From contig NZ_CP087164.1 of assembly GCF_021172045.1 (NCBI RefSeq), forward strand, positions 3,720,001 to 3,784,000: a stretch of 64,000 nt of DNA, written 5' to 3'. The translations under genes were made by a program, and so were the position numbers. Of this stretch, positions 1-64,000 are shown piece after piece. Below the pieces are notes generated by a model, which was not told where the DNA came from, searched no databases, and saw nothing but the letters and a program-made list of their open reading frames with translations. Numbering within the stretch: position 1 is the first letter of the stretch; every line of letters starts with the position of its first letter. This DNA comes from Capillimicrobium parvum (GTDB lineage: Bacteria > Actinomycetota > Thermoleophilia > Solirubrobacterales > Solirubrobacteraceae).

Positions 1-1044
1 CAGCCGCATCCCTGCATGAAATCCACACAGCCAAAACGCCTCCGGGAAGCGCCCTGGCGCCTGCTCGAGCAGACGCGCGACTTCGGCCGGGTCATAGAAG
101 TCGTCGCGTCGCAGGATCCGTTCACGGTCACCTTTCCTGCTGGTCCGGCGCACGTGGGTCAGTGGGTTTCGGTCGATCCAGCCTTCGCTGCAGCCGAAGT
201 CCAAGACGGCGCCGAGCAAGTCGCGGTATTTGTTGCGCGTCTGTACAGCGGCGGGGGTGCACCAGAGCCACAGCTCTCTGACACGCAGCTCGACGTGCCA
301 ACCTTCAGCGCGCAGCGCATCGACCTCGATGCGCGAGACCGGCTTCATGCGCTGTGCTCCCGACGGCACGACTCGGTAGGCGCCCGGGCGCCGGGGCTTC
401 CACGTGCCGTGCAGCTCATCGGCCAGACGGACGGCCTCTGCCTTGGTTGCTACCTCGATCGGCTGAGAGCCGGCAGGCGCAGCCGTCCAACGTTCGATCC
501 GGGTCTTGCGGATCGTCTCGCCCTGCTCGCGGAGCTCCTTGGCCCGGTCCACGCCGACGACGCGCTGGGCCTCACAGCCTGCGAGGTACTGCTTGAGCTC
601 GACGGGGTCGAGGCGATCGACCCGCGTGTCAGCACCGAGATCCCGGAAGAGACGCTCGAAGAGGTTGACGTAGTCGAGTGTCGTGGAGCGCTTCAGTCCG
701 CGCTCGCCGGCACGCTCTGCAATCCATCCCTCGACAACATGCACGAGCGTGCGCGTCGGCGAGCCGCCGGAGGTCGTGCGCGGCGCCGTGGCGAGGATCT
801 CGGCGAGAAGCGCCGCCGCGTCCTTCGGTGTCAGATGCTCCTCGGTAGGCCGTGGCCCATCGCCGCTGCGCCAAACGGTCGCGCCGCGCGCGGTTCGCCG
901 ACCTGAATCCTTGACGTGCGCCGGACCCAGTCGCCGTCCGTGCTTTCCATCAGCGTCGTTCCAATAGGCCCAGAACGCGCGACGGCCGCGTGCGTCAATC
1001 TTGACCTGCGTATGGCCCGTGGGCACCACAGAGGATCGGCTCAC
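1..1044 (-). CDS. Tyrosine recombinase (phage/island integrase), partial
   Basis: Reading the minus strand gives an uninterrupted frame of 348 codons that runs off the left edge. It starts at a GTG (1044-1042) after an in-frame TAG about 27 codons upstream. The early part (KIDARGRRAFWAYWNDADGK) is an arm-binding-like beta region. The middle (about residues 100-160, SPTRTLVHVVEGWIAERAGE onward) is the helical SAM-like core-binding domain. The last residues seen, ending GFHAGMRL, match box I of the catalytic domain with its active-site arginine at the very edge. The rest of the catalytic domain is outside the window. The gene points away from the tRNA-end duplication 195 bp upstream, the usual layout of an integrase beside its attachment site. 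It probably excises and integrates an element lying to the left. Start codon is uncertain. Confidence 0.85.
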   Translation of the reverse strand, partial: MSRSSVVPTGHTQVKIDARGRRAFWAYWNDADGKHGRRLGPAHVKDSGRRTARGATVWRSGDGPRPTEEHLTPKDAAALLAEILATAPRTTSGGSPTRTLVHVVEGWIAERAGERGLKRSTTLDYVNLFERLFRDLGADTRVDRLDPVELKQYLAGCEAQRVVGVDRAKELREQGETIRKTRIERWTAAPAGSQPIEVATKAEAVRLADELHGTWKPRRPGAYRVVPSGAQRMKPVSRIEVDALRAEGWHVELRVRELWLWCTPAAVQTRNKYRDLLGAVLDFGCSEGWIDRNPLTHVRRTSRKGDRERILRRDDFYDPAEVARLLEQAPGRFPEAFWLCGFHAGMRL

Positions 1045-1239
1045 GCGTCCGTTGGCTGGCGTCTCCGTGCCATCACGAGACGTTGTCGGCGGCTGCGGTG
1101 CGATGCCGAAGACCCTACGCCGCCGAATGGACAGATTTCCCTACGATTTCCCCAACAGTCGTTGGAGGCCCGATTCAGGCGCGAGTGTTGGAGCCAATTT
1201 TGGCTCAAACATCGACAATTTCGCCTCATTCCAGGCGAA

Positions 1240-1280
1240 TCATAGTCCGCGTGTCGGGGGTTCGAGTCCCTCCTCCGGCA
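1240..1280 (+). other. Duplicated tRNA 3' end (attachment-site remnant)
   Basis: The segment carries half of an anticodon loop with CAT, a TCCGC anticodon-stem arm, a GTGTC variable loop, a T-arm (GGGGG-TTCGAGT-CCCTC) and an acceptor strand CTCCGGC plus A. This is the 3' part of a tRNA, most like tRNA-Met(CAT). The 5' half is absent: upstream bases do not pair with the anticodon or acceptor strands. Such duplicated tRNA tails mark the distal att site of tRNA-integrated islands, and an integrase lies next to it. The intact tRNA should lie to the left, outside the window. tRNA identity is inferred. Confidence 0.75.
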
Positions 1281-1287
1281 TTGTGTG

Positions 1288-1333
1288 ATGTCTCGGGACA
1301 TGGGTCTCACATGTCTCGGGACATCGGTCTCAG
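1288..1333. repeat. Two tandem 23-bp repeats at an IS481-type end
   Basis: Two 23-bp units (1288-1310 and 1311-1333) share ATGTCTCGGGACAT followed by near-identical GGTCTCA. They sit just past the 3' end of the transposase remnant. Terminal TGTCTCGGGACAT-like motifs occur at ends of IS481-family elements in actinomycetes, so these are probably the element terminus. Confidence 0.6.
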
Positions 1334-1739
1334 TTCGGGGGCCCGGCCATCGGCCGGGCTCTGTGTTTTGGTTGCGCCAGTAGCTGCGGTTGGGGTCGAT
1401 GTGGTGGACGGAGAGCACTTCGCCGGTGGTGAGGTCGGTGACCGTGACGTGGTGGTCGTCGGCGAACGCGAGGACGCGTTTGCGGGCGTGGACGGTGCCG
1501 AGTCCGAGGTGGTGCATGCGGTCGGCGCAGCGGATCGTCATGCGGCCTTTGGGATCGAGTCGGTCGTAGCGCACGCGGTAGTGCCCTGGGGCGTGTCCGT
1601 TGCTGGCGGGGGCGGCCTTTGGGGTGGCGCGGTAGGCGTCGCCGGGGGTGCGCCTGTGCAGCGCTCGGTGCGGGCGGCGCTCGTTGTAGTGCTTGCGAAA
1701 CTCGTCTAGCTGGCGTTGGACGCTGCTCCGAACTGCTGA
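1334..1739 (-). pseudogene. IS481-family transposase, C-terminal fragment
   Basis: The minus frame reads LDEFRKHYNERRPHRALHRR, then a conserved tail with YDRLDPKGRMTIR, GTVHARKRVLAFADDHHVTV, HHIDPNRSYWRNQNTE and PGRWPGP. The first part is the end of the rve integrase catalytic core and the rest is the C-terminal domain typical of IS481-family transposases. Only about 135 residues remain. An in-frame TGA stands just upstream (about 1740), and the DNA-binding and DDE parts are missing. No native stop is evident before the terminal repeats. It is a dead remnant lodged beside the att site. Confidence 0.8.
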
Positions 1740-1865
1740 ACGTCAACCTTCTCGTCCAAAAGAAGAAGCGCGACTTATGCGTAGTCGTCCTAATCCGCCG
1801 TCGTACAGATGGCGGATGTGCCAGCGCGCGGCGCGCGGGACACTCAGTCGTGAGATGGAGAGGCC

Positions 1866-2303
1866 ATGACGACTCAGACGATCAAGCGCCCCGTCAAGCG
1901 GCGCGCCGCCGACCTGGAGGCGGTCTTCCCCGGCCGGTACCTCAGCGTGACAAGCTTCAAGCGGGACGGCACCGGCGTCGCGACGCCGGTGTGGTTCGTG
2001 GCAGACGGCAGGCGGCTGTTCGCCCTGACGGACCTGCACTCGCCGAAGGTCCAGCGCATGCGCCGCAACCCCCGAGTCCTGATCGCGGCGTGCCGCGTGA
2101 ACGGCAAACTGCGCAGCGAGCCGTTCCCGGCGCGCGTCGAGGTGCTGACCACGACCCCAGACCTGGAGCGGGTGCAGAAGCTATTGAGCGAGCGGTACAA
2201 GATCTCATACCGCCTCGTCATGCTGATGTACCGGCTCGGGCGCCGCCTCCGTGGCCAGAGCAGCGTCGCCGACGGCGCCGCGCTGGCGATCACCATCGAA
2301 TAG
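1866..2303 (+). CDS. PPOX-class (F420-dependent type) oxidoreductase family protein
   Basis: A 145-residue protein with a good ribosome site (GGAGAGG) before the ATG. The N-terminal strand pattern (GRYLSVTSFKRDGTGVATPV then WFVADGRRLFALTD) and the following KVQRMRRNPRVLIAACRVNG form the split-barrel flavin/F420-binding fold seen in small actinobacterial PPOX proteins. Family members bind F420, FMN or heme-like ligands and mostly have unknown substrates. The C-terminal third is basic and helical. It stands alone between two transposon remnants, so its context says little. Family assignment is good; cofactor and substrate are unknown. Confidence 0.75.
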   Translation: MTTQTIKRPVKRRAADLEAVFPGRYLSVTSFKRDGTGVATPVWFVADGRRLFALTDLHSPKVQRMRRNPRVLIAACRVNGKLRSEPFPARVEVLTTTPDLERVQKLLSERYKISYRLVMLMYRLGRRLRGQSSVADGAALAITIE

Positions 2304-2689
2304 CGCTGGCGGTCACGACGGCAGCCTGCCCCGGGCCCATCGCAACGGCTATGCGATGCGCCCAGCCGCTTTCGCCATCCATGCATCCGAGTTGCGAAGC
2401 TCATTGGTGCGTCACGGTCGGATTTGCCGCCGCAGATGAGCCAGCATCCATGGCTGAGAAGCGCGTGGTGCAGGGCGGCGGCGCGTGCCCCGGTGGATGC
2501 GGAGGCGGCGGAAGTGACGATGATCAAGCCGGCCGGCACTGGATTTCGGTCAACCGCTGATGGTCAAGACCCCCAACGCCACGCACGCAACGCTGATGAC
2601 GATGATCACGGCGCCGGTGATGATCGAGTCGGCGCGGCTAAGTCGGTGGTCGCCGAGCACAGTGGGATGAATCGTGCTGGGCTTGATGG
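2304..2689. other. Intergenic stretch, no gene supported
   Basis: I see no convincing gene. A minus-strand frame at 2550-2660 could encode a 36-residue peptide with one hydrophobic helix ending LGVLTISG, but it lacks a ribosome site and abuts the broken transposase. Confidence 0.4.
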
Positions 2690-3350
2690 AGGCTCTGGCG
2701 GGCGCATCAGCCGGCGCGTCTGGTCACAACCGATCGGGACCCCGGACCGTTTGGCGGCCTTCCACAGCTTCCGCGACCCGTAGACCTCATAGTTGGCCTT
2801 CCACAGCTTCACCAGCCGCAGGATCACCTCGGCGTCGCGTTGGGCACGCGCCGACGGCGCCCGGCCCCTGGCCGCGTAGTAGGTGCTCGGAGCCACCTGC
2901 AGGGTCTGGCAGATGGGCTCGACTCCGAGCCGCCGGCCGTCCACGAGATCGTCCTTGTTGGCGTCGATGAACGCGACTACCTGCGTTGCTGGCGGTCGAG
3001 CTCCGCCCCGAAGAACGTCGCCGCGCGGCGCAGAATCTCGTTGGCGCGGCGCAGCTCACGGCCGGACCTCCTGTTCGAGGTCCTTGACGCGCTCGGACTC
3101 GGTCGTGGTCACGCTCGGCCGCGCGCCGTCATCGATGTCGGCCTGCTTGACCCAGGTACGCACCGACTCGACCCCGTAGCTGAGCTGATCGGCGACCCTG
3201 CGACCGCCCCGTGCGTCATCCCCGTCTCGGCCTGCAACGAGCGCACCATCCGCACCGCCGCCTGCTGCTCCTCCATCGAATACCGACGCGTCGTCGGCTT
3301 GCCAGCTGTGCGCTCTCTCGACATGAACTCCGTCCTCGACTTTCCAAGGC
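2690..3350 (-). pseudogene. IS3-family transposase (OrfA/OrfB), frameshifted and truncated
   Basis: OrfA starts at ATG 3324 and reads KPTTRRYSMEEQQAAVRMVR. It then shifts frame near 3200 to continue RRVADQLSYGVESVRTWVKQ, and shifts again near 3060 before ELRRANEILRRAATFFGAEL, ending at a TAG. OrfB follows in the -1 frame (VVAFIDANKDDLVDGRRLGV, then PSTYYAARGR and NYEVYGSRKLWKAAKR) but breaks off after RRLMR near 2700, so the DDE domain is lost. The OrfA/OrfB step is the normal programmed shift of the family; the two shifts inside OrfA are damage. It interrupts the relaxase remnant to its right. Confidence 0.8.
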
Positions 3351-3915
3351 CAGAAGTCTCCAAGCACCCCAGGACGATTCACGTCGGCGCCCTGGGCGAG
3401 GTTGGCCGCCACGACGTGCGTGTGCAACTGCGGATCGCCGGCCCGCGAGGTGCGATGCCGATAGGCGCCCGCGATGAGCCCGCCGGCGTGCTCCTTGATC
3501 GCCCCGGCCGCGCCGCGGCGGACCTGCACCGCCTCACGCTCCAGATAGCCCAGCGCGTCACGGACCGCCGCCTCATGCCCGTCCACGACCGCCCGGCGAA
3601 CCTGCTCGCCGCCGGCCGCGAACAGCACCGACACCGACTTCGGCGCCGAGAACGTCAGATCAAACCCCTGCACCGCCAACCCGCCCCCCCAGCCGCAACG
3701 GCTCACCCGTCCGCGGCTGGCGCGCCTCGACCAACAGCGTCTCGAGCTCACCGTCGGCGACTTCGCCGTCCAGGCCCAGCGCCGCGGCACCAGCGCGACC
3801 CACTCCCCGTGCGGCTCTCCCTGGCCGTGTAGTAGTCCTCCCGGCCGCTCGCGACCGACTGCTCGTAGTAGCGCGCACTGTCGGCGCCGCGCGTGAGCTT
3901 GCCGATGCTCAACAT
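3351..3915 (-). pseudogene. MobF/TrwC-type conjugative relaxase, degraded fragment
   Basis: From ATG 3915 the frame begins MLSIGKLTRGADSARYYEQS, the standard start of MobF relaxases. The homology then jumps between frames: LGLDGEVADGELETLL near 3750, then GFDLTFSAPKSVSVLFAAGG near 3650, with the metal-binding histidine motif near PQLHTHVVAANL. It ends around 3360 where IS3 sequence begins. A functional relaxase needs more than 700 residues plus a helicase domain; both are missing. This is a trace of a former conjugative plasmid or integrative element. Confidence 0.8.
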
Positions 3916-4242
3916 CAGCCGCCCTCCACCGCGCCCTGCTCGATCCTCGCCGCCGACCCCCGCACCGCCGCCGCGACGTCCCCACCGACGCCTTCCCACC
4001 GCGCTACCGCGCAGCGGGCCCCCACAGGTGCACCCGCTTGGAAGCGGGGTGCGCGGCCCGTGTTGCTCCGGCGAGGCTTTCGACGCGGCGGGTACAACCC
4101 GGCGAATCGTTGCCGCCTCCTCTCGATGGCCGACCTCCCGCTCAGGCACCGCCATTTGCCGCGTTGACGGAGTCCTGGGTGGATGAAGGCGGGCTGTCCG
4201 GGACGTGGCTGCCGAACGACTCCAGCCGTCAGCAGGGAGCCA
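3916..4242. other. Flank of the relaxase remnant, no gene supported
   Basis: The interval is C-rich and low in complexity, with no frame that has family features. It separates the mobile-element debris from the catabolic island. Confidence 0.4.
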
Positions 4243-5640
4243 TCAGATGACGGGCTCGGGTTCCCCTTCCGGGCGCGGTGCCACGGCGCGCGACTTGACG
4301 AGCTCTGCGAACTCCGGGTCGTCGTGCGTGGGCAGATCCCAGTAGGCGACGTCCAGACCCGCGTCCTCCTGGGGCGCCTTGACGCGCAGCCCGATGCTCT
4401 TCTCGATCAGGAAGACGAGCACCAGTCCGGTGATGGCGGCGATGGCCAGCACGATCACGACACCCAGGAGCTGCATCCAGGGGGTGACCTCGGAGTTCTG
4501 AAAGGCGTACTTGCCCTCCGTGATGCCGAAGTAGCCGCCGACCTTCGTGTGCCACGCGACGAAGCCGCTCACGATCACGCCGTAGACGCCACCGAAGAGC
4601 GTCAGCGCCACGACCTTGCCCTCGTCCACGCGGATGCGGCGCATGAACAGGATCCCGAGATACACCGCCAGCGGGCCGAAGAACGCCACGATGAACGTCT
4701 CCCACGGATGGAAGACGTCAAAGGACGAGGCGCACGAGATGTAGCCGGCGACCGGACCCAGCAGCGCCATCGCGACGTTCCGCGTTCGATAGGCGAGGAT
4801 CGCCCCGCCGAGCGCGCCGGCGAAATACGACACGAACACGTTCGTCACGACGATCCCGATGCTCGAGTCGGCCATCGAGATGCCGAAGTAGCCCGAGCCG
4901 GGGATGAAGTAGCCGCAGCCCACGATCGCGAGCGGCAGGGCGAACAGGAAGATGCCGACGCCCGCGGCGGTCCAGCTGAGGTTGTGCGGCACCGGCGACC
5001 CACGCCTCGGACCCGCCCGCCACGCCATGATCAGCGTCCAGACCCCGACGAGGATGTACAGCGTGTAGACGCCGAGAAAGTCGTGCAGCCCGGCGTTCGT
5101 CAGCGGGCCCGCCGACCCCCACGTCAGATAGGCGACGAACGGCATGACGATGCCCCCGCCGACGGCGGCCAGGATGTAGGTGGCGGACGCCTTCACGCGC
5201 TCCAGGCCGGCGCTGTGGATGAGCGCGCCGAACACGGCGGCCCAGGTGAAGAAGAAGGCACCGAAGATCTGCAGGACATCGGCGCCCGGGACGAGCTTCG
5301 GATCGATGTTCTGGGCGAGCGCGCGGTAGTTGTCGCCGCCGAGCCACCATCCCTTCAGCGCCTCCCCGAGGGGATCGGGAACGCCGAATGCCTGGTTGAA
5401 CTGCCACTCCCAGATGCCGTAGCCGATCAGCATCATGGCGCCGCCGGCGATGAGCATGGCAAGAAGCTTCTGCACCCACGTGTCGACCAGGTTCTTCCGG
5501 CGGACGCCGCCGGCGTCGACGAACGCAATCGCGACCGCCGCGAGAAACAGCGCCGCGACCGCCACCCCGTAGAAGATGTCCTGTGCGAAGACGTCGATCG
5601 TCGTCTGATCCTTGAAGACGGCTGCAAGCAGGTTTGACAC
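4243..5640 (-). CDS. Amt-family transporter with twin-His to twin-Tyr substitution
   Basis: A 465-residue membrane protein with about 11 hydrophobic segments, starting at a GTG behind GAGGAG. Amt/MEP/Rh hallmarks are GGVRRKNLVDTWVQK (residues 44-58), the HDFLG segment (186-190) and a C-terminal tail with GLDVAYWDLPTH. By my alignment with E. coli AmtB the conserved pore aspartate is kept (D187), but both pore histidines (H168 and H318 of AmtB) correspond to tyrosines Y195 and Y353. That argues against ordinary ammonium conduction and for a divergent substrate. It is divergent from the DUF2254 gene and carries the ATTGNCCGAA motif about 96 bp upstream, linking it to the catabolic island. Possible roles are uptake of the island's amine or heterocyclic substrate, ammonium handling, or sensing. 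Confidence 0.75.
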   Translation of the reverse strand: MSNLLAAVFKDQTTIDVFAQDIFYGVAVAALFLAAVAIAFVDAGGVRRKNLVDTWVQKLLAMLIAGGAMMLIGYGIWEWQFNQAFGVPDPLGEALKGWWLGGDNYRALAQNIDPKLVPGADVLQIFGAFFFTWAAVFGALIHSAGLERVKASATYILAAVGGGIVMPFVAYLTWGSAGPLTNAGLHDFLGVYTLYILVGVWTLIMAWRAGPRRGSPVPHNLSWTAAGVGIFLFALPLAIVGCGYFIPGSGYFGISMADSSIGIVVTNVFVSYFAGALGGAILAYRTRNVAMALLGPVAGYISCASSFDVFHPWETFIVAFFGPLAVYLGILFMRRIRVDEGKVVALTLFGGVYGVIVSGFVAWHTKVGGYFGITEGKYAFQNSEVTPWMQLLGVVIVLAIAAITGLVLVFLIEKSIGLRVKAPQEDAGLDVAYWDLPTHDDPEFAELVKSRAVAPRPEGEPEPVI

Positions 5641-5735
5641 GGGTCTCCTCTCGACTCCCGGGCAAATGGTCGTTCCCTCGCCGCTCCTCTCCTTCGGAGC
5701 GCGGCAGATGATCGGTCGAGCCTCAGCACAGGGCT

Positions 5736-5753
5736 ATTGGCCGAAAGGACGAT
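5736..5753 (+). promoter_or_regulatory. Island motif copy upstream of the Amt-family gene
   Basis: ATTGGCCGAAAGGACGAT matches the copy before the monooxygenase operon (21524-21541) at 16 of 18 positions and sits at nearly the same distance from its start codon (about 96 versus 103 bp). It is an imperfect inverted repeat, probably an activator or repressor site. Confidence 0.55.
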
Positions 5754-5836
5754 TTCCGGAATCACTTGCACGACGAGGGACGTCCGGGGGCACGTCAACG
5801 TCTCATGACAGGGAGACGGGGTAGCAGGCGAGAGCG

Positions 5837-7024
5837 ATGCGCCTGTGGGTCGTGCCTCTCTCGGGTCTCGTCGCGGGCCTCGGGCTCGCGCTCATCACGC
5901 TGAGCATCGACCGGTCCGCCGGATACGATCTCCTGCCGCAGTCGCTGACCGGCACGCCCACGGTCGCTTCGAGCCTGCTGACCACGATCATCACGTCGGT
6001 CGTGACGCTCCTGTCGGTGGTCCTGACCGTCATGACCGTCGCCGTGCAGCTCGCCATGGCGCAGTTCTCGCCGAGGATCGTCGCCGCGCTGCTGCAGGAC
6101 CGGCTGCACCAGTTGACGTTCGCGCTGTTCTCCGGCACCGCCGCGTTCGCCATCGTCGCGCTCGTCGGTGTCGACGACCGCCACAACCGGGTCCCCGGCC
6201 TGACCGTCCTCCTGGCCTACGTGCTCGCCTTGACGAGCCTCGCGCTGCTCGTGATCTTCGTGTCGCACGCCGGCCTGCGGCTGCGCGCGTCGGGCCTCAT
6301 CGACATCGCGGGCGACCAGCTCGGCGTCGAGATCGACCGGCGCTTCCCCCCGGCGGCACCCGCGCCGCTCCCCCGCGACACCGTCGCGGCGGCGACCGGC
6401 GGCATCGTGACCCGCATCGACACGGACCGCCTGCTCGCGGCCGCGTCGCGCGAGGGCTGCATGATCGAGCTGTGCGTTCGCATGGGCGACTTCGTGCCCG
6501 CCGGCGCGCCGCTGCTGCACGTCCGGGGCGCGCCGGCCGCGAAGCTCGCGGATGCGGCCGCCATGGTCGAGCTGCGCGACGAGCGCACCCACGACCTCGA
6601 CCCGGCATACGGGTTCCGCAAGCTCGTGGACATCGCCGTCCGCAGCGCGGCGAACGACCCGAGCACCTCGGTCGAGGCGCTGCATCGCATCCACGGCGGA
6701 CTGCGCCAGCTCGCGCGCCGGCCGTTTCCGACCGGCCGGCACACCGACGGCGCCGGCGAGCTGCGCCTGGTGACGCCCGTGCGCGACTGGGGCGACTTCG
6801 TCCGGCTGGGCTTCGAGGAGATCCGGCTCGCCGGAGCCCGCCAGCCCCAGATCGCCCGCCGCATGCGCGCGGCCCTCGACGATCTGCAGAGCGTCGTCAC
6901 GCCCGAGCGCCGGCCGCCGCTCGACGAGCAGCTCGTCCTGCTGGAGCGCGCCGTCGACCGCGAGCACGACGATCCGCGCGCCGCGCGATTCGCCCACGTC
7001 GCGGATCGGCAAGGCATCGGCTAG
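5837..7024 (+). CDS. DUF2254 family membrane protein
   Basis: A 395-residue protein. Its N-terminal half has about four transmembrane helices (around residues 5-25, 45-70, 95-115, 125-150) with the family signature MAQFSPRIVAALLQDRLHQ followed by LFSGTAAFAIVAL. The cytoplasmic half is soluble. It has a GGIVTRIDTDRLLAAA segment and the conserved stretch DPAYGFRKLVDIAVRS then ALHRIHGGLRQLA. The family is uncharacterised. It diverges from the Amt-family gene with about 200 bp between, which holds the regulatory motif; whether it belongs to the island is not clear. Confidence 0.75.
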   Translation: MRLWVVPLSGLVAGLGLALITLSIDRSAGYDLLPQSLTGTPTVASSLLTTIITSVVTLLSVVLTVMTVAVQLAMAQFSPRIVAALLQDRLHQLTFALFSGTAAFAIVALVGVDDRHNRVPGLTVLLAYVLALTSLALLVIFVSHAGLRLRASGLIDIAGDQLGVEIDRRFPPAAPAPLPRDTVAAATGGIVTRIDTDRLLAAASREGCMIELCVRMGDFVPAGAPLLHVRGAPAAKLADAAAMVELRDERTHDLDPAYGFRKLVDIAVRSAANDPSTSVEALHRIHGGLRQLARRPFPTGRHTDGAGELRLVTPVRDWGDFVRLGFEEIRLAGARQPQIARRMRAALDDLQSVVTPERRPPLDEQLVLLERAVDREHDDPRAARFAHVADRQGIG

Positions 7025-7051
7025 GACCCGTCAGACGCCGGACGACGGCGG

Positions 7052-7210
7052 GACGCGAGGTTTTACGGCTCTCGCGCAGGCTACAGCACGCTGACCGACT
7101 ACCCGCTGGGGATCGTCAAGGTCATCCCGTTCAAGGCGCATCTGGCGATGGAGGACCCGCGCCGCAAGATCTACGACGGCGGTCCCGCGGTCGTCCGTCC
7201 CGCCGCCTGA
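7052..7210 (+). pseudogene. Unidentified C-terminal coding remnant
   Basis: An open frame of 52 codons ending in TGA at 7210 has ordinary protein composition (FYGSRAGYSTLTDYPLGIVK, then DPRRKIYDGGPAVVRPAA) and high GC at third positions, but no start or upstream domain. It looks like the tail of a gene whose front was lost. I do not recognise the family. It lies just past the end of the serine hydroxymethyltransferase gene, so it could be a lost member of the island. Confidence 0.35.
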
Positions 7211-7257
7211 CGCACCTGCGTGGAGCCGCGGCGCTCGGCGAGCGCCGCGGCGCCGCG

Positions 7258-8565
7258 CTAGGTCGCGACCATCTCACTGCCCGCCGCCGCGAGGAACTCG
7301 TAGAGCGGAAAGCCGGCGGCGAGCTCACGGCAGCGGGCCCGCAGCGCGTCCTTCGCCGGCTCGAACGCCGGTGACAGCGCGATGCGGATGATGTCGCCGA
7401 GCTCCGTGAACTCGGGGAGCCCGAAACCGCGGGTCGCCAAGGCCGGCGTGCCGAGCCGTAGCCCCGACGAGACCATTGGCGGCCGCGGATCGAACGGCAC
7501 CGTGTTGCGGTTGGCGGTGATGCCGATGTCGGCCAGTCGATCCTCGGCCTGGCGGCCGTCGATCTCGGTGTCGCGGAGATCGGCGACGACGAGGTGGACA
7601 TCGGTGCCGCCGGACCACACGCCCACGGCGTCGCCGCCGGCGAGGAGGCGTTCGGCGATGGCCCGCGCGCCCTCGAGCGTCCGCCGTTGGCGGTCGGCGA
7701 AGGCGCCCGACGCGGCGATTCGCAGCGCCACCGCCTTGCCGGCGATGACGTGCTCGAGCGGGCCGCCCTGCTGGCCCGGGAAGACGGCGGAGTCGATCTT
7801 CCTGGCCAGCGCCTCCCGGCAGATGATCATCCCTCCGCGGGCGCCGCCGAGCGTCTTGTGGATCGTCGTGGTCACGACGTCGGCGTACGGCACCGGGCTG
7901 GGATGGAGCCCGACCGCGACGAGCCCGGCGAAGTGCGACATGTCCACGAGGAGCATGGCCCCGCACTCGTCCGCGATCTCGCGGAACGCCGCGAAGTCGA
8001 TCCGCCGGGGGTATGCCGACCACCCCGCGACGATCAGCTTCGGACGACTGGCACGGGCGATGTCGCGAACCTCGTCGAGGTCGATGAGCCCGGTGTCCCG
8101 CCGCACCCCGTAGGGCACGATGCGATACAGACGCCCCGAGACATTCAGCCGCATCCCGTGCGTGAGGTGCCCGCCATGGTCGAGCGCCATGCCCATGAGC
8201 GTGTCGCCGGGGTCCAGGAGCGCGTGGTAGACCGCTGCGTTGGCCTGGGCGCCGGAGTGGGGTTGGACGTTGACGTGATCGCCGCCGAACAGCCCGCGTG
8301 CCCGGTCGATCGCCAGCTGCTCGGACACGTCGACCCACTCGCAGCCGCCGTAGTAGCGCTTGCCGGGGTAGCCCTCCGCGTACTTGTTCGTCAGGACGCT
8401 TCCCTGACACTCGAGGACGGCGCGCGGAACGACGTTCTCCGAAGCGATCATCTCGAGCGTCTCCTGCTGGCGCGTGAGCTCGCCGCGCAGGACGGCGGCG
8501 ATCTCGGGGTCCACCTCGGCGAGGGGCCGGTTCATCAGGTCGTGGGGAAGGTCGGTCAGGGCCAT
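7258..8565 (-). CDS. glyA: Serine hydroxymethyltransferase
   Basis: A 435-residue PLP enzyme of the usual length that interconverts glycine plus 5,10-methylene-THF and serine. Signatures are [47 protein letters not shown], and the PLP-lysine motif [10 protein letters not shown] (K237 from the chosen start). I chose ATG 8565 ([10 protein letters not shown]). A longer frame upstream covers the operators and has no family similarity. It is divergent from L-serine dehydratase with three operator-like sites in the 112-bp gap. In this setting it probably runs toward serine, to consume glycine. It is probably a dedicated paralogue beside a housekeeping copy elsewhere (not visible). Confidence 0.9.
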
Positions 8566-8584
8566 CAGCGCTCCGGCTCGTATC

Positions 8585-8597
8585 GTGGTCAGACCAC
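8585..8597. promoter_or_regulatory. PdhR/FadR-type operator 1 (glyA side)
   Basis: GTGGTCAGACCAC is a perfect palindrome of the TGGT-N3-ACCA form bound by FadR/PdhR-group GntR regulators. It lies 20 bp upstream of the glyA ATG, where a bound repressor would block transcription. Confidence 0.6.
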
Positions 8598-8625
8598 TCT
8601 GGGTCACGATCAGATCGGCGGTCAA

Positions 8626-8642
8626 GTGGACCTTCGGTCAAT
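8626..8642 (-). promoter_or_regulatory. Island motif copy between glyA and sdaA
   Basis: On the minus strand the site reads ATTGACCGAAGGTCCAC. It shares ATTGNCCGAA with the copies upstream of the Amt-family gene and the monooxygenase operon. It lies about 68 bp from glyA and 36 bp from sdaA. Confidence 0.5.
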
Positions 8643-8651
8643 TGCCCGACG

Positions 8652-8666
8652 ATTGGTTGGACCAAT
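8652..8666. promoter_or_regulatory. PdhR/FadR-type operator 2 (sdaA side)
   Basis: ATTGGTTGGACCAAT is a perfect 6-3-6 palindrome that fits the published E. coli PdhR consensus ATTGGT-N3-ACCAAT. It ends 11 bp before the sdaA ATG. Its first 13 bases recur in reverse complement just before gcvT (21626-21638). Confidence 0.65.
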
Positions 8667-8677
8667 ATGGTCCCGGC

Positions 8678-9994
8678 ATGACGGTTGGCGTCTTCGACCT
8701 GTTCCGCATCGGCATCGGCCCATCGAGCAGCCACACCGTGGGTCCTATGCGTGCGGCCCGCCACTTGGCGCAGCACCTCGCCGACGTCCCCGCCGAGGCG
8801 GTGCGGGTGATCCTCCACGGGTCCCTCGCCCTGACCGGCACCGGCCACGGCACGGATCGCGCCCTCGTGGCCGGACTCAACGGTGCCGACCCGGAGACCG
8901 TCGACCCGGCCTTCGTGCTGGACCTCGACCCCACACCGGAGCGCGTGCGGCTGGCCCACGGCACGGACGTCCGCTACCGGCTGGAGAAGCAGGCCCGCGG
9001 TGGGCCGCCGGGCCACCCGAACGCCATGCGCTTCGAGGTCACCGGCCACGATGGCCAGATCCTCCTCGCTCGCACCTATCGGTCCATCGGGGGTGGCTTT
9101 CTGACCGAGGACGGGGTGCCGCAGGCCGCGGAGCCGGTGTCGCTGCCCCTGCCTTTCACGACCGGCGAGGAGCTTGTCGCTCATGCGAGCGGGCTCGGCG
9201 GCATCGCCGCCGTCGCGGCCGCCAACGAGCATGCGCGTCGGCCCGAGGGCGACGTGACCGCAGGCCTGCGGCGCATCGCTCAGGCGATGAACGACTGCGT
9301 CGAGCGCGGGTTGCGGTCAGAGGGAGAGCTCCCCGGCGGTCTCCGCGTGCGGCGGCGCGCACCCGCGCTGCACCAGTCGCTGCTCACCGACAGGGGAGGG
9401 GCCCTGGAGGAGCTCGAGTGGGTCGCGCTCTGGGCGATGGCCGTCAACGAGGAGAACGCGGCCGGCGGACGCATCGTGACGGCACCGACCAATGGTGCCG
9501 CCGGCGTCCTCCCCGCCGTGCTGCGCTACGCGCAGCGCTTCGAAGGCATTGACGAGGCGGGCACCGAGCAGATGCTTCTCGCAGCGGCGGCCATCGGGGC
9601 GCTGATCAAGCGCAACGCCTCGATCTCCGGTGCCGAGGTCGGATGCCAGGGCGAAGTCGGCTCTGCCGCCGCGATGGCCGCGGCCGCGCTGGCCGAGGCG
9701 CTTGGCGGCAGCCCCGCCCAGGTCGCCAACGCCGCGGAGATCGCCCTCGAGCACCACCTCGGGATGACCTGCGACCCGATCGGCGGCCTCGTTCAGATCC
9801 CGTGCATCGAGCGCAACGCGCTCGGGGCCGGCAAGGCGATCGCTGCCGCCAAGCTCGCACTGCGCTCCGACGGTGTGCACGTCGTCTCCCTGGACAACGT
9901 CATCGATGCCATGCGCCGCACCGGGCACGACATGCACGAGAACTACAAGGAGACGGCCCGCGGCGGGCTGGCTGTCAGCGTCCCGGCCTGCTGA
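8678..9994 (+). CDS. sdaA: L-serine dehydratase, iron-sulfur type
   Basis: A 438-residue single-chain enzyme that deaminates L-serine to pyruvate and ammonia using a 4Fe-4S cluster. The beta domain opens with [19 protein letters not shown]. The alpha domain has [17 protein letters not shown], and the cluster cysteines sit in [20 protein letters not shown] and [17 protein letters not shown]. The end [19 protein letters not shown] is typical. ATG 8678 is chosen because the family starts at this residue and the upstream frame crosses the operators. It diverges from glyA, giving a glycine to serine to pyruvate route. It converges with the M20 amidase gene. Confidence 0.93.
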
Positions 9995-10090
9995 CCGGCA
10001 CCGTCCGCGCGCGGGCGGGACGTGCGTCGGGCCCTATCCCGGGGGTCACGGCCTGGCGCACGTCCGGTCCGCGCCCCGCCGCATGGCCGT

Positions 10091-11365
10091 CTACCGCTCG
10101 CGCCGGTGGTGCAGGCGCACCAGCGCGTTGAGGACGACCTCCGAAGCACGCGCCCCGTCGGCCGGATCCGCGTCCTCCTCGGGAGCGTGGCTGATGCCGT
10201 CGCGGCACGGCACGAACAGCATCGCGACCGGGGACCGGACGGCGACGCACATGGTGTCGTGCGCCGCGCCGGACGACATTCGGCGGTGCGTGACCCCCGC
10301 GGCGTCGGCGCTCGCCTCGAGCGCGCCGACGATCGGCGCGTCCATCGGCGTCGCCGGGACGGCCTGGCGCACGACGTAGCGGGCGGTGACGCCCCGGCGG
10401 CGGGCGACGTCCTGAGCGAACGCCTCGATCGCGGTGGCCACGCCAGCAAACGCCTCGTCGTCGACGCCGCGGACGTCGAGCGAGAGCCGGACCGCCCCGG
10501 GGATGACGTTGATGAGGCCGGGCTCGACGTCGAGCTCGCCCACCGTCGCGACCGTGCCGTGCCCGGCGTCGGCGGCCAGGCGCTCGGCCTCCAGCACGAC
10601 CTCGGCCGCGGCCGCCAGCGCGTCGCTGCGGCCCTGCATCGGCGTCCCGCCGGCATGGCCGGAGCGGCCCTCGAGGTAGAGGTCGGCATGCACGTAGCCG
10701 GAGATCGCCTCGACCACGCCGAGCGTCACGCGCTCGTCCTGCAGGACGCGGCCCTGCTCGATGTGCGTCTCGATCCAGCCATCGAGGTCGTCGAGGGTCG
10801 CCGCCGATTCCCGGAAGCGCTCGGGGTCGTGGCCCGCCTCGGCCGCGAGCTCGAAGAACGGCCGCCCGTCGTCGATCGCCCGCACCTCGCGCAGCTCCGC
10901 CTCGCCGATCCGGCCGGCGGCGATCCGGCTGCCCAGCAACAGCTGGCCGAACCCGGATCCCTCCTCCTCGAGGAACGAGATCACGCGGAGCGGGAGGTCG
11001 AGCCCGTGCTCGCGGTTGAGCCGGGCAACCTCGACGGCCAGGGCAACACCGAGCGGCCCGTCCCACGGCCCGCCGTTGCGATTGGAGTCGCAATGCGATC
11101 CCAGCCCGTAGGCGCGCTCGCCCCGCGGGACGTTCTGGGCGACGAGGTTGCCGACGGGGTCCTCCCAGACCTGGCAGCCGATGTCGCGCAGCTGCGCGGC
11201 GAAGTACTCGTGCGCCCGCTTCCATTCCGGCGTGTACGCGTAGCGGCACACCGCGGTCGCGCTGCGCGTGTACTGAGATCCGGTCAGGGTGAGCACGTCG
11301 CGCGCGATCCGTTCGCGGGAGCGCTCGCGGTCGATCGCGACATGCGACGCCGCCGGCGGGCTCAC
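10091..11365 (-). CDS. M20-family Zn amidase (N-carbamoyl-amino-acid / allantoate amidohydrolase type)
   Basis: A 424-residue hydrolase of the hydantoinase/carbamoylase (allantoate amidohydrolase) subfamily. Metal-site motifs are GLGSHCDSN (H and D), EEEGSGFGQ, and WIETHIEQGRVL; the dimerisation-domain motif is GRSGHAGGTPM, and the C-terminal ligand lies in SSGAAHDTM. Known members cleave N-carbamoyl amino acids or allantoate, releasing CO2 and ammonia. It starts at a GTG overlapping the ferredoxin-reductase stop (GTGA), so the two are translationally coupled. It is the last gene of the long minus operon. In the island it probably takes a ring-opened carbamoyl or amidino intermediate; the exact substrate is unknown. 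Confidence 0.85.
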   Translation of the reverse strand: MSPPAASHVAIDRERSRERIARDVLTLTGSQYTRSATAVCRYAYTPEWKRAHEYFAAQLRDIGCQVWEDPVGNLVAQNVPRGERAYGLGSHCDSNRNGGPWDGPLGVALAVEVARLNREHGLDLPLRVISFLEEEGSGFGQLLLGSRIAAGRIGEAELREVRAIDDGRPFFELAAEAGHDPERFRESAATLDDLDGWIETHIEQGRVLQDERVTLGVVEAISGYVHADLYLEGRSGHAGGTPMQGRSDALAAAAEVVLEAERLAADAGHGTVATVGELDVEPGLINVIPGAVRLSLDVRGVDDEAFAGVATAIEAFAQDVARRRGVTARYVVRQAVPATPMDAPIVGALEASADAAGVTHRRMSSGAAHDTMCVAVRSPVAMLFVPCRDGISHAPEEDADPADGARASEVVLNALVRLHHRRER

Positions 11366-12573
11366 GCTGCGACCCGCCGGAGGTCCGCGCCGGGATCGCG
11401 CAACAGCCCGGCGTCGACCGGCCTGCCGGCCTCCAGGAGCTTGGACGCCCGTCGCAGCTGCCGGGCCATGTTGAACGCGACCGCGGACTGCGGGACGCCA
11501 TCCTTCAGGTAGAACGCGAGGAACTGCCGGTCGTCCAGGCTTCCCCGGACCACCAGCTCGTCGAAGTCCTGGTGATGGCCGAGGTACTGGATGTTCGCGT
11601 CGTACTGATCCGACCAGAACCAGTGCAGCTCGGCGTAGGGTGCGCCCTTGCCGAGGATCGAGCGCGCGGCCGCCGCGCCCTGGCGGGCGGCGTTGCGCCA
11701 GTGCTCGACGCGGATGTGCCCGCCGACGAGCGGGTGGGCATGCAGGGCGACGTCGCCGGCCGCGTAGACGCCCTCGACGTTCGTCCGGCAGTACTCGTCG
11801 ACCACCACGCCGTTGGAGACCGTGATGCCGCTGCCCTCGAGGAGCTCGGTGTTCGGCTGGGCGCCGAGACCCACGACGGCGAAGTCGCACTCCACGAGCC
11901 GGCCGGACATCGTCTGGACCGCGCGAACGGCCCCGTCTCCCTCGAACGCCTGGACCCCGTCCCCGAGCAGCATCTCGACCCCGTGCTCGGCCTGCAGGTC
12001 GGCGACGACGCGGCCGATCTCGGGTCCGAGGATGCGCTCGAGCGGCGTAGAGAACGCCTCGATGGCGACGACCTCGACCCCCGCGTCGCGAAGCGTCGCG
12101 GCGACCTCGCAGCCGACGAACCCCATGCCCGCGACGACCGCCCGGCGCCCGGGGGCGATCTGCGCGCGCAGGGCGTCGGCATCCGCGCGAGACCGCAGAT
12201 CGTGAATGCCCTCGAGCTCGAGCCCCGCGATCGGCGGCCGGCGGCTGCGGGTCCCGGTCGCGATGACGAACGCGTCGGCCCGCAGCCGGGACCCGTCGGC
12301 CAGGACGGCCGTGCGCTCGCGCGGGTCGACGGACGTGACGGCCGCCCCGGTGCGCAGCTCGATCGAACGCTGCTCGTAGACCTCGGCCGGGTGCACGAGC
12401 GATTGCTCGAACGCCTGCGCCCCGGCCAGGTACTCCTTGGAGAGCGGGGGCCGCTCGTACGGCAGCTCCGGCTCCTCGCCGATGAGCTCGATCTCGCCGT
12501 CGAAGCCCTCGTCGCGAAGCGTCACCGCCGCGCTCGCGCCTGCGAGGCTCGCCCCGATGATCGCCACCTTCAT
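11362..12573 (-). CDS. FAD/NAD(P)H ferredoxin reductase (rhodocoxin/putidaredoxin reductase type)
   Basis: A 403-residue two-Rossmann flavoprotein. The FAD motif is IIGASLAGASAAVTLRDEG, followed by LPYERPPLSKEYL. The NAD motif is VVAGMGFVGCEVAATLRD, and the second FAD motif GVYAAGDVALH includes the redox-site aspartate. The C-terminal reductase domain carries HWFWSDQYDANIQYLG. It passes electrons from NAD(P)H to a ferredoxin. The monooxygenase cluster encodes a Rieske ferredoxin but no TmoF-type reductase, so this protein is the likely partner. An alternative ATG lies three codons upstream (12582), closer to GAGGG. Confidence 0.88.
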   Translation of the reverse strand: MKVAIIGASLAGASAAVTLRDEGFDGEIELIGEEPELPYERPPLSKEYLAGAQAFEQSLVHPAEVYEQRSIELRTGAAVTSVDPRERTAVLADGSRLRADAFVIATGTRSRRPPIAGLELEGIHDLRSRADADALRAQIAPGRRAVVAGMGFVGCEVAATLRDAGVEVVAIEAFSTPLERILGPEIGRVVADLQAEHGVEMLLGDGVQAFEGDGAVRAVQTMSGRLVECDFAVVGLGAQPNTELLEGSGITVSNGVVVDEYCRTNVEGVYAAGDVALHAHPLVGGHIRVEHWRNAARQGAAAARSILGKGAPYAELHWFWSDQYDANIQYLGHHQDFDELVVRGSLDDRQFLAFYLKDGVPQSAVAFNMARQLRRASKLLEAGRPVDAGLLRDPGADLRRVAA

Positions 12574-12712
12574 GACTGTCATGTCCCTCTTCGCCTTGCC
12601 CTTCTCGTGACTTCGATCCGAACCGGTCGCCGGAGCCGGCGAACGCGGCTCGAGCATCGGGTGCTTCGCGCGTCCCGCGAGACGCCGTTCTTGGCCTGGC
12701 CCGGCCGGCGCC

Positions 12713-13828
12713 TCAGCCGGGACCGGACCGCCCGTGTGCGGACCGCGCCGTGGCGGACCGCAGGGCCGGCAGCGGCCATCGCTCCTGCGCGGGCGGCCCC
12801 CAGGCCGCCCGGGCGGCCTGCGGCGGACGCAGCAGGATGCCCTCGTCGATCGCGGTCCGGGTGGCCGCCGATCGGCTCGAGACGTCGAGCTTCTCCAGGA
12901 TGTGCTGGACGTGGGCCTTCACGGTCCGCGTCGTCACCACCAGCGTCGAGGCGATGTCGTCGTTGCGGGCACCGTCGGCCACGAGCGTGAGCACCTCGAG
13001 CTCGCGCCGGGAGAGCCCGTGCGGCAGGCGCTCGAACCGTGACAGGCCCACGACGATCCCGCCGTCGTGGCGGCGCACGCACCGGCACCGGTACCACTGC
13101 TTCACCACGCCCTCCCAGAAGAACTGGGTGGTCCACCAGTCGCGCTTGGACTCCATGATGAGCGCCAGCAGCTCGGTGAAGTACGCCACGAGCTGCCGAT
13201 CGTCCTGGTTGCGTGGCCGCACCACCTCGACCGGCGGCCGCGCCGCTGCGTCGGCGCCGCGGTCCGGCTCGATCTTGAGGATGTACTGCTCGCCGGCGAG
13301 CAGCTGCGAGGCGCGCCGGCTCTCCTCGACCGGATCGATCAGGCGGCCCAGGATGCGGGAGAGATAGGACATCAGCTGTCGCGCCTCGTCCGACGGGTTG
13401 CGCCGGTCGGTCGCCGACGAGTCGAGGAACCCGGTCAGGCGACCGCCCGTCGAGGCGAGCGGCGCCACCAGCCCCTCGACGAACCCGACCGGCAGGTAGA
13501 ACTCCGACATGCAGCGCAGCTCCATCGGCTTGAACGGCAGGTCGCGGACCCGCGCAGGCCATCCCGTCTTCGCCTGGGCGAACGGCGTGAGCACATCGAC
13601 CTCGAAGTCGGGGCCGTCGAGGTAGGCCATCAACGGGGCGGGGTAGCCGGTCGCATAGAGCTGCTGGCGCTGACCGGTCAGCGGGTCGAGCCCCCAGATC
13701 ATCCACCCGTCCACCCGCATGATCGGCTCGGCGGCGTGCAGGATCTCCGCGACCTTCTCCTCGACGTCGCAGCCGGAGGCCGCGATCTCCGCCGCTTCGG
13801 AAACGACATCGATGAGGCTCCTCGTCAT
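12713..13828 (-). CDS. GAF-like sensor, LuxR-type transcriptional regulator
   Basis: A 371-residue protein. The N-terminal region (about 20-190) resembles a GAF-like ligand-sensing domain, with a helical linker through residue 290. A clear LuxR helix-turn-helix follows: LSRRELEVLTLVADGARNDD then TTRTVKAHVQHILEKLDVSS. A proline-alanine-rich tail ends the protein. It has no receiver aspartate, so it is a one-component regulator. It lies inside the catabolic operon between the M24 and reductase genes and is the best local candidate to bind the ATTGNCCGAA motif; that link is inference. Confidence 0.82.
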   Translation of the reverse strand: MTRSLIDVVSEAAEIAASGCDVEEKVAEILHAAEPIMRVDGWMIWGLDPLTGQRQQLYATGYPAPLMAYLDGPDFEVDVLTPFAQAKTGWPARVRDLPFKPMELRCMSEFYLPVGFVEGLVAPLASTGGRLTGFLDSSATDRRNPSDEARQLMSYLSRILGRLIDPVEESRRASQLLAGEQYILKIEPDRGADAAARPPVEVVRPRNQDDRQLVAYFTELLALIMESKRDWWTTQFFWEGVVKQWYRCRCVRRHDGGIVVGLSRFERLPHGLSRRELEVLTLVADGARNDDIASTLVVTTRTVKAHVQHILEKLDVSSRSAATRTAIDEGILLRPPQAARAAWGPPAQERWPLPALRSATARSAHGRSGPG

Positions 13829-13913
13829 GTGCTCCTGACTCTATGGTCGGCCGACGCGGCCGCCATCGGGCCGACGGGCCGAGCCATGCCGTACGGGGTG
13901 TCGTGGTCCACCA

Positions 13914-15140
13914 TCACCAGAACACCATCGGCGTGTTGGTGATGTGCTCGGTGGTGCCGTCCTCGTGGAGGATGAAGTTCTGCTCGATCCCGGACGCTCC
14001 GACGTCCTTGCGCGCGATGAACGCCTCGACGCCGAGGACCGTCCCCGCCTGGAAGACGTCGTCGTCGCCGCACATGCTCGCGCCGATGTACGGCGTCTCG
14101 AAGTACATCCCCATGTAGTGGCCGAAGTGCGGCCACTTCTCCGCGGCCTGGTCCTTCTCGTCGCTGGCCTCGGTGACCAGCTTCTGGCCCAGCTCCGCGA
14201 CCTCCTTGACCCGCACGCCGGGCTTGATGGCCTCGATGAGCGTCTGGATGATCCGCGCGTTGTCCTCGACGATCGACCGCTGGTCGTCGTTCGGATTGCC
14301 GCCGCACACGGCTGTCCGGCCCGGATCGAGCCAGTAGCCCTCGCGGACCGGCCCGTAGATCCACCCGCGGACGAGGTCGCCCGGCTTCGGCGCGACGTCC
14401 GAGTGGCCGGTCAGCGGGTCGCTGACCCAGTAGCGGATCATCTCGCCGTGCGAGCACGGGACCATGTGGACGGCGCCCCCCTCGCGGACGATGATCTCGG
14501 TCGCGGCGCCCGCCGCGACGTTCTCGCGCTCGCCGTCGACGAGCCCCTGCATGAGGCGGTCGAGCGCGCGCGTCATGATCTCGCCGCCCTCGCGCATGCA
14601 CCGGATCTCCGCCGGTGACTTCCTGCGCCGGACGGTGAGCACGAGATCGTCGTCGTGGACCCACTCGATCCCGTCGGCCGCCGTCTCGCGCTCGAGCTGG
14701 ATCCAGTGCTTCATCGGCAGGATCTGCGTGCCGACGATCGCGACGCGCCCGCGGATGCCCCGCCGACGCAGCGCGTCGGCCACACCCTTGACCGGATCGT
14801 AGTGCCACTCCACCTTGCCCGCCGCGACGACGTCGAGGCGCGGCCACGGCTCGTCGGCCTGCAACTCGGCGTCCGCGCCGGGCTCGAGGATCACCGCGCC
14901 CAGTCCGCGCGCGTTGAAGACTGCGGTATCGAGCCCCTGACCCGAGGCCTGGGAGTAGTAGTTGGCCAGCCACAGGACGTCGGCGCACCGGTCGTAGGAG
15001 CCGCCGGAGCGGCTCCACACGACGGCGGCGTCATAGCCGAGGCGGCGCATCTCCTCGTGCACGCGCTGCCACCGCTCCTCGTACTCCGAGAGCGGGAAGT
15101 AGCGCGCGCCGCGGCCGGCCGTCCTGTCGACCGCGCTCAT
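13914..15140 (-). CDS. M24-family (pita-bread) enzyme, creatinase-like, one metal ligand missing
   Basis: A 408-residue protein with a creatinase N-terminal domain (about 20-165) and an M24 catalytic domain (about 175-405). Of the five usual metal ligands, the second Asp (GYWLDPGRT), the His (GHYMGMYFETP), and both Glu (LGVEAFIARK and SGIEQNFIL) are present. The first Asp, normally 11 residues before the second, is Ile (RGWIYGPV). Loss of metal ligands is known for creatinase, a metal-free amidinohydrolase that releases urea from creatine. A non-peptidase C-N hydrolase role fits an island that also holds a ureohydrolase and a carbamoylase. Its ATG overlaps the stop of the upstream hydrolase gene by 4 bp. 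Confidence 0.8.
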   Translation of the reverse strand: MSAVDRTAGRGARYFPLSEYEERWQRVHEEMRRLGYDAAVVWSRSGGSYDRCADVLWLANYYSQASGQGLDTAVFNARGLGAVILEPGADAELQADEPWPRLDVVAAGKVEWHYDPVKGVADALRRRGIRGRVAIVGTQILPMKHWIQLERETAADGIEWVHDDDLVLTVRRRKSPAEIRCMREGGEIMTRALDRLMQGLVDGERENVAAGAATEIIVREGGAVHMVPCSHGEMIRYWVSDPLTGHSDVAPKPGDLVRGWIYGPVREGYWLDPGRTAVCGGNPNDDQRSIVEDNARIIQTLIEAIKPGVRVKEVAELGQKLVTEASDEKDQAAEKWPHFGHYMGMYFETPYIGASMCGDDDVFQAGTVLGVEAFIARKDVGASGIEQNFILHEDGTTEHITNTPMVFW

Positions 15141-16039
15141 GAGACCTCCATGCGTGGCTGGACCGGGCCCGCGTAGTAGGGCATGTCGTCGACGCGCGGC
15201 GTCCACGAGCCGTCGTCGATGCACTTGCGCACGTGCTCGGCGATCTCCAGCGTCGTCGCGAACCAGACGTCGCCTCGGTCCTTCATGTACTCGATGAGCT
15301 TCTCGACCTCCATCGCCCGCGCCAGGCGGCCCGAGTTGAACGGGTGCCAGATCGTCACCCACAGGCCCCGGTGCTCCCACATCGCGTCGAACTCCTCGCG
15401 AAACACGCGCATCGCGTCCTCGCCGGACTTCGGCGGCATCATGTACTCGTAGTCCGGCACGTGGGCGTAATGGGGATAGTCGTCCATCCCCCAGTGCGAC
15501 GGCAGCTCGATGACCTCGCCGCCCTGGGCGCGCATCACATACGGGATGTCGTCACCCATCAGGCTCGCGTCGTAGAGGAACCCATGCTTGACCAGCAGGT
15601 CGGTGGTGACGTTCGAGTACTTGAACCACGGCGCACGGTATCCCCGCGGGACCTGCCCGGTGACGCCCTCGATGATCTCCATGCCGCGGACGAGCCAGTG
15701 CTCCTCCTCCTCCGGCGACTGCTCGTTGGGCATCTCGTGGATGTAGCCGTGATGCGCCAGCTCATGGCCGTTGGCGACGACCAGCTCGGCCGCATGCGGG
15801 TAGGTCTCGATCGACCACCCCGGCATGAAGAACGTCATCTTGATCTCCTGGCGCCGGGCCATCTCCACCAGCCGCGGAACCGCCACGTCGGGCCCGTAGC
15901 GCAGGAACGTCTGCGTGTCCACCTTGCGGTGGCCCGTCTCCGGGTGCATCAGGTGCAGGATGCTGTCGGCGTCCTCGTCCCATGTGAACGACACCGCCAC
16001 GCGGGCCCCGTTGGGCCAGGGCACAGGATTCGCGATCAT
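15137..16039 (-). CDS. PuuE/imidase-type polysaccharide-deacetylase-fold hydrolase
   Basis: A 300-residue NodB-fold protein. Metal and substrate motifs are AVSFTWDEDADS (motif 1), HELAHHGYIHEMPNE (motif 2), and GYRAPWFKYSNVT (motif 3), with IWHPFNSGR near the end. The IHEMPNE and W(I/H)P patterns are those of the PuuE-like branch, which includes metal-independent allantoinase and cyclic-imide hydrolases, rather than true chitin or peptidoglycan deacetylases. No signal peptide is seen, so it is cytoplasmic. It is a natural candidate for opening a cyclic amide or imide made after oxygenation. It is coupled to the M24 gene (ATGA). Confidence 0.8.
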   Translation of the reverse strand: MIANPVPWPNGARVAVSFTWDEDADSILHLMHPETGHRKVDTQTFLRYGPDVAVPRLVEMARRQEIKMTFFMPGWSIETYPHAAELVVANGHELAHHGYIHEMPNEQSPEEEEHWLVRGMEIIEGVTGQVPRGYRAPWFKYSNVTTDLLVKHGFLYDASLMGDDIPYVMRAQGGEVIELPSHWGMDDYPHYAHVPDYEYMMPPKSGEDAMRVFREEFDAMWEHRGLWVTIWHPFNSGRLARAMEVEKLIEYMKDRGDVWFATTLEIAEHVRKCIDDGSWTPRVDDMPYYAGPVQPRMEVS

Positions 16040-16123
16040 CTCGGACGTCCTCCTTCGTTCATGGAAATCGACCGCTCGCCCTGCGCGGGGCGAGCGCCCG
16101 TCGTCTCGACGGTGGTTCTGCGG

Positions 16124-17293
16124 TCAACCCGTCCCTGCCGTGACACCGGCCGGCTCCTTCACATCCTCCGTGTCGCCCGGCTCACCGAGCAGGGCCGTCC
16201 GCGCCTCGCGCTGCACGCTCTCGTCGGGGTCCTCGAGCAGCCGTGCCGCGGTCCTGCGGTCGCCCAGCCGGACCAAACCATGAGCCGCGGTCGCGCGGAC
16301 GATGGGATCCACGTCGCTCGCGCCCAGCCGGCAGTAGGGCCGGAAGGACGCGTCGCCCGTGTTCGCGAACACGACGATCGCGTTGCGCGCGACGCGCCCG
16401 CGGCCGGCCCGCGCGAAGGCGCTTCCGGCGTACAGGCGCTCGAACGCCCCGCTGTCTCCGTATGCGGAGAAGAAGGTCCGCAGGTCCGGGTGCGCGAGCG
16501 CCGCCTCCGGCCGGTACCCCGACCAGAAGCGCTCGGCCTTCGCGTTCCAGGGACAGACCTCCTGGCAGACGTCGCACCCGAACACCCAGTCGCCCATCGG
16601 GCCCCACATGTCGGTCGGAATCAGCCCGGGGTGCTGCGTGGTCCAGTAGCTGATGCAGCGCTTCGCGTCCAGCGTCCCGTCCCCGAGGAGCGCGCCGGTC
16701 GGACACGCGGGGATGCACCGGGTGCAGCTGCCGCAGCGGTTCTTGTGCGGCTCGGCGCCGGCCGCCTCGAGATCGGTGAGCAGGACGGCAAGCGTCGTGT
16801 ACGTGCCCAGCTGCGGCGTGATCACCATCCCGTTGCGGCCGATCCAGCCGAAGCCGGATCGCGCCGCATAGCTGCGGATCGGCAGCGGCCCCTGGTCGAC
16901 CCAGTCGCGAGCTCGGACGCCGTGGTCGCGGCAGACCTTCTTGATCTCCTCGATGTGCGGGCGCAGCACCCGCTCCACGTAGCCCTGCTCTCGCACCCAG
17001 TACATCCGCCCGACGCGGCCCACGCGCAGCCCGTCGTCCGGGGCGCCGGGATCGGGGTAGGCGTGGGGGGCGGCCAGGACGAGCGCGCTGCGCACCCAGC
17101 CGAAGCGCTGGAGGGGATCGAGTCGCACCTCGACGCCGCGCAGCAGCTCGCCCATCATCGCGTGGCGCCGCTCGGCCAGCCAGTTCCCGTAGCGCTCGAT
17201 CACGAACGGCGGCAGGTCGCCTACCGCCCACCGCGCCTCGAATCCCCGCTCCTGCGCCGCCGCGCAGATCGCGTCTGCGCGCGTGTCGGTCAC
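16124..17293 (-). CDS. QueG-like corrinoid/Fe-S reductase paralogue
   Basis: A 389-residue protein resembling epoxyqueuosine reductase. The cobalamin-binding half has RDWVDQGPLPIRSYAARSGF then GWIGRNGMVITPQLG. Two 4Fe-4S motifs follow (CGSCTRCIPACPTGAL and CDVCQEVCPWN), then HEAT-like repeats at the C-terminus (RATAAHGLVRLGDR). QueG reduces the epoxide of epoxyqueuosine in tRNA. Its position in the monooxygenase operon, coupled by overlap to the DUF5519 gene, suggests a pathway role, perhaps reducing an oxygenated or epoxide intermediate. It could be the only QueG of the genome captured here; that cannot be judged from this window. Start is GTG. Confidence 0.8.
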   Translation of the reverse strand: MTDTRADAICAAAQERGFEARWAVGDLPPFVIERYGNWLAERRHAMMGELLRGVEVRLDPLQRFGWVRSALVLAAPHAYPDPGAPDDGLRVGRVGRMYWVREQGYVERVLRPHIEEIKKVCRDHGVRARDWVDQGPLPIRSYAARSGFGWIGRNGMVITPQLGTYTTLAVLLTDLEAAGAEPHKNRCGSCTRCIPACPTGALLGDGTLDAKRCISYWTTQHPGLIPTDMWGPMGDWVFGCDVCQEVCPWNAKAERFWSGYRPEAALAHPDLRTFFSAYGDSGAFERLYAGSAFARAGRGRVARNAIVVFANTGDASFRPYCRLGASDVDPIVRATAAHGLVRLGDRRTAARLLEDPDESVQREARTALLGEPGDTEDVKEPAGVTAGTG

Positions 17294-17790
17294 GGATCGC
17301 ACTCCACGTAGCGCCCGCACGCGTATGAGTACGCCGCGGTCAGGATGCACTCGAGCACGTACAGCTCGTGCTCGTCGCGCGGGGCGTAGAACACGAGGCT
17401 CTGCGGCGGGATCAGCCCGTAGAGCGCCAGGGGGTGGATCTGGCCCCACCCCTTCCCGAGCAGCGGCTCGGCCCATTCGGGGGCGAGCGCCGTGTGGACG
17501 CTGCCCTCGGCGCGGACGTGGGCGAACTCCATGCCCATGATGAAGGCCTCGCCCTGGCCCTCCGCCAGCCGATCGTCGAGGAGGAGGGCATTGGCGCCGT
17601 GGATCGTCTGCCTCACGGGCGCGACGGCGACCCCCGGCCACCCGCTGACGAGCGCCAGGATCTCCGCCTGGGCGGTCACCCGGTCCGCCTGCGTCGTCTG
17701 GGCGCACGGATACTGCCGGGCGATCTCCGCCCGGTCGCCCGGCCGCGAGGGCAGGCCGTGCAGGCACGACGGGGGGTCCTTCGTGATCAC
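17290..17790 (-). CDS. DUF5519 (luciferase-domain-like) protein
   Basis: About 166 residues. The conserved block runs from EILALVSGWPGVAVAPVRQT through GEAFIMGMEFAHVRAEGSVH and LAPEWAEPLLGKGWGQIHPL to YAPRDEHELYVLECILTAAY. This is the DUF5519 fold, annotated luciferase-like by distant similarity; its activity is unknown. I chose GTG 17790; a shorter start at VTAQAEI (about residue 43) is possible. It sits between the monooxygenase beta subunit and the QueG-like gene in the same operon, so it is probably a pathway or accessory protein. Confidence 0.6.
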   Translation of the reverse strand: MITKDPPSCLHGLPSRPGDRAEIARQYPCAQTTQADRVTAQAEILALVSGWPGVAVAPVRQTIHGANALLLDDRLAEGQGEAFIMGMEFAHVRAEGSVHTALAPEWAEPLLGKGWGQIHPLALYGLIPPQSLVFYAPRDEHELYVLECILTAAYSYACGRYVECDP

Positions 17791-17848
17791 GGCGTCGGTG
17801 ATCCGCCGACGACGAGCCGGTCCGAGCGCCACGCCCACGTCCGCCGTC

Positions 17849-18892
17849 CTAGACCGCCTGCGCGGTCTGCAGGCCGCACTCGGCGAGGAAGGCCTCGTAG
17901 CCGGCGGGAGCCACCTGCTCGCGCTCGACTCCGGACCCCGGCCACTGCCGATCTCCGAGCATCGCCGCCGCGGCCGCCACGGCCTCCTCGGTGCGCGGGC
18001 GCCACTTCTCGATCCACCCGTCGAGCACCTCGCGGTTCTCCGGCCGCTGCGAGACGGCGTAGGCGACGAGCGCCTTCGTCCAGTCCCTGCAGCGGTCGCT
18101 GTCCAGACGCGTGTCGTCCAGCGTGAGCGCGAGCTCCTCGTCAGCCTCGGCGCCGGCCGTCTGGCTGAGCGCGTCGATGAAGAGCCCGTCGTAGAGGGGC
18201 TTGACGACCAGGTTGAGCGCCGCGAAGCACTCGCCGAGGTCATACGCGACCAGAAGCTCCTCGAGGACCCTGCGCAGCGGCTGCCACGAGGGATCCTCCT
18301 CCCAGATGGTCCGCGCGGTCTGTGCCTCGGCCAGCTCCTCGCCGAACTCGAGGCTGAGCGACTTGGCGCGGTACGCGATGCGCTGGATTCGGCGCATCTC
18401 GTCGGCCGCCTGGAACTCGGCGCAGTTGGCGATGTACGAGCTCGGCGACAGCTGCGCGAGGTACATGGCCGCCATCTGCAGCACATGACACGAGAACCGC
18501 GACGTGAGGTACACGCGGCTGAGCACGTCGACCCAATCGGCGGCCAGCGTCGCATGCCGGGAGTCGCCTTCGAAGCGATCGACGATCCCGTCGAGGAACG
18601 TCTCGCGACGGTTCTGCTGCTCGACGTAGGAGTGATAGGTCAGGCGGTGTGGGTCGCGGAACCCGTTCCAGTCGTCGACGCGGAACGTCGACCCCTCGCG
18701 GTTCTTCAGGTACCACTGGTTGAGCGGCGCCGCGGGCGACAGCTCGAACGGCGCCGGGGTCTTGCCGTGGTGGTAGATGAGGTTGTGGGAGACCACCTCG
18801 TACTCGGAGGGCTTGCGCCGCGCCCCCGTCGAGAGCTGGCTCCACGTCTTCGGCGCCTTGCGCGCCGGGCGCGACGTCTCCGCGCTGCTCAT
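17849..18892 (-). CDS. tmoE: Soluble di-iron monooxygenase beta subunit (TmoE-like)
   Basis: A 347-residue protein with the ferritin-like fold of hydroxylase beta subunits. Signatures are TWSQLSTGARRKPSEYEVVS at the start, the WYLKNREGS segment near residue 60, FRDPHRLTYHSYVEQQNRRE, and a helical core with AEFQAADEMRRIQRIAYRAK. Beta subunits pair with alpha in the (alpha-beta-gamma)2 hydroxylase and do not bind the catalytic irons. Length fits T4MO TmoE (about 327). It overlaps the effector gene by 4 bp. Confidence 0.88.
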   Translation of the reverse strand: MSSAETSRPARKAPKTWSQLSTGARRKPSEYEVVSHNLIYHHGKTPAPFELSPAAPLNQWYLKNREGSTFRVDDWNGFRDPHRLTYHSYVEQQNRRETFLDGIVDRFEGDSRHATLAADWVDVLSRVYLTSRFSCHVLQMAAMYLAQLSPSSYIANCAEFQAADEMRRIQRIAYRAKSLSLEFGEELAEAQTARTIWEEDPSWQPLRRVLEELLVAYDLGECFAALNLVVKPLYDGLFIDALSQTAGAEADEELALTLDDTRLDSDRCRDWTKALVAYAVSQRPENREVLDGWIEKWRPRTEEAVAAAAAMLGDRQWPGSGVEREQVAPAGYEAFLAECGLQTAQAV

Positions 18893-19185
18893 TTCGTCTC
18901 CTCCAGGTACCAGATGATCTCGTCGTCGCTGACCTTGATGCGGCCCGCGAACGACGGCATGACGCTCTCGAACGCCGAGATCCGCAGCTCGCCGCCGAGC
19001 TCCTCGTCCAGCGACGCCTGCGTCAGCCGGCAGGACGTCGGCAGGCCGATGCGAACGTAGGCGCCCCGATCCTCGAACTTCGGCGCCTGACCGTTGTCGG
19101 TCGCGATCGCGCGCGCGACGGCCTCGGCCACGCGCTGGTCGCTGATGATCGGCCCGACGTATCTCGTCTTCTGCTCAGCAGGCAT
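18889..19185 (-). CDS. tmoD: Monooxygenase effector/coupling protein (TmoD/MmoB family)
   Basis: A 98-residue protein of the family size. VGPIISDQRVAEAVARAIAT and YVRIGLPTSCRLTQASLDEE match the effector fold, followed by MPSFAGRIKVSDDEIIWYLE. Effector proteins bind the hydroxylase near the di-iron site and gate oxygen activation and product release; they have no cofactor. The ATG shares one base with the stop of the ferredoxin gene. Confidence 0.87.
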   Translation of the reverse strand: MPAEQKTRYVGPIISDQRVAEAVARAIATDNGQAPKFEDRGAYVRIGLPTSCRLTQASLDEELGGELRISAFESVMPSFAGRIKVSDDEIIWYLEETK

Positions 19186-19550
19186 CAGCCATTGCTCCTC
19201 GTCGATGAATGTCCGACGGCCTCGCCGGCGGACCGGCCGATCCACACCACGTCGTCCTCGATGCGCACCTGCCTCTGCGCAAGGCACGTGTTGTCCGGAT
19301 TGACGCCGGCGCCGGACCGGGCGTCGAACTCCCACAGGTGCGCCGGACACACGAGCTTGTCCTCCTCGAGGTAGCCCTCGGCCAGGGACGTCCCCTGGTG
19401 CGGACACGAGGACAGGAACGCACTGATGTGACCGCCCTCGAGGTGCACGACGATGAGCTCCTCGCCGTCGACGGTCACCGGCATCAGCTCGCCTTCCCAC
19501 AGGTCTTCGAGGTCGACCGCCTTGACCCAGCGATCCTCGTCCACTGACAC
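19185..19550 (-). CDS. tmoC: Rieske [2Fe-2S] ferredoxin (TmoC-like)
   Basis: A 121-residue protein with the Rieske ligands C49-x-H51 (CPHQGTSL) and C68-x2-H71 (CPAHLWEFD). It carries electrons from the ferredoxin reductase to the hydroxylase. Spacing of the ligands matches T4MO TmoC with a shift of four residues. The TmoC-like end GVNPDNTCLAQRQVRIEDD is followed by a short extra tail. It lies 9 bp after the TmoB-like gene. Confidence 0.92.
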   Translation of the reverse strand: MSVDEDRWVKAVDLEDLWEGELMPVTVDGEELIVVHLEGGHISAFLSSCPHQGTSLAEGYLEEDKLVCPAHLWEFDARSGAGVNPDNTCLAQRQVRIEDDVVWIGRSAGEAVGHSSTRSNG

Positions 19551-19559
19551 CGCCGGCTC

Positions 19560-19871
19560 CTACCTTGAGACCTTGATCTCGACGTAGTCGAGCCACCCGA
19601 TGCCGACGTCCCGCGCCAGGGCGTCGAGCGGCTGCTCCTCGCCCTTGAAGATGAGCCGGAGGTCCCGGCCCTCGTCGGGGACGCGGATGCCGGAGACGTA
19701 GTCGGCCGCGGTGGTGCAGATGTCACGCACCGTCGCTTCCGGGTCGACGTTGACGTGGTGGACCAGGAAGTCGTCGCCGAAGATGAAGCCGATCGGCAGG
19801 ATCCCGGGGTTGCCTTCGGGGGGCGCGCCGGCGACGCGCGCCTCCCCGAGCCCCGTCGGGGCGTCTGACAT
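19560..19871 (-). CDS. tmoB: Hydroxylase gamma-like subunit (TmoB-like)
   Basis: A 103-residue protein with a proline/glycine-rich N-terminal 25 residues and a ubiquitin-like fold typical of TmoB/TouB: GDDFLVHHVNVDPEATVRDI, then DLRLIFKGEEQPLD and WLDYVEIKVSR. These subunits form the third chain of the four-component toluene monooxygenase hydroxylase. Sequence conservation is low in this family; position between alpha and ferredoxin genes is part of the evidence. Slightly longer than T4MO TmoB (84). Confidence 0.75.
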   Translation of the reverse strand: MSDAPTGLGEARVAGAPPEGNPGILPIGFIFGDDFLVHHVNVDPEATVRDICTTAADYVSGIRVPDEGRDLRLIFKGEEQPLDALARDVGIGWLDYVEIKVSR

Positions 19872-19909
19872 TGGTGCTGTTCCTTCCTGCTTGCTGGAGT
19901 CGGGGGCGG

Positions 19910-21421
19910 CTAGGCGGCGATCGCGCCGGTGGGCAGGGCGGGCTCGCGATCCGTGGCCCAGCGGTACCGCGCGGCGTCGTCACCCGCGATGTCAGGCGTG
20001 ATCCCCATGTACTCGAGGATGCCCTCGATCGTCGGCGGCTGGATGTCGCCCATGATCAGCCGGTCGATGAGGGTCTTCGTGCCGGCGTAGCGCTCCAGGT
20101 TCTGGTCGAAGATCCACTGGCACGGCTCCGAGCAGAAGGAGTACCTGCGGTCGCCGTGCACCGACTGGCGCGGATCGCAGTGCGACGTCGTCCCCGGGAT
20201 CTTGAAGACCGGGAGGTGGCACGTGTTGCAGAGGATGGGCAGCGTCTTGCCGAAGCTCGCGTCGACCTTGTCGGCGCGCACGTTCTCGCCGATGGTGTCC
20301 CAGAGCTTGCCGAACTTCTTCTCCCAGCCCGGGTACTTGCCCTCGAGCCACTCGCGCTCCGCGTCGGAGACTCCTGCGTCCGGGTGCCACCACACGGTGT
20401 TGCGGAAGTACCAGATCCCCGCGTGCTCGGAGTGGTGGTACCAGTCGAGCTCGTCGAGGAACTGCTCCCAGTACCACGGCTTCTCCAGGCCGATGTCCTC
20501 GAGCTGATCCATGAACTGCCGGATGATCCACTCCTCCATGAACTCCTTGAAGGACATCGTCCGGTGCTCGAGCGGCGTCCAGTAGTCCATCGAGGGCCCG
20601 GTGAGCGTGGCGAACAGGTGCCACGCTCGCCAGAACGACACGTCGATCAGGTTCTGCGCGAGCTCCTTCTGCCCCGTCTCGAGGAGCAGCTTGAGCGTGG
20701 GCTCGCCCTGCTGGGCGTGGCGCGCCTCATCGGTCTGGATGCTCGAGATCAGCGCGCCGAACTCGACGTCGCCCATCTCCATCGCGTCCGCCGCCATGCC
20801 GATGAACTGCAGGTTCGTGAAGCCGGTCTCGAAGGTGAACGTGAGCTGGATCGCGGTCGAGATGACGTCCCTCGCCATGAACAGCTCGTCGTTGTGGCTC
20901 TGCGCGGCGATGATCGCCCAGTTGCCCGTGTGGTAGGCCTTGTGGGCCCAGTCGAACTGCTGGTCCTTGTCGAGCAGCGAGTGGGCGACGCGCAGCTGGA
21001 TCTGGACATGGCGCATCTCGTCGAGCGCGCCGAACAGCGCCATGTTGCGCCATGCGGCCGCGAGGCCGAAGCGGCCCATGCGAGACTCCGCGAGCGTCGA
21101 CTGCCCCTCGGAGACCGTGACGGCGCCGAAGTGCGCCTTGATCGCGCCCTTCCAGCCCTCGTCGAGCTGATCGAACAGGTGCGAGCGGGCGATGGCGGCG
21201 CCGACGGCGGCCACGCCGGCGTCCTTGTCGACCTGGTTGTACACGTACTCGCGGTAGGACAGCTTGTACGGCTCGTCCCACGACCACCACGTGGTGGGCG
21301 ACGTGTCACCCATGGGACCCACGAGCGCCGGCGGGAACGCCTCGTCGTGCGTGACGTACTTCAGCGTCCAGTTCATGTCGCGTGCGATGTCGTACCAGTC
21401 AGATCGCCGCAAACGGGGCAT
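19910..21421 (-). CDS. tmoA: Soluble di-iron monooxygenase alpha subunit (T4MO TmoA-like)
   Basis: A 503-residue oxygenase subunit, starting at ATG 21421 behind GAGGGAGG. It matches TmoA of toluene-4-monooxygenase over its length (SDWYDIARDMNWTLKYVT at the start). All di-iron ligands are present: E105, E135, H138, E198, E232 and H235, plus T202 and Q229 near the active site, each offset by one from T4MO. In the pocket, T4MO I100 and G103 correspond to V101 and S104, so substrate preference may differ. A C-terminal YHS-like segment (about 405-465) carries cysteines (LCNTCHLPV, SFCSEPCQWI) that T4MO lacks. It heads the long operon, about 100 bp from an ATTGNCCGAA site. The likely reaction is O2-dependent hydroxylation or epoxidation of an aromatic or heteroaromatic ring. 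Confidence 0.93.
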   Translation of the reverse strand: MPRLRRSDWYDIARDMNWTLKYVTHDEAFPPALVGPMGDTSPTTWWSWDEPYKLSYREYVYNQVDKDAGVAAVGAAIARSHLFDQLDEGWKGAIKAHFGAVTVSEGQSTLAESRMGRFGLAAAWRNMALFGALDEMRHVQIQLRVAHSLLDKDQQFDWAHKAYHTGNWAIIAAQSHNDELFMARDVISTAIQLTFTFETGFTNLQFIGMAADAMEMGDVEFGALISSIQTDEARHAQQGEPTLKLLLETGQKELAQNLIDVSFWRAWHLFATLTGPSMDYWTPLEHRTMSFKEFMEEWIIRQFMDQLEDIGLEKPWYWEQFLDELDWYHHSEHAGIWYFRNTVWWHPDAGVSDAEREWLEGKYPGWEKKFGKLWDTIGENVRADKVDASFGKTLPILCNTCHLPVFKIPGTTSHCDPRQSVHGDRRYSFCSEPCQWIFDQNLERYAGTKTLIDRLIMGDIQPPTIEGILEYMGITPDIAGDDAARYRWATDREPALPTGAIAA

Positions 21422-21523
21422 CTGTGACCTCCCTCTCGATCCATGCTGGAGCTTCAATGACCTCCCGCTGCGTTCGCCCGCGGGAACCGGCCACTAGCTA
21501 ATCGCGGCCCCCGGGCCGGCGCC

Positions 21524-21541
21524 ATTGTCCGAAAGGACCAT
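21524..21541 (+). promoter_or_regulatory. Island motif copy upstream of the monooxygenase operon
   Basis: ATTGTCCGAAAGGACCAT is a near-perfect inverted repeat (ATKGTCC-N4-GGACCAT) in the 234-bp gap between tmoA and gcvT. It matches the site before the Amt-family gene at 16 of 18 bases. Confidence 0.6.
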
Positions 21542-21574
21542 CCTCCGGCCGGAGCGGCGGATCAGGGCTCGGCA

Positions 21575-21592
21575 GTTGGCCCGAAGGTCAGT
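21575..21592 (+). promoter_or_regulatory. Second, degenerate island motif in the tmoA-gcvT gap
   Basis: GTTGGCCCGAAGGTCAGT resembles the ATTGNCCGAA-type sites with a one-base insertion. It lies between the main site and gcvT and could serve the divergent promoter. Weak on its own. Confidence 0.35.
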
Positions 21593-21624
21593 TGACGCCC
21601 CTCGGCCGCTGCCATACGGTCGTT

Positions 21625-21639
21625 GTGGTCCAACCAATT
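21625..21639. promoter_or_regulatory. PdhR/FadR-type operator 3 (gcvT)
   Basis: The core TGGTCCAACCA (21626-21636) has the TGGT-N3-ACCA form, and TGGTCCAACCAAT is the exact reverse complement of 13 bases of the operator before sdaA. It ends about 17 bp before the gcvT ATG. Confidence 0.6.
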
Positions 21640-21655
21640 CACCCATCTGCCCCTA

Positions 21656-22744
21656 ATGGTCCAGCCAATACTGCCTCCCGCCCGAACACCGCTGCACGCC
21701 GATCACATCGCCCTCCGTGCCCGGATGGCTCCCTTCACCGGCTGGTCCCTGCCGATCGAGTACGCCGGCATCCGCCATGAGCACCTCGCCGTCCGCCGGA
21801 GCGCCGGCGCGTTCGACGTCTCCCACATGGGACAGATCGAGACCCGCGGGCCCGGCGCCACCGCCCTGCTGCAGCGCCTGTTGTCCAACGACGTCGACAC
21901 GGTCGCCGTCGGCGGCGCGCAGTACGCGCTGCTCTGCCGCCCCGATGGCGGGATCATCGACGACCTGGTCTCGTACCGCCTCGAGCCCGACCGCTGGCTG
22001 ACCGTCACGAACGCGTCGAACCACCGGGTGGACCTCGCGTGGTTCCGCGACCATGCCGGCGGATTCGACGCCGACGTGGTCGACCGCGCCGGCGACTTCG
22101 CGATGATCGCCGTCCAGGGTCCCAGCGCACGGACGATCGTCGCGTCGATCGCCGGCGGGGCGCTCCCGGAGCGCTTCCGCGCCGGCTCGTTGCCCGTCGC
22201 CGGCGCGGACGCGCTCGTCTGCGGCACCGGCTACACCGGGGAGGACGGCGTCGAGATCCTGTGCGCTCCGGCCGAGGTGGGGGCTGTCTGGCGCGCCGTA
22301 CTCGCGCAGGGAGCTGTCCCGTGCGGGCTCGGCGCGCGCGACACGCTGCGCATCGAGGCCTGCTTCCCGCTCTACGGCAACGACCTGTCGACGGATCGCG
22401 ACCCGATCGCGGCCGGCCTCGGCTGGTGCTGCGCCGAGGCGACCGGCTTCATCGGCTCCGACGCGGTCGGCCTCGCCCGGGTCCGGGGCCCGTCCGAGCG
22501 GCTCGTGCCGTTCGTCGTCGACGGCCCCGGCATCCCCCGGGCGGGCAACGAGGTCGTCGACGGCGGCGTCGTCACCAGCGGCACGCTCTCCCCGTGCCTC
22601 GGGCGCGGCGCGGGCCTGGCCTACGTTCCGACGGACGCGGCCTCACCCGGCTCCGAGCTCGTCATCGACGTCCGCGGCCGGCTGCGGCGCGCCACGGTCG
22701 TCACGAAGCCCATCCACCTCCGGAGGAAGCCCGCCGATGGCTGA
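21656..22744 (+). CDS. gcvT: Aminomethyltransferase, glycine cleavage T protein
   Basis: A 362-residue THF-dependent aminomethyltransferase. It matches T protein from RTPLHADHIALRARMAPFTG through FDVSHMGQIETRGPG, the folate-site segment ALLCRPDGGIIDDLVSYRLE, and GTGYTGEDGVEILC. ATG 21656 is chosen by alignment with family starts; an upstream TTG at 21623 would overlap the operator. T protein moves the aminomethyl carbon from lipoyl-H protein to THF. It overlaps gcvH by 8 bp. No gcvP is in the window, so either P protein is elsewhere or the pair serves a modified role. Confidence 0.9.
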   Translation: MVQPILPPARTPLHADHIALRARMAPFTGWSLPIEYAGIRHEHLAVRRSAGAFDVSHMGQIETRGPGATALLQRLLSNDVDTVAVGGAQYALLCRPDGGIIDDLVSYRLEPDRWLTVTNASNHRVDLAWFRDHAGGFDADVVDRAGDFAMIAVQGPSARTIVASIAGGALPERFRAGSLPVAGADALVCGTGYTGEDGVEILCAPAEVGAVWRAVLAQGAVPCGLGARDTLRIEACFPLYGNDLSTDRDPIAAGLGWCCAEATGFIGSDAVGLARVRGPSERLVPFVVDGPGIPRAGNEVVDGGVVTSGTLSPCLGRGAGLAYVPTDAASPGSELVIDVRGRLRRATVVTKPIHLRRKPADG

Positions 22745-23126
22745 CGCGCACCACCCCGCCGACCTGCTCTACCACCCCGAGCACGACTGGGTCCGCCTGG
22801 ACGGCGACCTGGCCACCTTCGGCGTGACGTGGTTCGCTCAGGACTCCCTGGGCGAGATCGTCTACTGGGAGCCTCCCGCGGTCGGCGCGACGGTGACCAA
22901 GGATGAGCCATACGCCGAGGTCGAGTCGGTGAAGGCGGTCTCAGACGTCATCGCGCCGCTGTCGGGGACGATCCTCGAGGTCAACGAGGCGCTGGCCGAC
23001 GACCCGTCGCTCGTCAACGCGGCGCCGTACACGGACGGCTGGCTCGTGCGCGTGCAGCTCTCGGATCCCGCCGAGCGCCGGCACCTGCTCGACGTCGCAG
23101 GATACGAGGCTCTGCTGGACGGGTGA
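22737..23126 (+). CDS. gcvH: Glycine cleavage H protein (lipoyl carrier)
   Basis: A 129-residue lipoyl-domain protein. The lipoylation motif EVESVKAVSDV places the modified lysine at K66, and YHPEHDWVRLDGDLATFGVT with WFAQDSLGEIVYWEPPAVGA is the standard start. It shuttles the aminomethyl group to T protein. It follows gcvT with an 8-bp overlap and converges with the ureohydrolase gene 9 bp later. Confidence 0.93.
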   Translation: MADAHHPADLLYHPEHDWVRLDGDLATFGVTWFAQDSLGEIVYWEPPAVGATVTKDEPYAEVESVKAVSDVIAPLSGTILEVNEALADDPSLVNAAPYTDGWLVRVQLSDPAERRHLLDVAGYEALLDG

Positions 23127-23134
23127 GCCGCCGC

Positions 23135-24112
23135 TCACGCCTCCGCGGCCGCCGGCCGGCGCTCACTGCGCGCCTGTCGCTCATGGAAGATCGCGCCAAG
23201 GAAGTCCACGACGAGGCGTGTGGCCAGCAGCGCGGTCGTTCCCGTGGGGTCATACAGCGGGTTGACCTCTACCAGGTCGAAGCCGACGATCGGCCCCTTC
23301 TTCGCGACACCCCGCAGCAGGTCCCGCGCCTGGTGATAGAGCAGGCCGCCCGGCTCGGGCGTTCCGGCGCCCGGCGCGATCGACGGGTCCATCGAATCGA
23401 TGTCGAACGTCAGGTAATAGGGCATCTCGGGGATCTGGTCGAGGACCCAGTCGACCCCGATGGAGCGCACCTCGTCGGAGGTGATGATCACGTTTCCGCG
23501 GGCGATCGAGTCGGAGTAGTCCTTCTCGCCCAGCATGAGGCCGCGCATGCCGATCTGCACGAACTTCGTGACGTTCGGGCAGTTGCGCGCGACGTTGATC
23601 ATCGGGCTCCCGTGCGTCAGATCGCTCTCATAGAACGTGAAGACGTCGGCGTGCGTGTCGATCTGGATGATCCCGATCTCGCCGATGTCGGAGAAGGCCT
23701 GGACCACTGGGTACGTGATCGAGTGATCGCCGCCGACCGAGATCGGTAGCGCACCGCGCGAGAGCATCGTCTTGATGCTCTGCGTCATGCGGTTGTGGTT
23801 GGCCTCCAGCGCGAGCGGCTGGATCGGCACGTCGCCGCAGTCGACGATGTTCACGCCGCGCAGGATCGTCTGGCGGAGCTCGATGTCGTAGTAGCCCTCG
23901 CCGGGCAGGTACTGCTCGTACAGGGACGACTGCTCACGCAGTGCCCGTGGACCGAAGCGCGTGCCGGGACGGTTCATGGTCCCCTCGTCGAACGGGATGC
24001 CGATGACGCCGACATCGGCGTCGAGGTAGTCGAGGTCGGCGCAAACGGGAGCTTTCAGGAAGCTGGCGATGCCGACGTACGGCATGTGGCTCGCGCTCTT
24101 GGCGGCGGTCAT
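23135..24112 (-). CDS. Ureohydrolase (agmatinase/guanidino-acid hydrolase family)
   Basis: A 325-residue binuclear-manganese hydrolase. All six metal ligands are visible: H130 (SVGGDHSITYP), D152, H154 and D156 (IQIDTHADVFTF), D237 and D239 (TFDIDSMDPSIAPG). The family splits guanidino or formimidoyl groups to give urea or formamide plus an amine; members include agmatinase, guanidinobutyrase, guanidine hydrolase and formiminoglutamase. The sequence does not fix the substrate. A ribosome site (GAAAGGA) precedes ATG 24112. Placed next to gcvTH and the hydrolytic operon, a glycine-releasing substrate such as a guanidino- or formimino-glycine is an attractive guess. Confidence 0.85.
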   Translation of the reverse strand: MTAAKSASHMPYVGIASFLKAPVCADLDYLDADVGVIGIPFDEGTMNRPGTRFGPRALREQSSLYEQYLPGEGYYDIELRQTILRGVNIVDCGDVPIQPLALEANHNRMTQSIKTMLSRGALPISVGGDHSITYPVVQAFSDIGEIGIIQIDTHADVFTFYESDLTHGSPMINVARNCPNVTKFVQIGMRGLMLGEKDYSDSIARGNVIITSDEVRSIGVDWVLDQIPEMPYYLTFDIDSMDPSIAPGAGTPEPGGLLYHQARDLLRGVAKKGPIVGFDLVEVNPLYDPTGTTALLATRLVVDFLGAIFHERQARSERRPAAAEA

Positions 24113-24257
24113 GGCCTTTGGTCCTTTCCGGGTGGGTCGTGGTGCGAGTCGTCACGACGCTCTGTGCGACAGGCGGGAGGCTTGCGCCGCGACCCGGCCC
24201 GGGACTCGGGTGCGCGCGGGGACTGCAGGCGCGAGTGGCAGGGCCGGGCAAGCGACG

Positions 24258-24302
24258 CTAGATGAGTCGTTCCACGGCCGACCCGCGGAACGACTCATCT
24301 AG
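24258..24302. terminator. Perfect 16-bp hairpin at the end of the small gene
   Basis: CTAGATGAGTCGTTCC (24258-24273) and its exact complement (24287-24302) flank a 13-nt loop. The outer arm contains the stop codon of the small minus-strand gene. It lacks a T-run, so it may be a strong transcript end or processing structure rather than a classic terminator. Confidence 0.55.
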
Positions 24303-24638
24303 AGCGAGGGGATCTCGATCTCGCCGGCCCCCTCGAGGAAGCCGACGAAGGTGATGGGTCCGGCCGGCGGCCTTCGCCGCGAGATCGGTGGACATGTAGT
24401 TGAGGAGCATCGGCACCTTGCCACCGATGCCCGCCCACTTGCCCGTTTCCGACGTGAACTCGTTCTCCATCTCGTCGACGCCGACGATGCGCATCTTCAG
24501 GTAGTGGGACGTGCCGTCCACGGCGAGACGCACGCTGAACAGCCCCTCGTACGCCGCCTGCAGCTGTGCGTCGTCGACTCGCACCGGGGTGCTCCAGTCC
24601 GCGCTGCCGCCGGCGGCGATCTCGACACGTCTTGCCAT
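24299..24638 (-). CDS. Small unknown protein of the island, with an apparent frameshift
   Basis: From ATG 24638 the frame reads MARRVEIAAGGSADWSTPVR, then GLFSVRLAVDGTSHYLKMRI and KWAGIGGKVPMLLNYMSTDL. Near 24360 the protein-like composition moves to another frame and ends PITFVGFLEGAGEIEIPSL before TAG at 24299. One base lost in a GC run would give a single protein of about 112 residues. I do not recognise the family; it looks like a compact beta-rich domain. An ATTGGCCGA-type motif lies 66 bp upstream, as for other island genes. It could be a real frameshift, a sequencing error, or recoding. Confidence 0.5.
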
Positions 24639-24703
24639 ACGACTCTTCTGAGTGAACAGGGTGGTGCCCGGCGATTTCTCGCACACGCCCCCCGTGCCCG
24701 GCA

Positions 24704-24720
24704 ATTGGCCGATCGGCCGA
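24704..24720 (+). promoter_or_regulatory. Island motif-like site upstream of the small gene
   Basis: ATTGGCCGATCGGCCGA shares ATTGGCCGA with the site before the Amt-family gene and contains its own palindrome (TCGGCCGATCGGCCGA-like). It lies 66 bp from the start codon. Confidence 0.4.
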
Positions 24721-24729
24721 CCCACGCCC

Positions 24730-24840
24730 GCTCACGAGAAGATCGACGGACACTCACCCGCCGAGCGCCTGCAGGATTCGGCTGGGCTGCCCGCCGTGTT
24801 CGCGGCGGCCCGCCGCTTGCGCGATGTTCCCTTCGCCTGA
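24730..24840 (+). pseudogene. Antitoxin C-terminal remnant (RES-associated, tentative)
   Basis: An open frame ends HEKIDGHSPAERLQDSAGLP then AVFAAARRLRDVPFA just 3 bp before the RES gene. The pattern G-x-SPAE-x-L followed by an alanine-rich helix is like the C-terminal end of Xre/MbcA-type antitoxins that precede RES toxins. The N-terminal DNA-binding part is missing. Confidence 0.4.
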
Positions 24841-24843
24841 GCG

Positions 24844-25486
24844 GTGCTGCGGTACATCGCGTACGGCAGCTGCACCTACCCGAGCCCGTTCTGGGAAGGC
24901 CCCAACCCCCAGCCCGGGCGCTTCGACCGAGCCGGCGAACCCCCACCACGTACCTCGGACTCCACCCCCTCACGCCCTGGGCCGAGCTGCTGCGCGTCAC
25001 CGACCGCCGCATCCCGGCAGACGTCCGCGGCCTACGCCTCGTCTCCTGGGCCGCGCGCATCCTCGCCAAGCCCCGCGACATCATCGAACCACCTTCGAAA
25101 CCGCCAGCGACCACGGCCTCGATCCGGCGGACCTCGTCTCGGACCAGCCCGGCGCATGCCAGGCCTTCGCCACCGCCCTGCGCAGCGACCCGGATGCTCC
25201 GAAGGTCATCATCGCGCCCACCGCTGCGCTGCCGGGCACCCAGACCATCACTCACCTGGGCCGCCGGCTCAGCGCCCCCTACGACCTCGAGCCCGACCAC
25301 GGCCCGGACATCGACACCTCCGTCTCCCCCACCGCCACGCTCGACTCGAGCCTGCTCTCGCTCGTCGAACTCGTCCACTATCGAGACGCCGCCGAGCCCC
25401 ATCCCGCCCTCGCCGCCTGGCACACCGGCAGCGCCTACGTCTTCGACGAGCCCGCGGTCACCGACATCGAGTACTTGATCACCTGA
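24844..25486 (+). pseudogene. RES-domain toxin (NAD+-targeting family), two frameshifts
   Basis: The start (GTG 24844) reads LRYIAYGSCTYPSPFWEGPN and PGRFDRAGE. The homology then moves frame near 24945 to TTYLGLHPLTPWAELLRVTD and again near 25085 to DLVSDQPGACQAFATALR, ending VFDEPAVTDIEYLIT. The spread of R (GRFD), E (PWAELLR) and S residues is that of RES toxins, which degrade NAD+. Two independent shifts make it a pseudogene. Confidence 0.65.
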
Positions 25487-25695
25487 ACAACCGACGCGCG
25501 CGGCTGTCGAGCACTGCGGCCACGACGCTCGGCGACAACCCCCGCGGCCTCTGATCCGCCAGACCGGGTGATCTCCCCGCCCGCAAGCCGGGATCGCGGC
25601 GGAGTTGAAGCTGTCCGGAAGCCCCCACGACTCTTCCCTTTCGCGCGAACGGCGCCGGGTCGGTTTCCGACCGCGGCGCGTCGGCAGCCGTCGAT

Positions 25696-26280
25696 CTACG
25701 TGACCGGCGGCAGGAGCGTCGATCGGGGCCGGACAGCCATCGCACGCCGCTCGGCCAGCCGGTCGAGCATCAACGCCGTGTCAACGATGGCCACGCCGGT
25801 GAGGTGCTCGTCACGGGCTTCGAAGTCCTCGACGATCGCTCGGACCGCAGCCGCGTAGGCCGGCGCGTCGTGGGCAGCGAGGCCGGCGATGGCGTCGGCG
25901 GCGCGGACGAACGCCGGCGAGCCCGCTCGCATACCTTCGGCGGCGCGGGCCGCGAGAGCATCGTCGCCGTCGACCAGCGCAGCGATCGCGAGCACGTACC
26001 AAGAAGACGGCGAGTCGCCCTCCGAGCCGACCTGCGCGCGGGCATAGGCAGCCTCATCGGGACCGTCACCGGCGATGACGGCCGCCTTCAGCGCACCGAT
26101 GAGCCGGCCATAGCTGCGCGGCGGAGCCAACTCCCACGAGTCCCGGTAGTGCGCTGCCGCCGCGCGCAAGTGAGTCGCGGCGGCCGGCGCGTCGCCCGCA
26201 AGCAGCAGTCGATAGCCCTCGCGCTCGGCCGCGATCGCCTCGTCGAGCTCGTCCAGGTGCGGGCCGGGCTCCATGGCCAT
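25696..26280 (-). CDS. Hypothetical helical (TPR-like) protein
   Basis: About 194 residues, nearly all alpha-helical and alanine-rich. Repeating helix pairs such as REGYRLLLAGDAPAAATHLR and SWYVLAIAALVDGDDALAAR suggest a tetratricopeptide-like solenoid. The end MAVRPRSTLLPPVT is unstructured. I chose ATG 26280. No catalytic motifs are visible, and neighbours are decayed genes. Function unknown. Confidence 0.6.
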   Translation of the reverse strand: MAMEPGPHLDELDEAIAAEREGYRLLLAGDAPAAATHLRAAAAHYRDSWELAPPRSYGRLIGALKAAVIAGDGPDEAAYARAQVGSEGDSPSSWYVLAIAALVDGDDALAARAAEGMRAGSPAFVRAADAIAGLAAHDAPAYAAAVRAIVEDFEARDEHLTGVAIVDTALMLDRLAERRAMAVRPRSTLLPPVT

Positions 26281-26298
26281 TTCGCCACCGTACTGCAC

Positions 26299-26770
26299 GA
26301 CAACCCCGCCGATCGTCGCTGATGGCCGAGCTTCTCTTCCTGGTCCTCCGAGTAGATCAGCATGGCTTCAGACCGTCGGGCCAGGAGCGACGGACGATGA
26401 TCGGTGAAGAGGTCCACCTTCAGGCCGCCCGACATCCGGCTCTCCTTCCGTGTGCTTCGCCGTTCTTGTCCGCTCGCGAGACGAGACCTCATCGTCGTGG
26501 GCGCTCCGGGCGATCGCCGCGGCAGATTGTGCGCGGACGACGGGCGTTGTCCGCCGCTCAGCCGGCGCACGCCGCGCTGCGCCGTCGTTTCCGGGCTCAG
26601 GTCGAACGGCACGGTTCGCGCAGATCGAGTGGCACAGGGGCGCCGCCGCCGAGAGACGTGCCGACGTCCAGACTGAATGGACATATCGTTGAGAGTTCAG
26701 CTCCCATCGGCGTGCCGTCGCTTCTCATGGGGCAGAGGGCATGACCGAGACTGATCGTACGGAGGACCTC
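26299..26770. other. Accessory gap with a short duplicated gene-start segment
   Basis: No intact gene is supported. Around 26345-26402 the sequence GAGTAGATCAGCATGGC and GACGGACGATGATCG also occur at 38540-38592, where they form the start and leader of the DHFR-like gene. Here only the first residues (MLIYS on the minus strand) remain, so a former gene copy was lost. Confidence 0.45.
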
Positions 26771-28609
26771 ATGGTCAGCAGTTCGACTCAGCACAGTGGC
26801 TCCATCGGGAACGTGTCGCAGAGCGGCATCCCCGGCGAGGTGGACGTGGCGATCGTCGGGTCCGGCGGTGCAGGCCTGATGGCGGCACTCACGGCCGCCA
26901 AGGAGGGCGCACGAGTCCTCGTCGTCGAGTCCCGGGAGATCGTCGGGGGCGCCACCGGGATCTCTGCGGGAGCAGCCTGGATCCCCAACCACGGCTTATC
27001 GACCAAGGACCTGAACGTGAACGACGACCTGGACAAGGCTCGCCGCTACATCTACGGCCAAGGTCGCGACCAGATCCTCGACCACGACCTGGTGGAGAAG
27101 TTCCTGGAAACCGGGCCCCACGTCGCCCGGTTCATCGAAGAGCACACCTCTTTCGGGTGGATCCCGACGATCTGGCCGGACTACCGCTCCGACATCGACG
27201 GCGCGTCCGTCGGTCGGGCACTCTTTCCCGGCCCGTACTCCCCCGAGGGACTGGGCGAGGCCGCGAAGTTCGTGCGACCGGCCCTGACGACGGGCATGGC
27301 CAAGAACCCGCTCCCGTTCTGGTTGCTGGGTGGGATCGGCATCGATGACGTCTGGCTCGCCGGACCGGCATTGGTCGGAGCCCTGCTCGAGGCCGGCCTG
27401 CGCAATGGCGTCGACGTACGCGTCGAGACGCCGGCGACCCGGCTCGTCACGGACGAGTCGGGCGTGCGGGGGATCGTCGTACGGGCTGATGGCGTCGAGC
27501 ACACGGTGCGCGCCACCAGGGGGGTCCTCCTGGCCAGCGGCGGCTTCGAGAGCTCGACCGAGCTCACCACGACCTACCTCGGGGCGCCCTTCGGCGTGCA
27601 GGTCTCCCCCAAGGGCCATGACGGCATCGCGGTGCAGTTGGCCCAGGAGCTGGGCGCTGATCTGACCGGTATGGAGGACGCCTGGTGGATGCCCGGGGTG
27701 CAGCTGCCCGGTGAGGAGCTGGAGGGCCGCCCGCTGAGTCGAGTGTTCCTGGGCGAGCGAGCGCTGCCGCACAGCATCATGGTGAACAGCCGGGGTGAGC
27801 GCTTCGCGAACGAGGCCCTGGCCTACGACCAGTTCGGGCAGATCATGCGCGAGGTCGACCCGGAGACGGGCACCATGCCGAATGCCACGGCGTGGCTGAT
27901 CTTCGACCAGAACTACTGGACGAAGTTCGGGATCTTCGGCATCACGCCGGGCGGAGAGGTGCCCGACTACCTCCACCGCGCCGACACCCTGTCGGAGCTG
28001 GCGGCCAAGATCGGCGTCGACGAGGTGGGGCTGCTCCGCACCGTCGACCGGTTCAACCCCGAGGCCGCACGAGCTCGCGATCCGCAGTTCAACCGCGGTG
28101 ACACGTTGTTCGACCGCTACTTCGGCGCCTTCTATCCCCGGCTGGGCAAGAACTCGCCCGACGCGCGGTTCCCCGCCGCCACCGTAAAGGCTCGGATGGG
28201 CATCGCCGCGGCGATCGGTCCCATCGTGAGCAAGCTCGCGGGACGGGTGGCGAAGAAGAACGACCCCGAACGGGTGCGTTCCATCGTGGTCGGGCCCCTG
28301 GCGAAGATCATCCGACCCATGCTGAAGAGCCCGAAGTCGAGCGTGCTCGGGCCCGTCGACACTGCGCCGTACTACGCGCTCAAGGTCGAGGCCAGCGCGC
28401 TCGGCACCGTGGGTGGTCCGAGAACTGACGCACTCGGCCGCGCGCTGGACACCGACGGCAAGGTCATTCCGGGACTGTACGCCGCCGGCAACGCAGGTGG
28501 CGCGCCCACGAAGGGGTTCTACGGAGGCGCCGGAGGGACGATCTCCCTTGGGCTGGTGTTTGGCTACCTGGCGGGACGGGAAGCGGCCCGGCGGCAGGAT
28601 GACGCCTGA
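26771..28609 (+). CDS. FAD-binding dehydrogenase (3-ketosteroid dehydrogenase / fumarate-reductase-like)
   Basis: A 612-residue flavoprotein. The FAD motif is VAIVGSGGAGLMAALTAAKE (about residues 24-43), and the KstD-like C-terminal FAD segment is GLYAAGNAGGAPTKGFYGGA. The central region follows the flavocytochrome c/KstD fold. Such enzymes dehydrogenate steroid or similar cyclic ketones. ATG 26771 is chosen because GGAGG stands 6 bases before it; an in-frame ATG lies ten codons upstream. It stands alone in the accessory stretch. Base composition is slightly less extreme than neighbours, which fits later acquisition. Substrate not determined. Confidence 0.8.
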   Translation: MVSSSTQHSGSIGNVSQSGIPGEVDVAIVGSGGAGLMAALTAAKEGARVLVVESREIVGGATGISAGAAWIPNHGLSTKDLNVNDDLDKARRYIYGQGRDQILDHDLVEKFLETGPHVARFIEEHTSFGWIPTIWPDYRSDIDGASVGRALFPGPYSPEGLGEAAKFVRPALTTGMAKNPLPFWLLGGIGIDDVWLAGPALVGALLEAGLRNGVDVRVETPATRLVTDESGVRGIVVRADGVEHTVRATRGVLLASGGFESSTELTTTYLGAPFGVQVSPKGHDGIAVQLAQELGADLTGMEDAWWMPGVQLPGEELEGRPLSRVFLGERALPHSIMVNSRGERFANEALAYDQFGQIMREVDPETGTMPNATAWLIFDQNYWTKFGIFGITPGGEVPDYLHRADTLSELAAKIGVDEVGLLRTVDRFNPEAARARDPQFNRGDTLFDRYFGAFYPRLGKNSPDARFPAATVKARMGIAAAIGPIVSKLAGRVAKKNDPERVRSIVVGPLAKIIRPMLKSPKSSVLGPVDTAPYYALKVEASALGTVGGPRTDALGRALDTDGKVIPGLYAAGNAGGAPTKGFYGGAGGTISLGLVFGYLAGREAARRQDDA

Positions 28610-28764
28610 GCCATCTCGCTCTTGACCTCGGCGCTGGGTGTTGTGCCAGTGCACCCAGCCCAGCGTGGCCAGCTGCCGCTCGCGCGGAGAAGCAGCTCAC
28701 GTTCTTTCGCCTCACCGCGGCGTTCGACACATTCGCTCGTGATCGTCGGCGGCTGGCCCGTGGG

Positions 28765-29592
28765 TCAGGTCTGGTCGTCATCGACGGTGTGGTGGACGAG
28801 CGCGGCGGCGAGGTAGCGGTAGGTGTATTCCTCGGCGAGCTTGCGGGAGTCGGCGAACACGATCGGGATCGATGGGTAGCGGACCTGGAGGCGGGCGACG
28901 AGTTCCAGCAGCCAGCCGGGCTGGGTGTATTGGTCGTTGAGCAAGGCGCCGTAGCGCTGCTCGACGACGACTGCGGCGGCCGGGAGCGCGGCGAGCTCGG
29001 CCAGCCGGTAGTTCAGCGAGCCGTCGATGAGTGACTTGTTGAAGTCTTCGGGCGTCTTGCGCTCGACGGCCGCGACGATCCGGTCGTCGTCGCGCACGGC
29101 GTAGTCGCCGGCGGGCAGCGCGCTGCGCCGGCGTTCGACAGGTCGGCCGGCGAACTTGTAGGGGTAGCGCTCGCGGGTGTCGACCTCGATCGTGAGCTGG
29201 TCCAGCTGGGAGGCGCGACGGGTCGGGACGCGCTGGCCGGGCCGCGCGCGCTTGGCGGTGCGGGCGGTCTGCCAGAAGATCATCGGCCGACCGCCGACGC
29301 GACCCGGGTTGGGCCTGGTGAAGACGATCTGCGAGCGGTTGTTGCGACCGCGGTCCAGGACGAGGTCGATCGCGGCGCCGCGGCGCGCGCAGTGACGGAC
29401 GGCGACCTGCTCGACGATCTCAGCGTCCGCAGGCCACTCGTCGAGCGGGTGGCAGTAGACCCGCGCCGTCGTGGGCCACCTGTCGCGCGCCTTGAGCAGG
29501 ATCCCGCCGTCGATCGGCAAACGCAGCAGGTAGGGAAGCGTGCTCTCGGGATCGGGGTTGCGCGCGATGACGAAGTCGACCTGCTCGGTCAT
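28765..29592 (-). CDS. ERCC4-type nuclease domain protein
   Basis: A 275-residue protein. The C-terminal half holds an ERCC4/XPF-type nuclease core: IEVDTRERYPYKFAGRPVER, LPAGDYAVRDD, and AAVERKTPEDFNKSL with the E-R-K motif. The N-terminal 130 residues are unassigned. Its ATG overlaps the stop of the truncated PIN gene (ATGA). Stand-alone actinobacterial ERCC4 proteins are often near mobile DNA; a DNA-repair or element-linked structure-specific nuclease is likely. Confidence 0.75.
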   Translation of the reverse strand: MTEQVDFVIARNPDPESTLPYLLRLPIDGGILLKARDRWPTTARVYCHPLDEWPADAEIVEQVAVRHCARRGAAIDLVLDRGRNNRSQIVFTRPNPGRVGGRPMIFWQTARTAKRARPGQRVPTRRASQLDQLTIEVDTRERYPYKFAGRPVERRRSALPAGDYAVRDDDRIVAAVERKTPEDFNKSLIDGSLNYRLAELAALPAAAVVVEQRYGALLNDQYTQPGWLLELVARLQVRYPSIPIVFADSRKLAEEYTYRYLAAALVHHTVDDDQT

Positions 29593-29762
29593 GACGTGGT
29601 GAGGAGGTCTGCGAACTGGCGGGGTGAGGGGACCGGCGGGTCGGGGTCGGTGAGGTCGCGCAGGCCGCCGGAGGCGAGGTAGTCGGCGCCGGTCGCGCGT
29701 GGCTGACCGGCGAGGGAGATCGCGGCCGAGACGAGCACGTCCGGGTCACCGACGAGGCGCAC
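29589..29762 (-). pseudogene. PIN-domain toxin, internally deleted
   Basis: A GTG-started frame of 57 codons reads RLVGDPDVLVSAAISLAGQP, the first acidic strand of a PIN RNase, then ends abruptly with SPRQFADLLTTS, the usual tail of the family. The central acidic residues are missing, so the toxin is inactive. It follows the Phd-like antitoxin by 10 bp. Confidence 0.6.
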
Positions 29763-29772
29763 GCATCAGCGG

Positions 29773-29973
29773 TCAGGGCCTGGCGCGGCGCTCGCGGCCG
29801 CCGGCGAGCTTGAGGTAGCGCTCGTAGGAGAGGACAACCGCTTCCGGGCGCCGGCGGGCGCCGATCACGACCGGTTCGGCGTCGGCACCGGCCTCACCGG
29901 GGCGCTCCAGCAGCGCGGGCAGGTGCGGGCGTCCCTCGCGGGTGGCCAGGACGTCATGTGGTCGGCGAGCCAT
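29773..29973 (-). CDS. Phd/YefM-family antitoxin
   Basis: A 66-residue protein starting MARRPHDVLATREGRPHLP and ending PVVIGARRRPEAVVLSYERY then LKLAGGRERRARP, the conserved strand-helix of Phd antitoxins. It would neutralise the PIN toxin downstream and repress the pair; the toxin is now truncated. Its ribosome site and first codons lie in a tandem duplication. Confidence 0.75.
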   Translation of the reverse strand: MARRPHDVLATREGRPHLPALLERPGEAGADAEPVVIGARRRPEAVVLSYERYLKLAGGRERRARP

Positions 29974-30026
29974 GTCTCCAAAGGTAAGCACGAACGCGAG
30001 CCATGTCTCCAACGGTAAGCACGAAC
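29965..30026. repeat. Two tandem 31-bp repeats over the antitoxin start
   Basis: Copies at 29965-29995 and 29996-30026 differ at one base (AAAGG versus AACGG). Each carries a ribosome site and an ATG on the minus strand (GGAGACATGGCTCGC), so the antitoxin has two possible starts 31 bp apart, in different frames. Confidence 0.75.
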
Positions 30027-30164
30027 GTGTACGCGTAAGTGAACGCGTTCTGGGGCGGTTCGATGGAAGCCGCGACGTCGTCGGCCCGCGCGTCGGCGCG
30101 GCGCAGGGCGTGCGAGAACAACGAGCTTGCGCTCGAGGAGCTGCGGCTGCTCGCCGAGTCGATG

Positions 30165-30345
30165 ATCGAGATCGTGCGCCGCACGAGCCGCAAAATTGGA
30201 TTGCTCATGGACGCGACGGATCTCTACCACCAGCTCTGCGTCGCGTTGGGCACGCGCAGACGCCGCCACCTGGCGTCGCTTGACCGCGTAGTACGTCGAC
30301 GGGCGGCAGATCGGCTCGACCGCGAAGCGAACCCCTGTGGTCATC
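30165..30345 (-). pseudogene. IS3-family OrfB scrap
   Basis: A minus frame reads VRFAVEPICRPSTYYAVKRR then SARAQRDAELVVEIRRVHEQ, the N-terminal HTH_21 region of IS3 OrfB. It resembles but is not identical to the larger IS3 remnant at 2.7-3.3 kb. Both ends are lost. Confidence 0.65.
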
Positions 30346-30414
30346 GATGAAGACGGCAGGGTCGCGTCCCCCACGCCCGCCTGAGCGGCCGGGCGGAGCG
30401 CCACACTCGCCGGG

Positions 30415-31500
30415 TCAACCCTCCCACGCGAGACGGGCCGCCCGCCGTGCGAGCATCGGAACGCCGGCTTCGAGCCGGCCGAAGAAGGCATCGTCCGTGC
30501 TGCCGGCGAGGAACCTCTGGTAGCTGCTCTCCAGGAAGATCGCGGATTTCCAGAGCGCGAGGGTCTGGTACCAGCGCAGGTTCGACAGGTCGCGTCCCGA
30601 GCGCTGCGCATAGCGCTCGGCCAGCGCGAGGCGGCCCGGGAAGCCGGACAGGCGCGTCACGGCCGACAGGTCGAGCATCGGATCGTCGGCATCGCCCGGA
30701 TCCGCCCACGTGGCCGTCATGTAGCCCACGTCGGCGAGCGGGTCGCCGAGCGTGGCCATCTCCCAGTCGAGCACGGCGACCAGCCGCGTCCCCGGCTCGG
30801 CCGCGTACATCATGTTGCCGAGCCGGTAGTCACCGTGAACGATCGAGAGACCGCCGCCGGCCGGCCGCGTGGCGTCGAGCCAGTCGGCGAGCTCATGCAG
30901 CTCCGGCAATGGCCGCGCGGCGTTCCCCTCCAACAGTCCGCGGAAGCGGCGGATCTGCCGCTCCAGGTAGCCGTCTCGGCGGCCGAATTCGCCGATCCCC
31001 GTGGCGTCGATGTCGACCGCGTGCAGCTCGACCAGCCCGTCGACGAGCTGCCACGCGATCGCCCCGGGATCGGCCGGCCGGCTGAAGTCCGCCGGCAGCT
31101 CCGTGGTCAGGACGTGACCATCGATGCGGCGCATGACGTAGAACGGCGCGCCGATGACCGCGTCGTCGTCACACGTCGCGACGATCTCGGGAACCCGGAC
31201 GCCGGCTCGCTCGAGCGCTGTCAGCAGCCGCGCCTCGCGGAGCACGTCGTGCGTGGATGGGGCCAGCGGACCGCGCGGCGGGCGCCGCAGCACGAAGCGG
31301 TCGTCGCCGCGGTCGATGGCGTAGGTGACGTTCGAGTGACCGTCACCGAGGGGCTCCGCGGTCGGCGCGCCCGCGCCCACCCCGGCAGCGTCGAGGAACG
31401 CCTCCAGCGGCTCGAGGACGATCAGCGGCTCGCGCGGCGACCACGCCGCCTGTTCGTGCGTGGCGACGACGTCGTCGGTGCGCGGCGGCGCGTCGGTCAT
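30415..31500 (-). CDS. APH-family phosphotransferase (acyl-CoA dehydrogenase-associated)
   Basis: A 361-residue kinase-fold protein. Motifs are GDGHSNVTYAIDRGDDRFVL (nucleotide site), SIVHGDYRLGNMMY (catalytic HGD) and AVLDWEMATLGDPLADVGYM (metal DWE). Proteins of this branch occur next to acyl-CoA dehydrogenases and phosphorylate hydroxyacyl substrates, as in the ACAD10/11-type pathway for 4-hydroxy acids. Its ATG overlaps the dehydrogenase stop by 4 bp, supporting that link. Not an antibiotic-resistance gene by context. Confidence 0.85.
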   Translation of the reverse strand: MTDAPPRTDDVVATHEQAAWSPREPLIVLEPLEAFLDAAGVGAGAPTAEPLGDGHSNVTYAIDRGDDRFVLRRPPRGPLAPSTHDVLREARLLTALERAGVRVPEIVATCDDDAVIGAPFYVMRRIDGHVLTTELPADFSRPADPGAIAWQLVDGLVELHAVDIDATGIGEFGRRDGYLERQIRRFRGLLEGNAARPLPELHELADWLDATRPAGGGLSIVHGDYRLGNMMYAAEPGTRLVAVLDWEMATLGDPLADVGYMTATWADPGDADDPMLDLSAVTRLSGFPGRLALAERYAQRSGRDLSNLRWYQTLALWKSAIFLESSYQRFLAGSTDDAFFGRLEAGVPMLARRAARLAWEG

Positions 31501-32681
31501 GCCCGCACGTCGGCCCGCGCGCGCTCGCGATCCCGGACGGCGCGGCGCGCGATGGCCCAGTGATGCGTCTCGGTCGGCCCGTCGTAGATGCGAAACGGCC
31601 GGACCTCGGCGTAGATGCGCGCGAGCGGGCTGTCGCCGGACACTCCGAGGCTGCCGCAGATCTGCAACGCGCGATCGACGATCCGCCCGACCGCCTCGCC
31701 CACGTGCGCCTTGGCCACCGACGACTCGTGCCGCGCCGGCTGTCCCTGGTCCAGCGCCCAGGCGCACTGCCAGATCAACGCGCGGCTGGTCTCGACGTCG
31801 ATGACCGACTGCGCGATGCGCTCCTGGACCATGCCGAGCTCGGCGAGCTTGGACCCGAAGGCCTCGCGCTCGCCGGCCCGGTCGATGGCCGTGTCGAGCG
31901 CCCGCCGAGCCAGGCCGAGCCAGCGCATGCAGTGCGTCAGGCGCGCCGGCGCGAGACGCACCTGCGCGTAGCGAAAGCCCTCGCCCACCGCCCCGAGCAC
32001 CGCATCCTCCGGCACGCGACAATCCTGGAAGACCACCTCGGCATGGCCACCCGGAAACGAACGGTCCATCGCATCGACGACGCGCTCGATGCGCCAGCCC
32101 GGGTTCTCGGCATCGACCAGGAACATCGTTGCGCCCTCCGGCGCGCGCGCCATGCAGATCGCGAACGCCGCTCCCTCGGCGCCGGTGATGAACCACTTGC
32201 GCCCGGTGATCGACCAGCCGCCATCCACGCGCGTCGCCGTCGTCTGCAACATCGACGGGTCCGACCCGGCGCCCGGAGCGGGCTCGGTCATCGCGAAGCA
32301 CGATCGGGTGTCCCCGGCCGCCAGCGGAGCCAGATAGCGATCGCGCTGCTCGTCGGTCGCGATGAGATGCAGCATGTGCATGTTGCCCTCGTCCGGCGCC
32401 GCGCAGTTCAGCGCCTGCGGCCCCAGGATGCTGTATCCGGCCTCCTCGAACACGACCGCCATCCCGCGGGTGTCGAGCCCCAGGCCGCCAAGCTCGCGCG
32501 GGACCTGCGGGGCGAACACCCCGGCCGCGCGAGCGGCACCCTGCAACTCGCGGCGCAGGCCCTCGTCGAGCCCATGCTCGGACCGGTCGCGCGGCTCGGC
32601 GGCGATCACCACGTCGGCCACGAACGCCCGAGCGCGGTCGCGCAGCTCCACGACGTCGTCGGGTAGCGAGAAGTCGATCAT
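31497..32681 (-). CDS. Acyl-CoA dehydrogenase
   Basis: A 394-residue FAD enzyme with the three-domain fold: N-terminal helices (MIDFSLPDDVVELRDRARAF), the FAD-contact strand CFAMTEPAPGAGSDPSMLQT with WFITGAEGAAFAICMARAPE, and the C-terminal helices with LQICGSLGVSGDSPLARIY. It introduces a double bond in an acyl-CoA and passes electrons to ETF. It is coupled to the SDR gene upstream and the APH gene downstream by 4-bp overlaps, forming one TetR-controlled operon. Confidence 0.9.
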   Translation of the reverse strand: MIDFSLPDDVVELRDRARAFVADVVIAAEPRDRSEHGLDEGLRRELQGAARAAGVFAPQVPRELGGLGLDTRGMAVVFEEAGYSILGPQALNCAAPDEGNMHMLHLIATDEQRDRYLAPLAAGDTRSCFAMTEPAPGAGSDPSMLQTTATRVDGGWSITGRKWFITGAEGAAFAICMARAPEGATMFLVDAENPGWRIERVVDAMDRSFPGGHAEVVFQDCRVPEDAVLGAVGEGFRYAQVRLAPARLTHCMRWLGLARRALDTAIDRAGEREAFGSKLAELGMVQERIAQSVIDVETSRALIWQCAWALDQGQPARHESSVAKAHVGEAVGRIVDRALQICGSLGVSGDSPLARIYAEVRPFRIYDGPTETHHWAIARRAVRDRERARADVRA

Positions 32682-33475
32682 TGCGCGGTCCAGCCTCCGT
32701 CGATGTAGATGGTCGTGCCGGTGATGTACGTGGACGCGGCACCGGCGAGGAACAACACGGCGGGGACGACCTCGGCCGTCGCGCCGAACCGCGCCATGGG
32801 GATCCGGCCAAGCAGCGACTCGCGCCAGCGGGGATGATCGAGCAGCCCGGTCGTCATATCCGTCTGCAGATAGCCGGGCGCCACGGCGTTGACCCGCACC
32901 CCACGATCGGCCCACTCGACCGCGAGCGTGCGCGTCACCATCTCCAGGCCGCCCTTGCTCGCCGCGTAGGCGAGCGTCCGCTCATGCGCGCGGATGCCGT
33001 GGATCGACGACACGTTGACGATGCTGCCGCCGCCGGCCGCCTCCAACAGCGGCAGCGCCGCACGGCAGCACCGCAACGGCGCGGTCAGGTTGACGTCCAG
33101 CACGTCGGCCCAATCGGCATCCTCGAGCCGCTCGCTTCGCACGAACGCGGCGCTGATGCCCGCGTTGTTGACCAGCACGTCCACGCGCCCCCAGCGCTCG
33201 CGCGCCACCGCGGCGGCGCGCTCGACCACGTCACGGTCGGCGATCGAGCCGGCCACCGCTGCCGCCTCCCCGCCGTGCGCACGGATCTCGGACACGATCG
33301 CGTCCAGGCGCTCCTGCGAACGGGCGCTCAGCAGGACCGCGGCGCCGGCACCCGCCATCGCGTAGGCGACCGAGCGACCCAGCCCGCGGCTCGCGCCCGT
33401 CACCCACGCCACCTTGCCGTCCAGCCGCAGCCCCGGCGGATCCGTCAGCAGACCGATGTCGTCGGCGGCGCTCAC
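32678..33475 (-). CDS. Short-chain dehydrogenase/reductase
   Basis: A 265-residue SDR. The cofactor motif is VTGASRGLGRSVAYAMAGAG, with NNAG at about residue 107 and the catalytic tyrosine-lysine in YAASKGG; the end GTTIYIDGGWTAQ is typical. It probably oxidises a hydroxyacyl-CoA or related alcohol in the same pathway as the acyl-CoA dehydrogenase. Overlaps both neighbours by 4 bp. Confidence 0.9.
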   Translation of the reverse strand: MSAADDIGLLTDPPGLRLDGKVAWVTGASRGLGRSVAYAMAGAGAAVLLSARSQERLDAIVSEIRAHGGEAAAVAGSIADRDVVERAAAVARERWGRVDVLVNNAGISAAFVRSERLEDADWADVLDVNLTAPLRCCRAALPLLEAAGGGSIVNVSSIHGIRAHERTLAYAASKGGLEMVTRTLAVEWADRGVRVNAVAPGYLQTDMTTGLLDHPRWRESLLGRIPMARFGATAEVVPAVLFLAGAASTYITGTTIYIDGGWTAQ

Positions 33476-34077
33476 AGCAGCGTGTCCATCAACCGGGCGA
33501 ACGACTCGGTCGCGCGGCGCTGAGCGGCGGCCGGCTCAAGCTGCTGGACGAGCAGGCCCTGCAGCGCCGCGTTGACGGTGTCGCCCACCGCCGCGGGATC
33601 GACGTCGTCGCGGATCGAACCGTCGGCCTGCCCGGCGGCGACGAGCTCGGTCATGTACGCGCGCTGGCGCCGCTGCACGCGCAGCGCGATCGCCGCCAGG
33701 TGCGGACGCGACGAACCCGCTTCGACGTGCAGGCGCAGCAGCAGCCGGTAGAACGGCGTCCCGGACCCATACAGCCGAGCGGTCGCGTCGATCAGCCCCT
33801 GCAGCCGCTCCCGGCCCGCACCCGTCCCGCTCGCGGCGACGACGCGCTCGGCGTGCCGACGGACCGCCTCCTTGTAGACCTCCTCGACCAGCTGCTCCTT
33901 GGAGCCGAAGTGGTGATACAGCGCGCCCTTCGTCACCCCCACGTCAGCCGCGATCACATCGAAGCTCGTATCCGCGCCGCCCTCCGCGAACCGCGAGATC
34001 GCAGCCTCCAGCAGGCGTTCGCGGGTGACACGACCGGATTCGACACGACTGGTGGCAGCGGTCACATCTCCAAGCAT
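33472..34077 (-). CDS. TetR-family transcriptional repressor
   Basis: A 201-residue regulator. The helix-turn-helix is RERLLEAAISRFAEGGADTS then DVIAADVGVTKGALYHHFGS, followed by a ligand-binding helical domain with ALQGLLVQQLEPAAAQRRAT. It heads the minus operon (TetR-SDR-ACAD-APH) and diverges from an acyl-CoA synthetase gene. The palindrome that overlaps its start codon is the likely self-operator, and an acyl-CoA is the likely inducer. Confidence 0.9.
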   Translation of the reverse strand: MLGDVTAATSRVESGRVTRERLLEAAISRFAEGGADTSFDVIAADVGVTKGALYHHFGSKEQLVEEVYKEAVRRHAERVVAASGTGAGRERLQGLIDATARLYGSGTPFYRLLLRLHVEAGSSRPHLAAIALRVQRRQRAYMTELVAAGQADGSIRDDVDPAAVGDTVNAALQGLLVQQLEPAAAQRRATESFARLMDTLL

Positions 34078-34096
34078 ACCTACGCGTATGTATGCT
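34073..34096. promoter_or_regulatory. TetR operator palindrome
   Basis: A 24-bp inverted repeat with outer arms AGCATAC and GTATGCT and centre TACGCGTA overlaps the TetR start codon and lies 24 bp before the synthetase ATG. One repressor bound here would control both directions. Confidence 0.8.
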
Positions 34097-34119
34097 GGCG
34101 TCGTCGAAGGAGAGCCCGC

Positions 34120-35637
34120 ATGCATGTCCCGCTGACCACCGCAGACTTCTGCTACCGCGCCCGGACCGTTCACGCCGAGCGCCTCGGCGCGATCGACGAA
34201 GCCGGTTTCTCCGGCGAGCTGGGCCGCCTGACCTACGGCGAGCTGATGCTGCGCTGCGACGGGATGGTGCGCGCGTTGGACCGCATGGGCATCGCGCCCG
34301 GCGACAGGATCGCGATCATCTCGCCCAACGCGACCAAGCTGCTCATCGCGCTCTACGCGACGACCGGCACCGGGCGCATCCTGGTGCCGATCAACTTCCG
34401 CCTGACCGCCGAGGAAGCGCAGTACATCGTCGAGGACTCCGGCGCGTCGCTGCTGCTCGTCGACCCCGAGCTCGACGAACGTCTCGCCTCGGTGACCGGG
34501 CCGCGGCGGATCGTCCTCGACGGCGAGGCCGACGCCGAGCTGTTCGCTCCCGCCGACGACGCGCTCGAGTGGGCCCCGGTCGCAGAGGAGGCGCCGGCCA
34601 CGATCAACTACACGTCCGGCACGACAGCGGCGCCGAAGGGCGTCATCCTCACGCACCGCAGCCACTGGCTCAACGCAACAGCGGTCGGGTGGGGCTTCGG
34701 CCTGGCCGAGGGCGACCGCTACCTGCACACGCTGCCGATCTTCCACGTCAACGGCTGGGGCCTTCCGCTCGCCTGCGCCGCGCTCGGCGTCCCCCAGATC
34801 ATCCAGCGCGAGGTCCGTGGACCCGAGATCCTCCGCCGCGTCGACGACGAGGCGATCACGCTGCTCTGCGGCGCCGCCCCCGTCGCCGCCACGATCGAGC
34901 AGGCAGCCCAGGCCCTGCGCGCCGCCGGCCGGCCCGTTCCCGGGGACGGAACCACGCGGATGGTGTCCGGCGGCGCGCCCACCCCGGCGGCCGTCATCGA
35001 GCAGTTCGAGCACGCGACGGGCTGGGAGATGATCCACGCCTACGGCCTCACCGAGACCGGGCCCGTGCTGACCGCCAACCGCGTTCTCCCCTCCGAGGGA
35101 CTCTCGCCCCGCGACCGCGCCGAGCGCCTCGCCGCGGCCGGCGCGCCGCTGCTCGGCGTTCGACTGGCCGTCGACGAGGAAGGCGAGGTGCTCGCCCGCA
35201 CGGCCAAGGCGATGGACGGCTACTGGAACAAGCTTGACGTGTCCGAAGCGGCCATCCGCGACGGGTGGTTCATCACCGGCGACGGCGGCACCTTCGAGGA
35301 CGGCGTCCTGCGCATCACCGACCGCAAGAAGGACGTCATCGTCACCGGCGGCGAGAACGTCTCCTCCCTCCAGGTCGAAGCCGTCCTCTACCAACACCCC
35401 GACATCGTCGACGCCGCCATCATCGGCGTCCCCCATGAACGCTGGGGCGAGACGCCCAAAGCCCTTGTCGTCCTCCGTCACGGAGCCACGTTCGACGAGC
35501 AGGCGATCATCGCCCACTGCAAGCAGCACCTCGCCGGCTTCAAGTGCCCGACCTCGGTCGAGCAGCGCGACGACCTCCCCCGCACCGCCACCGGCAAGGT
35601 CCAGAAGTTCGTGCTGCGCCAGCCGTACTGGCCCTGA
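34120..35637 (+). CDS. AMP-binding acyl-CoA synthetase
   Basis: A 505-residue ANL-family ligase. The P-loop is INYTSGTTAAPKGVILTH, further motifs are MIHAYGLTETGPV and DGWFITGDGGTFEDGVLRIT, and the catalytic lysine lies in LPRTATGKVQKFVL. It activates a carboxylic acid as the CoA thioester, feeding the divergent dehydrogenase operon. ATG 34120 follows AAGGAGA; longer frames upstream run through the TetR gene and are excluded. Confidence 0.9.
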   Translation: MHVPLTTADFCYRARTVHAERLGAIDEAGFSGELGRLTYGELMLRCDGMVRALDRMGIAPGDRIAIISPNATKLLIALYATTGTGRILVPINFRLTAEEAQYIVEDSGASLLLVDPELDERLASVTGPRRIVLDGEADAELFAPADDALEWAPVAEEAPATINYTSGTTAAPKGVILTHRSHWLNATAVGWGFGLAEGDRYLHTLPIFHVNGWGLPLACAALGVPQIIQREVRGPEILRRVDDEAITLLCGAAPVAATIEQAAQALRAAGRPVPGDGTTRMVSGGAPTPAAVIEQFEHATGWEMIHAYGLTETGPVLTANRVLPSEGLSPRDRAERLAAAGAPLLGVRLAVDEEGEVLARTAKAMDGYWNKLDVSEAAIRDGWFITGDGGTFEDGVLRITDRKKDVIVTGGENVSSLQVEAVLYQHPDIVDAAIIGVPHERWGETPKALVVLRHGATFDEQAIIAHCKQHLAGFKCPTSVEQRDDLPRTATGKVQKFVLRQPYWP

Positions 35638-35861
35638 CCCATCACCGGCCGAGAACACCTCGAGGAGACTGCGCTCACGCACCTCGATTACCGTGAACCA
35701 GGCCGTGCGGGGCGCCGAGCACTGCGGCCGCCATCTCCATGACTCAGTTCCACAACGCCCAGCGATGACATCATTGCGTTCGGAGTCACAACGAAAGGTG
35801 ACTCCAGGGGGACGCCGGTCGAGAGCACCTATGCTGGCCCCGATCTTCGAAAGGGACTCTT
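35638..35861. other. Intergenic region, nothing recognised
   Basis: No gene, repeat or hairpin stands out. It must hold the promoter of the following winged-helix gene. Confidence 0.3.
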
Positions 35862-36929
35862 GTGTCTGATCTTCTCGAGCGTATTCACGTCGAGATTCGT
35901 GAGCGGCTTGCGTTGAGTCGTGCCGCTGTTGACGAGTACGAACGGTTGGAACGAGCGCTCTCCGCGCTCGAGCAGGAGACGCCTGACGCGCCGCCACCGG
36001 CCGCGAGCCCAACCGCGCCTCGTCCACGGCGACGGCGACCGGCCGCGCGAACCGCATCGGTGCGCGCGGGTCGCAGGAGCAACCGTGAGGCGTTGATCGG
36101 TGCGGTGCGCGAGCGGGCGGGCATGACCCGCGAGGAGATCTGCGAAGCCACCGGGCTGTCGGCATCAGTGGTCAGCCAGGGACTGCGCCGCCTCGTGGCG
36201 AGTGACGTTCTGACGAAGACAGAAGTTGCCGATGGTGCTCCGGTGTATGGCGTCGCGCAGCCAAGCGAGCCGCCGGCGGACGTCACCCCGGAAGCGACTG
36301 CGGGCCCGCAGGAGGCCGTCGCGGTCGTCGAAGACGCCGACGCTGCAGCCGCCCCCGCGTCCACACCTGAACCTGGAGAGGTCGCCGGCGAGACTCCCCC
36401 CGTCGAGGAACCTGCCGCTCAGACGGGCGATACCACGCAGGGGACCGATGCCACGCAGGCGGCCGCACCCGCGCAGGCTGCGGCTGAGGACGGCGCGGCC
36501 TCGTCTGAGCCGGGCCGTCGGCGCGCGGGCGCGAAGAGGCAGACCTCGAACGTGCGCCGCAACGCAAGGCGGTCCGCCGCGTCGCCCGCGACCGGGCCGC
36601 CCTCGGTCGCAGCCGAGGTTGCCGCACAGGACGACGTCGCCCCCTCGACCGCGACTGCATCGGTCGCCGGCGACGCGCCCGCCGCCGATACGAGCGCCCC
36701 CCCGACTCGCGCGAAGCGCCAGGCGCCGGCGACGCGCAAGAAGCCGAAGCGGACCACCACCTCGGCAGCGAGATCGTCCGCCAAGCCGCCAAGCCGTGCC
36801 AAGGCGTCGAGCAAGCAATCGCGCTCCAGCGCGAGTGGCAGCCGGCGTCAGCGGCCACCAGCAGCGCGCGAGAACCGCGGCAACTCCGACGCACCGAGCG
36901 GCAAAGAGGACTCCACGCCCGGCTCCTGA
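35862..36929 (+). CDS. Winged-helix protein with histone-H1-like basic tail
   Basis: A 355-residue protein. Residues 1-35 are a helical segment (LLERIHVEIRERLALSRAAV). Residues 70-130 hold a helix-turn-helix of MarR/TrmB-like type (REALIGAVRERAGMTREEIC then GLSASVVSQGLRRLVASDVL). The rest is low-complexity: an acidic Pro-Ala stretch (135-225) and then a Lys/Arg/Ala/Ser/Pro tail (ARKKPKR-like clusters to the end). This resembles nucleoid-associated H1-like proteins that pair a DNA-binding domain with a disordered basic tail. Start is GTG. It is probably an abundant DNA-organising or global regulatory protein. Confidence 0.65.
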   Translation: MSDLLERIHVEIRERLALSRAAVDEYERLERALSALEQETPDAPPPAASPTAPRPRRRRPAARTASVRAGRRSNREALIGAVRERAGMTREEICEATGLSASVVSQGLRRLVASDVLTKTEVADGAPVYGVAQPSEPPADVTPEATAGPQEAVAVVEDADAAAAPASTPEPGEVAGETPPVEEPAAQTGDTTQGTDATQAAAPAQAAAEDGAASSEPGRRRAGAKRQTSNVRRNARRSAASPATGPPSVAAEVAAQDDVAPSTATASVAGDAPAADTSAPPTRAKRQAPATRKKPKRTTTSAARSSAKPPSRAKASSKQSRSSASGSRRQRPPAARENRGNSDAPSGKEDSTPGS

Positions 36930-37164
36930 GTGACCGCTCGGCCGTCGGGTGGAGGCGCCCGTCTCTTGCGGGCGCCGGGGCGTGAGGCTTGATGCTCCCG
37001 CTGCACCCACGAGACCCGAACACCAACCAGGCGGTCGCAGTGGAGCTCCGAACCGACCGAGACGTCCTGGACCGCCGCTTCTCGCGCGACGCACGAGCGC
37101 TTCCGCGCAAGCGCGCAGTGCAGGTGGCAGGCGAAGGCGAGCGCGACGCCGTAGGCTTCGGAGC
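36930..37164. other. Intergenic region before the PPK2 gene
   Basis: A GGCGCCCGTCTCTTGCGGGC-like inverted repeat just after the winged-helix stop (about 36953-36976) could be a terminator stem; otherwise nothing is recognised. Confidence 0.3.
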
Positions 37165-38013
37165 ATGGCGAAGCGCCAGCAGCGCTCGGCTTCGCAGCAA
37201 TCGGCCGCCCCGCAGCCCGGTCAGCCGTTTCCGAAGAAGGTCTACGAGCGGGAGCTGATCCGGCTCCAGGGCGAACTGGTCAAGCTCCAGGAGTGGATCC
37301 GCGCCGAGGGCGCACGGCTCGTGATCGTCTTCGAAGGGCGCGATGCCGCCGGCAAGGGCAGCACGATCAAGCGCGTCACGCAGTACCTCAACCCGCGTGT
37401 CGCCCGCATCGCCGCGCTTCCCGCCCCGACCGAGCGCGAGCGCGGCCAGTGGTACTTCCAGCGCTACATCGCACACCTTCCGGCCGCCGGCGAGATCGTC
37501 CTCTTCGACCGCTCGTGGTACAACCGCGCGGGTGTCGAGAAGGTGATGGACTTCTGCACTGCCGAGGAGTACCACCGCTTCCTCCACCAGTGCCCGATCT
37601 TCGAGCGGATGCTCGTCGAGGACGGCATCCTTCTGCGCAAGTACTGGTTCTCCGTGAGCGACGCCGAGCAGCAGGCCCGGTTCAAATCACGCCTCAAGGA
37701 TCCGATGCGGCAGTGGAAGCTCTCGCCGATGGACCTGCAGTCGATCGTCCGTTGGGAGGACTACTCGCAGGCGAAGGACCAGATGATGGTCCACACCGAC
37801 ATCGCCGAGGCTCACTGGTTCGTCGTCGAGAGCGACGACAAGCGGCGCGCGCGTCTGAACATGATCGCCCACCTGTTGTCGTCACTGGACTACGACGACG
37901 TCGCCCATCCATCGCTGAAGCTGCCGAAGCGCCCGCCTCCACGCGGCTACGAGCGGCCGCCCCGCGAGACGCAGACCTACGTGCCGGACCACGCCGCGTC
38001 GCTGCTGTCCTGA
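37165..38013 (+). CDS. ppk2: Polyphosphate kinase 2 family protein
   Basis: A 282-residue kinase. Walker A is LVIVFEGRDAAGKGSTIKR, with the lid-module pattern PTERERGQWYFQRYIAHLPA and Walker B EIVLFDRSWYNRAGVEKVMD. RLKDPMRQWKLSPMDLQS and the final GYERPPRETQTYVPDHAAS are typical. PPK2 enzymes use polyphosphate to phosphorylate nucleotides. Single-domain, cytoplasmic. ATG 37165 chosen because the family starts here. Confidence 0.92.
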   Translation: MAKRQQRSASQQSAAPQPGQPFPKKVYERELIRLQGELVKLQEWIRAEGARLVIVFEGRDAAGKGSTIKRVTQYLNPRVARIAALPAPTERERGQWYFQRYIAHLPAAGEIVLFDRSWYNRAGVEKVMDFCTAEEYHRFLHQCPIFERMLVEDGILLRKYWFSVSDAEQQARFKSRLKDPMRQWKLSPMDLQSIVRWEDYSQAKDQMMVHTDIAEAHWFVVESDDKRRARLNMIAHLLSSLDYDDVAHPSLKLPKRPPPRGYERPPRETQTYVPDHAASLLS

Positions 38014-38019
38014 GCCCCG

Positions 38020-38553
38020 GAGCCTCCGAGACAGGGGCAGCCGCGCCGCTGCTCCGGGCTGATCTGACAGCAAGGACCTCCTCGGTGACCGGCGGGAGAA
38101 ATGGCGTGCCGCCACCGACGACGATCGGGTAGCGGAACATCCGTAGCTCGTCGACGAGGCCGAGCTCGACCGCCTGCGTGGCCGGCCGGGCGCCGCCGAT
38201 CGAGACATGCTTGTCGGTCGCGTCGAGCGCCGCGGCGGCCTCCTCGGCCAGTGGCGCCTCGGCGAGCCGGGCGTTCCGCTGCACGCTGCCGAGCGTCCGG
38301 CTGAACACGACCTTCGGGATCGCGCACCAGACGTCGGCGAACGCCGCCCCGGACTCGGTTTCCCGCATCGACGGGTCCATCTCCCACACCAGCATCGTCT
38401 CGTAGAGCATGGGGCCGAGCAGGAAGCCACCGACCTCGCGGTTCAGCTCGGGGTGGAAACGGAACAGCTCGTCGCTCGGGGCCGTCGTGCGAACCCGCCC
38501 TCACGGTCGGTGATGAAGCCGTCCACCGAGACGCTCATCGAGTAGATCAGCAT
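38020..38553 (-). pseudogene. DHFR/RibD-like reductase, frameshifted and truncated
   Basis: From ATG 38553 the frame reads MLIYSMSVSVDGFITDREGG, then loses frame near 38490. Homology resumes as TAPSDELFRFHPELNREVGG, MLYETMLVWEMD, HVSIGGARPATQAVELGLVD and FRYPIVVGGGTPFLPPV. After that the tail does not match the family and runs into the end of ppk2, so the C-terminus is missing. The family are NADPH-dependent reductase-like proteins. Confidence 0.75.
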
Positions 38554-38628
38554 GGCGTCACGCTCGTCGTATCACTGCGACGGACGATGATCGTGATGAC
38601 GTTCGCTCTTAGCGTGACAAGACGTGCG

Positions 38629-38693
38629 CTCTTGAGCGTGACAACGGCCTCTCCGACCTCTCGCAGTTCGTCCTACCGCTCGCCAGGACGGAT
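38629..38693. repeat. Direct repeat, copy 1 (flanks MBL gene)
   Basis: About 65 bp starting TCTTGAGCGTGACAACGG and ending AGGACGGAT, about 80 percent identical to copy 2. It overlaps the last codons and stop of the MBL gene. Confidence 0.7.
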
Positions 38694-39311
38694 CGCGCGG
38701 GGTCGCCATGGCTCATGCTCGTGCGCGAGCCACACCATCTCGGGATCGAGCGCGCGCACCCGCAGCTGGCCTGCGGTCTGCGGCTCGTCGAGCTCGCCGA
38801 ACCAGACCGCCACGTCGCCGCCGACGACGACCGGACGCCCGCCGGTCTCGACGACGATCACCTGCATGCCGCGCGTGTGGCCCGGCGCCGGGACGAGTCG
38901 GAGCCCAGGAAGCAGCTCGAACTCGCCGTCGACCGGCACGTACCGCACGCCGGGCGCCTCGACCCACTCCCGAATGGTGTAGTCGTCCTCGCTGCGCGCG
39001 TCGTCGAGCTCCCGACGCTGGACGTAGATCGGCCTGCCGGCGAAAAGGTGGTTGCCGCCGCAGTGGTCGAACTGCAGGTGTGTGTTGACGACGATGTCGA
39101 TGCCGGCGAGATCGAAGCTCTGCTTGCTCAGTGGCCGGAGCCGGGGATCGAGGTCGGCCGCCGCCGGGTGCAGCTCCGTCATGCCGGTGTCCACCAGCAC
39201 GCGCGCATCGGGATGGTCGATGACGTGCACGTAGACCGGCATCCGCTCGCCCTCGGCGAGCAGATCGGCAACGAAGACCGGCGTGACGGTGATCGAGCCG
39301 GGGGCGTTCAT
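38673..39311 (-). CDS. Metallo-beta-lactamase-fold hydrolase (N-acyl-homoserine-lactonase-like)
   Basis: A 212-residue MBL protein. The zinc motif is NTHLQFDHCGGNHLF (HxxxDH; the usual HxHxDH has Q and L between), further ligands lie in VPAPGHTRGMQVIVVE and VVGGDVAVW, and the last His in WLAHEHEP. The pattern and length are those of AttM/AiiA-type lactonases, but the first motif His-x-His is His-Leu-Gln, which may change metal use. It is flanked by direct repeats. Confidence 0.75.
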   Translation of the reverse strand: MNAPGSITVTPVFVADLLAEGERMPVYVHVIDHPDARVLVDTGMTELHPAAADLDPRLRPLSKQSFDLAGIDIVVNTHLQFDHCGGNHLFAGRPIYVQRRELDDARSEDDYTIREWVEAPGVRYVPVDGEFELLPGLRLVPAPGHTRGMQVIVVETGGRPVVVGGDVAVWFGELDEPQTAGQLRVRALDPEMVWLAHEHEPWRPRAIRPGER

Positions 39312-39336
39312 CGTGTACCGACCGCCGCGGCGTTCT

Positions 39337-39402
39337 CTCTTGAGCGTGACAACGGAGCTCTCCTACCTCTCGCATTCGTTCTGCCGTCTCGCTAGGACGG
39401 AT
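39337..39402. repeat. Direct repeat, copy 2
   Basis: About 66 bp starting CTCTTGAGCGTGACAACGG and ending GCTAGGACGGAT, lying 25 bp upstream of the MBL start. Together with copy 1 it frames a roughly 0.7-kb unit carrying one gene. Confidence 0.7.
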
Positions 39403-39719
39403 GGGGAGACGCAAACTCATCGCTGCAGCCCTCCGAGCCATCACCTTGAGCGACGCACGGCCGCGACCGTCGCGTCGACAAGCTCGGCGCTCGAGGTCCG
39501 TCGAGAGACCGGAGTAGCCGATTCTCGACCATCAGTGCCACGGCTCTCAGGAGCCGTCGCACTCGGCGTAGGCCCGCTCTCGCTTTCGCGTCGCGGGTTC
39601 GGCACGCGGGCGCATGCGGTCGTGGCACACGAGCCCGTACGCCGTCTCTGTCGCCTTTTGAGTACCGCGCTGCTCGATTCCGTTCACCATCATCCGGCGG
39701 GACGCCCGCGGGCAGCCGA
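39403..39719. other. Gap without a supported gene
   Basis: No frame shows family features. The lower coding bias here suggests decayed sequence between the MBL unit and the TerC remnant. Confidence 0.4.
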
Positions 39720-39990
39720 CTACGCGCCGAGGTCTTCTCGCGGGATGTCGTCTCGCGCGACCTCACCGAGACCGTCACCGACGCGGCGCGCCTTTGGAGG
39801 CGATGCAGCTCGCGACGAACCTGCGGGCCGAACGGGCGGGATGTGGACCACGTCGGTGAGCAGGAACTTGACGCCGACGAACACCAGGATCACGGCGAGC
39901 CCGACGTCGAGGTAGGCGAAGCGGTCACGGGCCCCGGCCAGGAGGAAGTAGACCCCGGACGCGATCGTCGACGCCGTCGCGTGCGGTCAG
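39720..39990 (-). pseudogene. TerC-family membrane protein, C-terminal remnant
   Basis: A minus frame reads GVYFLLAGARDRFAYLDVGL then AVILVFVGVKFLLTDVVHIP, the last two helices of TerC proteins. After that the tail is unrelated and stops at 39720. Upstream helices are missing. Confidence 0.65.
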
Positions 39991-40049
39991 CATCAGGACG
40001 CTGAGAGCTTTTCACCGGGCACCGTCCGGTAGCGTGGGCGGCTGTCGTC

Positions 40050-41186
40050 GTGGCGCGATCTCCTCACCCAGCCGCCGGCGAGCCCACCGCTCACCCGACT
40101 GTCGCGGGTCCCTGGGCGCCTCGATCGAGCTCCTGGATCGAGCGGGCTCCGTCGCGGTTCGCCGGCCGGTCGCTGCGGCCGCTGCTGATCGGCGCCTGCC
40201 CGCGCTCGGGCACGACGCTGCTGCGCAGCATGCTCGACAACCACCCGGATCTCGCGGTGCCCGCCGAGACGAACCTCGTGTTCCCGCTGTGGCGGTTCCG
40301 GGTCCGCTACGGCGACCTGCGCGATGCCGCGAACCGCCGCAGGATCGGCGAGTGGATCTTCCTGACCCAGGGCTTCGGCGGTCAGCGCATCCGCGCGCGC
40401 CGCGATCCCGTGGAGGCGATCGAGCGCATCGTCGCCGCCCCCCCGACGCTCGGCTCGATCCTCGCCACGTGCTTCGAGATGTACGCCGAGATGCACGGCA
40501 AGCCGCGGTGGGGCGACAAGCGCCCCGGCTACGCCGGGCAGATCGACACGATGTTCGCGCTGTTCCCCGACGCCCAGTTCATCAACCTCGTGCGCGACCC
40601 GCGGGCCGCGGTCGCGTCGCAGATGCCGCTCGGCTGGGCCGCGGAGGACACGGCGCTCGCGCATTCGCTGGCCAACTGGGAGACGGCGGTCGCGCGCGTC
40701 GATGCGATGGCGCCGCGCCTGCGCCCGGACCAGCTGCTCGACGTGCGCTACGAGGACCTCGTCCGCGATCCGGCGACCGAGCTCGAGCGCATCTGCGCGT
40801 TCGCCGGTCTGCGCGGCGGCGACGCGGTCGCCCACATGATCAGCGCCGAGCGCCGCGGCACGTTCCGCGAGGGCTGGCACGAGCGCCTGAACGAGCCGAT
40901 CAGCACCGCGCCGATCGACAGCTGGCGCGAGCGCCTGCGCCCCGGCGACGTGGCGCTCGTCGAGCAGGCGACGTGCCGGTGGTTCGGCCGGTTCGGCTAC
41001 CGGCCCCTGCCCGGGCTCACGGCCGCGGCGGATCCGGTCCAGATGGCGCGGCTCGACGAACAGCGCCGCCGGCGCCGGCGCAAGTGGCGCCGGCACCGCA
41101 TCGACGAGCTCAAGCGCCGCTACGTCCTGTACCGCCGCCCGGTGGCCGCCGAGCCCCGGGCCGCGGGCCGCGGGCCGCATCCTTGA
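40050..41186 (+). CDS. Sulfotransferase family protein
   Basis: A 378-residue PAPS-dependent sulfotransferase. The 5'-phosphosulfate loop is LIGACPRSGTTLLRSMLDNH and the 3'-phosphate motif is INLVRDPRAAVASQMPLGWA. Length and the ETNLVFPLWRFR segment fit bacterial sulfotransferase-3-like proteins. The C-terminus is strongly basic (RRRRRRKWRRHR). Starts at GTG 40050. It converges with a second sulfotransferase on the other strand, overlapping it by 77 bp. Confidence 0.82.
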   Translation: MARSPHPAAGEPTAHPTVAGPWAPRSSSWIERAPSRFAGRSLRPLLIGACPRSGTTLLRSMLDNHPDLAVPAETNLVFPLWRFRVRYGDLRDAANRRRIGEWIFLTQGFGGQRIRARRDPVEAIERIVAAPPTLGSILATCFEMYAEMHGKPRWGDKRPGYAGQIDTMFALFPDAQFINLVRDPRAAVASQMPLGWAAEDTALAHSLANWETAVARVDAMAPRLRPDQLLDVRYEDLVRDPATELERICAFAGLRGGDAVAHMISAERRGTFREGWHERLNEPISTAPIDSWRERLRPGDVALVEQATCRWFGRFGYRPLPGLTAAADPVQMARLDEQRRRRRRKWRRHRIDELKRRYVLYRRPVAAEPRAAGRGPHP

Positions 41187-42174
41187 CCCGCCGGGGGATG
41201 CGCCGCACCGCGGCGGCGCGCAACCGGTCCAGCGCCGACGGCGGCGGAGCGGGCGGCCTCGGCCGCGGCGGCCGGCGCCGCCGCGCCGCGATCGCCGAGG
41301 ACTCCGCGATCTGCGACGCGTCGGCGTACACGCAGTGGTACGCCGCGCGGGCCGCGTCAAGGCGCGCGTGGGCGCCCGGATCCTCGTCGGCGGGGCCGCT
41401 GAGCAGCAGCAGCGCCTCCCAGGCCTCCTCCATGATCTCCTGGAGCCCGGCGGGGAGCGTGAGCGTCCCCCACGCGCCCCGGTTGCGATGCAGTCGCGGG
41501 TCCACGAACGCGTCGATGTCCGGGCGCGGGACGGACGCGACCTCAGCGAGCTCGCGCAGCCCGATCCGCTCCCCGGCGCGGGCGACGACCGAGCTCCAGT
41601 CGGCGAACAGGTCGTCGTGGCGGACGAAGGCGCGCGACCGCCCGCGGGTGACGTGCTCGATCTCGAGCATCTGGTTGAGCCACCCGGCGCCACGGCTGAC
41701 GTCCGACTGCCACGTGCCGTAGGACCTCCGCGCGCTGAGCAGGATCTCGACCGGGTGGCGCAGCATCGTCAGCGACGACGTCTGGACGCCCAGATCCGCC
41801 GAGCACGCTGTCCACAGCGGCAGGAACCAGCCGCTGCGGGGGTCCTTGACGACGACGACGGGCGCCGCAGCGAGCTCCTGCCCGAGCCAGGCGCGCAGCT
41901 GCTCGCGGGCGGGGGCCGCAGCCGCCGCGGCGGCGGTGCGAGCGAATGCCTCCGGGCGGGCGTCGAAGACGTGCACGTTGACCTCGGGCGCCCGCATCAG
42001 GCGCCGATGGAAGTCGACGACCCAGCGCGGCTCGCCGAACCCGCGAGGGTTCGTCGCGTTGGCGCGGACCTCAGGCTGCGGGATCGTGAACCCGAGCTGG
42101 CCGAGGATGCCCGCCAGCAGGCTCGTCCCGCTGCGCCCCACGCCGACGACCAGGACCAGGCGCCGATCGGTCAC
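41110..42174 (-). CDS. Second sulfotransferase family protein
   Basis: A 354-residue protein. The PAPS loop is VVGVGRSGTSLLAGILGQLG, with KDPRSGWFLPLWT and the 3'-phosphate segment TMLRHPVEILLSARRSYGTW. The C-terminal 60 residues are Arg/Pro-rich and probably disordered. It starts at a GTG overlapping the stop of the glycosyltransferase gene by 4 bp, so the two work together, probably sulfating a secreted glycan or teichoic-acid-like polymer. Confidence 0.82.
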   Translation of the reverse strand: MTDRRLVLVVGVGRSGTSLLAGILGQLGFTIPQPEVRANATNPRGFGEPRWVVDFHRRLMRAPEVNVHVFDARPEAFARTAAAAAAAPAREQLRAWLGQELAAAPVVVVKDPRSGWFLPLWTACSADLGVQTSSLTMLRHPVEILLSARRSYGTWQSDVSRGAGWLNQMLEIEHVTRGRSRAFVRHDDLFADWSSVVARAGERIGLRELAEVASVPRPDIDAFVDPRLHRNRGAWGTLTLPAGLQEIMEEAWEALLLLSGPADEDPGAHARLDAARAAYHCVYADASQIAESSAIAARRRRPPRPRPPAPPPSALDRLRAAAVRRIPRRVKDAARGPRPGARRPPGGGTGRSGA

Positions 42175-44348
42175 GGGGCCGCCGCCGTCCGCGGCGCGAT
42201 CGGCTCCTCGCCCAGCCAGACCTTGCCCACCACGCGTTCGGCCGCACGACCGTCCTCCCACGGGCAGAAGCGCTCGCGGAACGCCCGGCGCCGCTCCGCG
42301 GGCTCGTCGGCGAAGGCACCCGAGGCTACCGCGTCGATGACCTCCGCCAGCGTCGTCGTCACCACCCCGGGGGGCTCGCCCACCAGGTCGTAGTACGTGC
42401 CGCGCATCGTGCGGTACACCTCCCAGTCCGGGGCGTGGATGACCATCGGGCGGTCCAGCACGGCATAGTCGACGACGATCGACGAGTAGTCGCTGATCAG
42501 CAGGTCGGAGGCCAGGCAGAGCTGCTCGATGCTCGGGTGGCCGGAGACGTCGCGCACGCGGCCCTCGCGCTGCAGGTCGTCCATCCCCGGCCGCGATCCG
42601 TAGAGGTAGTGGCGGCGATCGAGGACGACGACGTCCGGGCCGAGCGCCTCGGCCAGCGCGGCGACGTCGAGCGTGGGCGCCCAGTCGGGCCGGTAGTCGC
42701 GATGCGTCGGGGCGTGCAGGACGACGCGCTGCCCCGCGAGGATGCCGAGCGCTTCGCGCGCCGCGGCCGTCTCCGGGTCGCCGGCCCGGGCCAGCACGTC
42801 GTTGCGCGGGTAGCCCACCTCGAGCGTCGCGTAGCGCCCGGGGAACACCCGCTCGACCACGACCGTGGAGAACGGGTTCGACGAGACGCTGTAGTCCCAG
42901 CGCGCCACGCGCCGCAGCAGCGGCGCCAGATCGCGCGGGCCGGTCGTCACGTCGGTGCCCATCCGCTTCAGCGGCGTGCCGTGGTGGGTCATGAGGTGGA
43001 CCGCGCCGGGGCGCTTGACCACGTCGTTGGGGAAGTTCACGTTGTTGACGAGCACGGCGGCACGGGCGAGCACGTCGTAGTACTCCGGGGTCCCGTCGAC
43101 CACATGGTCGAGGCCGGCGGGAAGGCTCGCAGCCGCGTCCGCGGTGACGACCCACACCCCGCGCACGGAGGGCACGACCCGGCGGGCCTCCTCGTAGACC
43201 GCCCGCGGGTTGCACTGGTAGCCGCGGTACCAGTAGGCCGCGAAGACCGCGAGCTCCGGGTCGATCGGCGCCCGCAGGCTGCGCCGGTAGTGCCGCCGGA
43301 GCGCGACACGCTCGGCGCGCGCCAGCGCTCCGCGGCCCCGCGCGGCGACCCGTCGCGCCCGGGCGACGGCGACCTTCGCGCCCGCCGCCGAGCGCGCGAC
43401 CCCCTCGTAGGACCGGTGGTGGCCGCTGGACACGAGCCGCGTGCGAAGCTCGGGGACCGAGCGCGGAATGCCTGTGCGCCCCGAGCCCCCGCGATCCCGA
43501 TACGCGGCCGATATCCGCGCGAACAGCGCCGCGCGCTCGCCGGGCGGCGCGGCTTCGAGCAGCCCCAGCGCCTGGCGCAGCAGCGCCTCCCGCACGACGG
43601 GCGCCAGCGCCGCGCGCCGCCCGTGGCCGAGCAGGAAGGACCAGACCTCGTCGTGCTGGTCGAGGGCGTCGCCGGCACTGCCGGTGGTCAGGGCGTCGCG
43701 CACGGCGTTGGGCGCCTCACGGCGAACATATGCGGCCGCCGGCGAGGCGGCGATCCGGTCCGCGGCGATCAGCGCCGGCCAGGTCACTGACAGCTCGCTG
43801 TGGCCGGCGGTCCCGAACCGCATGCCCAGGTCGCGCAGCAGCTGCGTTCGCAGCACCTTGTCCCACGCTCCGGACGCGAGCGCTGCGGCGGCGGGGAGCG
43901 CCGCCAGCTCGTGCGGGCCGCGAGCGGCCAGCGCCGCCAGCTGCTCGCCGCGGCGCGCGGGCCGCACGGCGCCGAGCTCGGTCACGAGGTCGTGATCGAC
44001 GATGAGCACGTCCGGATCCAGCTGGTCGAGCTGATCGACGACCGGCGCGAGCCCGCCGAGCGCCAGCGCGCCGGTCGTGTCGATGCACCACACGTGGCGG
44101 CCCCGGGCGAGCGAGAGCGCGAGGTCGCGCGACGCCCCCAGGCCGATCCGCTGCGGCAGGTGACGGACCCGCACCCGCGGATCCTCGGCCGCGAGCTGGT
44201 CGAGCACCTCCGGCCCGTGGTCGGGCGAGGCGTCGTCGATGGCGACGAGCTCGACGTCATCGCCGCCCTCGCGCAGGACCGAGCGCACGCATTCCGCCAC
44301 GTAGGCCTGCTCGCGGTGGACGACGAGGAGGAAGCTCACGCGGATCAT
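42171..44348 (-). CDS. Bifunctional GT2 glycosyltransferase / TagF-like glycerophosphotransferase
   Basis: A 725-residue protein. The N-terminal GT-A domain (about 1-230) has VSFLLVVHREQAYVAECVRS and VELVAIDDASPDHGPEVLDQ. The C-terminal half is a TagB/TagF CDP-glycerol phosphotransferase domain with VHLMTHHGTPLKRMG and LLISDYSSIVVDYAVLDRPM. It would build a polyol-phosphate or teichoic-acid-like wall polymer. Divergent from GDPD, which cleaves glycerophosphodiesters, and coupled to a sulfotransferase. Confidence 0.87.
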   Translation of the reverse strand: MIRVSFLLVVHREQAYVAECVRSVLREGGDDVELVAIDDASPDHGPEVLDQLAAEDPRVRVRHLPQRIGLGASRDLALSLARGRHVWCIDTTGALALGGLAPVVDQLDQLDPDVLIVDHDLVTELGAVRPARRGEQLAALAARGPHELAALPAAAALASGAWDKVLRTQLLRDLGMRFGTAGHSELSVTWPALIAADRIAASPAAAYVRREAPNAVRDALTTGSAGDALDQHDEVWSFLLGHGRRAALAPVVREALLRQALGLLEAAPPGERAALFARISAAYRDRGGSGRTGIPRSVPELRTRLVSSGHHRSYEGVARSAAGAKVAVARARRVAARGRGALARAERVALRRHYRRSLRAPIDPELAVFAAYWYRGYQCNPRAVYEEARRVVPSVRGVWVVTADAAASLPAGLDHVVDGTPEYYDVLARAAVLVNNVNFPNDVVKRPGAVHLMTHHGTPLKRMGTDVTTGPRDLAPLLRRVARWDYSVSSNPFSTVVVERVFPGRYATLEVGYPRNDVLARAGDPETAAAREALGILAGQRVVLHAPTHRDYRPDWAPTLDVAALAEALGPDVVVLDRRHYLYGSRPGMDDLQREGRVRDVSGHPSIEQLCLASDLLISDYSSIVVDYAVLDRPMVIHAPDWEVYRTMRGTYYDLVGEPPGVVTTTLAEVIDAVASGAFADEPAERRRAFRERFCPWEDGRAAERVVGKVWLGEEPIAPRTAAAP

Positions 44349-44409
44349 GCGCGCCAGCAGGCTAGTGGGCCACCCGGAAACCATGGGATCGCTGGCACAC
44401 TCACGCGCG

Positions 44410-45168
44410 ATGGCAGGTCCCGTCTTCGAGCACGTGCCCGTGCTGTGCGGCCATCGCGGCAGCGGCCGCGGCGTCGTGCGCGGCCGGCCCGAGAACACGC
44501 TGGAGGCGTTTCGCGCCGCGGTCGCCGCGGGCGTTGCGTGGGTCGAGGTCGACGCCCGCCTCACGGCCGACCGGGTGCTCGTCGCCCGCCACGACCCCGT
44601 CGCCGAGGACGGCCGTCAGATCTCGGAGCTGTCGGCCTCCCAGGCCGACGAGCTCGGGCTGATGCGCGTCGCCGACCTTCTCGACGACCTGCCGGCCGGC
44701 GTCGGCGTCGACATCGACGTCAAGAGCCGGCTCGAGGACGCCCTCGCCCCGCCCGGCGAGACGACGGCGGCGCTCGTCGCCGCGATGGCACGGCGGGAGG
44801 CGGCGCGCCGCCCGATCCTCGTCTCGAGCTTCGACGCATCGGTCCTGACGATCACCCGGCGGCTCGCTCCGCAGCTGCCGCTGGGGCTGATCACCTGGGG
44901 CGCGTTCCCCCTGCGCAAGGCGATCCCGGCGGCCGTCCATCTCGGCGCCGCCGTGGCCATGGTCAACGTCGGGTCCTTCGGACTGCGGTCGCCGGGGATC
45001 GCCGCCCTCGAGCGGGACCCGGCGGTCACGCTGGACGTGGCGCACCGGGCCGGCCTGCAGGTCGGCGTCTGGGGCGCGGGCGTGGACGACGCCCGCGTGC
45101 TCGCCCGCGTCGGCGTCGACTGCCTCGTCGTCGACGACGACGTGCTCGCCGCGGGGCTGGACGAGTGA
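44410..45168 (+). CDS. Glycerophosphodiester phosphodiesterase
   Basis: A 252-residue TIM-barrel enzyme. Catalytic motifs are VLCGHRGSGRG then RPENTLEAFRAAVAAG, and WVEVDARLTADRVLVARHDP (ExD and HD). It hydrolyses glycerophosphodiesters to glycerol-3-phosphate and alcohol. No signal peptide is seen. Its stop overlaps the GTG of the AftA-like gene. Confidence 0.88.
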   Translation: MAGPVFEHVPVLCGHRGSGRGVVRGRPENTLEAFRAAVAAGVAWVEVDARLTADRVLVARHDPVAEDGRQISELSASQADELGLMRVADLLDDLPAGVGVDIDVKSRLEDALAPPGETTAALVAAMARREAARRPILVSSFDASVLTITRRLAPQLPLGLITWGAFPLRKAIPAAVHLGAAVAMVNVGSFGLRSPGIAALERDPAVTLDVAHRAGLQVGVWGAGVDDARVLARVGVDCLVVDDDVLAAGLDE

Positions 45169-46982
45169 TCGCCCGCCGGCTCGCGTGGCGAAGCGCCGAG
45201 CTGGCAGTCGTGCTGATCGTCGCCGCCGTCGGAACGCTCGCGCTGCACGGCGTGCTCGTGGCGCTGCACTTCCGCGCCACCGACGAGGTCGCTCCCGCGA
45301 TCGGCCCGATCTGGGCCGCGCTGATGATCGCGATCGCCGTCGCCGCCGTGCTCCTCGACCGCCGGCTCGCCGGCCATCTGCACCGGCGCATGGCCGTCGC
45401 CGCGCTCGCCGGCGCCGCGACCGCGCTCGCCATGACGCCGTTGATGGCCGGCCTGCTCGGGACGCGCCAGCCACCGTTCACGATCCTCCGCGGCGACATG
45501 GCCTTCCGGACCGAGGCGGTGACCCGGTTCGCGGCCACCTGGCATCTCGACGACTACACGTTCCGCGGCCTGCACAGCTTCTATCCACCTGCCTGGTTCT
45601 GGCTGGGCGGCCGGCTCGCGAACTGGACGGGCGCGACGCCATGGCACGTCGTCAAGCCGCTGACCATCGGGACGGTGGGCGCCGCGCTGCTGCTGGCGTT
45701 CTGCCTGTGGCGGATGGTCCTGCGTCCCGGCTGGGCGCTCGCCGCCGCGATCGGCTCGTCGCTCGTCCTGCCCACCCAGACCGAGGCGATCGCCCATGCG
45801 ACCGAGGCGTGGTACTCGCCGTACTCGTGCCTGGTCGCGATCTGCGGGGTGGCGTGGCTGGCCGCCGCGTGGACGACGGTCCGCGCCCCCGGAGACCGCG
45901 GGCGCCTGGCGTTGCTGGCGGTCGCCGGAGCGGCGCTGGCGCTGACCTACGACCTGCTCTTCGTGCTGCTTCTGGCGGTCCTGCTGGCCCTGGCGACCGT
46001 GAGCCGCCGGGAGCGGCGTGCCGCACTGCAGCGCGCCGGCGCGGTGTGCCTCGGCGTGGCGGTCCTGACGGCCGTGTTCTGGGTGCCCCTCGTCCTCGCC
46101 ATCGCCGGAGGCTCGGCTGCGCAGGGCCACTACGTCCGCCCCGACTTCCTGCGCGTCACCACCGGTCTCGGCGGACCGGTCGGACTCACGGTGGTCGTGG
46201 TCGCCGCCGTCGCGGCGCTCGCCCTCACCCTGTGGCGCCCGGCCAGTCAGGCGGTCGCGGCGCTCCTGGTGGCCACGATCGCCTACCAGCTCGCCTCCGT
46301 GGCCACGTTGCTGCTCGCCCACCAGCAGCTCCAGCCGCACCGCGCCGTCACGATGCTCTGGGCCACGGCCGGCGCGGCGGTGGCGGTCGCGCTGCCGACG
46401 CTGGGCCTCGGCCGGACGACCATCGATCCCCGCCTCGTCGCGGCCCTGGCCGTGGTGACGGTCGGCGCCACGTTCGGCCTGGGCGCCGCCCAGGGGACCA
46501 CGCAGGCGACCGGTCCGTTCACGCGCGCCGCCCACGCCCCGGTGGATCTGGCCCCCAGCACGGAGATGGCGCGGTTCATCACCACCGCGACGGCACGCCG
46601 GCCGCAGGCCGTGACGGTCGCCAGCACGGATCGCGCACTGCTGGTGACGCGACCGTTTCACGGGTTCCTCGCGCTGGGGGCCCGCTATGCGCATCCGGAC
46701 GCGCAGGTGGGCCGGCGCATCGGCGTCCTACGCGCCGCCGCGGCCTGTCCGGACCCGGCGTGTGCCGCCCGCACCCTCGCGCGGACGCCGTTCGGCCCGG
46801 TCGATGCGCTCGTCCTCACGCGTACGCCGGCCGGCCTGCGGATCCGCACGGACCGCGACGGCTTCCCGCAGCCGGTCCCGGTCACGATCACCTTCCGGCC
46901 CGGACTCCTGGATCGGGCGCACTGGCAGCGCCACGACGTCGGCGCCGACGCCGTCCTCGTCCGTCGCGGCGCAGCCGGCTGA
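45165..46982 (+). CDS. AftA-like arabinofuranosyltransferase (GT-C membrane enzyme)
   Basis: A 605-residue membrane protein with about 11 transmembrane helices and a soluble C-terminal domain. The first periplasmic loop holds ILRGDMAFRTEAVTRFAATW, and LHSFYPPAWFWLGGRLANWT matches the AftA signature. In Corynebacteriales AftA adds the first arabinose to galactan. Its presence next to GtrA and a polymer operon suggests an arabinose-decorated wall glycan in this lineage. Starts at GTG overlapping the GDPD stop. Confidence 0.8.
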   Translation: MIARRLAWRSAELAVVLIVAAVGTLALHGVLVALHFRATDEVAPAIGPIWAALMIAIAVAAVLLDRRLAGHLHRRMAVAALAGAATALAMTPLMAGLLGTRQPPFTILRGDMAFRTEAVTRFAATWHLDDYTFRGLHSFYPPAWFWLGGRLANWTGATPWHVVKPLTIGTVGAALLLAFCLWRMVLRPGWALAAAIGSSLVLPTQTEAIAHATEAWYSPYSCLVAICGVAWLAAAWTTVRAPGDRGRLALLAVAGAALALTYDLLFVLLLAVLLALATVSRRERRAALQRAGAVCLGVAVLTAVFWVPLVLAIAGGSAAQGHYVRPDFLRVTTGLGGPVGLTVVVVAAVAALALTLWRPASQAVAALLVATIAYQLASVATLLLAHQQLQPHRAVTMLWATAGAAVAVALPTLGLGRTTIDPRLVAALAVVTVGATFGLGAAQGTTQATGPFTRAAHAPVDLAPSTEMARFITTATARRPQAVTVASTDRALLVTRPFHGFLALGARYAHPDAQVGRRIGVLRAAAACPDPACAARTLARTPFGPVDALVLTRTPAGLRIRTDRDGFPQPVPVTITFRPGLLDRAHWQRHDVGADAVLVRRGAAG

Positions 46983-47024
46983 GCGCCGAACGAATTCAGG
47001 CGCGCGTCAGGACGCGCGGCGACG

Positions 47025-47555
47025 ATGGGGCCCGTGTCCGCCGCGGCAAAGCCCAGGTCGCCCACGCCATCCGTGGCCGGTGCGCTGCGCATCCCGTCGA
47101 TCTCGCAGTTCGTGCGCTTCGCGGTGGTCGGCGCCGGCGGGTACGTCGTCAACCTCGCCGTCTTCGCGTTGCTGGTCGACGGCGCCGGCATCGACTACCG
47201 CGCCGCCGGCGTGCTGGCGTTCCTGGTCGCCGTCGCGAACAACTTCCACTGGAACCGCCGCTGGACGTTCGCGACGACCGGACCCGGAGCGCTGCGGCAG
47301 GCGTGGCGGTTCCTCGTGGTCTCGAGTACGGCGGCGCTCCTGGGTCTCGGGCTTCTGACCGTCCTGGTGGGGCTGCTGGGGGTCGAGAAGCTCGCCGCCC
47401 AGGCGATCGCCACCGTGTCGGTCCTGCCGGTGAGCTTCGCGGGCAACCGGCTGTGGACGTTCGGCGCCGGGCCGCGGGCGGTGGCGCGATTCGATCGCCG
47501 CGAGCGGGAGAGACGCGGTCCGGAGATGCGCCAGGAGCCGATCCAGCGACCATGA
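47025..47555 (+). CDS. GtrA family membrane protein
   Basis: A 176-residue protein with four hydrophobic helices. Signatures are FVRFAVVGAGGYVVNLAVFA, VANNFHWNRRWTF and SVLPVSFAGNRLWTF. GtrA-like proteins flip or deliver lipid-linked sugars for polysaccharide decoration, which fits the AftA-like gene before it. Overlaps the next gene by 4 bp (ATGA). Confidence 0.88.
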   Translation: MGPVSAAAKPRSPTPSVAGALRIPSISQFVRFAVVGAGGYVVNLAVFALLVDGAGIDYRAAGVLAFLVAVANNFHWNRRWTFATTGPGALRQAWRFLVVSSTAALLGLGLLTVLVGLLGVEKLAAQAIATVSVLPVSFAGNRLWTFGAGPRAVARFDRRERERRGPEMRQEPIQRP

Positions 47556-49603
47556 CCACGCGGCGAGCCGGGCCCGTCGCCACGCTGCTGGTGCTGCCGG
47601 CGGCGGCCGCCGCGCTCGCCGGATGCGGCGGGCACACCAGCACCCACGAGGCCGCGACGAGCGGTCCGCGGCCGAAGGCCGCGACCGTGGCGCGGCGCCC
47701 TGCGCGGCCCGTGGCGCGGCCGGTCCTGCGTCTGGTGCGCGCCCGCCGGCTGCCCGGACCGGTCCAGCTTCCCGCCGTCGCTGCGGGCCCGGCCGGCGTG
47801 CTCGCCATCGGTGGACTGGATGCCGCCGACGCGTCCTCGTCGGACATCCTGCGCGTGGCGCCCGCCCGGCCGCGCCTCGTCGGTCGCCTCCCGGACGCGA
47901 TCCACGACGCCGCGGCAGCCGCGCTGGGTCCGGCGACGTTCGTCTTCGGCGGCGGCGGGGCCGGCGGCCCGAGCGACGCGATCCTGCGCGTGGACCGCAG
48001 CGGCGCGACCACGCCGGCGGGGCGTCTGCCGGCCGGAGCTTCGGACATCACCGCCGCGACGATCGGTCGGACGGCCTATCTCGCCGGCGGCGACGCACCC
48101 GCCGGAGCGCTGCGCACCATCGTGGCGTTCACCCCCGGCCGGCCCGCCCACGTGGTCGGCCGGCTGCCGCGCCCTCTGCGCTATGCGGCGGTGGCGGCCG
48201 TCGACGGAGCGCTGATCATCGCCGGCGGCACGTCCGGGCCGAGCGCCCGCCGCGAGGTGCTGCGCTTCGACCCGGCCTCGGGTCGCGTGCGGCAGATCGG
48301 GCGACTTCCCGCCCCGACCACCCACGCCGCCGCGGCGACGCTCGGCGGCCGCGTCTACGTGCTGGGCGGCCGCGGCGATGCACCGTCATCCCAGCGGGAC
48401 ACGATCCTGGCCATCGATCCGGCCACCGGACGGGTCCGGCGCGCGGGGCGCCTACCCCGTGCCGTCTCGGACCTGGCGGCGGCGACCGCCGGCTCCCGCA
48501 TCGTGGTCGCCGGCGGCCGGGACGCGACCGGGAGCGTTCTCGACGAGCTCTGGTGGCTCGCTGCGTCCAGCACGGCGACCCGGAGCTCACCGGCCCGGGC
48601 GCCCACCGCGGGGGTCTACGCCCACGCCACCGCGCGCGACATCAGCCCGGCCGTCCGCGGGGATCCGGCGCGCGTCTACGTGCCCGACTCGGAGGCCGAT
48701 CGCGTCGACGTCATCTCCCAGCGCACCGGAAGGGTGATCCGGAGCATCCCGGTCGGCCGCCAGCCGCAGCACGTCACGCCGTCGTGGGACCTGCGCACGC
48801 TCTGGGTCAGCAACGACCTGGGCAACTCGCTGACCCCGATCGATCCGCGCACCGGCCACGTCGGGCGTCCGGTGCCGGTGACCGACCCGTACAACCTCTA
48901 CTTCACGCCCGACGGGCGCCGGGCGATCGTCGTGGCCGAGGCGCGGCGCGAGCTCGACTTCCGCTCTCCGCACACCATGCGCCTGCGTCACGCCCTGAAG
49001 GTGCCCGGGTGCCGTGGCGTCGACCACATGGACGACACCGCCGACGGCCGCTACGCGCTGGTCTCGTGCGAGTTCGCGGCGCGGATGATCGTCGTCGACC
49101 TGCGCCGCGAGCGCGTCGTGCGCACGATCCTCCTGCGCCCGGGCTCGATGCCGCAGGACGTCAAGGTGTCCCCGGACGGCCGGACGTTCTACGTCGCCGA
49201 CATGGCGTCAGGCGGGGTCTGGCTCATCGACGCCCGCACCTGGCGGCGTCTGCGCCTGCAGCCCACGGGCCGCGGCGCCCACGGGCTCTACCCGAGCCGC
49301 GACAGCCGGTGGCTGTACGTCTCCAACCGCGAGGAGGGATCGATCAGCGTGATCTCGTTCGCCACCCGCCGGCCCGTGGCGAAATGGCAGCTCCCCGGTG
49401 GAGGAAGCCCGGACATGGGCGGGGTGTCCGCCGACGGCAGGGTCCTCTGGCTCACCGGTCGCTACAACGCCGAGGTCTACGCGATCTCCACGCGCAGCGG
49501 CCGGCTGCTGCGCCGCATCCCGGTGGGCGCCGGTCCACACGGCGCCGCGGTCTGGCCTCAGCCCGGCCGGTACTCGATCGGCCACACCGGTATTCTGCGC
49601 TAG
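47552..49603 (+). CDS. Lipoprotein with Kelch-like and YVTN beta-propellers
   Basis: A 683-residue exported lipoprotein. The lipobox LAGC puts the lipidated cysteine at about C25. Residues about 65-360 carry repeated Kelch blades (AAVDGALIIAGGTSG, ATLGGRVYVLGGRGD, AAATAGSRIVVAGGRDA). Residues about 375-680 carry a YVTN-type propeller (ARVYVPDSEADRVDVISQRT, GRVIRSIPVGRQPQHVTPSW, SRWLYVSNREEGSISVISFA). Surface propellers bind glycans or proteins. It is coupled to gtrA and precedes a glycosyltransferase, so it may scaffold or sense the wall polymer. Confidence 0.8.
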   Translation: MTTRRAGPVATLLVLPAAAAALAGCGGHTSTHEAATSGPRPKAATVARRPARPVARPVLRLVRARRLPGPVQLPAVAAGPAGVLAIGGLDAADASSSDILRVAPARPRLVGRLPDAIHDAAAAALGPATFVFGGGGAGGPSDAILRVDRSGATTPAGRLPAGASDITAATIGRTAYLAGGDAPAGALRTIVAFTPGRPAHVVGRLPRPLRYAAVAAVDGALIIAGGTSGPSARREVLRFDPASGRVRQIGRLPAPTTHAAAATLGGRVYVLGGRGDAPSSQRDTILAIDPATGRVRRAGRLPRAVSDLAAATAGSRIVVAGGRDATGSVLDELWWLAASSTATRSSPARAPTAGVYAHATARDISPAVRGDPARVYVPDSEADRVDVISQRTGRVIRSIPVGRQPQHVTPSWDLRTLWVSNDLGNSLTPIDPRTGHVGRPVPVTDPYNLYFTPDGRRAIVVAEARRELDFRSPHTMRLRHALKVPGCRGVDHMDDTADGRYALVSCEFAARMIVVDLRRERVVRTILLRPGSMPQDVKVSPDGRTFYVADMASGGVWLIDARTWRRLRLQPTGRGAHGLYPSRDSRWLYVSNREEGSISVISFATRRPVAKWQLPGGGSPDMGGVSADGRVLWLTGRYNAEVYAISTRSGRLLRRIPVGAGPHGAAVWPQPGRYSIGHTGILR

Positions 49604-49645
49604 AGGCGGGAGCGGTCATGTTGCCGTCAGGTTCGCAGGCGCACC

Positions 49646-51691
49646 ATGAAGATCATGTCGCCGTCCGAAAGGGGCCTCCCCGCCGGGCCGGACCCACGGA
49701 TCAGCGTGGTGGTCCCGGTGTTCGACGTCGAGCGCTACCTCGAGGAGTGCCTGGACTCCATCGCGCACCAGTCCTTCGCCGATCTCGAGGTCATCATGGT
49801 CGACGACGGCTCGACGGACGCGTCGGCGGCGATCGCGCGCCGCTTCGCCCGGCGCGATCGCCGGTTCCGGCTCGTCACCCAGCCCCACGGCGGGCTGGCC
49901 AGGGCGCGCAACGCCGGAGCCGACCAGGCCCGGGGCGAGTTCCTCTGCTTCGTCGACAGCGACGACAAGCTGGCGCCCGACTTCTGCGAGCTGCTGCTGA
50001 CCGCCCTCGACCAGACCGGCTCGGACTTCGCCACCGGCAACGTGCTGCGCTTCGACAGCCAGGGCACGCGCCAGGCGCCGTTCGTCGCGCGCACGTTCCG
50101 CCAGACGCGGCTGGCCACCCACGTCACCCGGTTCCGCGGCCTGCTCGTCGACCGGATCGTCCCCAACAAGATGTGGCGCCGGTCGTTCTGGGACGCACAC
50201 GCCTTCCGGTTCCCCGAAGGCCGCGTGCACGAGGACGTCCCGGTCGTCGTGCCCGCCCAGTTCCTGGCCCGCTCGGTCGACGTCATCGCCGACCACGTCT
50301 ACCTGTATCGCGAGCGCGAGGGCGACGACCGCTCGATCACGCAGCGGCGCAACGAGCTGCGGATGCTGCTCGACCGGCTCGCCGGCGTCGAGTACGTGAC
50401 CGAGTTCCTATGCCGGGAGTTCGGCGCGGAGGCCCGGCGCTGGTACCAGGAGAGTGCGGTCGCCGAGGACCTGCGCTACCACCTCAACGTCCTCGGCGAC
50501 GCCGACGACGCGTATCGGCAGACGTTCCTGGACCGCGTCAACGCCTACCTCGCCCAGGCTCCGGCCGACGTCGAGAAGGGCCTTCCGGCGATCGACCGCC
50601 TCAAGTACCACCTCGTCCGCCGGCGTCTGCTTCCCGAGCTGCTCGAGGTCCTGCGCTTCCAGCAGGAGGAGCTCGCGCACGTCGCGCCGATCCCCGTACG
50701 CGGCGGCTGGGACGGCGACTACCCCTTCCGGGGCGACCGCCGCCTGGGCGTTCCCGCGCATGTGTACCGCCTCGGGGCCGAGCTGCGGGCGTCGGCCACG
50801 GTCGAGTCCCTGAGATGGGACGACGACGCCTTGGTCATCCAGGGGACGGCGTCGCTGACCGTGGCCGGCGCACCCGCGCCCGGTGCGCCCCGCGTGCACC
50901 TCATCGCCGTGCGCCCGGGACGGCTCGCGCGACTGCGCCGCCACGTCCTCCCCATGCGCCTGACGACCGCGACGACCCAGACGGACGGCGTCTCCGGGTC
51001 CGCGGGCTTCCAGGCGCGGCTGCCCCTGCGCCGGCTGCGCCGCGGCCGGCGCTGGGACCGGCGGCCGCTGGACGTGCTCGTCGTGGTCCGCAACGGCGGC
51101 GTCACCCGGCGCTTCTCGAAGTTCGGCGCCGATCCCGGCCTCACCGCGAACTCGGCCCAGAGAGCGCTCGACGGCGAGGCGACCGCGCGGGCGCTCCGGC
51201 AGCCGAGCGGCCACGTCCGGGTCGAGGTGTGCCGCGGGTGGGCGACGGCGCGGACGCACCGGACCTCCGGCGACACGCTGCGCATCGAGGGCATGCTGGG
51301 CGTCCCCGGCGACGGCGAGATGACCCTCGAGATCGCCCACCACGACGCCGACCCCGAACTGCGTGTGCCCATAAGACTGAGCTCCGGCGCATCGCCGCAG
51401 CCGTTCGCCGCCGACGTGCCCTTGCGAGGGTTGTCCGCGCCCGGCGGCGAACCGGCGACCTGGGAGCTCTGGGTCAGCGGGCGCGGCGGCCGCGAGCGGC
51501 TCGAACTGGACCATGACACCTCCGGTGAGCCGCAAACGCCCGCCGTCTCGGGCGGCATGGCACGGCTGGCGCAGACCGCCACCGGCCATGCCGCCCTGCT
51601 GACCTCCCCGCCAGCCGCCCGGGCCCCACGTCGTCACGTCAGGACGGCCGAACGTGGAAGCCGCGACCACAGCATGCCCCTCGCCCCCTAG
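49646..51691 (+). CDS. GT2 glycosyltransferase with long C-terminal extension
   Basis: A 681-residue protein. The N-terminal GT-A domain (about 18-250) has ISVVVPVFDVERYLEECLDS, VIMVDDGSTDASAAIARRFA, and EFLCFVDSDDKLAPDF (DxD-type metal site). The helical region to about 375 resembles the linker in TagF-linked GT2 proteins, but the rest (about 380-640) is beta-rich and not a glycerophosphotransferase. Probably cytoplasmic, acting on the same wall polymer as the TagF-like gene at 42-44 kb. Confidence 0.8.
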   Translation: MKIMSPSERGLPAGPDPRISVVVPVFDVERYLEECLDSIAHQSFADLEVIMVDDGSTDASAAIARRFARRDRRFRLVTQPHGGLARARNAGADQARGEFLCFVDSDDKLAPDFCELLLTALDQTGSDFATGNVLRFDSQGTRQAPFVARTFRQTRLATHVTRFRGLLVDRIVPNKMWRRSFWDAHAFRFPEGRVHEDVPVVVPAQFLARSVDVIADHVYLYREREGDDRSITQRRNELRMLLDRLAGVEYVTEFLCREFGAEARRWYQESAVAEDLRYHLNVLGDADDAYRQTFLDRVNAYLAQAPADVEKGLPAIDRLKYHLVRRRLLPELLEVLRFQQEELAHVAPIPVRGGWDGDYPFRGDRRLGVPAHVYRLGAELRASATVESLRWDDDALVIQGTASLTVAGAPAPGAPRVHLIAVRPGRLARLRRHVLPMRLTTATTQTDGVSGSAGFQARLPLRRLRRGRRWDRRPLDVLVVVRNGGVTRRFSKFGADPGLTANSAQRALDGEATARALRQPSGHVRVEVCRGWATARTHRTSGDTLRIEGMLGVPGDGEMTLEIAHHDADPELRVPIRLSSGASPQPFAADVPLRGLSAPGGEPATWELWVSGRGGRERLELDHDTSGEPQTPAVSGGMARLAQTATGHAALLTSPPAARAPRRHVRTAERGSRDHSMPLAP

Positions 51692-51727
51692 CGCTCTCCC
51701 GCGGAGCGCGCCTACCATGGCGGCTCG

Positions 51728-52408
51728 ATGACGTCGTTCGCGATCACCGCCGGGATCTGCGAGGACGACGACGAGCTGCGCGGGGTGCTGCGCAGCGCGC
51801 TCGAGCGCGAGGGGATGACGGTGCGCGCCACCGCGTCCGGGACGGAGGCCGTGCGGGCGTACGGCGACGATCCGCCGGATGTGCTCGTCCTCGACGTCGG
51901 CCTGCCGGACGCCGACGGGCGCGACGTCTGCCAGGCCCTGCGGGCCCGCGGGGTGCGCACCCCGGTGCTGTTCCTCACGGCGCGCGACGCGCTGCCGGAC
52001 CGGCTCAGCGGCTTTCACGCCGGCGGCGACGACTACCTCACCAAGCCGTTCGCGCTCGCCGAGCTGCTCGTGCGGGTGCATGCGCTGCTCGCCCGCGCCC
52101 ACCCGCCGGCCACGTCCGCGGGGGCCTCGGAGGGCGTCGTCGTGGACCCGGCCGCGCACGCGATCCTGCAGGGCGACGAGCGGGTCGAGCTGACGCCGAC
52201 CGAGTTCCGGCTGCTCGCCGCGCTGGCGTCGCACCCGGGCCAGGTGGTGCGGCGTGCCGCACTGATCGCGGCCGCCTGGCCCGACGGCGCGATCGTCCAC
52301 GCCAACACGCTCGACGCCTACGTGGCGCGCATCCGGCGCAAGCTGCGTCGTGCCGGTGTCGCGCAGACGATCGAGACGGCGCGCGGCGTGGGCTATCGCC
52401 TCCAGTGA
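51728..52408 (+). CDS. OmpR-family response regulator
   Basis: A 226-residue regulator. The receiver has acidic residues CEDDDE, the phosphoacceptor D56 (DVLVLDVGLPDADGRD) and the lysine in DYLTKPFALAELLVR. The winged helix has VELTPTEFRLLAALASHPGQ and HANTLDAYVARIRRKLRRAG. It overlaps the kinase gene by 4 bp and is probably regulated by it. Confidence 0.93.
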   Translation: MTSFAITAGICEDDDELRGVLRSALEREGMTVRATASGTEAVRAYGDDPPDVLVLDVGLPDADGRDVCQALRARGVRTPVLFLTARDALPDRLSGFHAGGDDYLTKPFALAELLVRVHALLARAHPPATSAGASEGVVVDPAAHAILQGDERVELTPTEFRLLAALASHPGQVVRRAALIAAAWPDGAIVHANTLDAYVARIRRKLRRAGVAQTIETARGVGYRLQ

Positions 52409-53721
52409 GCTTCCGCAGCCGGCTCCTGCTGGTATCGCTCGCAACGCTCGCTGTGGGCCTGGGCGCACTGCTGATCGCCGGCAACCTGCTGCTCGCGGCA
52501 CGCGTCAACGCCGACGTCGACGACCTCCTGCGCGCGCGTACCGACGCCCAGATCGCCGCCCTGCGGGTCACGGCCGCCGGCGTTCACGTCCGCCACGTCG
52601 CCAACGACCGCCTGCTCGACCGCGAGGCGTGGGTGCTGGACGGTGGCGAGGTCGTCGAACGGCCCACGGGCGCGACCGCCGAGCTGGACGCCCGGGCCGT
52701 GGCGCTCGGCCGCCGCGGGGTGACCGCCACGGCCGACGGCCCGGGCGACATCCGCCTGCATGCGGAACCGGTCCACGCGCGCAGATCGAACGAGCCCGTG
52801 GGCGCGGTCGTGGTCGGACTCTCGCTGGACCCGTTCGAGCGCCTCCAGGGGGGCGTGCTCATCGGATCGATCGTCATCGCGGGGCTCGTGCTGCTGGCCG
52901 GCGGCCTGGCGATCCGTCGGGCGATCGACGGCGCGCTGCGACCGGTCGTCCAGATGACCGACCGCGCCCGTCACTGGGGCGCTCACGACCTCGACCGCCG
53001 CTTCGAGCTCGGCGAGCCGCGCGACGAGCTCACGAGCCTGGCCGCGACCCTGGACGGCCTGCTGGCGCGCATCGCCGCCTCGCGCCGCCACGAGCAGCAC
53101 TTCGCCAGCGAGGTCGCCCACGAGCTGCGCACGCCCCTGGCCGGGCTGCGGGGCCGGGCCGAGCTGGCGCTGGGTGCGCAGGGCCCGGGCGCCGACGCCG
53201 AGCGCGACGAGGCGCTGCGCAGCGTCGTCGACCAGGTGACGCGTCTCGACCGGGCCATCGACACCCTGCTGGCGATGGCGCGCCGCGACCTCGACCCCGC
53301 CCTCGGGACGACCGACGTGGCCGCGCTGGCCCACGAGATCGAGGGCGTCACGGTGCGGGCGGCCCCGGATCTGCCGCTCGCGGCGGGTGACGACGGAGTG
53401 ATCCGCCAGGCCCTCGCGCCGCTCGTCGACAACGCCCGCCGCCACGCACGCGACCGGGTGACCCTCGAGCTGGGCGCCGCGCCCGGACGCGTGCGCGTGA
53501 CCGTGCACGACGACGGACCCGGGCTCGATCCCGCGCTCGGCGAGCGGGCGTTCGAGCCGGGCGCGCGCGGCCCCGGCGAGCCGGCCGGCGGCGCCGGGCT
53601 CGGGCTCTCGCTCGCCCGGCGGCTGGCGCGCGCGTGCGGCGGCGAGGTGACGATCGGCGACGGCCCCGGCGGCTGCTTCGTCCTCGAGCTGCCCGCCGTC
53701 GCGTCGTTCGAGCGCCGCTGA
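52405..53721 (+). CDS. Sensor histidine kinase
   Basis: A 438-residue membrane kinase. Two helices (about 5-30 and 150-175) flank a short extracytoplasmic sensor. A HAMP linker follows, then HisKA with the phosphoacceptor in FASEVAHELRTPLAGLRGRA, and HATPase with LVDNARRHARDR and VHDDGPGLDPALGERAFEPG then GAGLGLSLARRLA. Starts at GTG. It partners the OmpR regulator; the next gene encodes a COG4705 membrane protein, a frequent companion. Confidence 0.92.
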   Translation: MSFRSRLLLVSLATLAVGLGALLIAGNLLLAARVNADVDDLLRARTDAQIAALRVTAAGVHVRHVANDRLLDREAWVLDGGEVVERPTGATAELDARAVALGRRGVTATADGPGDIRLHAEPVHARRSNEPVGAVVVGLSLDPFERLQGGVLIGSIVIAGLVLLAGGLAIRRAIDGALRPVVQMTDRARHWGAHDLDRRFELGEPRDELTSLAATLDGLLARIAASRRHEQHFASEVAHELRTPLAGLRGRAELALGAQGPGADAERDEALRSVVDQVTRLDRAIDTLLAMARRDLDPALGTTDVAALAHEIEGVTVRAAPDLPLAAGDDGVIRQALAPLVDNARRHARDRVTLELGAAPGRVRVTVHDDGPGLDPALGERAFEPGARGPGEPAGGAGLGLSLARRLARACGGEVTIGDGPGGCFVLELPAVASFERR

Positions 53722-53775
53722 GAACGCGCCGACCAGTCAGGTGCCCGCCAGGCTGGCAGCGCCACGCTGCCCGCC

Positions 53776-54585
53776 ATGACCACACACGCTCAGCCGCCGG
53801 CCATGTCCATGGGGCGGCGGATGCTCAACAAGGTCCCGGAGATAACGCTGATCTTCTGGGCGATCAAGATCATGTGCACGACGGTGGGTGAGACGGCCGC
53901 CGACTACCTCAACGACAACCTCGGCCTCGGACTCACGAAGACCACCTACGTGGCCGGGGCACTGCTCGCGGGGCTGCTCGTGGTCCAGTTCGCCCTGCGC
54001 CGGTACGTGCCGCTCGTCTACTGGGCCGTCGTGGTCGTCATCAGCGTCTTCGGCACGCTCATCACCGACAACATGACCGACCGCTACGGCGTGCCGCTGA
54101 CGACGAGCACGATCGTCTTCGGCGTCGTCCTCGCCGCCGTGTTCGCCGTCTGGTATGCGATGGAGCGCACGTTGTCGATCCACTCGATCGTCACGACGAG
54201 GCGCGAGGCGTTCTACTGGCTGGCGATCCTGTTCACGTTCGCGCTCGGCACCGCCGCCGGCGACCTGGTCGCCGAGCGGTTCGACGTGGGCTACGCCGTG
54301 TCGATCGCCCTGTTCGGCGGGCTGATCCTCGCGGTCGTCGTCGCCCACTACGCGTTCCGGATGAACGCCGTCCTGTCGTTCTGGCTGGCGTACATCCTCA
54401 CGCGGCCGCTCGGCGCCTCGATCGGCGACGAGATGTCCCAGAACACCCACAAGTACGGCGGTCTGGGGCTCGGGACGACCGGGACGAGCTACATCTTCCT
54501 CGCCTGCATCCTCGGTCTGGTCGCCTACCTGACCGTGACCAAGCGCGATCAGACGCCGCCCGAGGCGGTGGCCGCCGCGCAATGA
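53776..54585 (+). CDS. COG4705-type membrane protein
   Basis: A 269-residue protein with about eight transmembrane helices in two similar halves. Family motifs are NKVPEITLIFWAIKIMCTTV then GETAADYLNDNLGLGLT, and REAFYWLAILFTFALGTAAG. Function is not established; members often sit beside two-component systems. It lies 54 bp after the kinase. Confidence 0.75.
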   Translation: MTTHAQPPAMSMGRRMLNKVPEITLIFWAIKIMCTTVGETAADYLNDNLGLGLTKTTYVAGALLAGLLVVQFALRRYVPLVYWAVVVVISVFGTLITDNMTDRYGVPLTTSTIVFGVVLAAVFAVWYAMERTLSIHSIVTTRREAFYWLAILFTFALGTAAGDLVAERFDVGYAVSIALFGGLILAVVVAHYAFRMNAVLSFWLAYILTRPLGASIGDEMSQNTHKYGGLGLGTTGTSYIFLACILGLVAYLTVTKRDQTPPEAVAAAQ

Positions 54586-54634
54586 CGCCGCCGGGCGGCG
54601 CGGCGCGGCCGCGCCGCCCGGCCGTCCGTCGCGA

Positions 54635-55291
54635 TCAGTCCGCGGTTCCGACCGGCGCCCGGAGCCGGCGGACCGCCACCGTCACGACGATCACCGCCAC
54701 CGCCGCGACGACCGCGTAGTCGACGTAGCGCAGCGCGTGGTGCACGCTCTCCCAGCGGGTGCCGACCGCCCAGCCGATCCCGGCGAACACCGCGCACCAG
54801 ATCAGCGAGCCGGCCAGCGTCAGCAGGGTGTACGGGCCGACCGGAACGCGGAACACGCCGGCCGGGATGGAGATGAACGAGCGGACGAGCGGTACCAGCC
54901 GGCCCAGGAACACCGCTCGCCCGCCGAAGCGGACGAACCAGCGCTCCGCCCGCGCCAGGCGCTCGGGACCGAGATGCAGCCACCGGCCATGACGCTCGAC
55001 GAGCGGGCGCCCGCCGGCCACGCCGATCCCCCAGCCGGCCAGCGAGCCGGCGAGGTAGCCGAGAGCACCGGCGGCCGTCACCACCAGGTATGCCGGGACG
55101 CCGTCGGGGACGTCGATCCCGAGCACCGTCGCGTGATGCGCGAGCACCCCGGCCGCCAGGACCCCGGCGTAGAGCATGACGAGCTCGCCACCGGCGGGAA
55201 GGATGGCGTCGACGGCCATCAGGAGGAACACGGCGAGCACGCCGTGGGTGCTCACGGCGTCCGTGAGCTGTCCGGTGATCGAAGCGAGCAT
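54635..55291 (-). CDS. DedA family membrane protein
   Basis: A 218-residue membrane protein. The signature VERHGRWLHLGPERLARAER, then FGGRAVFLGRLVPLVRSFIS and PAGVFRVPVGPYTLLTLAGS is that of DedA/SNARE-associated proteins, proposed undecaprenyl-phosphate or phospholipid flippases. ATG 55291 is chosen by alignment. Convergent with the COG4705 gene. Confidence 0.9.
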   Translation of the reverse strand: MLASITGQLTDAVSTHGVLAVFLLMAVDAILPAGGELVMLYAGVLAAGVLAHHATVLGIDVPDGVPAYLVVTAAGALGYLAGSLAGWGIGVAGGRPLVERHGRWLHLGPERLARAERWFVRFGGRAVFLGRLVPLVRSFISIPAGVFRVPVGPYTLLTLAGSLIWCAVFAGIGWAVGTRWESVHHALRYVDYAVVAAVAVIVVTVAVRRLRAPVGTAD

Positions 55292-55341
55292 GGCCTCACG
55301 ATGGGTGGCCGAAGCTGACCGAAGCCTGAACGAGCATGGTC

Positions 55342-56805
55342 TCAGACCGGCCCGCTGGGCCGCCGCGGCCGGCCGGGCTCCTGTCGCGGCAGCCGCGACG
55401 GCGACCCCGCGACCGCGGTCGCGGCGCACGCCGCCGGCCCGGCGGACGCGGGCGCGGCACGCTCGTCGCGCAGCCACGCGGGGACGGAGGCGTCGGGATG
55501 GGCGAAGTCGAACGCGGCGGTCAGGTCGCCGGTCGCCGCCCTGCGCCACCGGCTCAGATGCGGGACCTCCGCGCCGAAGCGCACCTCGAGGAACCGCAGG
55601 ATCGAGCTGTGGTCGAAGACCTCGGAGCACACGAACCCGCCGCGCGAGAACGGCGAGACGACGAGCAGCCCGACGCGCAGGCCGAGCCCGACGGGTCCGC
55701 GCACCCCCTGGGCGCTCGCGGGCAGGCGGGCGCCCGCCAGGAACTCGCCGCGGGTTCCGGGCGCCGGCACCGGTGGGGCGACGTGGTCGTAGAAGCCTCC
55801 GGCCTCGTCCCAGGTGACGAACACGGCGGTGCGGGCCCAGCGCCGCTCGTCCGCCGTCAGCGCCTGTAGGACCTGGGCGACCATCGCCTGGCCCGCGTGC
55901 ACCGAGGAGGCGCCGGGGTGCTCGCTGGAGGCCATCGGCGCGAACACCCAGCTGACCGGAGGCAGCGCACCGTCGCGTACGTCGGCGAAGAAGTCGCGCG
56001 GGAACCGGTGCGACGCGGCGCCCGCCAGCCGGCGGCGACGACGGATCGCGGAGAACCCGAAGAGGACGTTGGTGAAGTCGTCGCGCCCCTGTCCGCTGTA
56101 GATCCGCCACTCCACCCCGCGGGCCGCGAGCTGCTCGAGCATGGTCGTCCAGCCGAAGTGCGGCCGGCTCCCCGGGGGGACGTCGTCGATCAGCGGCCCG
56201 CCGTGGCGGCCGTCCGGGTCGATCGACGCGCTGAGGGCGAAGACCTGGTTCGGGTGGCTGGGCCCGAGCACCGGCGCGTGGTGGCGGTCGCAGATCGTGA
56301 AGGCCTGCGCCAGCCGGAAGTAGAAGGGGAGATCGCGACGCTGGTAGTAGCCCATGGCCGGCGCCGGGCCGAACGGCACGGCCGCGTGCCCCGGCACGCG
56401 CGCAAAGCCGTCCATCCGCCCCTCGTCCCAGCATGCGTGCACCGAGCTCCAGCGGTGCTCCGGGTCGGGCACGCATCCGGTCCGGCCGGTCGTCGGGATG
56501 TGCCATGGGCCGACCCCGGGCCCGGCGCCATCCCGCTGCACGAGCAGCTTCCGGGCCGCCGCGTCGTGGAACCCGACAACGCCCGGGAACGTGCCGAAGT
56601 AGTGGTCGAAGGAGCGGTTCTCCTGCATGACGACGACCACGCGGTCGATGTCGGCGATGCGACCGCTGCGCCGGCTGGGACCGGGCGGGCGCCGCCGGCC
56701 CTGCGCCTCCTCCCAGGGCTCGAACGCGAGCCCGCCGGCGACGGCGGCGCACACGGCGCCCGCGCCGAGGCGCAACACCGCCCTGCGCGTCAGGCCGTCC
56801 GCCAT
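55342..56805 (-). CDS. Phospholipase C / acid phosphatase family phosphoesterase (exported)
   Basis: A 487-residue protein with a Tat-like signal (TRRAVLRLGAGAVCAAVAGG). The alkaline-phosphatase-fold motifs are VVVMQENRSFDHYFGTFPGV, HHAPVLGPSHPNQVFALS, and VFVTWDEAGGFYDHVAPPVP. The family cleaves phospholipids or phosphate esters outside the cell. The C-terminal end is Ala/Pro/Arg-rich. ATG 56805 places the twin arginine at residues 7-8. Divergent from the Liv transporter. Confidence 0.85.
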   Translation of the reverse strand: MADGLTRRAVLRLGAGAVCAAVAGGLAFEPWEEAQGRRRPPGPSRRSGRIADIDRVVVVMQENRSFDHYFGTFPGVVGFHDAAARKLLVQRDGAGPGVGPWHIPTTGRTGCVPDPEHRWSSVHACWDEGRMDGFARVPGHAAVPFGPAPAMGYYQRRDLPFYFRLAQAFTICDRHHAPVLGPSHPNQVFALSASIDPDGRHGGPLIDDVPPGSRPHFGWTTMLEQLAARGVEWRIYSGQGRDDFTNVLFGFSAIRRRRRLAGAASHRFPRDFFADVRDGALPPVSWVFAPMASSEHPGASSVHAGQAMVAQVLQALTADERRWARTAVFVTWDEAGGFYDHVAPPVPAPGTRGEFLAGARLPASAQGVRGPVGLGLRVGLLVVSPFSRGGFVCSEVFDHSSILRFLEVRFGAEVPHLSRWRRAATGDLTAAFDFAHPDASVPAWLRDERAAPASAGPAACAATAVAGSPSRLPRQEPGRPRRPSGPV

Positions 56806-56856
56806 GAGGCCATGCTGTCGGCCGTGCCTGACCGGTACATGAGCGCCGGGTGACAG

Positions 56857-56886
56857 TTGACACCGCAGCACGCTGTTCTGTTTAGT
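56857..56886 (+). promoter_or_regulatory. Putative sigma-70-type promoter for the Liv operon
   Basis: TTGACA (56857-56862), 18 bases, then TTTAGT (56881-56886). A strong ribosome site (AAGGAGGG) stands just before the livK ATG at 56928. The -10 match is weak. Confidence 0.4.
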
Positions 56887-56927
56887 GGCCCCTCGGGGGA
56901 TGCGTACACCGCAAGGAGGGTCGGGTC

Positions 56928-58190
56928 ATGTTGCGATTCCGGGTTCTGGCATTGGCGAGCCTGTCGGCGCTGGCGATCACCGTGGCCGCATGCGGGTCGG
57001 GTGACGACGGGGGCTCGACGACCGCGGACACGCAGGCGTCCGCCTCGACGCAGGCGGCGGGGACGACGGCGAGGGCGTCGAAGGAGCCGATCGTCATCGG
57101 CGCCGCGATCGACCAGACCGACTTCATGAAGTCCTTCGACGGCCCCGCGCTCGCGGCGGCGCAGATCGAGGCCAAGAAGATCAACGACGCCGGCGGCGTC
57201 GACGGGCGGATGATCGAGTTCAAGACGATCAACACGCAGCTCAAGCCCGACAAGACGCGCTCGGCCGCGCTCGACCTCGCCGACCAGGGCGCCTCCGTGC
57301 TCTGGGTGACCTGCGACGTGGACCTCGCGACGCCCGCCATCCAGGTCGGCCTCGAGAAGAAGCTGCTGACCGTCGCCCCCTGCATCGGCACGGATCAGAT
57401 GGGTCCCAAGCGCTTCGGCGACGCGGGCAAGCTGGCGTTCTCGCTCGGCAACCTCGCCCAGGACGAGGGCGCCGCGATGGCCCAGCTGGCGTCCGACAAG
57501 GGCTGGAAGACGGCCGACGTCGTCTCCGACAAGCAGCTCGTCTACACGCAGAACGTGTGTGACGCGTTCGCCAACAAGTTCGAGCAGCTCGGCGGCAAGG
57601 TCACCCACCGCGAGACGTTCACGCAGGGCGACAACACGATCAACCGCGTCGTGTCGAAGACCAACGGCGCCAAGGCCGACGCGATCGCGCTGTGCACCGT
57701 GCCGGGCAAGGACGTCGCCGCCTTCGTGTCCGGCCTGCGCGGGCTCGGCAACACCACGCCGATCGTCACCCCGTGGTCGCTCGACGGCAACTTCTGGCTG
57801 CCCAAGAGCACCTCCGCCTCGGACAACATCTACACCGTGACCTACGCGTCGGTGTTCGGCGACGACCCCGACCCCGCGGTGCAGCAGCTCATCGACGCCA
57901 TGAAGGCCCAGGGCGAGGCGCCGGTCACCGGCGGCTTCGTCACCGGGGCGGCGGCCGTCGACGCCATCGCCGCGGCGGTCAAGGACAACGGCGGCGACAC
58001 CGACGGCGCGCAGCTCGCGGCGAAGTTCGAGGCGTTCAAGGACCTGCCCACGGTGTCCGGCAAGATCTCGTTCTCCGACCAGTTCCACTCGGTCTTCGGG
58101 CGCGACTACCGGGTCATCACCACGAACAAGGGCACGCGCGCCTACGAGGAGTCCGTCAAGCCCGATGCTCCGGCAGACCTGTCCCAGTAG
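56928..58190 (+). CDS. livK: Liv-type ABC transporter substrate-binding lipoprotein
   Basis: A 420-residue type I periplasmic-binding-protein. The lipobox TVAAC puts the lipid at C22, followed by a Ser/Thr/Ala-rich linker. The fold starts EPIVIGAAIDQTDFMKSFDG, with QIEAKKINDAGGVDGRMIEF then LADQGASVLWVTCDVD. The family binds branched-chain amino acids, amides, aromatics or other small organics. Ligand unknown. Confidence 0.88.
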   Translation: MLRFRVLALASLSALAITVAACGSGDDGGSTTADTQASASTQAAGTTARASKEPIVIGAAIDQTDFMKSFDGPALAAAQIEAKKINDAGGVDGRMIEFKTINTQLKPDKTRSAALDLADQGASVLWVTCDVDLATPAIQVGLEKKLLTVAPCIGTDQMGPKRFGDAGKLAFSLGNLAQDEGAAMAQLASDKGWKTADVVSDKQLVYTQNVCDAFANKFEQLGGKVTHRETFTQGDNTINRVVSKTNGAKADAIALCTVPGKDVAAFVSGLRGLGNTTPIVTPWSLDGNFWLPKSTSASDNIYTVTYASVFGDDPDPAVQQLIDAMKAQGEAPVTGGFVTGAAAVDAIAAAVKDNGGDTDGAQLAAKFEAFKDLPTVSGKISFSDQFHSVFGRDYRVITTNKGTRAYEESVKPDAPADLSQ

Positions 58191-58217
58191 CCCGCCGCGG
58201 CCGGACGACGTGGGCGG

Positions 58218-58985
58218 GTGAGCGAGGGCACCGCCAATCCGGCGGACGCGCTCGAGGCACGTGGTGTCTCGCGCGCGTTCGCCGGCGTGCAGGCCGTCCA
58301 GGACGTCAGCCTCCGCGTGGGGCGCCGTGAGGTCGTCGGGCTGATCGGCCCCAACGGCGCGGGCAAGACCACGCTGATCAACCTGATGACCGGCTTCGAC
58401 CGGCCGACGGGCGGCGCGATCCTGCTCGACGGCGAGGACGTCAGCGGCTGGTCGCCGGCGCGGCGGGCGCGGGCGGGGCTGGCCCGCACCTTCCAGCACG
58501 GCCACCTGTTCGGCGGGCTCAGCGTGCGCGAGAACGTCGAGGTGGCGGCGCTCGGCGCGGGCGCGGGCCCCCGGGCGGCCCGCCGGCGCGCCGAGGAGCT
58601 GCTCGGCGCGCTCGGCCTCGCGGGCCAGGCCGACCGCGACGCCCGCCTGCTCCCGCACGGTGAGCAGCGCAAGCTGGGCGTGGCGCGGGCGGTGGCCGCC
58701 GAGCCGCGCTACGTGCTGATGGACGAGCCCGCCGCGGGCCTGGTCGAGACGGAGGTGCCGAGCCTGATCGACCTCGTGCGCTCCGTTGCCGAGGCGCACG
58801 GCGCGGGCGTCCTGCTCGTCGACCACAACATGGCGCTGGTCATGGCGGTCTCCGACCGCATCCAGGTCCTCGACCAGGGACGCACGCTCGCCGAGGGCTC
58901 CGCCGCCGAGATCCGCGCCAACGTCGACGTGGCCAGCGCCTACCTGGGCGGGACGGGCATCGCCGGACAGGAGGCGCATGTCTGA
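58218..58985 (+). CDS. livG: Liv-type ABC transporter ATPase 1
   Basis: A 255-residue ABC ATPase. Walker A LIGPNGAGKTTLINLMTGFD, the Q-loop segment ARTFQHGHLFGGLSVRENVE, and Walker B RYVLMDEPAAGL are clear, but the usual LSGGQ signature reads LPHGEQRKLGVARA. Starts at GTG; ends 8 bp inside the next gene. Confidence 0.9.
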   Translation: MSEGTANPADALEARGVSRAFAGVQAVQDVSLRVGRREVVGLIGPNGAGKTTLINLMTGFDRPTGGAILLDGEDVSGWSPARRARAGLARTFQHGHLFGGLSVRENVEVAALGAGAGPRAARRRAEELLGALGLAGQADRDARLLPHGEQRKLGVARAVAAEPRYVLMDEPAAGLVETEVPSLIDLVRSVAEAHGAGVLLVDHNMALVMAVSDRIQVLDQGRTLAEGSAAEIRANVDVASAYLGGTGIAGQEAHV

Positions 58986-59694
58986 CGCGACGCTCGCCGT
59001 CGACGGCCTCGAGGTGCGCTACGGGCCGGTCGCCGTCGTGCGCGGCCTCAGCCTGAACGTCAGGGCCGGCGAGGTCGTCGGGTTGATCGGGCCCAACGGC
59101 GCCGGGAAGACGACCACGCTGTCCGCGATCATGGGCCTCGTCGCGGTCAGGCGGGGCACCGTGCGCCTCGGGGACCGCTCCCTGGTCGGCCGCCGGCCCG
59201 AGGACATCGCGCGCACCGGCGTGGCGCTGGTCCCGGAGGGCCGCCACCTCTTCCCCATGATGACCGTCGAGGAGAACCTGCGCCTCGGACTCAGCGGGCG
59301 GCGCTCGCTCGAGGGCCTCGACGACGACCGGGCGTGGGTCGACGGGCTCTTCCCGGTTGTGCGCGAGTTCGCCGACCGCCGCGCGGGCGAGCTGTCGGGC
59401 GGCCAGCAGCAGCAGGTCGCGATCGCGCGGGCGCTGCTGGCCAGGCCCGAGGTGCTGCTGCTCGACGAACCGTCGCTCGGGCTGGCGCCGACCACGGTCG
59501 AGGCCGTGTTCGCCGCGCTGCGCAAGGTCCGCGAGCACGGCGTCACGGTCCTGCTCGTCGAGCAGCGCGCACAGCTCGCCGTCGCCTTCTGCGACCGCAC
59601 CTACGTCATGGTCGCGGGCGAGTGCCGGATCACGCTCACGCCCGCCGACGCCAACGACACGACGCGGATCATCGCCGCGTACTTCGGCGCATGA
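58978..59694 (+). CDS. livF: Liv-type ABC transporter ATPase 2
   Basis: A 238-residue ABC ATPase. Walker A LIGPNGAGKTTTLSAIMGLV, signature ELSGGQQQQVAIARALLARP, Walker B VLLLDEPSLGLAP. The LivF feature VALVPEGRHLFPMMTVEENL is present. Coupled to both neighbours. Confidence 0.92.
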   Translation: MSDATLAVDGLEVRYGPVAVVRGLSLNVRAGEVVGLIGPNGAGKTTTLSAIMGLVAVRRGTVRLGDRSLVGRRPEDIARTGVALVPEGRHLFPMMTVEENLRLGLSGRRSLEGLDDDRAWVDGLFPVVREFADRRAGELSGGQQQQVAIARALLARPEVLLLDEPSLGLAPTTVEAVFAALRKVREHGVTVLLVEQRAQLAVAFCDRTYVMVAGECRITLTPADANDTTRIIAAYFGA

Positions 59695-60578
59695 GCGTCC
59701 TGCAGTCGCTCATCGACGGGATCGCGCAGGGCGCGGTCTTCGCGCTCGTCGCCGTCGGGATCGCGCTCGTGTTCGGTGTCCTGCGGCTCGTGAACTTCGC
59801 CTACGGCGAGCTGATCACGATCGGCGGCTACACGCTGGCGCTCACGAGCGACTGGCCGATCCCGCTGTCGCTGCTGGCCTGCCTGGCCGCATCGGTCGCG
59901 CTCGCGGTGCTGACCGAGCGCGTCGCCTTCCGCCCGCTGCGCAACGCGGCGCCGGCGACCACGCTGGTCGCGACGTTCGCGGTCGCGTTCTCGCTGGAGG
60001 CGGTGTGGCGCATCGCGTTCGGCGTCGACGGCCGCAGCGCCGACGTGCTCGGCGGCCTGAACCGGACGGCGATCAGCGGGGCGCTCGACGTGCGCTGGAT
60101 CACGATCGTCGAGCTCGTGCTCGGCGTCGCGCTGCTCGCCGCGCTGGGGCTGCTGCTCAACCGCACGAACATCGGCCTGCAGATGCGCGCGGCGGCGGCC
60201 GACATCCGCACCGCGCGCGCCCTCGGCGTCCGCGCCGACCGGGTCATCACGTTCGCGTTCGTCCTCGCCGGCCTGCTCGCCGGCGTGGTCGCGATGCTGC
60301 TGACCGCAGCCGCGCCGCTCGTGGAGCCGACGTTCGGGCTGCAGATCACGATCTTCGCGCTCGTCGGCGTCGTCGTGGGCGGCATGGACAACCTCGTGTC
60401 GGCGACGCTCGGCGGGTTCGCGCTCGGCCTGGCGAACTCCCTGCTCGGCGACATCCTGCCCGCCGACGAGCGGGTGTTCCTGCCGTCGTTCACCTTCCTG
60501 CTCGTCATCATCGTCCTCGTGCTGCGGCCGGCGGGCCTGTTCCGCTCGCGCTCGGCGGCCGGCGTGGAGCGCGTGTGA
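59691..60578 (+). CDS. livH: Liv-type ABC transporter permease 1
   Basis: A 295-residue permease with about eight helices. Signatures QSLIDGIAQGAVFALVAVGI, GVLRLVNFAYGELITIGGYT, and VGVVVGGMDNLVSATLGGFA are LivH-type. Overlaps livF (ATGA) and livM. Confidence 0.92.
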   Translation: MSVLQSLIDGIAQGAVFALVAVGIALVFGVLRLVNFAYGELITIGGYTLALTSDWPIPLSLLACLAASVALAVLTERVAFRPLRNAAPATTLVATFAVAFSLEAVWRIAFGVDGRSADVLGGLNRTAISGALDVRWITIVELVLGVALLAALGLLLNRTNIGLQMRAAAADIRTARALGVRADRVITFAFVLAGLLAGVVAMLLTAAAPLVEPTFGLQITIFALVGVVVGGMDNLVSATLGGFALGLANSLLGDILPADERVFLPSFTFLLVIIVLVLRPAGLFRSRSAAGVERV

Positions 60579-61672
60579 GCAACCGCAACGGCATCGCCGC
60601 GATGCAGCTCGCCGGGCCCGTGGTCCTGCTGCTGATCGTCGGCCTCGTCGGCAGCACGGTCAGCGAGGCGCGTCAGCAGGACTTCATCACCGCGCTGGTG
60701 CAGGCGACGATCGTCATCGCGATCTACGTCTTCGTCGGCAACTCGGGCGTGCTCTCGTTCGGGCACATCTCGTTCGTCGCGGTCGGCGCCTTCGCGGCGG
60801 GGATCATGACCATCCCGTCCCTGGTCAAGCCGACGCTGCTGCCCGACCTGTGGCCGTTCATCGCCGACCACACGATCTCCAACGTGGCGTCGCTGCTGCT
60901 GGCGGTGGGGCTGGGGGCGGCCTTCGCCCTGCTCGTGGGCGCCCCGCTGATGCGTCTCGCCGGGCTGGCCGCCGGGATCGCGACGTTCGCCGTCCTCGAG
61001 ATCACCCACAACGTCCTGCGCTTCTGGGAGAAGATCGGCCCCGGCGCCAAGACGCTCTCGCTCGTGCCGACCACCACCGACATGACGCAGGCGACGATCG
61101 GCGCGATCGTCGCGGCGCTCGTCGCGTGGGGCTACGGGCGCACGCGGGCGGCCCGGCAGCTGCGCGCGTCGCGCGAGGACCCGGCGGCCGCGCTGGCCAG
61201 CGGCATCCGCATCCATCGCCAGCGGCTGCTGGCGTTCGCGATCAGCGGCGGCCTCGCCGGGCTCGCCGGCGCCCTGCTCGTGCACCAGCTCGGCTCGATC
61301 ACGACGGAGCAGGTCTACCTAGAGCTGACGTTCATCACGCTGGCGATGCTCGTCGTCGGCGGCATGAACAGCCTCTGGGGCGCGACGGTCGGCGCGCTGC
61401 TGATCTCGTTCCTGGACACCTACCTCGGGCGCGCCGAGGACGGTCTCAACGTCGGCGTCGGCCATGTGACGCTGCCCGACGGCTCGAGCTTCGTCGTGCT
61501 CGGCGTGCTCATGGTCGTCATCCTCGTGCTGCGGCCCAGCGGCCTGACCGGCGGGCGGGAGTTCCGGCTCCCGGGCCTGGGCCGCGGCCGCGGCGGGTCG
61601 TCACCCCCGCCGGCGGCCGAGGCGGGCGACTCGCCCCGCCCGCCCCGGCCGGGCGCAACGCTCGCCTCGTAG
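60575..61672 (+). CDS. livM: Liv-type ABC transporter permease 2
   Basis: A 365-residue permease. Signatures FVGNSGVLSFGHISFVAVGA, RASREDPAAALASGIRIHRQ (cytoplasmic loop) and LAMLVVGGMNSLWGATVGAL are LivM-type. The last 40 residues are Gly/Pro-rich. Starts at GTG overlapping the livH stop. Completes a five-gene importer. Confidence 0.92.
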   Translation: MSNRNGIAAMQLAGPVVLLLIVGLVGSTVSEARQQDFITALVQATIVIAIYVFVGNSGVLSFGHISFVAVGAFAAGIMTIPSLVKPTLLPDLWPFIADHTISNVASLLLAVGLGAAFALLVGAPLMRLAGLAAGIATFAVLEITHNVLRFWEKIGPGAKTLSLVPTTTDMTQATIGAIVAALVAWGYGRTRAARQLRASREDPAAALASGIRIHRQRLLAFAISGGLAGLAGALLVHQLGSITTEQVYLELTFITLAMLVVGGMNSLWGATVGALLISFLDTYLGRAEDGLNVGVGHVTLPDGSSFVVLGVLMVVILVLRPSGLTGGREFRLPGLGRGRGGSSPPPAAEAGDSPRPPRPGATLAS

Positions 61673-61782
61673 GCGCCGGCCCCGCCGCACTTGCGCCGTC
61701 TGGGAGACTGCCGAACGCCACCGCCGCCATGTGGTCTGGACCAGCCGCGGCTGACCGGATCACGGAGAGAGGACGGACTTCG

Positions 61783-63348
61783 ATGAGACCCAGTTGGCAC
61801 AACGGCCGGATCGCGGGGCTCGCCTGCGTCGCCGCCTGCGGCGCGCTGGCATCGTCCGCGTCCGCCGCGACCGGGCCGGTGCCCGGGCTCGACCCCGCGG
61901 CGCTCGAGGTGATGAACCAGCCGGCGTACGCCAACGGCGAGTGGTTCATCTCGGTCCGCGACCTCGACACCGGCGCGCCGTTGATCTCGCTCAACGCCGA
62001 CACGCTGGTGGAGCCCGGCTCGGTGGTCAAGACCTACAGCATGGGCGCCGGCTGGCAGCAGTTCGGCCCGGACCACCGCGTCGTCACGCCGGTCAAGCGC
62101 AGCGGGCGGCTCACGGGCGGCAGGCTGCGCGGAAACCTGATCCTCGTCGGCCAGGGCGACATGACGATGGGCGGCCGCACCAAGCCCAACGGCGACGTCG
62201 ACTTCACCAACCTCGACCACAACGACGCCAACGACCTGCCCGGAGCGACGCTGACGCCGGAGAACCCGCTCGCCGGGCTCGACCAGCTCGCCCAGCAGGT
62301 CCGGGCGTCCGGCGTGCGCCGCGTGTCCGGCGACGTCATCGTCGACGACCGGCTCTTCGAGACGTTCCACCTCGAGAACGGCCCGGTCACGCCGATCATC
62401 ATCAACAACAACCTCATCGACTTCACGACGACCCCGCGCGGCGTGGGCCGGACGGCCAAGGTGGTCATGCGGCCCGTGGTCGCCCCGTGGAAGGTCACGA
62501 GCCAGGTGCGGACGGTGGCGGCCGGCGGAACGACCAAGATCAAGGTGACGTCGCCGGCGCACGGCAGGGTGGTGCTCACCGGCACGATCGCCGCCGACAG
62601 CGACCCGGCCGTCAACACGTACGCCTTCGAGGACCCGGCCCGGTACGCGCGCACCGCGTTCATCGAGGCGCTGCGCGGCGCCGGCGTCAAGGTGAAGGCC
62701 AACGCCGTCGCCGCCAACCCGGTGCGCCTGCTGCCCTCCAAGCGCGCCGTCACGGCCCTGCCGGCCGTCGCGCGTCTGCAGTCGCTGTCGCTCGACCAGG
62801 AGGCCACGTACGTCCTGAAGGTCAGCTACAACCGAGGCGCCCAGACGATGATCTGCCTCCTGGCGGTCGCCGCGGGCAGCACCAAGTGCGACGACGGCCT
62901 GGCCAAGGCCCAGCAGATCTGGAGCGCGGCGGGACTCGACACCGACGGGGCGGTCCTGATCGACGGCTCCGGGCTGACCGGCAACCTGATCACGGCCGAC
63001 AACCAGGTGCAGCTGCAGACGATCATGGCCCGGCGCCCGGACGCTGCCGCCTGGCAGGCGACGCTGCCGATCATGGGCGTCGACGGATCGCTAGCCCTCG
63101 TCCAGCCGGGCGGTCCGGCGAGCGGCAAGATCTTCGCCAAGACGGGAACCCTCGCCTCCGGCGATCTGTTCAACGACCGGATCCTGTTCCCGGCGAAGGC
63201 GCTCGGCGGCTACATCGACGCGCGCAGCGGCCGGCGGCTCGCGTTCGCCATCGTCGCCGCCAACTCCGTGTTCACGACCATCGAGGGGGCCTTCGCCGCC
63301 AACGACGACGTGGGCAAGGTGGCCACGCTCATCCAGCAGGGCTACTGA
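61783..63348 (+). CDS. dacB: D-alanyl-D-alanine carboxypeptidase (PBP4/DacB type)
   Basis: A 521-residue exported class C penicillin-binding protein with a signal peptide (about 1-29). Active-site motifs are S80-x-x-K83 (EPGSVVKTYS), S-x-N (KVSYNRGAQ), and KTG (IFAKTGTLASG). A large insertion between SxxK and SxN (about 110-330) is the usual PBP4 extra domain. It trims peptidoglycan. RBS GAGAGAGGA precedes the ATG. Converges with a second copy. Confidence 0.9.
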   Translation: MRPSWHNGRIAGLACVAACGALASSASAATGPVPGLDPAALEVMNQPAYANGEWFISVRDLDTGAPLISLNADTLVEPGSVVKTYSMGAGWQQFGPDHRVVTPVKRSGRLTGGRLRGNLILVGQGDMTMGGRTKPNGDVDFTNLDHNDANDLPGATLTPENPLAGLDQLAQQVRASGVRRVSGDVIVDDRLFETFHLENGPVTPIIINNNLIDFTTTPRGVGRTAKVVMRPVVAPWKVTSQVRTVAAGGTTKIKVTSPAHGRVVLTGTIAADSDPAVNTYAFEDPARYARTAFIEALRGAGVKVKANAVAANPVRLLPSKRAVTALPAVARLQSLSLDQEATYVLKVSYNRGAQTMICLLAVAAGSTKCDDGLAKAQQIWSAAGLDTDGAVLIDGSGLTGNLITADNQVQLQTIMARRPDAAAWQATLPIMGVDGSLALVQPGGPASGKIFAKTGTLASGDLFNDRILFPAKALGGYIDARSGRRLAFAIVAANSVFTTIEGAFAANDDVGKVATLIQQGY

Positions 63349-63367
63349 CCGGCCCGGCGCGGCTTGG

Positions 63368-64000
63368 TCAGAGGCTCTGCTGGAGCGCCTCGGTCATGAG
63401 GCCCTGGCCGCGGAAGATGTCGAGGATGTCGGTGAACTCCCGCAGCGGGACGTTGTTGACCATCAGCGCGAAGGACAGCCGGCGGCCGCTCTGCGTCGTG
63501 ATGTACCCGACGAGCGTCTGAGCCAGGAGGAGGGTCCGGCCGTCCGGCGTGTTCGTGGCCCTCGTGCCGGTCTTGGCGAAGACGTGCCCGGCCGCCGGTG
63601 AGTCCTCGAGCGTCGTCGCCAGCGACCCGTCACGGCCGAGGATCGGCAGCCCGGCCTCGAGGGCCGGGCCGTAGGGCTGACCCGCCACGGCCCGGTGGAA
63701 CGCGGTCATGTCGCCGGGCGTCGCGCGCGCGACGTCGATGCTGCCGGCCGGGTCGAACAGGAACGTCGACGCCGGCGACACCCCCAGCGGGGTCACTGTC
63801 CGCATCATGCCGGCGGCGGCGTCGTTGCAGTCGCGGCTGCCGCGGGCGACGGCCACGAGGCACCCGAACAGCTGGGCGCCGCGGTTGTAGCTGACCTTCA
63901 GCACGATCTTCACGTACTCAGACAGCGGCGGCGAGACGAACTGCGCCACGCGGCTGCCGCTCGGGTACCGGCCGCGCCTGGGCAGGAGCCGCTGCCGGTT
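63368..64000 (-). CDS. dacB: Second PBP4-type carboxypeptidase, partial
   Basis: The C-terminal 210 residues of a minus-strand gene that runs off the right edge. It retains the S-x-N motif (KVSYNRGAQLFGC) and KTG (HVFAKTGTRATN), with the same VSYNRGAQ block as its neighbour. The SxxK motif lies beyond the window. The paralogues are tail to tail, 19 bp apart, so they probably arose by inverted duplication. Confidence 0.85.
   Translation of the reverse strand, partial: NRQRLLPRRGRYPSGSRVAQFVSPPLSEYVKIVLKVSYNRGAQLFGCLVAVARGSRDCNDAAAGMMRTVTPLGVSPASTFLFDPAGSIDVARATPGDMTAFHRAVAGQPYGPALEAGLPILGRDGSLATTLEDSPAAGHVFAKTGTRATNTPDGRTLLLAQTLVGYITTQSGRRLSFALMVNNVPLREFTDILDIFRGQGLMTEALQQSL

What the first reader, a model, noticed from the sequence alone, without database searches (positions are those of the whole stretch)
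4243..5640. Amt-family transporter with both pore histidines replaced by tyrosine
By alignment to AmtB, the conserved Asp is kept (D187) but the twin His (H168, H318) appear as Y195 and Y353. Twin-His is central to ammonium conduction. A twin-Tyr form tied by promoter motif to a heterocycle island could carry another substrate or act as a sensor.
Basis: partly seen in the sequence, partly recalled or inferred. Interest (0 to 1): 0.7.

Follow-up and report, generated by a model that had tools for sequence, protein, structure and literature searches.

The report
Ammonium-channel relative lacking both pore histidines
This soil-bacterium gene makes a membrane channel of the ammonium-transporter family in which the two histidines thought essential for moving ammonium are both gone, and its relatives sit beside genes for breaking down methylated amines and pyridine-type compounds, so it probably carries a different nitrogen compound, or carries ammonium by a different mechanism.

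Summary
The gene is real and intact (4243-5640, minus strand, 465 aa, PF00909, AlphaFold pLDDT 93, best PDB match Amt at Z about 45). Both twin-His are absent, but not as described. Y195 does replace AmtB H168. Y353 does not replace H318: the H318 column is T347 (L348 in one profile alignment), and Y353 lies six residues on, where canonical Amts that keep both histidines have Trp. The correct statement is 'Tyr at His1, small or hydrophobic at His2', with the Phe gate F215 also lost. This is an old clade: Tyr at His1 in 62 of 62 intact sequences; His2 is Phe (32/33) in subclade I and Ala/Gly/Thr in subclade II. Subclade I lies in trimethylamine/dimethylamine/methylamine gene clusters. Subclade II, which includes the window, lies mostly beside 2,5-dihydroxypyridine degradation genes. 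None sits next to GlnK, unlike most canonical Amts. In a sister genome the window's orthologue adjoins the island's ureohydrolase, with GmaS/MgsABC nearby, and shares a promoter motif with the island. Best reading: a catabolic amine transporter that cannot use the twin-His deprotonation route. The substrate is not shown; ammonium release is the main rival. 'Amt in methylamine clusters' is already published; I found no report that their pore lacks both histidines.

The parts
4243..5640 (-). Amt-family gene without twin-His (465 aa, GTG start)
   Evidence: PF00909 5.6e-31; pLDDT 93, pTM 0.91; Z 42-46 to bacterial Amt structures; dN/dS about 0.19
5056..5058 (-). codon of Tyr195, at the AmtB H168 position
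   Evidence: Tyr in 62 of 62 intact clade members, His in 14 of 14 canonical; same pairing
4600..4602 (-). codon of Thr347, at the AmtB H318 position (Ala/Gly in most of subclade II, Phe in subclade I)
   Evidence: one search gives the neighbour L348 instead
5080..5082 (-). codon of Asp187, the conserved AmtB D160 position
   Evidence: D in 62 of 62 and in 14 of 14 canonical
5733..5750 (-). promoter-like motif GTCCTTTCGGCCAATAGC, about 95 bp upstream of the Amt start
21521..21538 (-). same motif upstream of the diiron monooxygenase operon
   Evidence: also upstream of the G003 monooxygenase
24701..24718 (-). same motif upstream of the small orphan gene and the ureohydrolase
24258..24638 (-). 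small orphan protein (126 aa); its homologue lies just upstream of the Amt gene in G003
   Evidence: 34% identity to L024:8433-8900; no Pfam or NCBIfam family
23135..24112 (-). ureohydrolase of the agmatinase family; the 82% identical orthologue lies directly downstream of the Amt gene in G003
17849..21376 (-). diiron (toluene-type) monooxygenase operon, motif-linked island genes
   Evidence: PF02332 and TmoB; G003 orthologue of the alpha subunit 89%
12713..13828 (-). LuxR-family regulator, candidate reader of the motif (inference)
   Evidence: GerE domain; homologues behind the same motif in G000 and G003

Best explanation
The gene encodes a member of a distinct, wide-spread clade of the Amt/Mep/Rh fold that has lost the twin-His relay (Tyr at His1; Phe, Ala, Gly or Thr at His2) and half of the Phe gate (F215 replaced by V/I/L/A), while keeping the periplasmic Asp and Trp. 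It most likely works as an inner-membrane transporter of an organic amine or amine-like cation (for the clade's best-supported part, mono- or dimethylammonium), switched on with the catabolic genes for that compound and not controlled by GlnK. With no twin-His it cannot use the split 'deprotonate, then conduct NH3 and H+ separately' mechanism shown for AmtB. The remodelled, probably wider pore would pass the substrate whole or as neutral amine. Shown: gene, fold, residues, clade, neighbourhoods, motif. Inferred: substrate, direction, and the change of mechanism.
For: Clade and pore: Tyr at His1 in 62/62, His2 lost in all, F215 lost in 61 of 62, D160 and W148 kept; the clade splits from canonical Amts with full support. 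Fold. Context: subclade I lies beside Tmm, Tdm, DmmABC, MgsABC/GmaS and Mgd (29 of 45 loci at 35% identity or more; several of the rest are short contigs). Seven or so of these loci also carry a separate Amt of another kind (the AMT2 matches at 45-72% identity; PonAMT2 has both histidines), so the Tyr form does not simply duplicate it. Subclade II lies beside NicX, NicD-type deformylase, maleamate amidase, maleate isomerase and XDH-type subunits (26 of 35 loci). Window orthologue in G003: Amt then ureohydrolase, then GmaS (TIGR03105 above cut-off) and MgsABC; the window genome has MgsABC-GmaS at two other places. GlnK is next to 10 of the canonical Amts fetched and next to no clade member. Literature: AmtB twin-His variants lose selectivity and switch to channel-like passage of hydrated cation (PMC9040831).
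Against: Engineered single His-to-Ala AmtB does not move methylamine and the double mutant is inactive (PMC3647058), so loss of His alone does not make a methylamine carrier. In the pyridine-linked loci the likely substrates are weak bases or neutral and may need no carrier. No uptake data. The window island itself has no Dmm gene and its pathway substrate is unknown. No coordinates of the model were available, so pore width was not measured.
Confidence: 0.5

Rival explanations
1. An ammonium conduit for catabolism: it moves ammonium, mostly outward, released when methylamines, maleamate or ureohydrolase products are broken down in excess of need, and losing the twin-His makes it a freely reversible, ungated channel.
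For: Ammonium release is the one step shared by most of the linked pathways (methylamine N-demethylation, maleamate to maleate). No GlnK, so it would not be shut by high ammonium. Simulated double-His AmtB loses directionality (PMC3647058). Methylamine-degrading Rhodobacteraceae feed ammonium to diatoms and carry amt in these clusters (PMC7574528).
Against: The double His-to-Ala variant of AmtB fails to support ammonium-dependent growth (PMC3647058). Neutral ammonia leaves cells unaided. The clade keeps the periplasmic capture residues W148 and D160, which suits uptake.
Confidence: 0.28
2. A broad, poorly selective monovalent cation or small-solute pore used to take up whichever polar nitrogen compound the neighbouring genes break down (methylated amines, hydroxypyridines, guanidino compounds).
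For: One pore type is linked to chemically different pathways within one clade, and even within one genome (window copy and L021 copy). Twin-His variants of AmtB become unselective (PMC9040831).
Against: A leaky cation channel would cost the membrane potential. Subclade-specific fixed residues (Phe at His2 in I, Ala in II; position 162 Phe against Asp or aliphatic) point to distinct selectivities.
Confidence: 0.12
3. A transceptor: the protein senses an amine or ammonium and signals to the LuxR-type regulators of the island.
For: Sensor Amts exist (Ks-Amt5, Sd-Amt1) and Sd-Amt1 heads the structure list, though tied with AmtB.
Against: No fused signalling domain. Clade members lie next to enzymes, with no shared signalling partner, and GlnK is absent.
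Confidence: 0.05

Closest known systems
AmtB of E. coli (canonical bacterial ammonium transporter, TIGR00836)
   Same: Fold (Z about 44), Asp160, Trp148, mostly Phe107 in the clade, C-terminal LRV...GLD stretch
   Different: No twin-His, no Phe215 or Trp212, no adjacent GlnK, about 22% identity, far below the TIGR00836 cut-off
'amt' genes of TMA/DMA/MMA and gmaS-mgsABC clusters (Rhodobacteraceae, Methylophaga, Paracoccus; called methylamine transporter in one carbamate degrader, PMC8292978)
   Same: Subclade I members from Methylophaga, Paracoccus and Rhodobacteraceae found here are such genes; same clade as the window protein
   Different: Some of the published ones may be the His-type Amt that lies in the same clusters (L107 carries both). 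Published papers read here do not mention the pore residues. The window protein is in subclade II
Fungal Mep1/Mep3 (Glu at first His)
   Same: A natural departure from twin-His
   Different: Keeps the second His and is an ammonium transporter
TIGR03644 marine-subtype Amt
   Same: Weak profile match (56 bits)
   Different: Cut-off is 514 bits

Membership tests
Amt/Mep/Rh superfamily (PF00909) | Pfam Ammonium_transp above gathering score | tested here: met
   108.1 bits against 23.2
Amt/Mep/Rh superfamily (PF00909) | Amt fold | tested here: met
   Z 42-46 to AmtB, Af-Amt1 and Sd-Amt1 over 345-387 residues
Canonical ammonium transporter (TIGR00836) | Score above the curated subfamily cut-off | tested here: not met
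   127 bits against 343.3
Canonical ammonium transporter (TIGR00836) | Twin-His in the pore (AmtB H168, H318) | tested here: not met
   Y195 and T347 (or L348); whole clade lacks both
Canonical ammonium transporter (TIGR00836) | Phe gate F107/F215 | tested here: not met
   W133 and A238 in the window; F107 mostly kept, F215 lost in 61 of 62 clade members
Canonical ammonium transporter (TIGR00836) | Asp160 and Trp148 at the periplasmic binding region | tested here: met
   D187 and W174, invariant in the clade
Canonical ammonium transporter (TIGR00836) | Paired GlnK/P-II gene | tested here: not met
   Found beside 10 canonical Amts and beside no clade member; the only locus hit (L068) lies next to that locus's other Amt
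Canonical ammonium transporter (TIGR00836) | Selective ammonium transport | not testable with these tools
   needs uptake or electrophysiology
Sensor Amt (Ks-Amt5, Sd-Amt1 type) | Fused cytoplasmic signalling domain | tested here: not met
   Protein ends about 30 residues after the conserved C-terminal stretch
TIGR03644 marine subtype | Score above cut-off | tested here: not met
   56.5 bits against 514
Methylamine-cluster Amt (subclade I here) | Member of the same Tyr-at-His1 clade | tested here: met
   Tree split with full support
Methylamine-cluster Amt (subclade I here) | Phe at the second His position | tested here: not met
   T347 in the window; Phe in 32 of 33 subclade I members
Methylamine-cluster Amt (subclade I here) | Transports methylammonium | not testable with these tools
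   no assay; not shown in the papers read

The most novel reading that the evidence does not exclude
A natural branch of the Amt fold has given up the twin-His deprotonation mechanism altogether and become a family of organic-amine transporters, one subclade for methylated amines and another for products or substrates of pyridine- and guanidino-type catabolism, with its histidine chemistry either abandoned or moved to the clade-specific invariant H142.
Probability: 0.4. Interest if true: 0.78.

Novelty: new variant of a known kind. Interest (0 to 1): 0.62.

Why it matters
How Amt proteins select ammonium has been argued for 20 years, mostly from mutants of AmtB, and reviews treat the twin-His as nearly universal (one paper names Glu at the first His as the only common natural variant). 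A natural clade with neither histidine, fixed across phyla and tied to amine catabolism, gives a ready test of whether the twin-His is needed for transport at all or only for ammonium selectivity. It could also name the missing carrier for methylated amines in marine and soil methylotrophs, and warns that many 'ammonium transporter' annotations may be wrong on substrate.

Tried and rejected
Second site as Tyr353: rejected by two alignment methods and by canonical sequences that have Trp in that column. Chance or pseudogene: rejected (62 of 62 conservation, dN/dS 0.19). Clade tied to the diiron monooxygenase: rejected, the monooxygenase occurs in 2 of 61 relatives. Window genome using dimethylamine monooxygenase: no DmmC match in G000 or G003; that search had no positive control genome. 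Other histidines at the two positions: none. Paper searches for a reported loss of twin-His in methylamine-cluster Amts found nothing, but the library holds open papers only.

Full report
WHAT IS THERE. The ORF at 4243-5640(-) is a 465-residue protein with a clear PF00909 match (108 bits, cut-off 23.2) that falls far short of the curated ammonium-transporter model TIGR00836 (127 bits against 343). AlphaFold with 55 relatives gives pLDDT 93. Bacterial Amt structures match at Z 42-46. The window is part of a 5.95-Mb single-contig genome; its same-genus sister G003 is a Solirubrobacterales MAG (RYN_254). That genome holds three Amt genes: this one, a second of the same kind (60% identity), and a canonical AmtB with GlnK beside it.

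PORE RESIDUES. MAFFT with E. coli AmtB, canonical relatives and clade members, and hhalign of the clade profile against a canonical profile, agree on D187 = D160, W174 = W148 and Y195 = H168. They also agree that Y353 = V324. H318 pairs with T347 in MAFFT and with L348 in hhalign, where a one-residue gap is placed differently. In 10 of 14 canonical proteins the Y353 column is Trp, and in all 14 the H318 column is His, so Y353 cannot be the second histidine. In 62 intact clade sequences Tyr at His1 is fixed. His2 is Phe in 32 of 33 of subclade I and Ala (25), Gly (3) or Thr (1) in subclade II. F215 of the gate is V/I/L/A in all but one, and W212 is L/V/A/I in all. H142, H186, D42 (with 3 exceptions and one gap), K342 and N267 are clade-specific or nearly fixed. 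H142 does not occur in canonical proteins and could be a relocated functional histidine, which I could not test without coordinates.

CLADE AND DISTRIBUTION. A genome-contig scan found 74 loci in Solirubrobacterales, Conexibacter, Pseudonocardia, Geodermatophilus, Modestobacter and Amycolatopsis, and in Methylophaga, Methylonatrum, Methylohalomonas, Methylophilaceae, Paracoccus and relatives. In the window's class 20 of 399 genomes have it. A tree of 62 rows separates 54 clade members from 8 canonical Amts with full support, and splits the clade into subclade I (99) and II (95). The window sits in II with its G003 orthologue (quick method; long branches at the canonical side, so the root is not claimed).

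NEIGHBOURHOODS. Subclade I: in Paracoccus sp. MA the gene follows DmmA, DmmB and DmmC(DUF3445), with Tmm, Tdm, MgsABC, GmaS and Mgd near by; similar in P. alcaliphilus and Ponticoccus and in 29 of 45 loci. About seven loci hold a second Amt of another kind; the one examined (PonAMT2) has both histidines. Subclade II: 26 of 35 loci hold at least two of NicX (PDB 7cn3, E 7e-91), maleamate amidase (4l07), maleate isomerase (4fq7), NicD-type deformylase (4l0c), XDH-type subunits and PPDK-like proteins; the Amt gene is usually divergent from, or inside, this cluster. The window genome's second copy is inside such an operon (L021). L033-L035 form another type, with aldehyde dehydrogenase, cupin, PNPOx and GATase1-like genes. 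GlnK lies next to 10 canonical Amts but next to no clade member.

THE WINDOW COPY AND THE ISLAND. In the window the gene is 17.5 kb from a ureohydrolase and some 12-16 kb from a diiron monooxygenase operon. In the sister genome G003 the orthologue (81% identity) lies behind a small orphan gene and directly before the ureohydrolase (82% to the window's), with GmaS, MgsABC, formamidase, P450 and a GAF-LuxR regulator around it. The window genome has MgsABC-GmaS twice elsewhere. Of the relatives, only G000 and G003 have the monooxygenase. A motif GNYCNWTCGGMCAMTNG has five sites in each genome: in G000 before the Amt gene, the monooxygenase operon, the orphan gene, a LuxR paralogue, and one unrelated; in G003 before the Amt gene, the orphan gene beside it, the monooxygenase, a LuxR gene, and another orphan-gene copy. 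I built the motif from these upstream regions, so its presence there is partly by construction; the independent evidence is its rarity elsewhere, the two paralogue sites that were not used in building it, and the chance expectation (0 of 100 shuffles reach the window count).

HOW IT MAY WORK. AmtB splits ammonium, sending NH3 through a hydrophobic pore and H+ along water wires bridged by the twin-His; twin-His variants turn it into an unselective channel (PMC9040831; PMC10433425). Single His-to-Ala variants stop methylamine, and the double variant stops both (PMC3647058). A natural clade without either histidine must therefore have compensating changes; the loss of F215 and W212 and the clade-specific fixed residues are candidates. 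Its contexts argue for a role in catabolism of organic nitrogen. I prefer an amine transporter (0.5), with ammonium release or recapture as the main rival (0.28). Direction and substrate are not shown.

WHAT IS KNOWN. Amt genes in methylamine clusters are published: 'amt' repeatedly co-occurs in TMA/DMA/MMA clusters (PMC7574528), amtB is drawn in the marine clusters (PMC5520151), and a gmas-mgsABC-amt operon is said to encode a methylamine transporter (PMC8292978). PMC3647058 states that the only common natural variant of the twin-His is Glu at the first His in fungi. I found no paper on the pore of this clade, nor on Amt genes beside NicX clusters, within an open-access library.

Noticed in passing
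window 1-4100: Remnants of mobile elements (integrase-like, IS3-type transposase and relaxase-like fragments, named by eye) just downstream of the Amt gene; the region may have been rearranged, which fits the Amt gene being apart from the ureohydrolase here but adjacent in G003.
   Followed up: no
window 24258-24638; L024:8433-8900; L155:967-1434: Small orphan protein (126-155 aa) with no Pfam or NCBIfam match, always behind the same promoter-like motif.
   Followed up: partly
L042, L044, L045, L053 and similar loci: Actinobacterial cluster with a split PPDK/PEP-synthase-like pair, XDH-type FAD and Fe-S subunits, CoxG, NicX, deformylase, maleamate amidase and maleate isomerase; looks like a hydroxypyridine pathway with an unusual dikinase-linked first step.
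   Followed up: partly
L033, L034, L035: Same Amt clade next to aldehyde dehydrogenase, EutQ-like cupin, PNPOx-like, GATase1-like and LacI genes: a third, unidentified catabolic context.
   Followed up: no
window 7258-24112: Island with diiron monooxygenase, ferredoxin reductase, carbamoylase-type M20, M24 hydrolase, PuuE-like deacetylase, GcvT/GcvH, SHMT, serine dehydratase and ureohydrolase; suggests breakdown of an N-heterocycle or guanidino compound to glycine and C1 units.
   Followed up: partly
L160:8032-12341 and L161:9087-13755: Two MgsABC-GmaS operons (N-methylglutamate type) in the window's genome, away from the window.
   Followed up: partly
clade alignment, window residue 142: His142 on the third helix is invariant in the clade (62 of 62) and absent in canonical Amts; possible relocated pore histidine.
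   Followed up: no
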